Shown: positions 1-30,802 of the stretch, in pieces
Position numbering within the stretch: position 1 is the stretch's first letter
Layout of the letters: each line of letters starts with the position of its first letter
DNA from: a virus
Length of the DNA stretch: 30,802 nt
Reading direction: 5' to 3' (one strand)
IMG/VR virus record: IMGVR_UViG_3300042731_004814
Location: 1 to 30,802 of that record
Translations under genes and position numbers: made by a program
The notes under the pieces: generated by a model
The model's input: only the letters and a program-made list of their open reading frames with translations
Told to the model about the DNA's origin: nothing
The model's database searches: none

Positions 1-18
1 AAATATATCCCGGCCTTA

Positions 19-94
19 GTGATATAGGTTTAAAGAGTCTTTTGTAAGTATCTTTTTGGTTTGTCGACCGATTACTTACAAAGGGCCATTTCAC
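19..94 (+). other. Structured hairpin element abutting the tRNA-like gene
   Basis: The segment folds on itself. Bases 41-50 pair perfectly with 73-82 (10 bp), and 56-60 pair with 67-71 around a six-base loop. Bases 19-25 pair with 88-94 as a closing stem with one T-T mismatch, ending exactly where the tRNA-like element begins. It is 76 bases long, like a tRNA, but I find no D or T arm. The first 17 bases of the window could be the 3' end of a preceding tRNA, but that is too short to support. The pairings are visible; any function is unknown. Confidence 0.3.
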
Positions 95-184
95 GGCTGG
101 GTAGTTCAACTGGTAGAACGTCCAAGTAACTTTGTATTTCTATACAAGGTCTTGATGTAGGGGGTTCGAGTCCTCCTCTGGCCT
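95..184 (+). tRNA. tRNA-like element with abnormal anticodon arm
   Basis: The cloverleaf ends are recognisable. The acceptor arm is 95-101 with 177-183 (seven pairs, three of them G-U). The D stem is GTTC 104-107 with GAAC 116-119, around a loop containing TGGTA. The T arm is 160-164 with 172-176 and a canonical TTCGAGT loop at 165-171. Base 184 (T) is the discriminator, and no CCA is encoded. The middle is wrong for a normal tRNA: instead of a 5-bp stem with a 7-base loop there is an 8-bp hairpin (130-137 with 142-149, loop TTCT) on a 4-bp stem (123-126 with 151-154). I therefore assign no amino acid. It could be a divergent phage tRNA, a decayed tRNA, or a tRNA mimic. Confidence 0.45.
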
Positions 185-242
185 AATAAAAAAGCTCGTG
201 TTTATGTTTAAAATCAAAGCTAATGTATGATCATAAGCACTA

Positions 243-266
243 TATAGGGCTCAGAAGAGCCCTATA
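243..266 (+). promoter_or_regulatory. 10-bp hairpin directly upstream of the terS ribosome binding site
   Basis: Bases 243-252 are a perfect complement of 257-266, with an AGAA tetraloop at 253-256. The hairpin ends three bases before the Shine-Dalgarno sequence AAGGAAGTG (269-277). No T run follows, so it is not an intrinsic terminator. It may be a processing site or a 5' stabilising structure for the packaging transcript. No convincing promoter was found between the tRNA-like element and terS. Confidence 0.5.
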
Positions 267-282
267 ATAAGGAAGTGATAGT

Positions 283-777
283 ATGGATAATAAGTATGAA
301 TTATACAAAGTATCCGAAGTTACTTACGAAGACTGTATAAAGCCTTTTCTAGATGATTTAATCCAGTTACGAATACAAGGGTTGTCTCCCTTGGAAATAT
401 GCCAATTTTTATCAGATAAAAACAAAATACAAATACCAGTTTTCTTACTGTTTGTATATATAGAGAAGTATCCTGACCTTTATGAGGCATGGTATGCTTC
501 TAATTTAATGAGAGTGCATGAGTTAGAAGAAACAGCTTATAGGATAGCTAAAGGTTATAGCTATGATACTTCTGAGGATATCTACCAGAAGAATAAAGAT
601 ACTGGTGAGAATGAGTTAGTAGGTACAAAAGTTAATCACAGCTATGTAAGGCCTGATGCGAAGATGGTATTAGAGGTGCTTAAGGTACTTCATGGTAATA
701 GGTGGTCTGGAAAGAATACTGATGACCGTAAAATTATAGTAGAATTTCCAAAGGACCTGGACGAATTTGCAGGTTGA
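283..777 (+). CDS. terS: Probable terminase small subunit
   Basis: This 164-residue protein probably recognises phage DNA for packaging and hands it to the large subunit. The N-terminal half contains a helix-turn-helix-like stretch (LSPLEICQFL, about residues 34-43). A second helical block starts with a YPDLYEAWY segment, followed by an RIAKGYSY motif. The C-terminal part (PDAKMVLEVLKVLHGNRW) resembles the end of many phage TerS proteins. Size and position before the large terminase agree. The ATG at 283 has a good AAGGAAGTG six bases upstream. The two subunits are separated by an unusually long 480-base gap full of RNA structure. The family assignment rests on general resemblance and context, not on a diagnostic motif. 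Confidence 0.65.
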   Translation: MDNKYELYKVSEVTYEDCIKPFLDDLIQLRIQGLSPLEICQFLSDKNKIQIPVFLLFVYIEKYPDLYEAWYASNLMRVHELEETAYRIAKGYSYDTSEDIYQKNKDTGENELVGTKVNHSYVRPDAKMVLEVLKVLHGNRWSGKNTDDRKIIVEFPKDLDEFAG

Positions 778-786
778 CTAAGTCTA

Positions 787-943
787 ACTACTTGTGTTAA
801 TATTTTGTTTGGAAGAAGCAATTGACCCTAATTTTTTCAGAATAATTAAAAACTCAGGGATATAACTTGTTGTTATTTCAGGAAAATTAACATTAACAAG
901 TAGTATAGTATAAAACAGTCAAGCGGTTTAGGGTCAAACCGCT
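787..943 (+). ncRNA. Candidate structured RNA with pseudoknot potential
   Basis: Bases 787-794 pair with 897-904; after a 2-base bulge, 797-801 pair with 892-896, then 803-804 with 889-890. This long stem encloses about 85 bases that include a small hairpin, 862-866 with 872-876. Just downstream, 922-929 pair perfectly with 936-943, leaving the 6-base loop AGGGTC (930-935). That loop is the exact complement of GACCCT (824-829) inside the enclosed domain, and the complementarity extends to 10 bases (822-831 with 928-937). This arrangement fits a pseudoknot or a two-state switch. The segment lies between the terminase genes and upstream of a promoter. The pairings are visible; expression and role are not shown. 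Confidence 0.4.
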
Positions 944-998
944 GTTAAACAATTTTAAGATAAGAGGGAAGTTTGATGAAATATTTTTAAAAAAAACA

Positions 999-1027
999 TT
1001 TACAAACAAAAGATAAAGTAATATAAT
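999..1027 (+). promoter_or_regulatory. Sigma-A type promoter between terS and terL
   Basis: The -35 box is TTTACA (999-1004) and the -10 box is a perfect TATAAT (1022-1027), separated by the ideal 17 bases. Transcription should begin near 1034. The first signal downstream is an intrinsic terminator at 1120-1147, so much of the product may be a short RNA. Readthrough would feed the large terminase and the cassette behind it. Confidence 0.75.
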
Positions 1028-1033
1028 GTAGTA

Positions 1034-1147
1034 GAATAGAAAAGCCATAATAAACATTAATAAGCATTAAGTTTGAGGTTAAACCCTCTAGTATTCTTTA
1101 AACATCATATAAAATAAGCAAAAAACTCCTATCAAGGGAGTTTTTTT
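1034..1147 (+). ncRNA. Candidate small RNA or attenuated leader
   Basis: A near-consensus promoter and a strong intrinsic terminator bracket about 114 bases without a plausible start codon and ribosome binding site. The predicted RNA is structured: 1033-1038 pair with 1092-1097 and close a junction. The junction holds a hairpin at 1052-1074 (AAAC, one bulge and TTAAT pairing with ATTAA and GTTT around loop AAGC) and a second small hairpin (1075-1078 with 1085-1088). The terminator hairpin follows. It could be a free small RNA, an attenuator for terL, or, by analogy of position only, a packaging-related RNA. I see no sequence similarity to the phi29 pRNA. Confidence 0.5.
1120..1147 (+). terminator. 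Intrinsic terminator upstream of terL
   Basis: Bases 1120-1129 (AAAAAACTCC) pair with 1137-1146 around loop TATCAAG, ending in a run of seven T. This is a classic Rho-independent terminator. It lies downstream of the 999-1027 promoter and upstream of terL, so it either ends a short RNA or attenuates the late operon. Confidence 0.8.
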
Positions 1148-1166
1148 GGCTTTTAGGAGTGGTATT

Positions 1167-1253
1167 ATGAAAAAAGTAAGATATAGGAAAAGATATACTT
1201 CTTCAGGGCTAATAAAATACATTTGGAAAATTTTATGGAGAAAGAGACGTTGA
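1167..1253 (+). CDS. Small basic 28-residue ORF coupled to terL
   Basis: An ATG at 1167 follows an AGGAGTGG ribosome binding site (1155-1162) at good spacing and opens a 28-codon frame ending in TGA at 1251-1253. The peptide is strongly basic: MKKVRYRKRY at the start and WRKRR at the end, with a short hydrophobic centre (GLIKYIWKIL). It resembles no family I know. The stop overlaps an ATG at 1253 and lies six bases before the TTG start of terL, so it may act as a leader ORF delivering ribosomes to terL. Translation is plausible but unproven. Confidence 0.45.
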   Translation: MKKVRYRKRYTSSGLIKYIWKILWRKRR

Positions 1254-1258
1254 TGTAG

Positions 1259-2629
1259 TTGATATTCCGCTTAGACGGAGTAATACAGCCTAAGCAACGT
1301 TTGTTTTTTCTTGCGCGGACTAAATACATAGCTTATGGAGGTGCTAGAGGTGGTGGCAAGTCATGGGCAATGCGAACTAAGTTTGTATTATTAGCACTTA
1401 AGTTCACAAAGCTTAAGATACTTCTTCTCAGAAGGACCTTTCCAGAGCTAGAAGCGAATCATATAGCTCCTTTATTATCACTTCTTGAGGGAGTAGCCCA
1501 GTATGTAGTATCCAAAAAACAATTTGTATTTCCGAATGGAAGTTTTATAAAACTTGGATATTGCAAGAACGAAAAAGATGCTTATCAATATCAAGGGCAT
1601 GAATATGATGTCATTGGTTTTGAAGAAGCAACCTTATTTACTGAAAAACAACTCGATTTTATAAAAACATGTCTGAGAAATGTTAGGACTGATTTTAGTC
1701 CACGAATCTACTATACATGTAACCCAGGTGGGGTAGGGCACTATTATATAAAAAGGTTATTTATAGATAGGGATTTTACTGAGGATGAAGATCCGAGTGA
1801 TTATACCTTTATTCCTGCATCTATTTATGATAATCAAGTGCTACTTACTCGTGATCCATCATATATGAAAGTTCTTAATTCTATGCCAGAAGAGCTTAGA
1901 AGAGCTCATAGGGATGGTGACTGGGACGCTTTATCAGGGCAATATTTCCGAGAATTTAGAAGGGAAATGCATGTGATAGAGCCTTTTGATATACCTAAGG
2001 AATGGTTTAGATATGTAACAATAGACTATGGTCTGGATTGTCTAGCTGCTTATTGGATAGCAGTTGACTACATGGGTTTATGTTATGTATACAGAGAGAT
2101 ACATGAAGAAGGTCTTATAATTTCTAATGCAGCTCAATTAGTTTTGGATAATTGCAGAGGTGAAATGATAGACCAATTTTTTATACCTCCAGACATGAAG
2201 TCATCAAGACAGGAAACTGGTAAATCAGCATATCAGTTATTTATAGAAAATGGTATAACTGGTGTAATAGCTAAGAATCAGAGAGTTGATGGCTGGTTGT
2301 GCATGAAAGAGTATTTAAAGCCAAAGAAGAATGGTGAGATGCTTGTACCAACACTTAGATTTTTTAAGACATGTAAGAAGTTAGTCAAGCATATACCATT
2401 ATTACAGAGGGATGATAAAGACCCTAATGATGTAGCTCAAGAACCGCATGAGTTTACACATGGTCCAGATGCTATAAGGTATTTCTGTTCTTCATGGATA
2501 TCAACTCCGGAGTATGACAGGGAGTATATATCAGGTACTTATTATTATGGAGAGTTAAGAATGAAAGGGTATTCAATTATGGAGATAAGGAAATTAGAGC
2601 TTGATGGGCATATAAGGGTAATATATTAA
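1259..2629 (+). CDS. terL: Terminase large subunit (packaging ATPase/nuclease)
   Basis: This 456-residue motor protein drives DNA into the prohead and cuts concatemers. The ATPase has a Walker A motif GGARGGGKS (residues 27-35), a Walker B region YDVIGFEEAT (116-125) and a coupling motif TCNPGG (153-158). The nuclease half shows likely metal-binding acids in TIDYG (D256), PPDMK (D312) and HGPDA (D404). The start is odd: the frame opens with TTG at 1259, immediately after an in-frame TAG, and the next methionine lies beyond Walker A, so TTG is the only usable common start codon. An in-frame ATG sits at 1253 but is followed directly by that TAG. Translation is probably coupled to the 28-codon ORF just upstream. 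Confidence 0.95.
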   Translation: MIFRLDGVIQPKQRLFFLARTKYIAYGGARGGGKSWAMRTKFVLLALKFTKLKILLLRRTFPELEANHIAPLLSLLEGVAQYVVSKKQFVFPNGSFIKLGYCKNEKDAYQYQGHEYDVIGFEEATLFTEKQLDFIKTCLRNVRTDFSPRIYYTCNPGGVGHYYIKRLFIDRDFTEDEDPSDYTFIPASIYDNQVLLTRDPSYMKVLNSMPEELRRAHRDGDWDALSGQYFREFRREMHVIEPFDIPKEWFRYVTIDYGLDCLAAYWIAVDYMGLCYVYREIHEEGLIISNAAQLVLDNCRGEMIDQFFIPPDMKSSRQETGKSAYQLFIENGITGVIAKNQRVDGWLCMKEYLKPKKNGEMLVPTLRFFKTCKKLVKHIPLLQRDDKDPNDVAQEPHEFTHGPDAIRYFCSSWISTPEYDREYISGTYYYGELRMKGYSIMEIRKLELDGHIRVIY

Positions 2630-2643
2630 AGGAGGTAGGACCT

Positions 2644-3672
2644 ATGAGTCCAAAGTATAAGCTGTTATTGTTAGACAAGCCACATGATGAAGTAATGAAA
2701 AACTACGAAGATTCTTTTGACATAGTCAATTGGTTTGAACAAAATAGTGTAGAAGTAATATATACACATCTCACAAAAATAGCATGGGATAAGTATCCTA
2801 ATCTTAAGTGCGTTCTGTGTCCTGTAACTTCTGTTAATCATCTAGAACCTATACCAGAAAAAATAAAAGTTATATATCTTAGGGATAAGCAAGTATTATA
2901 TGACTCAGTATGGTCTACTGCTGAATGGACTGTTACGGCTATGCTTAATCTTATGAGAGCTAATAGAGATGAGCTTACAAGAAAAAAGGTAGGCTTTATT
3001 GGATATGGCCGGGTTGGTCAGCAGGTAGCTAATCTCTTAAAAGGCTTTGACTGCGATATTATGTATATGGATGAGTGTTATCCGATATACAATAATAACA
3101 GTATAATACAGGCTAAAGAGACTTTAGCAGATAGTATTTATAGTCATGCTGATATTATAACAGTTCATCTATCAGAAAATAATAATACTAAAGGTTTAGT
3201 AGGTGCAGAAGCTTTTCAGAAAATGGGTTGGAGAGAAAACTTGCCTTACTTTATAAACTCATCGAGGTCAAGCATAGTAGATGCTAATAGTCTTATACTT
3301 GCTTTAACAACTAACACACTAAAAGGCTGTGCTTTAGATGTTATAGACACTTATGACTATGTTCAGAAGAAGCAACTCTATGAGCTCAGGTCAGAGATGG
3401 GTAATAGGCTAATAATAACACCACATATAGCGGGTAATTGTGATAACTCAAGGGTATTTACGGATACGCATGTACTAACAAGATTTTTTGATGAGTTAAC
3501 ATTGTTTGAGACTAAGTTAGAGATAGAAGGGCTCAAACAATGTTATAGTTATAATTGTTCAATATGCAATAAAGTTATTGTAACAGAAGAAGAACTTCCA
3601 GAAGATATTAAAGTAATATGTAATACTTGTTTTGAGTTAGAAGATAATAAAAAATGGGAGGGGTTTAAATGA
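2644..3672 (+). CDS. D-2-hydroxyacid dehydrogenase-like protein with C-terminal zinc knuckle
   Basis: This 342-residue protein has the fold signature of NAD-dependent D-isomer 2-hydroxyacid dehydrogenases (the SerA/lactate dehydrogenase superfamily). A Rossmann motif GYGRVG lies at residues 120-125, the substrate-binding arginine is in NSSRSSIVD (R208), and the catalytic histidine is in TPHIAG (H261). The usual glutamate after the DV pair is not obvious; the sequence reads LDVIDTYD. After the enzyme comes an added CxxC...CxxC module (C305, C308, C326, C329), a probable zinc knuckle not normal for this family. It starts after AAAGGAGGT and its stop overlaps the next gene by four bases. It opens the sugar cassette and may oxidise or reduce a 2-keto or 2-hydroxy acid intermediate; the substrate is unknown. 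Confidence 0.8.
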   Translation: MSPKYKLLLLDKPHDEVMKNYEDSFDIVNWFEQNSVEVIYTHLTKIAWDKYPNLKCVLCPVTSVNHLEPIPEKIKVIYLRDKQVLYDSVWSTAEWTVTAMLNLMRANRDELTRKKVGFIGYGRVGQQVANLLKGFDCDIMYMDECYPIYNNNSIIQAKETLADSIYSHADIITVHLSENNNTKGLVGAEAFQKMGWRENLPYFINSSRSSIVDANSLILALTTNTLKGCALDVIDTYDYVQKKQLYELRSEMGNRLIITPHIAGNCDNSRVFTDTHVLTRFFDELTLFETKLEIEGLKQCYSYNCSICNKVIVTEEELPEDIKVICNTCFELEDNKKWEGFK

Positions 3673-3902
3673 AAAGTCCTTGGAGTGAAAAAGTTACACC
3701 TATAGGTGCTAAAAGTCAAAGTGAACCTGAATTTTTTATTATGCAGGTTAAAGTGTTTAGAATGGAAGACTATAAAAGCACTGAGGCTTTTGAAAGAGAT
3801 ATAAATAATTTCATTTATAAGAAGCAAAAGGAACACAAGCCAAACCAGATAACTTCTATGCCAGGTGAGGTACATATTCTATATGGAAGTGATTTGTCAT
3901 GA
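3669..3902 (+). CDS. Hypothetical 77-residue protein in the sugar cassette
   Basis: I do not recognise this small protein. The ATG overlaps the stop of the dehydrogenase gene, and its own TGA overlaps the ATG of the NeuB-like gene (ATGA at 3899-3902), so the three are translationally coupled. The middle (MEDYKSTEAFERDINNFI) is likely helical, and the end (EVHILYGSDLS) suggests a beta strand. There are no cysteine pairs, membrane segments or signal peptide. The coupling suggests it is made in proportion to its neighbours, perhaps as an accessory subunit, but that is inference. Confidence 0.65.
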   Translation: MKSPWSEKVTPIGAKSQSEPEFFIMQVKVFRMEDYKSTEAFERDINNFIYKKQKEHKPNQITSMPGEVHILYGSDLS

Positions 3903-4639
3903 AATTTATAGCTGATGCATGTTGTAATCACTTAGGTAATAAAATGATTATAAGTCGTATGATTAAGTTAGCTAGTGCGGCTAATATGGATTATATAAAG
4001 TTTCAGCTATATGACCATAAAAAGCTTAATCAAAGTTATAGTAAGCATGATGATGAGTATAAGGAATTCTTAAGAACATGCGAAATTAGCTTGGGCACAT
4101 TAAGTTATATAATACTTAAATGTAGCAAAGCTAATATAACACCTATGTTTACTATTTTTACTCCTGATAGATTAGAAATGATTAAACAATTTCCAATAAA
4201 ATTCCCACTTAAAATAGCATCTTGTGATGCTAATAAGCCATGGGTTGAAGATGTTGTTAAATTTAATAAAGGTGAGATGGTTGTAATATCATTAGGCATG
4301 AGTAGTTATGAAGAAAAGCAAAAGTTATTTAAAAAGTATGAAATAAATCCAGATGTTAGGTTTTTAAGCTGTTTGTCGCAATATCCTTGTTATCCTGGGG
4401 ATATAGACTGGGATGAAGTTAAAAAACTTAATGGGTTTTCATGTCATACTAAGGATTTAGCTGTATTTAGAAAACTTATTCAAAGAGGAATAGATTTGGT
4501 AGAATTTCATTATACATTAAGCAGGAATCTTCCAGGTAAAGACCATAGTTTTTCCCTGGACTATGAAGATTTATGTTATATAAATAATATGAGAGGAGCT
4601 GTAGAGGATGAGCAGCGATATAAAAATAGGTTCGTCTAA
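3899..4639 (+). CDS. neuB: NeuB-like sialic/nonulosonic acid synthase, barrel domain only
   Basis: NeuB enzymes condense phosphoenolpyruvate with a hexosamine such as N-acetylmannosamine to form a nine-carbon nonulosonic acid. Most family landmarks are present in order: the N-terminal strand and NH(L/N)GN motif (residues 3-14), KFQLYD (34-39), FTPD (87-90), LKIASCDANKP (104-114), LGM (132-134), an SCHTK counterpart of SDHT (181-185), and HYTLSRNLPGKDH (204-216), where H204 and H216 match the metal-binding histidines. At 246 residues it covers the TIM barrel but lacks the C-terminal SAF (antifreeze-like) domain of typical 340-350-residue NeuB. In the meningococcal enzyme that domain contributes to the partner subunit's active site. 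The last 32 bases overlap the next gene in another frame. Confidence 0.88.
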   Translation: MKFIADACCNHLGNKMIISRMIKLASAANMDYIKFQLYDHKKLNQSYSKHDDEYKEFLRTCEISLGTLSYIILKCSKANITPMFTIFTPDRLEMIKQFPIKFPLKIASCDANKPWVEDVVKFNKGEMVVISLGMSSYEEKQKLFKKYEINPDVRFLSCLSQYPCYPGDIDWDEVKKLNGFSCHTKDLAVFRKLIQRGIDLVEFHYTLSRNLPGKDHSFSLDYEDLCYINNMRGAVEDEQRYKNRFV

Positions 4640-5885
4640 TTTAACACCAAAAGATAAGTACAGTCTTTTTAAAGAGATAACACCAACTAAAGAAATAGTA
4701 AGAGAAGTTAAAGAGAAAGAGAATAAGATATTAAAAGAAAGGTGCCCTGAATATGTTGAGGAATTAAATAAACTTGTAAGCAAAGATGAGCAATTATTCT
4801 TAGATATAGCTAAGTATAAAAAGAATAAAGTTTGCTGCATAGTTGGATTTGCTCCTAGTTGGAATGAAGCTCCATATGAGAGGAAAGATGTTGACTTTTG
4901 GGGCTTGAATGAGCTGTATGGATATCTCAATACTTTACCAGAAAAGCCAGATTTTAACCTCTGGTTTGAGGTTCATGATATTAAGAATAGTCCTTCAAAA
5001 CAGAAACAGTATCACCAGGATTTTCTTAAAACTACAAATATACCAGTAGTAACTAAGACTCATTATGATGAGTATCCAACTACTATACCTTATCCAGTTG
5101 ATTATATCATAGATAAAGTAAAAGAAGGGTTCATAATAAAAGAGAATACAACAGCTTTTGAGGATTATTCAAACTCTATATCTTGGATGATAGCTCTTGC
5201 TATTTATATGGGATATGAAGAAATATATGTATATGGAGTAGATATGGCTCAGGAAACTGAGTATTTCTTCCAGAGATCCAGCTGTAATTTTTTCATGGGG
5301 TTAGCAATTGGGAAAGGTATAAAATTATTAATACCAGCTTCTTGTAGGTTATGTGCTGGTTCAGGCAATCTTTATGGTTTCAGATCCGATAATGCAGGAA
5401 GGTTCAGGACAAAAAAGAAAATTGAAGCCCAGGAAGAAACAATAGTAAGAGTACATCAAAGGAATCTTGAACTTAAGTTCTACCAGGATAGGGCAAATAA
5501 AGAATTTAGTGATAATACTCTTAAAGCAGATTTAGATGTAAAAATGATAGAGCAAGAACTTAATCAGGCTAAGACTGCTAAAGTAGTAGCACAAAATTTA
5601 CTTAGATGTTTTGCCGATATGCCAACAGATTTTAATGAAATTAACAAGCAAAAGCCAGGGCTTGTTAATAGGTATCAGATCGAAGTAGAAAATGCTTCAA
5701 GGAAGATAGAAGAGTTGAAGAAAGAACTCAAGCAGATACAAGATAAACAGTTTAGAAGAGAGCGAGACAATTATGTTGCTAATGGAGTATACAATGATGA
5801 AATGGAGATAAACAAAAATCAAATAAATATGCTTAAAGGTCATGTTGCTGAAAATAATGACTTACTTAATAAAAATCTTGTATGA
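4608..5885 (+). CDS. Sialyltransferase-like (GT42/DUF115-like) protein with C-terminal coiled coil
   Basis: Residues 75-250 follow the layout of Campylobacter Cst-type GT42 sialyltransferases and the related DUF115/MptE-like fold. An early nucleotide-binding loop CIVGFAPSW (77-85) resembles their GNGPSL. WGLNELY (98-104) resembles RCNQFY. FNLWFEVHD (116-124) comes next, then a helix-strand unit SISWMIALAIYMGYEEIYVYGVDM (190-213, in two overlapping parts), which resembles YMCAVAIALGYKEIYLSGID. A long C-terminal region (about 270-425) is charged and heptad-rich, likely a coiled coil for oligomerisation or virion contact. GAGAGGAG (about 4591-4598) precedes the ATG. Next to neuC, neuB and neuA homologues it is the obvious candidate to transfer the CMP-activated sugar. 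Activity is inferred; related phage proteins of this fold have no settled function. Confidence 0.65.
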   Translation: MSSDIKIGSSNLTPKDKYSLFKEITPTKEIVREVKEKENKILKERCPEYVEELNKLVSKDEQLFLDIAKYKKNKVCCIVGFAPSWNEAPYERKDVDFWGLNELYGYLNTLPEKPDFNLWFEVHDIKNSPSKQKQYHQDFLKTTNIPVVTKTHYDEYPTTIPYPVDYIIDKVKEGFIIKENTTAFEDYSNSISWMIALAIYMGYEEIYVYGVDMAQETEYFFQRSSCNFFMGLAIGKGIKLLIPASCRLCAGSGNLYGFRSDNAGRFRTKKKIEAQEETIVRVHQRNLELKFYQDRANKEFSDNTLKADLDVKMIEQELNQAKTAKVVAQNLLRCFADMPTDFNEINKQKPGLVNRYQIEVENASRKIEELKKELKQIQDKQFRRERDNYVANGVYNDEMEINKNQINMLKGHVAENNDLLNKNLV

Positions 5886-5902
5886 TATAGGTGGTGAGTT
5901 CT

Positions 5903-6913
5903 GTGAAAAGAGTATTACTATTTATAGGCTCAAGGGCTAATTTCGGCAGATTAAAAATGGTTATAGAAGAACTCTTGAAAAGAAATCACAAAGTAGATAT
6001 TGTGGTAGGTAGTTATAACTTGCCAGAATACCAAGAGCTTGTACAGTTGAAAGTAGACAATCTTCTGTATAATGACAAGGGTTACAACATGTCTACCTCC
6101 GTGTCAATAATAGCGGTTTCTTTAGCTTGTTACCTATCGACAAGGGAAGAGTTGTATGATATAGCAGTAGTGCATGGCGACCGATATGAAAATCTCGGAT
6201 TTGCCATAGCTTGTAGTTATAGTGGGATAATGTTACTTCATACAGAAGGTGGAGAGAATTCCGGTCAGATTGATGATAAGGTAAGAAATGCTATTAGTGC
6301 TCTTTCAGATGTTCATTGTGCTGCATCTCAATTAGCCTTTGAGGCTATAAATAGTAGTCTTAAGTTTTTTACAGGCTCACCAGCTATAGACTATGTTAAA
6401 TCATTAAATCTTTTTTCAAAAAAGCCAACTAAAGATTTTATATTAGCTTTATATAATCCTACTGACAATGAAGACCCAGAAGAATTCAGTAATGCTATAG
6501 AAGCTATATCAAAGATGGAGCAAGTAGTGTGGGTCAATCCTAATTTTGATCCTGGTCATAGAATAACTTCTAAAGTTCTTCATAAGTTAGATAGTGTTAA
6601 ATTTGTAAAAGGGCTTACACCTCCAGAGTATTATAAACTTTTATATAATTGTAGACTTTTGATAGGTAATACTTCATCAGGTATAAAAGAAGGTGCTTTT
6701 TTAGAAATACCATATTTATTAGTTGGAGATAGGCAAAAGGGAAGGGAAATAGGTTTTAATGTATTTAAAGTGAATAATGAGAGAAAAGAAATAATAAAAT
6801 TTGCTACAACTTTATTAAATGCTGATCCTTATGCAGTTTACACAGATGTTTTTGGTAAAGGTGATGCTTCAAAAAAGATAGCTGATATTATAGAAAGGGT
6901 GAGTCGAGTATGA
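5903..6913 (+). CDS. neuC: NeuC-like UDP-N-acetylglucosamine 2-epimerase
   Basis: This enzyme class converts UDP-GlcNAc, or a derivative, to ManNAc, the hexosamine used by NeuB. The protein has the GT-B epimerase pattern: GSRANFGRL near the N terminus, HGDRYE (91-96), HTEGGE followed by SGQIDD (113-125), GSPAIDY (about 158-164), and the UDP-binding GNTSSGIKEG (255-264) with a following GDRQKGR. I chose the GTG at 5903 because AGGTGG (5889-5894) sits nine bases upstream; in-frame GTG codons at 5891 and 5894 are alternatives. The 336-residue length is slightly short for the family. It overlaps the next gene by four bases. Hydrolysing (NeuC) and non-hydrolysing (WecB) types cannot be separated with certainty; the neighbours favour NeuC. 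Confidence 0.87.
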   Translation: MKRVLLFIGSRANFGRLKMVIEELLKRNHKVDIVVGSYNLPEYQELVQLKVDNLLYNDKGYNMSTSVSIIAVSLACYLSTREELYDIAVVHGDRYENLGFAIACSYSGIMLLHTEGGENSGQIDDKVRNAISALSDVHCAASQLAFEAINSSLKFFTGSPAIDYVKSLNLFSKKPTKDFILALYNPTDNEDPEEFSNAIEAISKMEQVVWVNPNFDPGHRITSKVLHKLDSVKFVKGLTPPEYYKLLYNCRLLIGNTSSGIKEGAFLEIPYLLVGDRQKGREIGFNVFKVNNERKEIIKFATTLLNADPYAVYTDVFGKGDASKKIADIIERVSRV

Positions 6914-7644
6914 GGATTAAACTTCTAGGTTTTGGCGAAGTAGGAAAAGCTATATATACATTATTTGTAGAAGAGCATGAAGTATTTATACAAGATCCAG
7001 CTTTAGGGTTAGAAGTTTCTGAATCTACTCATGATAAAGGATTAGATGTACTATTGGTTTGTATACCTTTTTCAGATAATTTCATGATAGAAGTACAAAA
7101 GGCAAGAGTAGGGATAGATAAAGTAGTAATTTTTTCCTCTGTTCCTATGGGTACTACAGCTCAAATAAAGAACGCTATACATATACCTATAGAAGGGAAG
7201 CATCCGAACCTTGAAAAGCATTTAAAAGACTGGGAAGTACTTGTGGGTATAGATAAGGACAATCCTTATATAGATATTTATAAAGAGCTTATATCTAGTG
7301 TGTTTACTATAAATGTGCTTACACCTACAGAAGTTTCAGAAGGTTGCAAGCTTTTATCCACATTACTTTATGGTATACAGATAGAGTATATGAGATATGC
7401 AGCTAAAGTATTGGGAGATAATTATGAATACTTTAACCTTTATAATGATGCTTACAATAAGTTGTATAAAAAAGTAAATGTACCAGTATCAAGGTCCTTA
7501 TTATCACCTCCAGAAGGACTTATAGGTGGGCATTGTGTTAGGCAGAATGCTGAGTATTTAAATTCTTTCTGGTCAGAAATAGTAAAAATGGGTTTAGGTA
7601 AAGAGTCTAAGGAAACTATAACTAAAGTTTTACAGGAGGGTTAG
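6910..7644 (+). CDS. Short NDP-sugar dehydrogenase-like protein
   Basis: The 244 residues resemble the first two domains of UDP-glucose/UDP-ManNAc 6-dehydrogenases. A Rossmann motif GFGEVG lies at residues 7-12. The helix SEGCKLL (143-149) holds the conserved catalytic lysine position (K147). GGHCV (206-210) matches the catalytic-cysteine motif GGHC (C209). The C-terminal UDP-sugar-binding domain of normal 400-450-residue enzymes is missing, so the substrate may not be a nucleotide sugar. It could oxidise a sugar precursor or the finished nonulosonate. ATGA overlap with neuC and a one-base gap to neuA make it part of the same translation unit. Confidence 0.7.
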   Translation: MRIKLLGFGEVGKAIYTLFVEEHEVFIQDPALGLEVSESTHDKGLDVLLVCIPFSDNFMIEVQKARVGIDKVVIFSSVPMGTTAQIKNAIHIPIEGKHPNLEKHLKDWEVLVGIDKDNPYIDIYKELISSVFTINVLTPTEVSEGCKLLSTLLYGIQIEYMRYAAKVLGDNYEYFNLYNDAYNKLYKKVNVPVSRSLLSPPEGLIGGHCVRQNAEYLNSFWSEIVKMGLGKESKETITKVLQEG

Positions 7645-7645
7645 C

Positions 7646-8365
7646 ATGTATTGGTGTCTTATTCCTTTTAGAAAGGGCTCGAAAAGAGTGCCTAACAAGA
7701 ATATAAAATTGTTTAATAATAAGCCTTTAGTCTGGTATACTGCTATGCAAGCACAAGAAGTATTCAAGGATAATAATATTATCCTTGCTACAGATTTAGA
7801 AGAGGGGCTAGTTTCATATTTTATACCTGAGGCTATTTGTGATAATTTTCTAACTCATATAAGAAGTAAAGTATCAGATGAGCAACCAGCAACAGAATAT
7901 ATCACAGAAGTAATAGAACATTTTCCGATGAGTTTAGAAGATGATATAATATTATTACAACCTACATGTCCTCTTCGTGAACCGGATGACATTGTAGACG
8001 CTTTAAGCATATATGAATTACATAAAGAAACTAATAAGACTTTAGTTTCAGTATGTGAGTTTGAAGATATGCATAGAGCTTATGTAGGAGTAGGAGATGA
8101 GGTTGGATCATTATTATTAAGATATGGTTTAAAACTTGAAGAGGAAAAAATATATATAAGGAACAGCAGTATTTATATCTTCAATGTTGGATACTTTATG
8201 GAAAATAGAAAAATATTTGATGATAAGGCGTCAGTGTATGTGATGCCAAAATTTAAAAGCATAGATATAAATACTACTTTAGATTTTAGGCTTGCTGAAT
8301 TTATATATCAAAGACCAAAAAAGAAATTAGGGGGTGAGTTTATCAAATGGAAACCATATTATTGA
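7646..8365 (+). CDS. neuA: NeuA-like CMP-nonulosonate cytidylyltransferase
   Basis: This 239-residue enzyme should activate a nonulosonic acid with CTP, giving the CMP-sugar donor for a transferase. The family signature is clear: PFRKGSKRVPNKNI (residues 7-20, the CTP-binding loop), LQPTCPLR (104-111), RNSSIYIFN (172-180) and SIDINTTLDF (205-214, the metal-binding D-x-D region). The length matches the catalytic domain of bacterial NeuA and has no extra domain. CMP-Kdo synthetase is a relative, but the gene neighbours favour a sialic-acid-type sugar. It follows AGGAGG one base after the previous stop, and its end overlaps the next small ORF by 19 bases. Confidence 0.9.
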   Translation: MYWCLIPFRKGSKRVPNKNIKLFNNKPLVWYTAMQAQEVFKDNNIILATDLEEGLVSYFIPEAICDNFLTHIRSKVSDEQPATEYITEVIEHFPMSLEDDIILLQPTCPLREPDDIVDALSIYELHKETNKTLVSVCEFEDMHRAYVGVGDEVGSLLLRYGLKLEEEKIYIRNSSIYIFNVGYFMENRKIFDDKASVYVMPKFKSIDINTTLDFRLAEFIYQRPKKKLGGEFIKWKPYY

Positions 8366-8529
8366 TACTACTACTTATGGTAAGCATAGCAAATTTAGTA
8401 CTTTTAATAATTAGTTATAAAAAAACAATAAAAAAATATCCTGTGATAAAGCAGGAAAAAGAATCACCATATGATTATGACAAATACAAGAGAGGAGAAT
8501 TATATTCGAAGAGGTCTGGGAAGGACTGA
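8347..8529 (+). CDS. Small single-pass membrane protein
   Basis: This 60-residue protein has an N-terminal hydrophobic helix (about residues 3-24) followed by a lysine/tyrosine-rich, cytoplasm-like tail (KKTIKKYP onward). A GGGGGTGAG ribosome binding site precedes the ATG, which lies inside the end of neuA. It closes the sugar cassette before the head genes. It could anchor cassette enzymes at the membrane or be a small phage membrane protein of unrelated role; I recognise no family. Confidence 0.6.
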   Translation: METILLILLLMVSIANLVLLIISYKKTIKKYPVIKQEKESPYDYDKYKRGELYSKRSGKD

Positions 8530-8533
8530 TTTT

Positions 8534-8725
8534 ATGTTCCTTAAATGCTGTAATTGTAGTAAGGTACTTCTAGACGACATCCTTGAAAGTGTTACAATAG
8601 ATTGTAGTACAAATATTAATAATTTTAAAGAAAGCACACCAAACACTGTACTTGAGATAAAGTGTAGGAGATGTGGTATGTATAATACTATATATCAAGG
8701 AGGTGTTGCTGATGTTAAAATATGA
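8534..8725 (+). CDS. Com-like zinc-finger protein
   Basis: Starting at the ATG at 8534 (GGAAGGA nine bases upstream, inside the previous gene's end), this 63-residue protein has CCNCSKVLL near the N terminus and KCRRCGMYN near residue 48. The spacing and strand pattern resemble Mu Com, a 62-residue zinc-finger RNA-binding activator of mom translation, except that the linker is longer. Com-like proteins occur widely in phages, mostly with unknown targets. An upstream in-frame ATG at 8471 would add 21 residues but lacks a good ribosome binding site. It overlaps the portal gene by 14 bases and may tune its translation or that of the cassette. The role is inferred from family resemblance only. 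Confidence 0.6.
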   Translation: MFLKCCNCSKVLLDDILESVTIDCSTNINNFKESTPNTVLEIKCRRCGMYNTIYQGGVADVKI

Positions 8726-10766
8726 TGCCCCTTCTGAAAATGCCGAGGGTTGGGCAAAATGGAGAGGGGATAAAGATAAGAAACGTTCAACTCTTATGAC
8801 CGAAGAAGAGATGCTCCAATCAAATTATTTCATTTCTACTCTTAATAATAATGTTGGGAGTATGCAAGACAAGTATGCCGAATGGGATGAAGTAGAGGAA
8901 TACTACGGAAATGACCAGGAAGAGCGAGAGAATAGTCCAAATTCGAAAATGAATGCTCTTGTTGCTTCTATAGAAGGTATGATTTGTCAAACAGTTGATA
9001 GGGAAATACAAGCTAGTTGTGCTGGTGTATCTGCGGAGGATAATAATTTTGCTACAGTAGCTAAAAATGGACTCAATTGGATTCTTAGAAATAATAAGAT
9101 GCGGAAAAAAATGAGTTCATATCTCAGGAAGATATATAAATTTGGTCATGGATGGCTTAAGGTAAGCTTTGACCATGACTATGCTGGTGGTTTTGGATTG
9201 TCCAAATTTGAAACTGTTCCTTTGAATAAACTATTTATAGATACAAAAATTAAAGATCCTTTAAGGATTAATGAAGCTGAATATATAGTTGAGACAGTTA
9301 ATCTCTCAAGAACATTTGCTATGGATGTTTATGGAGAGAAAAAGGCAAATGCTATTGATTATGGCTTTAACCAGTTTCGAGATAATGGTGTCTTTAGTGA
9401 AGCATATTCGATAGATGATGATGACTCTAATTGGACTCTTATAAGTTGGCTTTCTAAGTGCGGTGGTAAGTTAAGACTTAGAGAGATAACAGCTTGTGGG
9501 GTTTTGTTATATGACTCATTTAAACCAGGTAAAAGAAATATAGAGCAGGGAAGAAAGTTAATACCAAAGTCACTATATAAGTATGTTAATGACATTTACC
9601 CTTATTTTATAACCACAGAATATCAGCTAGAGGGGGACTTATATGGTTTTGGGGATGGAAGGTTATTAATACCTGTTCAAAAAGCTATAAATGAGATATA
9701 TGATAAAATCCGTATCCAAATGAGGCCAAATACAGCAGGTGTTGATACTTATTCAGGTATAGACCCAGACTGTATCAATGATAATAGCTTTGAGCCAATA
9801 CCTTATGATGGTGCAAGATTAGCAGGAAGGCCACCAATGTATGAATTTAAATGGGGTTCGGTTAATGCAGAAATGTTTGGACTTATAGAAGCTTTAAGAA
9901 CTGAGGCTCAGAGAGTTACAAGGTTTTCTGAACTTATGATGGGTCAGGCTAAAGCTGCTTCTACTGCTACTGAGGCTGCAATACAGCAAGAACAGGGTAG
10001 TAGTAGGATTAAGTATGAGAAGGGAAATGTTGAAGATACTTTAGCTGATGCATGTAAATATGCATTAGGGCTAATGATGGAGTTCTCTAAGACAGGAAAG
10101 TCTCTAAGGATAGAGCATCCAACAGGTGAGAAAGAATATTCCTGGGTTGACTTTAGAGAAATGGCAGAAGTACCAGTACAAATGCCGACTACACAAGACT
10201 ACCAGGACAGATATATAGAAGAAAATCCACAGGCTAAACCTCCTGAATTTATGAATGTAGAAGAAAATGGAAAACCTGTAACAAGGGATTTAGATTTAGA
10301 TATTTATATTTCTGTTGGAGCAGGATTACCAAGAAACCCTGCTTTTGTGTGGAGTATAGTAGAGAAGCTTTCACAGCTTGCAGTTATAGATACAGATGAA
10401 CAACCTCCAGCACCTAAACCAGCTATAAGTTGGAGTGAGTTGAGAGAATTCATGAGGAATACACTTGGTATTCCAATTAAAGATAATGAAGAGATGAAAA
10501 AGTTTGTGGAAGAGTATCGAAAGATACAAGCTATGAAGACCAAGCAAATGGCTGATAGGTCTAGACAAGCCGGAGGGCAGTCAGGTTTAGGAGGTCCACC
10601 GCCTATACCAGGAAATGAACAAGGAGGATTACCACCAGAAGGACCAGGAGGACCAGGAGGTAATCAGCCAATGGAACAGCCAGAGACTATGGGTGCTGTT
10701 CCAGGAGGACCAGAAGAAGGAGGATTTAATAACCCAGCAGGAGTAGGAGGTATTAGAAATGGCTAA
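8712..10766 (+). CDS. Portal protein (P22-like)
   Basis: This 684-residue protein should form the dodecameric DNA channel at the capsid vertex. The pattern is that of P22-type portals: an acidic N-terminal segment, a conserved body with KFGHGWLKVSFDHDYAGG and VPLNKLFIDT, and a helical stretch with MMGQAKAASTATEAA. The ATG at 8712 follows AAGGAGGTG (8697-8705); an earlier ATG at 8673 has no such site. The last 60 residues are a flexible glycine/proline tail with repeated GGPG and PPEG units. The encoding DNA is full of AGGAGG-like strings, the last of which serves as ribosome binding site for the next gene. The large size fits podoviral portals with a C-terminal barrel extension. Confidence 0.88.
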   Translation: MLKYDAPSENAEGWAKWRGDKDKKRSTLMTEEEMLQSNYFISTLNNNVGSMQDKYAEWDEVEEYYGNDQEERENSPNSKMNALVASIEGMICQTVDREIQASCAGVSAEDNNFATVAKNGLNWILRNNKMRKKMSSYLRKIYKFGHGWLKVSFDHDYAGGFGLSKFETVPLNKLFIDTKIKDPLRINEAEYIVETVNLSRTFAMDVYGEKKANAIDYGFNQFRDNGVFSEAYSIDDDDSNWTLISWLSKCGGKLRLREITACGVLLYDSFKPGKRNIEQGRKLIPKSLYKYVNDIYPYFITTEYQLEGDLYGFGDGRLLIPVQKAINEIYDKIRIQMRPNTAGVDTYSGIDPDCINDNSFEPIPYDGARLAGRPPMYEFKWGSVNAEMFGLIEALRTEAQRVTRFSELMMGQAKAASTATEAAIQQEQGSSRIKYEKGNVEDTLADACKYALGLMMEFSKTGKSLRIEHPTGEKEYSWVDFREMAEVPVQMPTTQDYQDRYIEENPQAKPPEFMNVEENGKPVTRDLDLDIYISVGAGLPRNPAFVWSIVEKLSQLAVIDTDEQPPAPKPAISWSELREFMRNTLGIPIKDNEEMKKFVEEYRKIQAMKTKQMADRSRQAGGQSGLGGPPPIPGNEQGGLPPEGPGGPGGNQPMEQPETMGAVPGGPEEGGFNNPAGVGGIRNG

Positions 10767-10953
10767 ATTCGAACCAAAATACTCTCTTAGCAGATATATT
10801 CATGAAGGGAGAGATAAATCTGCTGAGACAGTTTTAGATGAAATATTCAAACTTTGTCTTGAGTTTCATAAGTTTTATGCTGCTGGTAATCATGATGAAG
10901 CCATGCACACTTTTGAATTAATAAAATCAAAACTGTTTGAAGAGGGTGATTAG
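10759..10953 (+). CDS. Small helical hypothetical protein
   Basis: A 64-residue protein that starts inside the end of the portal gene (8-base overlap) with an AGGAGG just upstream. It is mostly alpha-helical and charged, without cysteines or membrane segments. I recognise no family. Its place between portal and scaffold suggests a minor head-assembly role, which is inference. Confidence 0.6.
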   Translation: MAKFEPKYSLSRYIHEGRDKSAETVLDEIFKLCLEFHKFYAAGNHDEAMHTFELIKSKLFEEGD

Positions 10954-10954
10954 T

Positions 10955-11338
10955 GTGGACACCCAAAAGAATCAATTATTAATATGTAATTTTCAGAATA
11001 ATAAGCACCTTAAAAAAGTGCTTACAGATGAGCAGATAGTTAATATGACTATAATAGAAGACAGATTCCCTTTATCTAAGCTGCCAGTATGTAACCACTG
11101 CGAGAGTTTAGGTCTCTGGGATAAGGACTCTATAACAGGGAAACCGGTTGGATATTGTAAAAAATGTGGGACAATTTCTACTAAGCCTGTAACTTACAGT
11201 ACATATCTAGCGAGAGGGTATGATATTGATAAGACTGGAGATAATTTCAGGAGGATGGCTTTAGTAGAAAAGAAAGCTGATGCTTATAGAAGGGCGGTAT
11301 ATCTGCCTGACTTCAATAGATTAGATGGAGGTGCATAA
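10955..11338 (+). CDS. Zinc-ribbon protein of unknown function
   Basis: I place the start at GTG 10955, one base past the previous stop, with GAGGGTGA just upstream; a TTG at 10937 is a weaker alternative. The 127-residue product carries a CNHC...CKKC zinc ribbon (roughly residues 46-72), with a loop rich in glycine and acidic residues between the pairs. The C-terminal part is basic and probably helical. Zinc ribbons of this kind often bind nucleic acid. The stop overlaps the next ATG (TAATG). Confidence 0.6.
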   Translation: MDTQKNQLLICNFQNNKHLKKVLTDEQIVNMTIIEDRFPLSKLPVCNHCESLGLWDKDSITGKPVGYCKKCGTISTKPVTYSTYLARGYDIDKTGDNFRRMALVEKKADAYRRAVYLPDFNRLDGGA

Positions 11339-11910
11339 TGATTTCAAAGAGTGAATTTTTAAGAAAAATTTTAGAAAAAGAAGAAATATTTAGACCTAGT
11401 GATGCTGCTATAAAAGAACAGTTTAGAAGATATAACAAACCATTAGAGTATGAAGAAGAGATGACTGAGTTTAACCAAGCTGATGCTTTAAGGTATTTAA
11501 ATACTAAAGATATTGCCTATACTAAAGAAGAATTACCTCACAATATGAGTATAAGTCATATGTCTTCTGGTATGTCTACTAGTGCTAAGATATGTAATAA
11601 TCCTATTATAATGAATAGTACTAGTGCTAAGATGTGTAATAATCCTACTACAGATTATCCATTTTCATTTATCGAAGAAGAGCAACTTACAGAAGATGAG
11701 GTTATATGGGATGAAAGTATTTTTGTACAATGCTGGGTATGTAAGGATAAAGATATGAGGGTTAATATATCTACTAACAAACTTGAGTGTAAGTGCGGAT
11801 TCTATATAGACAGAGAGGAGTATGAGAAACTACTTAGTGATAATTATGTAGAGATAAAGGAGGAGCTTAGTGCTAGGGCTTTAGCATTCAAAACACTTGG
11901 GAGGGGGTGA
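11338..11910 (+). CDS. Unknown protein with tandem repeat and CxxC/CxC knuckle
   Basis: This 190-residue protein has an acidic, helical N-terminal half and a C-terminal CWVC...CKCG knuckle that probably binds zinc. Between them lie two copies of a 14-residue unit (TSAKxCNNPxx...), reflected in a 28-base DNA repeat at 11578-11605 and 11620-11647 that differs at one base. The near-identity of the copies points to a recent duplication. No known family is recognised. The gene is coupled to its neighbours on both sides. Confidence 0.6.
   Translation: MISKSEFLRKILEKEEIFRPSDAAIKEQFRRYNKPLEYEEEMTEFNQADALRYLNTKDIAYTKEELPHNMSISHMSSGMSTSAKICNNPIIMNSTSAKMCNNPTTDYPFSFIEEEQLTEDEVIWDESIFVQCWVCKDKDMRVNISTNKLECKCGFYIDREEYEKLLSDNYVEIKEELSARALAFKTLGRG
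11578..11647 (+). repeat. Two-copy in-frame direct repeat (42-base period)
   Basis: ACTAGTGCTAAGAT begins both copies; each is 28 bases long, they start 42 bases apart and differ by a single A/G. The period is a multiple of three, so the reading frame is kept and 14 residues are duplicated, including one cysteine. Confidence 0.85.
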
Positions 11911-11915
11911 ATGCT

Positions 11916-12137
11916 ATGCCATTAAAAAGGGGTAAAATGAATATAGGCCGGAACATCAGAGAGATGAAAAAGGCCGGGTATCCTAAGAGAAGGGCAGTAG
12001 CAGCAAGTCTTAATAAAGCTTATGGCCCTAAAAAGGAAGGTGAAAAACCAAAGCCAATATTGATACAAAAAAATAGAAGTACTACAACTATGAAAAGACC
12101 TAGTAGAATTAGAAGAAGAAGGAGGTCAATGCTATGA
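11916..12137 (+). CDS. Small basic phage protein (DUF6496-like)
   Basis: The first 40 residues (MPLKRGKMNIGRNIREMKKA, then GYPKRRAVAASLNKAYG) resemble a widespread small phage protein with the pattern PLKKGKS...IRELRKAGYPQKQAVAIAL. The C terminus is arginine-rich (RPSRIRRRRR). The ATG at 11916 fits GAGGGGGTG seven bases upstream; GTG at 11907 is possible but overlaps that site. It probably binds DNA or the head interior because of its charge; the family has no established role known to me. It overlaps the next gene by ATGA. Confidence 0.65.
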   Translation: MPLKRGKMNIGRNIREMKKAGYPKRRAVAASLNKAYGPKKEGEKPKPILIQKNRSTTTMKRPSRIRRRRRSML

Positions 12138-12541
12138 CTGAGGAAGATTTTAAAAAAATCACAGGTCAGACAGAGCAAACTAGAGACAAATATTCAAAAA
12201 ATACAGGCTTAAAACTTATTGATAATAGAGTAGAATCAATAAATAAGTATCCTTACAGAACAACTAAACTTGAGCCACCACCTTTACCACCTATAACTTT
12301 TGGTTTTACAGACAGGTATTTTGGTGGTCAAGTCAATAAGATAGCAAAGATACGGAATTCTCCTTGGCATATTCTAGCTGATAAAAATGATAATACACTT
12401 GCTTTATATATTCCTAAAAGATACATTTCAGAATTAACTCATCCGGAACTAAAATCAATTTGTACAAGATTCAAAATCAAATATGAACCTAAAGCTACAA
12501 AAGCTGAATTAGTAGAAATATTAGAAGCTAAATTTAGTTGA
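12134..12541 (+). CDS. Unknown protein with C-terminal SAP/HeH-like motif
   Basis: This 135-residue protein has a polar N terminus, a proline-rich centre (EPPPLPP) and a C-terminal helix-extension-helix pattern (LKSICTRFKIKYEP followed by KATKAELVEILEAKF) like the SAP/HeH nucleic-acid-binding motif found at the ends of many phage head proteins. It is the last gene before the scaffold, from which it is separated by a folded RNA element. Confidence 0.6.
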   Translation: MTEEDFKKITGQTEQTRDKYSKNTGLKLIDNRVESINKYPYRTTKLEPPPLPPITFGFTDRYFGGQVNKIAKIRNSPWHILADKNDNTLALYIPKRYISELTHPELKSICTRFKIKYEPKATKAELVEILEAKFS

Positions 12542-12557
12542 CATAACAACATATAAG

Positions 12558-12614
12558 GGAGTATACTAAGTGTAGAAACACTTTTCGCCCTTTTTTCTAA
12601 AAGGGTTTTACTCC
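12558..12614 (+). promoter_or_regulatory. Three-way-junction RNA element upstream of the scaffold gene
   Basis: The outer stem GGAGTA (12558-12563) pairs with TACTCC (12609-12614). Inside are two perfect hairpins: AAGTGT (12568-12573) with ACACTT (12578-12583) around loop AGAA, and CCCTTTT (12588-12594) with AAAAGGG (12599-12605) around loop TTCT. The two loops are exact complements, so they could kiss. The element ends about 10 bases before the AGGGAGG ribosome binding site of the scaffold gene. It may be a processing site, a stabilising element or a translational control element; only four T follow, so terminator activity would be weak. Confidence 0.55.
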
Positions 12615-12638
12615 TAAATCCATAGGGAGGTCAATTTT

Positions 12639-13469
12639 ATGGATATCAAAAATTTTTTTAAATTTTTATTTTGCGCTCCTTTAATACCTATACTGGGTAT
12701 TATTATGTCTGATGAAGCAGGCGAAGAAGGAGACTCTGACAATTCTGACACAGATTCCCCAGAGGAACAACCGGAAGAAGGCGAAAACACTGAGACTGAT
12801 GGCGAAGAAGAAGAGCCAGAAGCGGAAGAACAGGATGAGCCTGAAAGTGAGGGCGAAGATACAGTACCCCTTGCTACATATTTAGAAACGAAAAATAAGC
12901 TGAAAGAAGAAAGGCGTAAAAACGCTGAGTATGAAGACAGCAAACTTTCTGACAATGTCAGGAAGAAAAAAGAAAGCATCAAAAACATGTTCATTAAAAA
13001 AGGTTACTCAGAGGAAGCAGCTAATGATATGGCTGACTTTGGAGCTGAGTTTCTAGAAGAAATGTCTAGGACGCAGACAACTAATACTGAAAAACTTATT
13101 GAAGAAGAGATTCAAGAGCTTGCTAAAGATGATTTTTATTCAGGAATAGAAAATCACACAAGTGAAATTAAGTCTACAATTTCTAAGGCCAAGAATGCGG
13201 GACTTAATATGACTGTAGAGCAGGCTTATTTAATGCAGTTTGGAAGTAAGCGGAAATTAAAAGAAGCTATAAGGAAGGAAGAAGTTATTGAGGCTTCTAG
13301 AAAAGACAAGCCTAAAACTCCAACTGTTCCTACAGCTTCTAATACTAAGAAAAGTAATACTTACAAATTAGACGAATATGATAGAAAGGCTCTTAAAATG
13401 CTTCAAGAATCTCAGCCAGATTTTAAATGGACTGAGAAGAAGTATTTTGATGATGTAAAAAATAGGTAA
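12639..13469 (+). CDS. Probable capsid scaffolding protein
   Basis: The 276-residue product has a very acidic segment (about residues 24-75, mostly E, D, S, G and P) followed by a charged, coiled-coil-prone region and a basic C terminus (RKDKPKTPT, then KKYFDDVKNR). That composition and the position just upstream of the capsid gene are typical of podoviral scaffolds, which shape the prohead and then leave. A good AGGGAGG ribosome binding site supports the ATG at 12639, yet the first 22 residues form a hydrophobic stretch (KFLFCAPLIPILGIIM) that is unusual for a scaffold. Starting at ATG 12705 would give a conventional acidic N terminus but lacks a clear ribosome binding site. Confidence 0.7.
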   Translation: MDIKNFFKFLFCAPLIPILGIIMSDEAGEEGDSDNSDTDSPEEQPEEGENTETDGEEEEPEAEEQDEPESEGEDTVPLATYLETKNKLKEERRKNAEYEDSKLSDNVRKKKESIKNMFIKKGYSEEAANDMADFGAEFLEEMSRTQTTNTEKLIEEEIQELAKDDFYSGIENHTSEIKSTISKAKNAGLNMTVEQAYLMQFGSKRKLKEAIRKEEVIEASRKDKPKTPTVPTASNTKKSNTYKLDEYDRKALKMLQESQPDFKWTEKKYFDDVKNR

Positions 13470-13492
13470 GGGGCTCTCCTTAAGACCCCTTA
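13467..13492 (+). promoter_or_regulatory. Strong hairpin overlapping the scaffold stop codon
   Basis: TAAGGGG (13467-13473) pairs perfectly with CCCCTTA (13486-13492), and an inner TCT/AGA stem closes loop CCTTA. The 5' strand begins with the scaffold stop codon. No T run follows, so it is more likely a processing or stability element between scaffold and head genes than a terminator. Confidence 0.5.
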
Positions 13493-13513
13493 CATAGGGA
13501 AGGGGTTGTAAGG

Positions 13514-14017
13514 ATGCCTGCAAATTATTTTAATCCTGTAGGATGTTATGACAAGAATCTAGTCAGAGCATTAGTTGGTTCAACTGATACAATCTATTCC
13601 AGTGATATTGGTAGAGTTCTATTTAGGTCTTCTAACAGAGTGGTGTTAGGAACTGGGGGTAGTTCTTTTTCAACATCTTTAATGGTAGGTTACTTATCCC
13701 AGGTTGATGGTGGTTCTGCTGGTAGTTCAGGCGGTTCTACTACTTATGTCTATTATACAAAATTCAATCCAACAAAACCTATAGAAGTTTCTTATACAAC
13801 TGCTTATGGTGGAGGCCATCCATCTGATACAGATATAGGCAGTTATTTAGGGTTGTCTACTTATGCTGCCTGGGATGGTGCAAGAATAGATATGGGTAAT
13901 ATAGGTAATGAACCTGGGACATCTGATGCGAGATTTTTCCAAATGACTGGTTACTCAACAAATAGGCATAAAATGTGGGGTTATCCAGTAAGAAACAGTT
14001 CTGTAATAGCGTGGTAG
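13514..14017 (+). CDS. Putative head decoration or capsid-associated protein
   Basis: The 167-residue product is rich in glycine, serine and tyrosine (GGSAGSSGGSTTYVYYT in the middle), predicted mainly beta, with no cysteine pairs or membrane segment. It lies between scaffold and major capsid genes, where many phages encode a decoration protein. AGGGAAGGGG and GTAAGG upstream serve as the ribosome binding region. I recognise no family; the assignment comes from position and composition. Confidence 0.45.
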   Translation: MPANYFNPVGCYDKNLVRALVGSTDTIYSSDIGRVLFRSSNRVVLGTGGSSFSTSLMVGYLSQVDGGSAGSSGGSTTYVYYTKFNPTKPIEVSYTTAYGGGHPSDTDIGSYLGLSTYAAWDGARIDMGNIGNEPGTSDARFFQMTGYSTNRHKMWGYPVRNSSVIAW

Positions 14018-14032
14018 AAAGGAGATGCTAGT

Positions 14033-14929
14033 ATGGCTTATACTATAACAACAGATATCTCCAGGATGCTATTAGCAGGACAAAAGGAGATATTTACAAG
14101 AAATTTTAATGCATACCCAATTGAATATCCTTGGTTTACTACACCTAAAAAGGCTGTAAAGCAGACTGAAACCTATGATAGCATGGGTAACTTAAAGGCT
14201 GCTGGAAGAAAAGTCGAAGGGGATGCAATTACTTATGGTAAGATAACTCAGGCTTATCAAACAAGTATAACTAACTATACTTGGGCGAATGGTTTTGAAG
14301 TTACTATAGAAGCAACTAAGTATGACTTATATGGTGTTGTTAATTCAGCAAAAGCAAAAGAATTAGCAAGAACCATGAGAGCATTAGAAGAAGAAAATGC
14401 TGTGTATTGGGTAGATAATGCTGCTGCTGTTAATTTAGCTGATGGTGTACCTTTAGCGTCAGATAGTAAACCTTTAACAGATAGTTCAGCTACTAATGAT
14501 ACTTTAGCTACATCTTCAAGTATAGCAGTACCAGACAATCATAAAACAGTTATTAATATGTTCTATGCTTTTAAGAATCACGCTGGTGGACCTATGATAG
14601 CAAGACCTAATAAAGCTTTAACACATTATGTAAATCAGATGACTGTAGAAGAAGTTTATAGGTCTATGAATAAAGCTAATGAGTTCAGTAATACTAAGAA
14701 TATACTTCCAAAAATTAGCTGGGGTTACAGTACTTATATGACTTCTCAGACTGCTTGGATGATGTGGGATTCTTCATATGAGCATATATTAATGCAATGG
14801 TTCATGAAAACTGCTTTTGATGCTGACACTGATAAGATTTACACAAAGAATATGTATTTCAATGCAATAGCTATGTATAACTCAGGCTGCTTGCCTAACA
14901 TAGGTATTGTATATAATGCCGGTGCGTAG
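14033..14929 (+). CDS. Major capsid protein
   Basis: The 298-residue product follows the scaffold gene and has a strong AAAGGAGATG ribosome binding site, as expected for the most abundant virion protein. The sequence has an N-terminal segment with FTRNFNAYPIEYPWF, a helix-rich middle (KAKELARTMRALEEENAVYW, a likely spine helix), and a beta-rich C terminus ending in IGIVYNAGA. This fits a HK97-fold capsid protein of average size without a large insertion or obvious cleavage domain. The fold is inferred from order and pattern, not from a diagnostic motif. Confidence 0.78.
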   Translation: MAYTITTDISRMLLAGQKEIFTRNFNAYPIEYPWFTTPKKAVKQTETYDSMGNLKAAGRKVEGDAITYGKITQAYQTSITNYTWANGFEVTIEATKYDLYGVVNSAKAKELARTMRALEEENAVYWVDNAAAVNLADGVPLASDSKPLTDSSATNDTLATSSSIAVPDNHKTVINMFYAFKNHAGGPMIARPNKALTHYVNQMTVEEVYRSMNKANEFSNTKNILPKISWGYSTYMTSQTAWMMWDSSYEHILMQWFMKTAFDADTDKIYTKNMYFNAIAMYNSGCLPNIGIVYNAGA

Positions 14930-14971
14930 AGGGGCTAGACTCCCAGTACCTTCTTGAAAGGAGGGTGTCAT

Positions 14972-15466
14972 ATGCCTAAAAATGTGCTAGGTACAACTTT
15001 AAGTACTTCATATCATGGAAGTACTGATTATAAAATTTTTGGAACTAAAGGTGAATGCTATTTAAGGTATGTACATGAAGATGTATCATGGTCAAGTTCT
15101 GGTCTTGATATTTCAACAGCAGGTAATCATGGTCATACTCTTATAACAATGGGTGGTACAGACCCAACTACTGCTGTAGCGTTACTTAGTTTAGCAGCGC
15201 CCGTAGCTGGATGTTCTAAAATTGTTACACTTGCTTCTACTGCTGCCCATATAAACAATGTTGATATTGATTTAGGTTCTGGTGTAAGTGTTGGTACATC
15301 AGATAATAGATATATAGCTTTTTCAAGTTTAGCTTCAAGTTACCAAAGTATTTCTCTTTTAGGAGTATCAACAGCAAAATGGATTGTACAAAGTGTTAAT
15401 TCAACAGCATATTTCGGAGCTGCGACAGGTATAAGGTCAGCAGCTACAGCAAGAACTACTGCGTAG
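14972..15466 (+). CDS. Unknown small virion protein, beta-rich
   Basis: Starting at ATG 14972 after GAAAGGAGGGTG, this 164-residue protein is rich in Ser, Thr, Ala and Gly, with short hydrophobic strands, a typical composition for decoration or head-fibre proteins. It directly follows the capsid gene. The C terminus (GIRSAATARTTA) is low in complexity. I recognise no family. A TTG at 14954 gives a longer frame but lies at the edge of the ribosome binding site. Confidence 0.5.
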   Translation: MPKNVLGTTLSTSYHGSTDYKIFGTKGECYLRYVHEDVSWSSSGLDISTAGNHGHTLITMGGTDPTTAVALLSLAAPVAGCSKIVTLASTAAHINNVDIDLGSGVSVGTSDNRYIAFSSLASSYQSISLLGVSTAKWIVQSVNSTAYFGAATGIRSAATARTTA

Positions 15467-15473
15467 TTTATAC

Positions 15474-15489
15474 AGCCCCGAAAGGGGCT
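15474..15489 (+). promoter_or_regulatory. GNRA-loop hairpin between two head genes
   Basis: AGCCCC pairs with GGGGCT around a GAAA tetraloop, a very stable small hairpin, followed by TTTACTT. The T run is broken, so it may be a weak terminator or a 3' stabiliser for the abundant capsid mRNA. Confidence 0.5.
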
Positions 15490-15514
15490 TTACTTATATT
15501 AGGAGGTGTAATTT

Positions 15515-15868
15515 ATGTATGTAAGAGAGGTTTATAAAAAGTTGTTGTCCGCGATACCAGAAAATATACCATCATCGGATAGTACAAGTTTTAATTTTAC
15601 TCAAATAAATAGTACTACTTTATCTATTTTTCCAGGTTCTACAACTAAAATATTTGGTAGAAATTATGGGGTTACTATAACTGCTACTACTGGTGGGCTA
15701 TACATACTACCATCTAGTTATACTACTACTCCTACGGAACCAACCTCAGACAATTCATATTACATGAATGAGGGTGATGTATTAACACTTAGAGTACCTT
15801 ATTTTTTAAGTGTGAAGGGTGATTCTACAACAGCCGCTTATAAGGCTGCTATTTGGAGTGATGAATAA
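15515..15868 (+). CDS. Unknown small Ser/Thr-rich head or connector protein
   Basis: The 117-residue product starts with a short helix (REVYKKLLSAIPENIP) and continues as a Thr/Ser-rich, strand-forming protein (TTTPTEPTSDNS in the middle). AGGAGGTG precedes the ATG, and the stop overlaps the next ATG by one base. No family is recognised. It may be a second decoration protein or a connector part. Confidence 0.5.
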   Translation: MYVREVYKKLLSAIPENIPSSDSTSFNFTQINSTTLSIFPGSTTKIFGRNYGVTITATTGGLYILPSSYTTTPTEPTSDNSYYMNEGDVLTLRVPYFLSVKGDSTTAAYKAAIWSDE

Positions 15869-16515
15869 TGGATAAGACTTTAGCTCAGTTGTTAGCATGG
15901 GTTGATGAATCAGTACCTAATAGGATACCAACTACATCTAAGCTTAGATATATAGCTGAAAACCTTGGTGATTCCATGTTTGCTAAGTATAACTCAGCTA
16001 AAACTTGGTATGACACTTATACAGTAGCAGATCAAGCAGAGTATAACTTACCTACTGGGATAAGGGTTACAGATCTTATATATGTTGGAGTGTCTGGTAC
16101 TACCTATAATACAACAGATGTAATTGGGACTTCAACTCCTTTTAATGAGTATAAATATGCTGGTCTTAGGGATGATAAAAGTCCAAGTTATACAGATTAT
16201 ACAACTCAGATCGCTTTAGTGCCTGCTCCAGATGATGCCTATCATATGAGGCTGATATATACACCTCAGTATAGAGATATGGGTTGTGAGTTAACAGATT
16301 CAACAACAATTATATCAGCGGACACTCCGCTTATTAACTGGTTGCAAAGCAAAGTTGCTGCAAGAGTCTGTAAGAGTATGGCTTTTCCAAGGATAGACTT
16401 AGGTAATAACTATGAGATAGATGCTGAAAGTTATCTGGGTGATGCCAGGCTTAATTGGTATAACAATAAGAGAAGACTTAGCAAGACAAATATAGGTTGG
16501 AGAGATTGGTGGTGA
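15868..16515 (+). CDS. Head-tail adaptor (P22 gp4-like)
   Basis: The 215-residue protein resembles the tail-accessory adaptors that sit beneath podoviral portals. It has an N-terminal helix (LAQLLAWVDESVPN), the typical beta element ADQAEYNLPTGIRVTDLIYV, a strand with MRLIYTPQYRDM, and a C-terminal helix rich in aromatic and basic residues. The position between head and nozzle genes agrees. The assignment rests on pattern and order. Confidence 0.6.
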   Translation: MDKTLAQLLAWVDESVPNRIPTTSKLRYIAENLGDSMFAKYNSAKTWYDTYTVADQAEYNLPTGIRVTDLIYVGVSGTTYNTTDVIGTSTPFNEYKYAGLRDDKSPSYTDYTTQIALVPAPDDAYHMRLIYTPQYRDMGCELTDSTTIISADTPLINWLQSKVAARVCKSMAFPRIDLGNNYEIDAESYLGDARLNWYNNKRRLSKTNIGWRDWW

Positions 16516-16519
16516 TCAC

Positions 16520-17968
16520 ATGTTATGGGATGCTATTTCTTCAAAAAAAATAATAATAACTATGGGCCATGGTCAAGGTATTAATAAGTATAGAGACAAT
16601 GAGCTTGAACTTAACAATGAAGAATTAACAGATTCCTTAAATATGTCTGCTGACGCATATCCAGCTATAAGGACAAGAAATGATAGAGATAAGATGGAAT
16701 TACCACAATCTACTAAAGCTATATGGGGTATGGGTAAAAGGTATAATACTTATCTTCATGTGCTTGAGGATAATACATGGAAGTATGCTGAACCTGGAGC
16801 TACTTCATGGGCTAATATATCCACTGAAATAGCAGCTCCGGGATTAGCATCTTTTGTAGAATTTAATACACAAACTAAAAGAGTTACTATTATAGCTTAT
16901 AGTACTGGTACAGTGTACAACTCTTATTGGGATGGTGTTACTTATTCTACGTTTGCTGATACTAATGCACCAAGAAGTAACTTGTACACTGCACACAGAT
17001 ATAGACTGTACGGAGTTGAGAATGATGGGAGAATGCTTAGATATTCTGCACAAGGTGACTGGACGGACTTTACTACTGCTGATGATGCCGGATACCTAGA
17101 TATAACAGAAGTTCAAGGTGCTATAACTGCCATAACTACTTTTGCTGACCATCCAATAGTTTGGTCTGCTAATTCTATGCATGAATTATATGGAACAGGT
17201 CCAGACAATTTCGAACTTGTTAACATTTCTTATACAATAGGCTGCGTGTCAAGATTTGCATATACAGAGCTAGAGGGAAGACTATTTTGGATGGACTACA
17301 GTGGGATTTATATGTACACAGGTGGTCTACCTCGAAAGATAGCAGAAAAAGCCAATGGTCTTATTGAGAAGATTAATTGGAGTGTTAAAGAACTGATAAG
17401 AGCTGGGGGTATTGATGGGAAGATATACTTCGCCATACCTTATGATGGCAGTACTACTGTTAACAGGCTTTTAGTAATAGATCTGGTTGATGATAAAAGG
17501 GCTCCTTATGTAGTTAATATGGAAGATGGAAGTTGGAATAGTATCACCAGGATAGGCGAAAAATTATATGGTCTGGATAGTACAGGTTTTATATGGGATT
17601 TGCACAGTACTAAAATAACAGGATATGACAACAGTACTGCTATAAGCTGGAAGTTTGAAACTAAACCTTTCACAGATGAAGTAAGTAATGAAGTAGCTGT
17701 AAGAGATATATGGGTTAGACACCAGTCAGGTACTACAAATGCTACTATGCAGCTTGGATATACTACAAATAATAATAGTACTACTTATACTGTTCTTGGT
17801 GCTTCATCAGATTTTGTTGCGGTACCTTATGAAACAAGGAAACAAATTTGTCCAACTCCAACAGATTTACAAGGTATGGGTTATATGAAATTTAAGTATT
17901 CTGGAACTGGTCATAAAAGAATTTCAGGTACAAAAATAAATCTTATAACATATGGTGAGGTGGTTTAA
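16520..17968 (+). CDS. Tail nozzle / stabilisation protein (P22 gp10-like)
   Basis: The 482-residue protein has an opening ITMGHGQGINKY followed by LTDSLNMSADAYPAIRTR, the pattern found at the start of podoviral nozzle or stabilisation proteins. The rest is a run of beta strands with repeated aromatic-Gly motifs, as in a propeller. It would continue the DNA channel below the adaptor. GGTGGTGATC precedes the ATG and the next gene starts directly after its stop. Confidence 0.65.
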   Translation: MLWDAISSKKIIITMGHGQGINKYRDNELELNNEELTDSLNMSADAYPAIRTRNDRDKMELPQSTKAIWGMGKRYNTYLHVLEDNTWKYAEPGATSWANISTEIAAPGLASFVEFNTQTKRVTIIAYSTGTVYNSYWDGVTYSTFADTNAPRSNLYTAHRYRLYGVENDGRMLRYSAQGDWTDFTTADDAGYLDITEVQGAITAITTFADHPIVWSANSMHELYGTGPDNFELVNISYTIGCVSRFAYTELEGRLFWMDYSGIYMYTGGLPRKIAEKANGLIEKINWSVKELIRAGGIDGKIYFAIPYDGSTTVNRLLVIDLVDDKRAPYVVNMEDGSWNSITRIGEKLYGLDSTGFIWDLHSTKITGYDNSTAISWKFETKPFTDEVSNEVAVRDIWVRHQSGTTNATMQLGYTTNNNSTTYTVLGASSDFVAVPYETRKQICPTPTDLQGMGYMKFKYSGTGHKRISGTKINLITYGEVV

Positions 17969-19885
17969 ATGTCTGAAATGGTTAACCAGTTATATTCCTT
18001 TGATGAAGATGGTATCCAGAGACTTACTAAAGACCTTAACTATATGTTCCAACACTTGGATGAAAAAAATGTCAGAAGACTCTATACAGAGTACTGTGAG
18101 ATAAGCAGTAAAGATGGAGAAACAGAAATAGACGGACCTTTACTTGTTATGAGGGCTAGTGGTTCTGCGGTTGTAAGACTTAAAGCCGGTTGGGATGCTG
18201 CTGCTGGTGAATTTGTGTTTAACCTATATGACAAGACTGGAAACCCTGTTATAGAACTTGATAGTACCGGGGATGCTGTATTTAGAGGAAGTATTAATAC
18301 TGATGAAGATATATATGTAGGTAATAGAATTTTTGTTGGTTGGAATGAATCTACAAACATACCACCAGCGGCTACGCTTTCTACAAGGGGTATATACTTT
18401 ATTGAACCTGGTACAACTAAGTATATGGCGGCTATATATAGTACAAATGTACAAAGCCTTATAGGTACTACATATCCTGTATATGAGTTTGAAATGGAAA
18501 CAAGTAATGCTATGAATATAACTTCTAAGAATAAAAGTAGGTATTACATGTATGCTGGTTATGATGGTGCTTCAACAGCTACTATAAATAGTACCGATAA
18601 AATGTCTTTTAGAGCTTTTAATGGTTTAGCCTTCTTTAACACTGAACATAATGAGCATAGTACTGCTAAAAGAGGTACTTATATAGGAGAGGATAATCAT
18701 GCAGTATATCTAGGTAGTTATGACGATTATTACAATCAAGTGACTAAAGTAATAGACCAGGAACAAAAATACATGGACAATGAATTAAGGTATTACTTTT
18801 CCCACAACCAAAGGTTTATAGCAAGTCCAACATCAGACTGGCTAAGAAATGCAACAACTAATGTGACACACAATTATTCTACTAAGACTATAACAAGTAC
18901 TAATAATATATATTTTAGGCTATCTGATACAACAATAAACACTTATGCGTCTATGGAAAGTACTATACCTAATCGAGATTTAACAACTTTCCCTGATGGT
19001 TCAAGTGCGAGTACAGATGATTTTATTGTGTTTATATTTTATGCTTACAGCACAAATATAAATCCAACTCATGGCGTGTATATCCACTTAGGTACCAATA
19101 ATGCAAACTACTATAGATACTATCTTACTAGTACTAATGGTGATGAATGGACTACTGGTTGGAATCATTTATGGCGTAAAATAGGAGCTTATGAGAGCGC
19201 AGCAGGAGCACCTACACTTAATAATATATCATGGGCAAGAGTTGGTATAAGAGGTCAAGGTGATACAACAGCATCAATTGTCATGGACTATATGGGTATC
19301 GCGAGAGCTAATAGTACGGATGCTACTGCTTATAATACTTTTCAGAGGTATACCAGTAATGGTGTTACGGAAAACCAAAAAGTTTCTTATTTTGGTGAAG
19401 TATTTAGAGAGCATGAAGGTGAACCAACGCTTTGCCCAGTTAATATTAATGGATATGCAATTACTGATACTCCTATAAGAGGTGCCGTACAAGACTTTGA
19501 TGTAGAAGTTCAGGGGTACTCTTTAAGGAGTAACTATGCACCTACATTAACAGCTTATTTTGACGCCGATAATTACAGTATCGCCGAAATGACATCTGGT
19601 AGATTACGTGTTAGAGGGTACCAAAGTGGTAGTACTTTTGGTGATTATATAGATTGTAAATCTTATTCAGCTTATGAAGATATTCATTTAAAGTTTAAAA
19701 GACAAGCTAATAAATGGACAGCCGCTTTTTGGACAGATGGTGACGCTGAAAGTTACAGGGAAGTTACTTATTTTAATGGTCCTACTACTAGATTAGATTA
19801 TGTATATCTATATTTAGGGCATTCTGATCTAGACAGTGGTGTGAGGATAAAAGATATAAAACTTAAAAGATATAACTCATATTAG
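17969..19885 (+). CDS. Tail fibre/appendage-like protein, likely receptor binding
   Basis: The 638-residue protein begins with a helical segment likely to attach to the tail. A beta-rich unit follows (LKAGWDAAAGEFVFNLYD and TGNPVIELDSTGDAVF) of the kind found at the base of phage fibres, then long stretches rich in Thr, Ser, Asn and Tyr. The last 130 residues (from about GAVQDFDVEVQGYS) look like a lectin-type jelly roll and may bind the host surface. GGTGAGGTGG precedes the ATG. No catalytic signature of a depolymerase was seen. Its Ser/Thr/Asn content makes it one possible target of the sugar cassette, which is inference. Confidence 0.6.
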   Translation: MSEMVNQLYSFDEDGIQRLTKDLNYMFQHLDEKNVRRLYTEYCEISSKDGETEIDGPLLVMRASGSAVVRLKAGWDAAAGEFVFNLYDKTGNPVIELDSTGDAVFRGSINTDEDIYVGNRIFVGWNESTNIPPAATLSTRGIYFIEPGTTKYMAAIYSTNVQSLIGTTYPVYEFEMETSNAMNITSKNKSRYYMYAGYDGASTATINSTDKMSFRAFNGLAFFNTEHNEHSTAKRGTYIGEDNHAVYLGSYDDYYNQVTKVIDQEQKYMDNELRYYFSHNQRFIASPTSDWLRNATTNVTHNYSTKTITSTNNIYFRLSDTTINTYASMESTIPNRDLTTFPDGSSASTDDFIVFIFYAYSTNINPTHGVYIHLGTNNANYYRYYLTSTNGDEWTTGWNHLWRKIGAYESAAGAPTLNNISWARVGIRGQGDTTASIVMDYMGIARANSTDATAYNTFQRYTSNGVTENQKVSYFGEVFREHEGEPTLCPVNINGYAITDTPIRGAVQDFDVEVQGYSLRSNYAPTLTAYFDADNYSIAEMTSGRLRVRGYQSGSTFGDYIDCKSYSAYEDIHLKFKRQANKWTAAFWTDGDAESYREVTYFNGPTTRLDYVYLYLGHSDLDSGVRIKDIKLKRYNSY

Positions 19886-19897
19886 GAGGTGACTTAG

Positions 19898-21331
19898 ATG
19901 CCAACTTATGAACAATTATTATCTAACTTACAACAAGGTTTTGCGGGTCAAGACTTCACAAGTTATGCTCAGAATCAAGGAATACCTGTAGCTTATAATC
20001 AAGATTTAAATAGGCTTTTAGTAGGTAATACTCCTGTAAACATGCAAAATTTAGGTCTTGAAAATCAGGAGGGTAAATTATATGGGAGTGAAACTACTTA
20101 TCAACAACTATTACAACCTTATTTAAAAACAGGTCCAACAGATATAACACAGCTTAAACCTTATGAAACGCCTGAATGGATTAAACAGTATATGAAAGAT
20201 ATGATAGCTGAACAAGCTAGCCCTTGGGAATATAACATGGAGGAAGACCCTTCTGTTATAGCAGCTAGGGAACAATTAGAAAACTCAATGGCTGAAATGA
20301 CAGGTAAAAGAGGGTTTTTGTATGGTACAGCTCAACAACAACTTATAAACCAGGCATTCAATAAAGTTGCTCCTATGTTTGAAGAAGTAGCCTACCAGAA
20401 ACAAGCAGATCGGTATCAAAGGCAAATGCAGTTAGCTAATACTATCATGCAGTGGGATGACATGTTAGCTAATAGGAAAATGGCTGAGAATGAATTAGTA
20501 AAAATGAAAGCTGATTTTATGCTTAGTCTTAACCAAAGGGATTTAGAAATATTCAAAGTCATGCTTAATCAGAGAAGATTTAATATGGAACTTGAATTAG
20601 ATGAGAAAAGGTTTGATCTTGAAAAAAGAAAACAAGAAATGGATTTAGCTTGGAGAAAAGTTAATGAGCTTGGATACGCTGACAATGAAGCTGCTGCGAT
20701 ATTAGGAGTTAAACCAGGTACAGAAGCCGGATGGTCTAAAAAACTAATACTCCAGCACAAACAAGAAATTGAAACTATGAATAAGAAAAATCAGTATGAC
20801 ATTAAAATGTTATCTGTCAATAAAAAAATAGAGATGGATTTAATAAAAGAACAAGAGAGAGTAAAAACAGAAAGTCAAATGAGACTTATGGAAGTTGAAT
20901 ACGGCTTTAAAACTGCAATTGTTGAGGTTGAAGAAGTTTATAGAAGAAAATTAGAAGCTAAAAGAGAAGCAGAAAGAAAAGCAGAAGAAGCAAGAATCAG
21001 AAGAGAAGAAGAGGCAAAAGCTAGAGCAAAAGCAGAAAAAGAAGCTAAAGAAGAAAACTTTGACATACAGTATAAAGGTATGCTTGCCAGACTTAAATCG
21101 TCTTATGTAAGGGATGGTTATATACCAGAAGAATATCAAGAAGCTGCATCTAAAATGCTATATGATAATTTAAAAAATGGGACTATTGATAATGCTGTGT
21201 ATAACAGACTTATAGCCGAATATTGGCTAACAGAATATACACCTAAACCTAAATATAATGAACCTTTCCCTAAATTAGAAGGAGTATCCGATTTTAATAT
21301 GTGGGCTTTGAATTTAAGTAGAAGCTATTAG
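19898..21331 (+). CDS. Internal virion / ejection protein, paralogue of the next gene
   Basis: The 477-residue protein is almost wholly alpha-helical and glutamine-rich, with a long charged coiled coil (about residues 170-400, including an alternating K/E/A/R segment). It shares an ordered series of motifs with the next gene: GKRGFLYG against GAKGTLYS, an MxWDxM segment, RDLEIFKVMLNQRRF against QDFEKFQLMLEQRNF, and LGYADNEAAAILG against LGYVDNEAAIVLG with a following GW. The pair therefore arose by duplication. It lacks the hydrolase domain of its sister. Helical proteins at this position in podoviruses are usually injected with the DNA. Confidence 0.65.
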   Translation: MPTYEQLLSNLQQGFAGQDFTSYAQNQGIPVAYNQDLNRLLVGNTPVNMQNLGLENQEGKLYGSETTYQQLLQPYLKTGPTDITQLKPYETPEWIKQYMKDMIAEQASPWEYNMEEDPSVIAAREQLENSMAEMTGKRGFLYGTAQQQLINQAFNKVAPMFEEVAYQKQADRYQRQMQLANTIMQWDDMLANRKMAENELVKMKADFMLSLNQRDLEIFKVMLNQRRFNMELELDEKRFDLEKRKQEMDLAWRKVNELGYADNEAAAILGVKPGTEAGWSKKLILQHKQEIETMNKKNQYDIKMLSVNKKIEMDLIKEQERVKTESQMRLMEVEYGFKTAIVEVEEVYRRKLEAKREAERKAEEARIRREEEAKARAKAEKEAKEENFDIQYKGMLARLKSSYVRDGYIPEEYQEAASKMLYDNLKNGTIDNAVYNRLIAEYWLTEYTPKPKYNEPFPKLEGVSDFNMWALNLSRSY

Positions 21332-21345
21332 AAAGGAGGGTTATT

Positions 21346-23265
21346 ATGGCTAATGATACTGCTCTATCTGCTTTAAACTCAGACTTATTATCACAGATAC
21401 AAAATTTAGGTGTGCAACCCTCTGACACTTTAACTTCTGCTTTACAAAGTAATGATGCTGTAGCAAATTTAACTAGTCCTTATAAGTTTAGTGACTGGGC
21501 TAGTGCTAAAGGATATGAATACAACTATGAGCAAGGAACAGATACACATAGTATAAATGGTATAACTATACCTAATAATATTATGAATACTCTTCAAGGA
21601 GATTATGCAACACCAAAAGTATATGAAAATATATTAACTTCTTATAATGATTTGTTAAAGCAGCAGCAAGAACAACAGCAGCAACAAGCAATAACTACCA
21701 CAACAGGTGGTGAAGCTGCTAAATCTAACTTAGAAACCGGTGAGTATGTATCACCATACCAACAGCAGCTACAAGAAATATTAGACCAATTAAACCAGTA
21801 TACGCCCTACCAAACCCCCGAAGAATTAGAACAGTATGTTTATCAATTATTACAATCAGCAAATGAACCTTTTACTTATGACCCTTCTACTGATGCTGCA
21901 TTATTATCAGCGCAGCAAGAAGCAGGGCGGCAAATAAGAGAAGCTGCTGGGGCTAAAGGTACATTGTATAGTTCTGCGACACTTACCGGAGCTGCAAAAG
22001 CTAAAGGAGCTTTGATTCCAGAATATGAGCAAAAAGCTTACAGCAGATTTGCTGACCAGAAAAACAGAGAAGTTAATATGATAACAACACTTATGAAATG
22101 GGATGAGATGCAGGCTGATAGGTACAATGACCAGTTGGATCTCATTAAGACAAAATTTGATTATATTATGAACTTAGAGACTCAAGATTTTGAAAAATTC
22201 CAACTTATGTTAGAACAAAGGAATTTCCAAAAAGAATATGACTTAGAAATGCAGGCATTACAATTACAAAGAGAGATACAAGCTATTGAAGAAGCTTATG
22301 CAAGAGTAGATGCATTAGGTTATGTAGATAATGAAGCTGCTATAGTTCTTGGGATGCCTGTAGGTGAAAAAGCAGGCTGGGTAAAACAGCTTGAGTTAGA
22401 ACATAAACAAGAATTAGCAAGAATTAAAAAAGAATATGAGAATGAGAAAAAACTTCAAAAATCACAAGCTAAAATAGAAAAAGAATTAATAGCTTATAAA
22501 AATAAATTAGAAGAAGCAACTAAGAAAAAATTAATGGCTGAACAATATAAATATGATAAGAAATTAGCTAAATATAAAGGTGAACTAGCTTTAGGTGGAA
22601 GTATTAAAGGAACTGCTGGTATAGTAGCCGCTGCTAAAAGTCTTAAAGGTCTTAAGTATGTATACGGAGGTACTAGTACCACTAAAGGTATGGACTGTTC
22701 TGGCTTTAGTCAGTGGGTTATGAAACAAAATGGTGTTAGTATTGCTAGGACAGCACGCGACCAAGCAAAACAAGGTAAAAAAGTATCTAGGAACAGTTTA
22801 CAAGTTGGAGATCTTGTATTTTTTGATACTATATCAGGAAATGGGAGAAGTGTTGACCATGTTGGTATCTATATTGGCAATAATAAAATGATACATGCTA
22901 GTTCTGGTAGTGGTAAAATCATTGAAGTTAATATGAATACAAGTTATTGGAATGACAGATTTACTACAGCTAGAAGGTTCTCTACTACTAAGAGCTATAG
23001 TGGTAGTAGCGGTAGTAGCGGTGGAGGAAGCAGCAGTGGTGGAAGTAGCGGTTATAATGCTGTATCAAGTAAGTACTCTACTAAAGCTATTCAAGCGATA
23101 CTAAAAGATGCTGGGTATTACTCAGGTAAATTAGATAATGATTATGGGCCTGCTACAACAAAAGCAGTTAAAAAATTCCAGAAAAAATATGGCCTAACTC
23201 AAGATGGTATCGTAGGTAAAGAAACAATGGCAATGCTGATTACTAAAGCGTCAGGATATATTTAA
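21346..23265 (+). CDS. Ejection protein with NlpC/P60 peptidase and peptidoglycan-binding domain
   Basis: The first 410 of 639 residues match the preceding paralogue (helical, Gln-rich; note the QQQEQQQQQ run near 106-114). Residues 425-545 form an NlpC/P60 peptidase: GLKYVYGG (435-442), the catalytic cysteine in MDCSGFSQ (C451), LQVGDLVFFD (485-494), the catalytic histidine in DHVGIYIG (H505), and a third polar residue in MIHAS (H517). A glycine/serine linker (551-570) leads to a PG_binding_1 domain (about 577-633, with GYYSGKLDNDYGPAT and FQKKYGLTQDGIVG). The protein probably opens the host cell wall locally during DNA entry. AAAGGAGGG precedes the ATG. Confidence 0.85.
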   Translation: MANDTALSALNSDLLSQIQNLGVQPSDTLTSALQSNDAVANLTSPYKFSDWASAKGYEYNYEQGTDTHSINGITIPNNIMNTLQGDYATPKVYENILTSYNDLLKQQQEQQQQQAITTTTGGEAAKSNLETGEYVSPYQQQLQEILDQLNQYTPYQTPEELEQYVYQLLQSANEPFTYDPSTDAALLSAQQEAGRQIREAAGAKGTLYSSATLTGAAKAKGALIPEYEQKAYSRFADQKNREVNMITTLMKWDEMQADRYNDQLDLIKTKFDYIMNLETQDFEKFQLMLEQRNFQKEYDLEMQALQLQREIQAIEEAYARVDALGYVDNEAAIVLGMPVGEKAGWVKQLELEHKQELARIKKEYENEKKLQKSQAKIEKELIAYKNKLEEATKKKLMAEQYKYDKKLAKYKGELALGGSIKGTAGIVAAAKSLKGLKYVYGGTSTTKGMDCSGFSQWVMKQNGVSIARTARDQAKQGKKVSRNSLQVGDLVFFDTISGNGRSVDHVGIYIGNNKMIHASSGSGKIIEVNMNTSYWNDRFTTARRFSTTKSYSGSSGSSGGGSSSGGSSGYNAVSSKYSTKAIQAILKDAGYYSGKLDNDYGPATTKAVKKFQKKYGLTQDGIVGKETMAMLITKASGYI

Positions 23266-23280
23266 TAGGGGGGGTTTAAG

Positions 23281-26200
23281 ATGTCTAAATGGGATTTATA
23301 TGATTATGATAACGAAGCTACAAAGTATATAGAGATGGAAGCTGAAAAACAGAAAAGAAGACAGCAGGAATATGCTTCTAAACTTTCCCCTCTACATACT
23401 GGTGGGACTTTTGACTATGAAAGACAGGCTGAAATGGATAAGGAATTGGATTTTGATGAGCTAGACACAGAAGTCCAATATCAATATAACAGGAAACAAT
23501 TTTTCAGTAATATGAAAGAACCAAATTTTGATATTACTGAAACTGTTAAAACTACAAAACCTAATCCAGCAGCAGGAAGCTTATTACATAGTATGGGTGT
23601 TAGACCTCTAGCAAAACCTATGAAAGTATATAAATTTAAAACTATAGATCAGGAAACTGGAGCCGAGGTAATAGTACCACAAAAAGAAATAGAAGTAGTA
23701 GCAGAAAATGACAACAACTATTATTACTTTACAAAAAAGGGGCTGCAAACACTTGCAAAAAATGAAACTAGTAAAAATAAATTAGATTCAAAAGTATTAA
23801 AGCAAAGATTCATGATGCAGATAAATAAGCAGTCTCAAAACCTGGCTAAAAATATGTCAAGTAATATGCAAGCCGGGGATAAAATAAAAAGAGATGTAGA
23901 AAGTCCAAGAGATTTATCTTTAAATTTTATTACAGATAAATTTGGTGGTCCTACTCCTGACTGGGGTAACATAACAGTAGGTGATGCTGAGCAGAAAGCT
24001 AAAGGTTTTTTATTTGGTTTCGGCGATACTCTTATGACACCTATAAACTGGGTTGTAGACCAAGCAATTAAAAAATCTGGATCTTATACACATGATGAAA
24101 ATTATTATAAGAAAATGTCTTTTAAATTAAAAAATGGTGAAATTCCTAAGGAAATGCAAGAAGCTATAGATAAAAAATTTAATATGGAAAAAACAGCTAA
24201 ATACCCTCCGGGTTATTCAGAAGAAACTGATGTTATGGAAGCTGGAGGCTCAAGGGAACAAATAGCAGAAGCAAGAGAAAAAGACGAAGAAAAAGCTTTC
24301 AGGTCTTTTGTTGGTAAAAAACCTGGCGAGGAAATAACAACTGCTGATAATGTAGCTAAAATAGCAGGTGAAATAGTTGGTACTTTAGTTGAATTTGCGG
24401 CTTTAGGTAAGGTATCAGGTGCAGTAACAAAAGGTATAAAAGGGTTTAAATATGCTGATTGGATTAGAAAAGGTGCTGATGCAATCATCACTGGTGGTGG
24501 CTACGGATTTTTAGAAAAATTAAAAGAAAAAGATGCAACAGCTATAGAAACTTTTAAAAATTCTATGGAAGAAGCAGGGTTCTTCCTTGGTGGTGGCTTT
24601 GCTGCTAAAGGTGTCGGAAAAGCATTTGGAAAAGGTCCTACCAAAACATTATTCAAAGAAATAGCAAAGAGAGGTTCTCAAGCTGCTGCTTTTGGTATCG
24701 GTGGTGCAGCAGGAAGTATACCTGGTATGGAAGAAGAAGAAATGACTAAGAAAAACCTACTTGGTAAAGCTGCTATGGGTACAGCTTTTGAACTAGGCGG
24801 AGGACTTATAACTAAAAGAGGTAGAAGGGGATTTTCTAATAAAGTTCTAAAAAAATTAGGAAAAATAGGTAAGAAAAAAACAGTTATAAAAGGAACTGAA
24901 TTTGAATCAGAATTTGGGCTTGATAAACCTGTTAAAGGTCTATCTATCAGAAAAAAAACAGAAATGGCGAATGAAGCCCAAAAAAAATTAGTAAATGAAA
25001 TTGGTGAAAGAATTAATGCTAAAGTTGGATCATCATCACCAAAAAAAGTTGTTGAATACTATAAAAAGAAATATAAGCTTAAAGGAAAAATAAAAGTAAC
25101 AAGGGATTTAACAGGAAATGAAAATATTGCAAGAGTTGAAATCACAGAAAATACTAAAAGTGGAAAAGTAATAGAAGTAAAAGTTAATCCTGAAAAAGAA
25201 GCAGCAGAAGTAACAGGAGCTATTAGACATGAAATTGAACACATTAGAGATGATGACATTGGTTTTATAAGAAAAGATGTAATAGAACCTAAGAGAGGTG
25301 TTAAAACTCTTAAAGAATATATGCAAAAGGATGAGCACCATAAAGATTATGAAAACTTTGAGATCGAATATCTTGAGAATATATACAACCAGGAACTTAA
25401 AACTGGTAAAAGCTTTTCAGAAATAAAAGAAGGAGTTAAAAATTTTAAGAATCAAAAAAGTATAGCTGCTTTAGAAAAACAAGAAGCAGCTCTTAAGAAA
25501 CAATTAAATGTTAAAAAAATAGGAAAAAAAGCAAGAACTAAAATACAAGGTCAGCTTAAAACTATAGAACAACAAAAAGAAAGATATAGAAGCAGCATGA
25601 GACTTTTCAGTGAAAACAAACCTTTAAGAAATGAAGTTATACATGCCACTAACAGAGAACTAACAGGAGCATCTAACCTTCCTACTTATGTTCCTGAAAG
25701 AACTAGTACTAAGAGCAAAGTTAAAAATATAGCTGAAAGAATGTATACAACTGTCTTTAACAGGCAGGAAGCAATTGATAAAATTGGTAAGAAAGTTAAG
25801 ATAACAAGCCAAAACTACAGCAGTTATCATGGAACTGTAGAACATATTAATACTAAAAAATTAGTATCCAGACATGGAAGAGAAATAGGAACTAAGAGTC
25901 TTAAAGATGTAATAGTAGCTCCTAAAGGTTATCAGGCTGAATTTGAATCATATCTCTACCATAAAGCTCATATTGGCAGGATGAAAAGAGGTAAACCTAT
26001 AGTAGCTGATGCAGATGGTAAACCCATGAAAATAGATGAGGCTAAAAAAGTTATAGCTAAGTATGAAAAAAAATTCCCTCAGTTTAAAGATGCTTCTAAA
26101 GATGTATATCAATTTATAGATGACTTTATGCAAGAATGGGCTGTAGATGGAGGACTCATAACAAAAGCGGAGTATAAACAATTAAGAAAATGGTATCCAG

Positions 26201-28092
26201 AATATATACCAGCATTTAAAGACTTAAAAGAATTTGCTTTTTTAGATGCACCTAGAAATGTAGTTAGCAATAGAGTTATAAAACAAGCTGTAGGTGGAAC
26301 AGAACCTTTAACACCTCTGTCAGAGTCATTACCTGTTTATATTCAGCAGGTTGTTAGAGCTCAAAGAAGAAATCTAGTACATTCAGAAATACTTAATGCA
26401 GCTATCTTAAATCCAGAAGGTATGCAAAAATATGCAGAAGTATACCAGCCTAAAAAAATGAGAAAAGAAATATCAAAAATACTTAATAATTTTGGAGATG
26501 GTAATGAAGTTGAAGGAACAATTAACAAAATAAATAATCTTTTAATAGATACTGCTCCAACTAAAGGTAGATTTGCTGTAGTACTTGCAGAAGGTCAGCC
26601 AATTACTATGAAAATTAACGACCCAAATGTGTGGAAAGTACTTACAAAATTACAAAAAGCGGGTACCAACCAATCTAAATTCTTAGAAATAATGGAAAAA
26701 GGGTTTTCAAAACCTTTTAAAAATGTGGTAACTATTTATAATCCTTTCTTTGCTGTAAGAAATATAGCTAAAGATATACCAGCAGCTTATATACAGGGCT
26801 CAGTTCACAATCCTATAACTTTTGCTATTAACTTTGCAAGTGCCTTAAAAGATATGTCTACCGGTGCTGAGCTATATAAACAATTCAAAGCTCTAGGTGG
26901 TGAATCAGCGAACATAACTAAAATGGAAAGAGCTTTAATGCAAAAAGGTAATACTAAAAAAATATTAGATAAGTTTTTTTCAGGTCTTAACTTTTTTGGA
27001 AGTGTATCAGAAACTTTACCTAGATACTCTGAGTTTAAGGCTGTGTATAAAAAAGGTATGAAAAAAGGTCTTCCTGAGCATCAAGTATTACAAGAAGCTT
27101 TATACAATGCTAAAGAGGTAACTATTAATTTTAATAGGGGTGGTGACTTAACTAAAGATGTTGATAAGGTATTTCCTTATTTTAATGCTGGACTCCAAGG
27201 TGTTGATAAGTTCTATAGAACTTTAATTAAAGATGGTATAGCAAAAGGTAACTTTGCACCTCTTATAAAAGCAGCAGGAATATCAACATCAATGACTGCT
27301 TTATCTTACTTTGCGATGAAAACTTTTGCTCCTGGAGTTTATGAAGATTTACCAGATTGGGTACTAGATAATTATTATACTTTCCCAATTGGTGATCAAA
27401 TTATAAGAATTCCTAAAACTAAAGAATATGCTTTTATTTTCAGTACTATGCTACAAAGAATTCAGAGGTCACTCGAAGGAGATCCGGATGCTTTTAAAAA
27501 TATTGACTGGAGTTCAAGTTTTATTAACCCTCTTAAAGAACTCGGAAGTGGCGGTGTATTTGGTCCTACATTAAATATCTCTATGGGCGGAAATAAAGAT
27601 TACTTTAACAGGGAAATAGAACCAGCAAAATTTAAATTCGAAAAAACTAGTAAAAGAAATATAGTAAAAGAAACTACATCAAAAGCAAGTAAAGCCTTTG
27701 CACCAATACTAGAAAAAATAGGACTTAGTCCTGCTCAAGCAGATTACTTGATAGACTCTAACACAGGTTTTGTAGGTGACTTAATCCTTAGTGTTAATGA
27801 TAAAGAAGAAAGCTTTGGAACTAAACTTGGTAGGATGTCCGGACTTACAGTAAGTGATACAGCTAGAAAAGGAACTCAGAAGAAATACGAAGATAAAGAC
27901 AAAGCTGCTGTAGAACTTAATGACTTTGAGTATAATAAAGGTATTAAAGCTAAAAAAGAAGAACTCAGAGAGCGAGGCATTACTAGAGGCTGGAGATATG
28001 AGGATGCTATAAATAATATACTTTCTTTTGAAGATAGAGAAAAATATGAAGAACTAAAAGAAAAGAAAAAGGAAGTGAATAAAGATGAATGA
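23281..28092 (+). CDS. Giant internal virion protein with HExxH metallopeptidase motif and LPD38-like region
   Basis: At 1603 residues this is the largest gene in the window. The N-terminal quarter is charged. About 355-520 holds several glycine/alanine-rich hydrophobic helices (IAGEIVGTLVEFAALG, FFLGGGFAAKGVG, QAAAFGIGGAAGS) that could enter membranes. A zincin motif follows in IRHEIEHIRDD (H650, E651, H654). From about 1150 (NPFFAVRNIAKDIPAAY to VFPYFNAGLQGVDKF) the protein matches my knowledge of the large polyvalent-protein domain LPD38, found in proteins injected by phages. It is probably ejected with the DNA to form a channel and cleave a host or virion target. Domain names are from memory of motifs; the substrate is unknown. 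Confidence 0.75.
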   Translation: MSKWDLYDYDNEATKYIEMEAEKQKRRQQEYASKLSPLHTGGTFDYERQAEMDKELDFDELDTEVQYQYNRKQFFSNMKEPNFDITETVKTTKPNPAAGSLLHSMGVRPLAKPMKVYKFKTIDQETGAEVIVPQKEIEVVAENDNNYYYFTKKGLQTLAKNETSKNKLDSKVLKQRFMMQINKQSQNLAKNMSSNMQAGDKIKRDVESPRDLSLNFITDKFGGPTPDWGNITVGDAEQKAKGFLFGFGDTLMTPINWVVDQAIKKSGSYTHDENYYKKMSFKLKNGEIPKEMQEAIDKKFNMEKTAKYPPGYSEETDVMEAGGSREQIAEAREKDEEKAFRSFVGKKPGEEITTADNVAKIAGEIVGTLVEFAALGKVSGAVTKGIKGFKYADWIRKGADAIITGGGYGFLEKLKEKDATAIETFKNSMEEAGFFLGGGFAAKGVGKAFGKGPTKTLFKEIAKRGSQAAAFGIGGAAGSIPGMEEEEMTKKNLLGKAAMGTAFELGGGLITKRGRRGFSNKVLKKLGKIGKKKTVIKGTEFESEFGLDKPVKGLSIRKKTEMANEAQKKLVNEIGERINAKVGSSSPKKVVEYYKKKYKLKGKIKVTRDLTGNENIARVEITENTKSGKVIEVKVNPEKEAAEVTGAIRHEIEHIRDDDIGFIRKDVIEPKRGVKTLKEYMQKDEHHKDYENFEIEYLENIYNQELKTGKSFSEIKEGVKNFKNQKSIAALEKQEAALKKQLNVKKIGKKARTKIQGQLKTIEQQKERYRSSMRLFSENKPLRNEVIHATNRELTGASNLPTYVPERTSTKSKVKNIAERMYTTVFNRQEAIDKIGKKVKITSQNYSSYHGTVEHINTKKLVSRHGREIGTKSLKDVIVAPKGYQAEFESYLYHKAHIGRMKRGKPIVADADGKPMKIDEAKKVIAKYEKKFPQFKDASKDVYQFIDDFMQEWAVDGGLITKAEYKQLRKWYPEYIPAFKDLKEFAFLDAPRNVVSNRVIKQAVGGTEPLTPLSESLPVYIQQVVRAQRRNLVHSEILNAAILNPEGMQKYAEVYQPKKMRKEISKILNNFGDGNEVEGTINKINNLLIDTAPTKGRFAVVLAEGQPITMKINDPNVWKVLTKLQKAGTNQSKFLEIMEKGFSKPFKNVVTIYNPFFAVRNIAKDIPAAYIQGSVHNPITFAINFASALKDMSTGAELYKQFKALGGESANITKMERALMQKGNTKKILDKFFSGLNFFGSVSETLPRYSEFKAVYKKGMKKGLPEHQVLQEALYNAKEVTINFNRGGDLTKDVDKVFPYFNAGLQGVDKFYRTLIKDGIAKGNFAPLIKAAGISTSMTALSYFAMKTFAPGVYEDLPDWVLDNYYTFPIGDQIIRIPKTKEYAFIFSTMLQRIQRSLEGDPDAFKNIDWSSSFINPLKELGSGGVFGPTLNISMGGNKDYFNREIEPAKFKFEKTSKRNIVKETTSKASKAFAPILEKIGLSPAQADYLIDSNTGFVGDLILSVNDKEESFGTKLGRMSGLTVSDTARKGTQKKYEDKDKAAVELNDFEYNKGIKAKKEELRERGITRGWRYEDAINNILSFEDREKYEELKEKKKEVNKDE

Positions 28093-28303
28093 GCTGGAAT
28101 GTAAATTAGTAGAATTAGAACAAAGAATAGTAAGACTTGAAGTACAAACAGAAGGTGTACATGAAGCTCTTACAAATCTTGAAACAAAAGTAAGTTCAGG
28201 TTTTAAAGATACTAATAGAAAATTTATGAAAGCTATGTGGGCAATAATCGGAATATTATTGACCATTTCTGGGACTTTAATATATAATTTTATTATTAAA
28301 TAA
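28085..28303 (+). CDS. XhlA-like coiled-coil membrane protein (lysis-associated)
   Basis: The 72-residue protein has an N-terminal heptad coiled coil (about residues 3-45) and one C-terminal transmembrane helix (MWAIIGILLTISGTLIYNFI), the plan of the haemolysin XhlA family that works with holins in Bacillus phages. Its ATG lies inside the end of the giant gene and it is the last gene before the late terminator. Confidence 0.65.
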   Translation: MNELECKLVELEQRIVRLEVQTEGVHEALTNLETKVSSGFKDTNRKFMKAMWAIIGILLTISGTLIYNFIIK

Positions 28304-28348
28304 ATATACACTCAAAAAACATATTGCGTAAGTTTTTGTCATCCCTAT

Positions 28349-28378
28349 ATAAACCCTCCTATCAGGGTTTATTTTTTT
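28349..28378 (+). terminator. Intrinsic terminator ending the late structural operon
   Basis: ATAAACCCT (28349-28357) pairs with AGGGTTTAT (28364-28372) around loop CCTATC, followed by a run of six T. Its loop resembles that of the terminator at 1120-1147. It separates the virion genes from the following promoter and operon. Confidence 0.85.
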
Positions 28379-28386
28379 ATTTGTTA

Positions 28387-28414
28387 TTGACATCTTAATG
28401 TTATATAATATAAT
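28387..28414 (+). promoter_or_regulatory. Consensus sigma-A promoter of the lysis/host-interaction operon
   Basis: TTGACA (28387-28392) and TATAAT (28409-28414) are both perfect consensus boxes, 16 bases apart. The expected start is near 28421, about 40 bases before the next gene. A second TATAAT at 28404 overlaps but is too close to the -35 box. The strong promoter suggests expression by the unmodified host polymerase. Confidence 0.85.
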
Positions 28415-28460
28415 TGTAACAAAGTATAAAACAACTTGAGATTTTTAGGAGGTGTCTTTT

Positions 28461-28697
28461 ATGGACAATAAAAGAAAAATACCTTTAAAAATAGCACTCG
28501 TATGGGGGATTTATCTCTTATACATAAACACAATTCAAATTAAGATATCCAACATTTTAAGTTTAATACAAATGAAAGATAGTAATTTAGGAGGGTTATA
28601 CACTCTCTGGGGTTATTTAGAAGTGATACTACCATTTTTATTAATGGTGTATTCATGTTTTTTGATTTATAAATTAAAAAAAGGAGATAAGATATGA
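28461..28697 (+). CDS. Small two-pass membrane protein, holin candidate
   Basis: Starting at ATG 28461 after AGGAGGTG (28447-28454), this 78-residue protein has two hydrophobic helices (ALVWGIYLLYINTI and LEVILPFLLMVYSCFLIY), a basic N terminus and a basic C-terminal tail. Size and topology fit a class II holin, and a lysin gene lies downstream. It is the first gene behind the promoter and overlaps the lipoprotein start by four bases. No holin family is recognised for certain. Confidence 0.6.
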   Translation: MDNKRKIPLKIALVWGIYLLYINTIQIKISNILSLIQMKDSNLGGLYTLWGYLEVILPFLLMVYSCFLIYKLKKGDKI

Positions 28698-29584
28698 AAA
28701 AATTATTTGTACTATCTATTTTTATAAGCTTATTGTTATGTAGTTGTGGGTATGATTTGTATGAGATCCAGACACATGAGACTGCCTTCTTGATTCCACT
28801 TGAAGGCAAAACTAGCGACCAAGCTAAGTTTGACTCTGCCAAAATGGTAAATGAATTAAAAGTGTCTGCTAAAAGAGTAAAAATTGAAAAAGATTACAAG
28901 TGGATGCATGGCAATAAACCAATGTCAAAACTTGTAAAAGTTAACCGAAAACCGGTTAACAGGGAATGGACTGAAGAAGATAAAACAGGTTCTTCAAAGA
29001 AGAACCAGGCTTTTATTGCTGAAAGTAATGAAAGTACCAGTTTTTATGCTAGATTCAGTTGCACTTGTAATATCATTGAAAAAGATGCAGCTTTATATCT
29101 TTACACATACCCCAGCAATATAAAACTCTCAAAGATAATGGATACTGAAATACGTACCAGAATAGGTGGGGCTTTTATAGACGAATGCGGAAAATATAAC
29201 ATGTCTGAGATAATCAAAAAAAAATCAGACATACTTAAAAGTGTAAAAAGTATAGTTATCCCATACTTTAAAAAGAAAGGTATAACTATATCAAGTCTTG
29301 AATATTGTAGGGACTTTTCCTATCTAGACGAAGCAATACAAAAAGCTATTGACGAAAAATTCAAAGCTAAAAATTCTGCGGAGGCTCAAGCTATAAAGAA
29401 CAAGAAAAACATAGAAAAAGCCGAAGCAGATAGAAGAGTAGTAGAACAACAAAAAGCTACTCTAGCTAAGACTATTCAACTAAGAAAGCTAGAGATCCAA
29501 GAAGCATGGATCAAGAAATGGGATGGTAAACTTTCTACTTATCAAGGTTCTAGCGGCTCAATCATGCAAATACCTATAAAATAA
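28694..29584 (+). CDS. Lipoprotein with band-7/SPFH-like domain
   Basis: The 296-residue protein starts with a lipoprotein signal (MKKLFVLSIFISLLLCSCG); cleavage before the second cysteine (C18) is likely, anchoring it on the outer face of the membrane. The middle matches the end of SPFH/band-7 domains: KKKSDILKSVKSIVIPYFKK followed by KGITISSLEYCRDFSY, then a helical region with repeated basic and acidic residues (KKNIEKAEADRRVVEQQKA) as in prohibitins. SPFH proteins form membrane rings. A phage-encoded outer-face version could act in superinfection exclusion, membrane protection or lysis timing. The domain call is from pattern; function is inferred. Confidence 0.65.
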   Translation: MKKLFVLSIFISLLLCSCGYDLYEIQTHETAFLIPLEGKTSDQAKFDSAKMVNELKVSAKRVKIEKDYKWMHGNKPMSKLVKVNRKPVNREWTEEDKTGSSKKNQAFIAESNESTSFYARFSCTCNIIEKDAALYLYTYPSNIKLSKIMDTEIRTRIGGAFIDECGKYNMSEIIKKKSDILKSVKSIVIPYFKKKGITISSLEYCRDFSYLDEAIQKAIDEKFKAKNSAEAQAIKNKKNIEKAEADRRVVEQQKATLAKTIQLRKLEIQEAWIKKWDGKLSTYQGSSGSIMQIPIK

Positions 29585-29602
29585 AATAAAAAGGAGCTAA
29601 AA

Positions 29603-30187
29603 ATGGAAACTCATAAAAATTCAACAGAAGAAATATTTGAATCTATCCTAAAAGTAGCTTTAAATGCTTGTGAGTGCGACGCTTGCAAAAAAAGAAGAGC
29701 AAAAGAAGCCGAAGAATTAAAAAAAGAAATACCAGAAAAAATAAAACTCAGATTTAAACAAGATAGTTTGAGGCATAAATTATTGTCAGAATTTTTAGTA
29801 GAAGACAATCTTCTAGAACTATATAGAGATTTCATTGAACTAATGAAAAAATACAGTACAAATAAAGTCTTGGATATCGAAGAAAGAGATAAAGATGCTG
29901 AACTATTATATCAATCCTTAGTTAGGTTTGTTGAAGAAAACTCTGAACTTATAGAAGAATTCATGAGTATCTCAAAAATACTAGACCCAGACGACCCTTT
30001 AAAATATCAAGCAAAGTACAACAATGTAAAATATCATAAATATGATGTAGTAATCAATTTTTTCGAATTATTTGCATCCTATTTAAAAGGAATTGGATCA
30101 GCCCAAGTTACATCAAAAAACATATTACTACTATTCAAGGAAATACTCGAATTTTATTCCTTTCTGAAAGGAATAAAAAATGAGTAA
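29603..30187 (+). CDS. Unknown alpha-helical protein
   Basis: The 194-residue protein follows a clear AAAAGGAG ribosome binding site. It has no signal or membrane segment. A CECDACKKRR motif near residue 28 is a lone cysteine cluster; the rest is amphipathic helix. I recognise no family. It sits between the lipoprotein and small membrane proteins in the same operon. Confidence 0.6.
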   Translation: METHKNSTEEIFESILKVALNACECDACKKRRAKEAEELKKEIPEKIKLRFKQDSLRHKLLSEFLVEDNLLELYRDFIELMKKYSTNKVLDIEERDKDAELLYQSLVRFVEENSELIEEFMSISKILDPDDPLKYQAKYNNVKYHKYDVVINFFELFASYLKGIGSAQVTSKNILLLFKEILEFYSFLKGIKNE

Positions 30188-30290
30188 TATAGTAGCAGTA
30201 TTACTGCTACTTTCAGGTATTATGATAGGTTGCTGCTTAATACCTGTAATAGCAATAGGGGTGGAAAAATTATGGGAATTAGTGAAATAA
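30180..30290 (+). CDS. 36-residue single-pass membrane peptide (DUF3789-like)
   Basis: ATG at 30180 follows AAAGGAA and opens a 36-codon frame ending in TAA. The peptide is nearly all hydrophobic (MSNIVAVLLLLSGIMIGCCL) with a short charged tail (VEKLWELVK), and resembles small phage proteins of the DUF3789 type. It overlaps the previous gene by 8 bases and the next by 19, so all three are coupled. The small size makes the call moderate. Confidence 0.55.
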   Translation: MSNIVAVLLLLSGIMIGCCLIPVIAIGVEKLWELVK

Positions 30291-30544
30291 TAATAATAGC
30301 AGCAGTATTCATACAACTTATAGCATCACTTGTAATACTCTTACGCTCTGATAAAAGAGATAAAAAGTATTACAAGTATAAAAAAAAACAAGTTGAAAAA
30401 CTTGTGGATTTAAATACAGATATAGATATGCTTACATTTAAAATCAATTCTCTAAGACATAACTTAGACGCATTGATTAATAAAACTAAAGGGGTAAGAG
30501 GTATGAAAGGTACTGGAACTGTAGAAGAAAGTATAACTAAATAA
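30272..30544 (+). CDS. Small membrane protein with coiled-coil tail
   Basis: The ATG at 30272 follows AGGGGTGG inside the previous small ORF and gives 90 residues: an N-terminal transmembrane helix (ISEIIIIAAVFIQLIASLVILL), then a strongly basic stretch and a heptad-rich tail. This is the plan of phage lysis accessory proteins (holin partner or i-spanin-like), but the Gram-positive-type host makes a spanin unlikely. An upstream frame extension from 30230 has no ribosome binding site. Confidence 0.55.
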   Translation: MGISEIIIIAAVFIQLIASLVILLRSDKRDKKYYKYKKKQVEKLVDLNTDIDMLTFKINSLRHNLDALINKTKGVRGMKGTGTVEESITK

Positions 30545-30558
30545 TAGGAGTGGTAGAT

Positions 30559-30802
30559 ATGAAGATTTATCTAAGTCCTTCTACTCAAGAACACAATAAA
30601 GGTGTGGGAAATTACAAAACGGAAGAATACAGATGTAATCTCATCTGTGACAGGGTCGAAAAATTACTAAAGAATTACAACGTTACTATTAAAAGAAATA
30701 AACCAACGATGAGTTTAGGACAAGTTGTAAAAGACAGTAATAATAATAAACCAGACTATCATGTAGCAATTCACACCAATGCTTATAAAGGTTCTAGTAG
30801 AG
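30559..30802 (+). CDS. N-acetylmuramoyl-L-alanine amidase (endolysin), cut by window end
   Basis: The first 81 residues are visible after an AGGAGTGG ribosome binding site. MKIYLSPSTQEHNKGVGNY and the TEEYRCN that follows match the start of Clostridium-type Amidase_3 lysins, and VAIHTNAYKG corresponds to the SIHANA metal-binding motif. The enzyme would cleave the bond between muramic acid and the stem peptide to lyse the host. The C terminus, with any cell-wall-binding domain, is outside the window. Confidence 0.85.
   Translation, partial: MKIYLSPSTQEHNKGVGNYKTEEYRCNLICDRVEKLLKNYNVTIKRNKPTMSLGQVVKDSNNNKPDYHVAIHTNAYKGSSR

Follow-up and report, generated by a model that had tools for sequence, protein, structure and literature searches.

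Two overlapping genes of the virus sequence analyzed here probably encode one membrane complex, a lipid-anchored SPFH (Band 7) dome with a helical hairpin as its client, which may guard the membrane of the phage host. The record is a linear virus sequence of 30,802 bases, and this whole stretch is referred to as the window. The features at and around the two genes (the cassette) are:

28085-28303: XhlA-like protein upstream of the cassette, weak match (PHROG E 0.0025, Pfam E 0.88)
28349-28372, + strand: intrinsic-terminator-like stem-loop and T-run that closes the upstream unit (9-pair stem with 3 G-C, then TTTTTTATTT)
28387-28414, + strand: sigma-70-type promoter before the cassette, TTGACA-16-TATAAT (12/12 consensus match)
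28447-28452, + strand: AGGAGG ribosome-binding site of the partner gene, read directly
28461-28697, + strand: partner gene, 78 aa, two predicted transmembrane (TM) helices with the N-terminus inside, the loop outside and the C-terminus inside
28694-29584, + strand: SPFH/Band 7 lipoprotein gene, ATG start, 296 aa; signal peptide ~1-17, putatively lipidated Cys18, SPFH domains ~21-204, long helix 213-275
30550-30801: Amidase_3/endolysin start downstream of the cassette, cut by the contig end (profile matches)

The product of 28694-29584 is an SPFH protein

The initial annotation had assigned an SPFH/band-7-like domain to this product and had named structure prediction against stomatin and HflK as the check. 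The Pfam Band_7 profile matched residues 111-238 with 37 bits (cut-off 23.6, E 4.7e-9). The PHROG family phrog_200, labeled 'lipoprotein', matched with E 6.6e-20, and this profile was also matched by 38 of the 40 members of the SPFH set, whereas phmmer of the window protein against PDB sequences gave no match. An AlphaFold2 model, built from an alignment of 40 family members, had a mean pLDDT of 87.0 and showed the SPFH fold followed by a helix of 63 residues (213-275). The best Foldseek matches of this model in the PDB were HflK/C (7vhq), prohibitin (8rrh), stomatin, and erlin (E ~1e-9, probability 1.00), and its top structural matches were SPFH proteins only. VIA aligned the model with prohibitin 8rrh_B (Z 13.2, rmsd 4.3, 213 residues) and 7vhq_G (Z 13.1, rmsd 9.4, 240 residues), with unrelated rows further down at Z ~9-10. 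The fold thus groups with SPFH proteins, and the SPFH/Band 7 identity is confirmed at the level of the predicted structure; a fold unrelated to SPFH, which would have refuted the annotation, was not seen. In a viral structure library, the model matched Band 7 proteins from phages and giant viruses.

An externally anchored SPFH protein beside membrane proteins and an amidase had been described as unusual, only half of which holds. Phages commonly carry SPFH proteins (607 phage records matched in a tblastn search with one query), and HflK/C, which are SPFH proteins too, likewise sit on the inner membrane's outer face, as stated in excerpts of PMC12048511. Phage SPFH lipoproteins are already known and named, phage SPFH genes are widely annotated, and passages of a 2020 phage paper call their function 'poorly understood' (PMC7760394). 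The window protein shares the SPFH fold with the phrog_200 proteins (e.g., Vi01_108c of Vi01 and gp105 of KNP2). In contrast to the distant members of phrog_200, the window subfamily has an extra conserved segment, Q..F.S...L...KVA.KR, and its own partner family.

Secretion, proposed in the same annotation together with the lipoprotein assignment, is supported by the N-terminus, where a short charged start and a hydrophobic stretch are followed by LCSC at positions 15-18. The lipobox Cys18 is invariant in the alignment (42/42 rows). A relaxed lipobox pattern is present in 36 of the 40 distinct members and the strict pattern in just 16 of the 40, with the window protein failing the strict form (Cys at -2). 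From the invariant Cys and the relaxed pattern, set against the strict one, it is likely that the SPFH protein is secreted and lipid-anchored.

The SPFH gene is preceded by a gene for a small two-helix membrane protein

The stop codon of the partner gene at 28461-28697 overlaps the start codon of the SPFH gene by 4 nt (ATGA). Small membrane proteins had already been noted beside the SPFH gene and are indeed present, but the dedicated partner among them had been missed. The window partner gave no match in Pfam or PHROG, and a scan of 16 partners against both revealed no common family and no holin family; Pfam gave no match to FtsH or NfeD. An iterated partner HMM recognized the window partner with E 4.8e-9, the window sequence being itself among the seeds. 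Partner lengths across the set are 78-107 aa. The sequence is poorly conserved, with 8-25% identity to the window's partner and no stretch conserved enough for a collection scan. In 34 of 35 partners, the two tails together carry more Lys and Arg than the loop, which averages 34 residues. Because these residues are concentrated in the tails, the prediction is that both ends face inward and that the hairpin tip faces outward, where the SPFH protein lies as well. The best conserved positions, an Ala (0.79) and a Gln (0.90), are near this tip (consensus A..Q).

The pair is kept together across relatives

A single-sequence scan of IMG/VR with the window SPFH protein found no relative. Relatives were therefore sought with SPFH profiles, and were gathered by SPFH patterns alone, with the partner sequence unused. 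A three-row SPFH profile yielded 12 viral and 3 genome loci, and a 14-row profile yielded 48 viral loci, 11 of them already in the set. The resulting 55 records comprise the window, MT835676, phage G, and 52 loci, among which are near copies (L010/L011, L003/L016, L036/L059, L049-L052, and L055/L057/L058). The de-duplicated SPFH sets exclude two loci, L012, whose SPFH gene contains an in-frame TAA, and L020, which the contig end truncates. In L012 (position 6721), a phage contig of 176 kb, the C-terminal part of the family continues in frame after the TAA; this represents a broken gene, a sequencing error, or recoding.

In 52 of the 55 records, the iterated partner profile matched next to the SPFH gene or inside it (E <= 1.1e-8). 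The match was weak in L002 (E 0.081) and L044 (E 9.8) and absent in L045; by eye, each of these three has a two-TM segment in that place. A non-iterated profile of 16 seeds matched 30 of the 37 non-seed loci at E <= 0.01 and 34 of the 37 at E <= 1. Searched within the SPFH-gathered loci, it had no match with E < 0.01 elsewhere in their 694,763 bases. As an adjacency control, we counted two-TM proteins of 65-115 aa that directly precede a gene. Such a protein precedes the SPFH gene in 32 of 34 loci, compared to 2 of the 298 further genes in these loci that encode 120 aa or more. Both misses (L047 and presumably L014) were failures of the gene caller, and the partner profile matches in both.

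The partner lies upstream of the SPFH gene in 41 of the 55 records, with near-identical records counted; in L025, other sequence separates the two by 571 nt. In 10 records (L048-L052, L055-L058, and L060) the order is reversed, with the partner downstream, and in 4 records (L024, L030, L035, and L045) both proteins are in one open frame. Two more single-frame pairs, L067 and L068, come from Patescibacteria, which makes six such cases in all. L030 may also produce two separate proteins because its joint frame holds an internal ATG. In one patescibacterial locus (L073, contig C8 of genome G503), there are two tandem SPFH lipoprotein genes, the first in-frame with a two-TM partner, an arrangement that recalls HflK-HflC.

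Partner and SPFH distances are correlated (r 0.59, n=42; 0.00 +/- 0.05 for shuffled pairs), although this co-divergence can be explained by the shared descent of neighboring genes alone. In a structure model of a fusion from Patescibacteria (mean pLDDT 81, pTM 0.55), the partner is predicted as two long helices (9-46 and 52-94), with pLDDT 52-59 at the hairpin tip and no readable interface. A fold search with this fusion found mainly SPFH proteins, over residues 120-413.

A small membrane protein next to an SPFH gene was also found beyond this family. Among 18 distant phage SPFH loci, which were chosen for variety and not randomly (KNP2, cr128_1, AR9, CSP3, MT835474, DLP6, Vi01, a P1-like phage, U2, IG49, Panisse, RBC11, GH15, phi3396, S-CoN_Ph11, VOLN27B, phiEaP8, and S-CREM1), 11 have a small protein with 1-3 TM segments directly upstream, and in KNP2 it is one short gene away. 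No small TM protein was found at that place upstream in cr128_1, CSP3, Panisse, phi3396, VOLN27B, and phiEaP8. The habit of combining an SPFH protein with a small membrane protein may therefore be wider than the window family.

Genomic neighborhood and the question of lysis

The cassette had been placed in a lysis operon. In the window, the weak XhlA-like match upstream and the amidase start downstream agree with this, but the terminator-like stem and the promoter lie between the cassette and the upstream gene and part the two. Terminator-like stems numbered 9 in the scanned region as a whole, compared to 4.4 +/- 2.6 in shuffles. Of the 38 promoter candidates in 21000-30802, the one at 28387-28414 alone reaches 12/12; their total is not above chance (38.6 +/- 6.6). 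The idea that the cassette generally has a strong promoter was rejected, because the mean score before 34 cassettes (8.65/12) is nearly the same as that before 206 other starts (8.63); the strong promoter is particular to the window.

Across the family, the link to lysis did not hold among the neighbor families listed. When 122 of the 145 neighboring proteins of the relatives were surveyed, they matched 49 Pfam families, and no lysis family was among the 25 of these 49 that were listed. Replication, nucleotide, and host-takeover genes prevail among the 25, with ribonucleotide reductase, primase, topoisomerase, chaperonin, a single-strand annealing protein, and an anti-Thoeris protein as examples. 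In phage G, a Bacillus phage of 497 kb, the pair is gp64-gp65, and a Paenibacillus plasmid carries it as well. The pair or its close copies also occur in bacterial chromosomes (a Ca. Uhrbacteria bin, a Clostridia bin, Anaeromicropila populeti, and other Patescibacteria), with no phage genes in view. By eye, the cassette of the Ca. Uhrbacteria bin is near what we take to be murC- and murB-like genes, and those of other Patescibacteria are near genes that are presumably recA, ssb, and truB-like. Such chromosomal cassettes are rare: in the phylum to which the Uhrbacteria bin belongs, 5 of 286 genomes carry one, and in the class that includes the Clostridia bin, 1 of 391 does.

We weighed whether the pair controls lysis, with the two-TM partner as a holin or antiholin that the SPFH dome keeps inactive, or clusters, until lysis. 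Two TM segments with both ends inside are the layout of class II holins, and the partner is predicted to have this layout from hydropathy and charge (34/35). The XhlA-like protein and the amidase of the window are in line with such a role. However, holin turns are short compared to the 34 residues that the partner loop averages, no holin family was matched by any of the 16 partners, and the listed neighbor families of the relatives and the chromosomal cassettes point away from lysis, as described above.

A case for lysis control comes from a distant counterpart in the staphylococcal Kayvirus GH15, where the gene order is holin, lysin, a 102-aa TM protein, the SPFH protein, and a transglycosylase. 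The gene of this 102-aa membrane protein, MbpV (ORF070), overlaps there with the SPFH gene mbpS (ORF069) beside the lysis genes, and MbpV is termed holin-like, according to excerpts of the 2020 paper in which MbpV and MbpS were named (PMC7150955). MbpV has one TM segment, and MbpS begins with a TM helix and not with a lipobox. The partner profile gave no clear match to MbpV (GH15_070), with E 0.09 when nine sequences were searched. Taken together, we regard lysis control as unlikely.

Comparison with known SPFH systems

HflK and HflC are among the best structural matches, and this raises the question whether the pair is a phage-made counterpart that caps or redirects the host protease FtsH, with the partner mimicking the TM-loop-TM anchor of FtsH. 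As far as excerpts of PMC12048511 describe it, FtsH consists of a TM segment, a periplasmic domain, and a second TM segment, HflK contacts periplasmic residues 62-64, and the SPFH domains outside the cytoplasmic membrane enclose this TM-loop-TM client. An HflC-type role has also been proposed for phage CSP3, in a passage of PMC10269572. In contrast to the window pair, with one SPFH lipoprotein and a 78-aa hairpin, the HflK-HflC system comprises two TM-anchored SPFH paralogs and an AAA protease as the client. HflK and HflC act as a pair, whereas the window record holds one SPFH gene, and tandem SPFH genes were seen only in G503. The partner has no similarity to any FtsH family in Pfam. Protease control thus appears doubtful, and we give it a low probability.

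Several SPFH families are paired in operons with NfeD, as stated in parts of PMC2636767. The systems QmcA-YbbJ and YuaG-YuaF resemble the window cassette in that an SPFH gene and a gene for a small membrane protein share one operon, and the same excerpts report an SPFH-NfeD tree correlation of 0.495 overall, compared to 0.59 for the window-type pair. NfeD proteins are described there as 140-150 aa long, with three TM stretches and a beta domain; the partner is 78 aa long, has two TM segments, and has no such domain.

A further possibility is that the SPFH domain gathers Sec translocons and so helps to export an early lysin or other envelope enzymes. Excerpts of PMC7150955 suggest this in passing for MbpS, as an aid to Sec export, and Tgl of Kayvirus. 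The window has an amidase downstream, but its visible start bears no obvious signal peptide by eye, and among the neighbor families listed, an enzyme of this kind is missing for most relatives, which makes a secretion helper improbable. Finally, phages shuffle small accessory genes in blocks, and both genes are small and accessory, but mere co-inheritance of two passengers is very hard to reconcile with a pair that is kept even when its order is reversed, with the six single-frame cases, and with the adjacency counts (32/34 vs 2/298).

Proposed mechanism

The reading that we prefer is that of one membrane complex of a dome and its hairpin client. It builds on the fold, the conserved Cys, the genetic pairing, the fusions, and the co-divergence. 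The window pair would be expressed from its own host-type promoter, and the SPFH protein would be exported and made a lipoprotein at Cys18. As in other SPFH proteins, the SPFH domains and the 63-residue helix would drive assembly into a ring or dome, which would cover the cytoplasmic membrane from outside. The partner, with its 78 aa, would form a helical hairpin in the membrane, with the A..Q tip on the same side as the dome. SPFH cages surround membrane clients, as HflK/C do around FtsH in excerpts of PMC12048511. By analogy with FtsH for HflK/C and with NfeD for other SPFH proteins, the partner may be the dedicated client or an integral subunit of the dome, in physical contact with it. The least certain step is the use to the phage, for which guarding or remodeling of the host membrane in the course of infection is the likeliest candidate.

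As to this benefit, we tentatively suggest resistance to the entry of a second phage's DNA or to local membrane damage. Superinfection exclusion or membrane protection seems likelier than control of a holin because the relatives, as far as their neighbor families were listed, rarely adjoin lysis genes, the Kayvirus pair being the counter-example. According to parts of PMC3952083, superinfection exclusion commonly relies on proteins that a lipid or a helix anchors on the outside of the cytoplasmic membrane. By analogy, an exclusion role would fit this design, and membrane protection during infection would fit equally. The T4 protein Imm, a small exclusion protein with two TM segments, is a parallel. 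The superinfection-exclusion lipoprotein Ltp of phage TP-J34 acts through a repeat domain; the window model shows the SPFH fold instead, combined with a membrane partner. PADLOC gave no match for the window proteins, and this, like the finding that strong promoters are not general to the family, counts against a guarding role.

Vi01_111c, which lies in the neighborhood of the Vi01 SPFH gene and is labeled 'superinfection exclusion', was considered as support for an exclusion role and dropped, since the annotation is old and no TM segment is seen by eye. The protein (L074:15324-15644) is acidic, and its label looks doubtful.

Other genes of the window

Between the terminase and portal-like genes, the block 2644-8365 encodes a 2-hydroxyacid dehydrogenase, NeuB, a UDP-GlcNAc 2-epimerase, and a cytidylyltransferase, a sialic- or legionaminic-acid-like sugar pathway within the phage head-gene region. 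Just before the terminator, 23281-28092 encodes a protein of 1603 aa, in which only an LPD38 'large polyvalent protein' domain was recognized; an IMG/VR scan with short peptides of this protein found no relatives. Downstream of the cassette, 29603-30187 encodes a helical protein of 194 aa with a CDACKK motif. The protein just passes the cut-off for the paired amphipathic helix repeat (21.7 bits, cut-off 21.3), probably by chance. At 30181-30291, a very hydrophobic ORF of 36 aa with a CC pair, below the length limit of the ORF list, overlaps the next membrane gene, by eye.

A DNA search of phages with window positions 1-20000 gave no match. When the window genes were compared with those of terminase relatives in Clostridia (49-51% identity), none was shared beyond the terminase, save one weak match. 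Since these relatives share so little, nothing follows from them on the origin of the cassette.

Novelty and implications

Among the papers listed in literature searches on phage SPFH proteins, none dealt with this pair, the Kayvirus MbpV-MbpS being the nearest. The partner family, the near-obligate pairing, the fusions, and the presence in Patescibacteria did not appear in those listings and are probably new.

More speculatively, the pair could be a fourth SPFH machine besides HflK/C-FtsH, SPFH-NfeD, and the prohibitin type. It would consist of a lipid-anchored dome and an obligatory two-helix client with an outward A..Q tip, and would occur in phages up to the 497-kb phage G and in some chromosomes of Patescibacteria and Clostridia. 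Its two parts would have been repeatedly fused or re-ordered and almost never separated, and through it phages would keep control of a patch of the host membrane during infection. We offer this as a conjecture.

The dedicated partner makes the function of phage SPFH proteins testable, in terms of what the complex holds and what its loss does. The natural fusions are ready-made constructs for structural work, and with gp64-gp65 of phage G, both the pair and its phage already have names. Should the two proteins form a minimal SPFH cage with a single client, they would also serve as a simple model of the cages of HflK/C, prohibitin, and stomatin.
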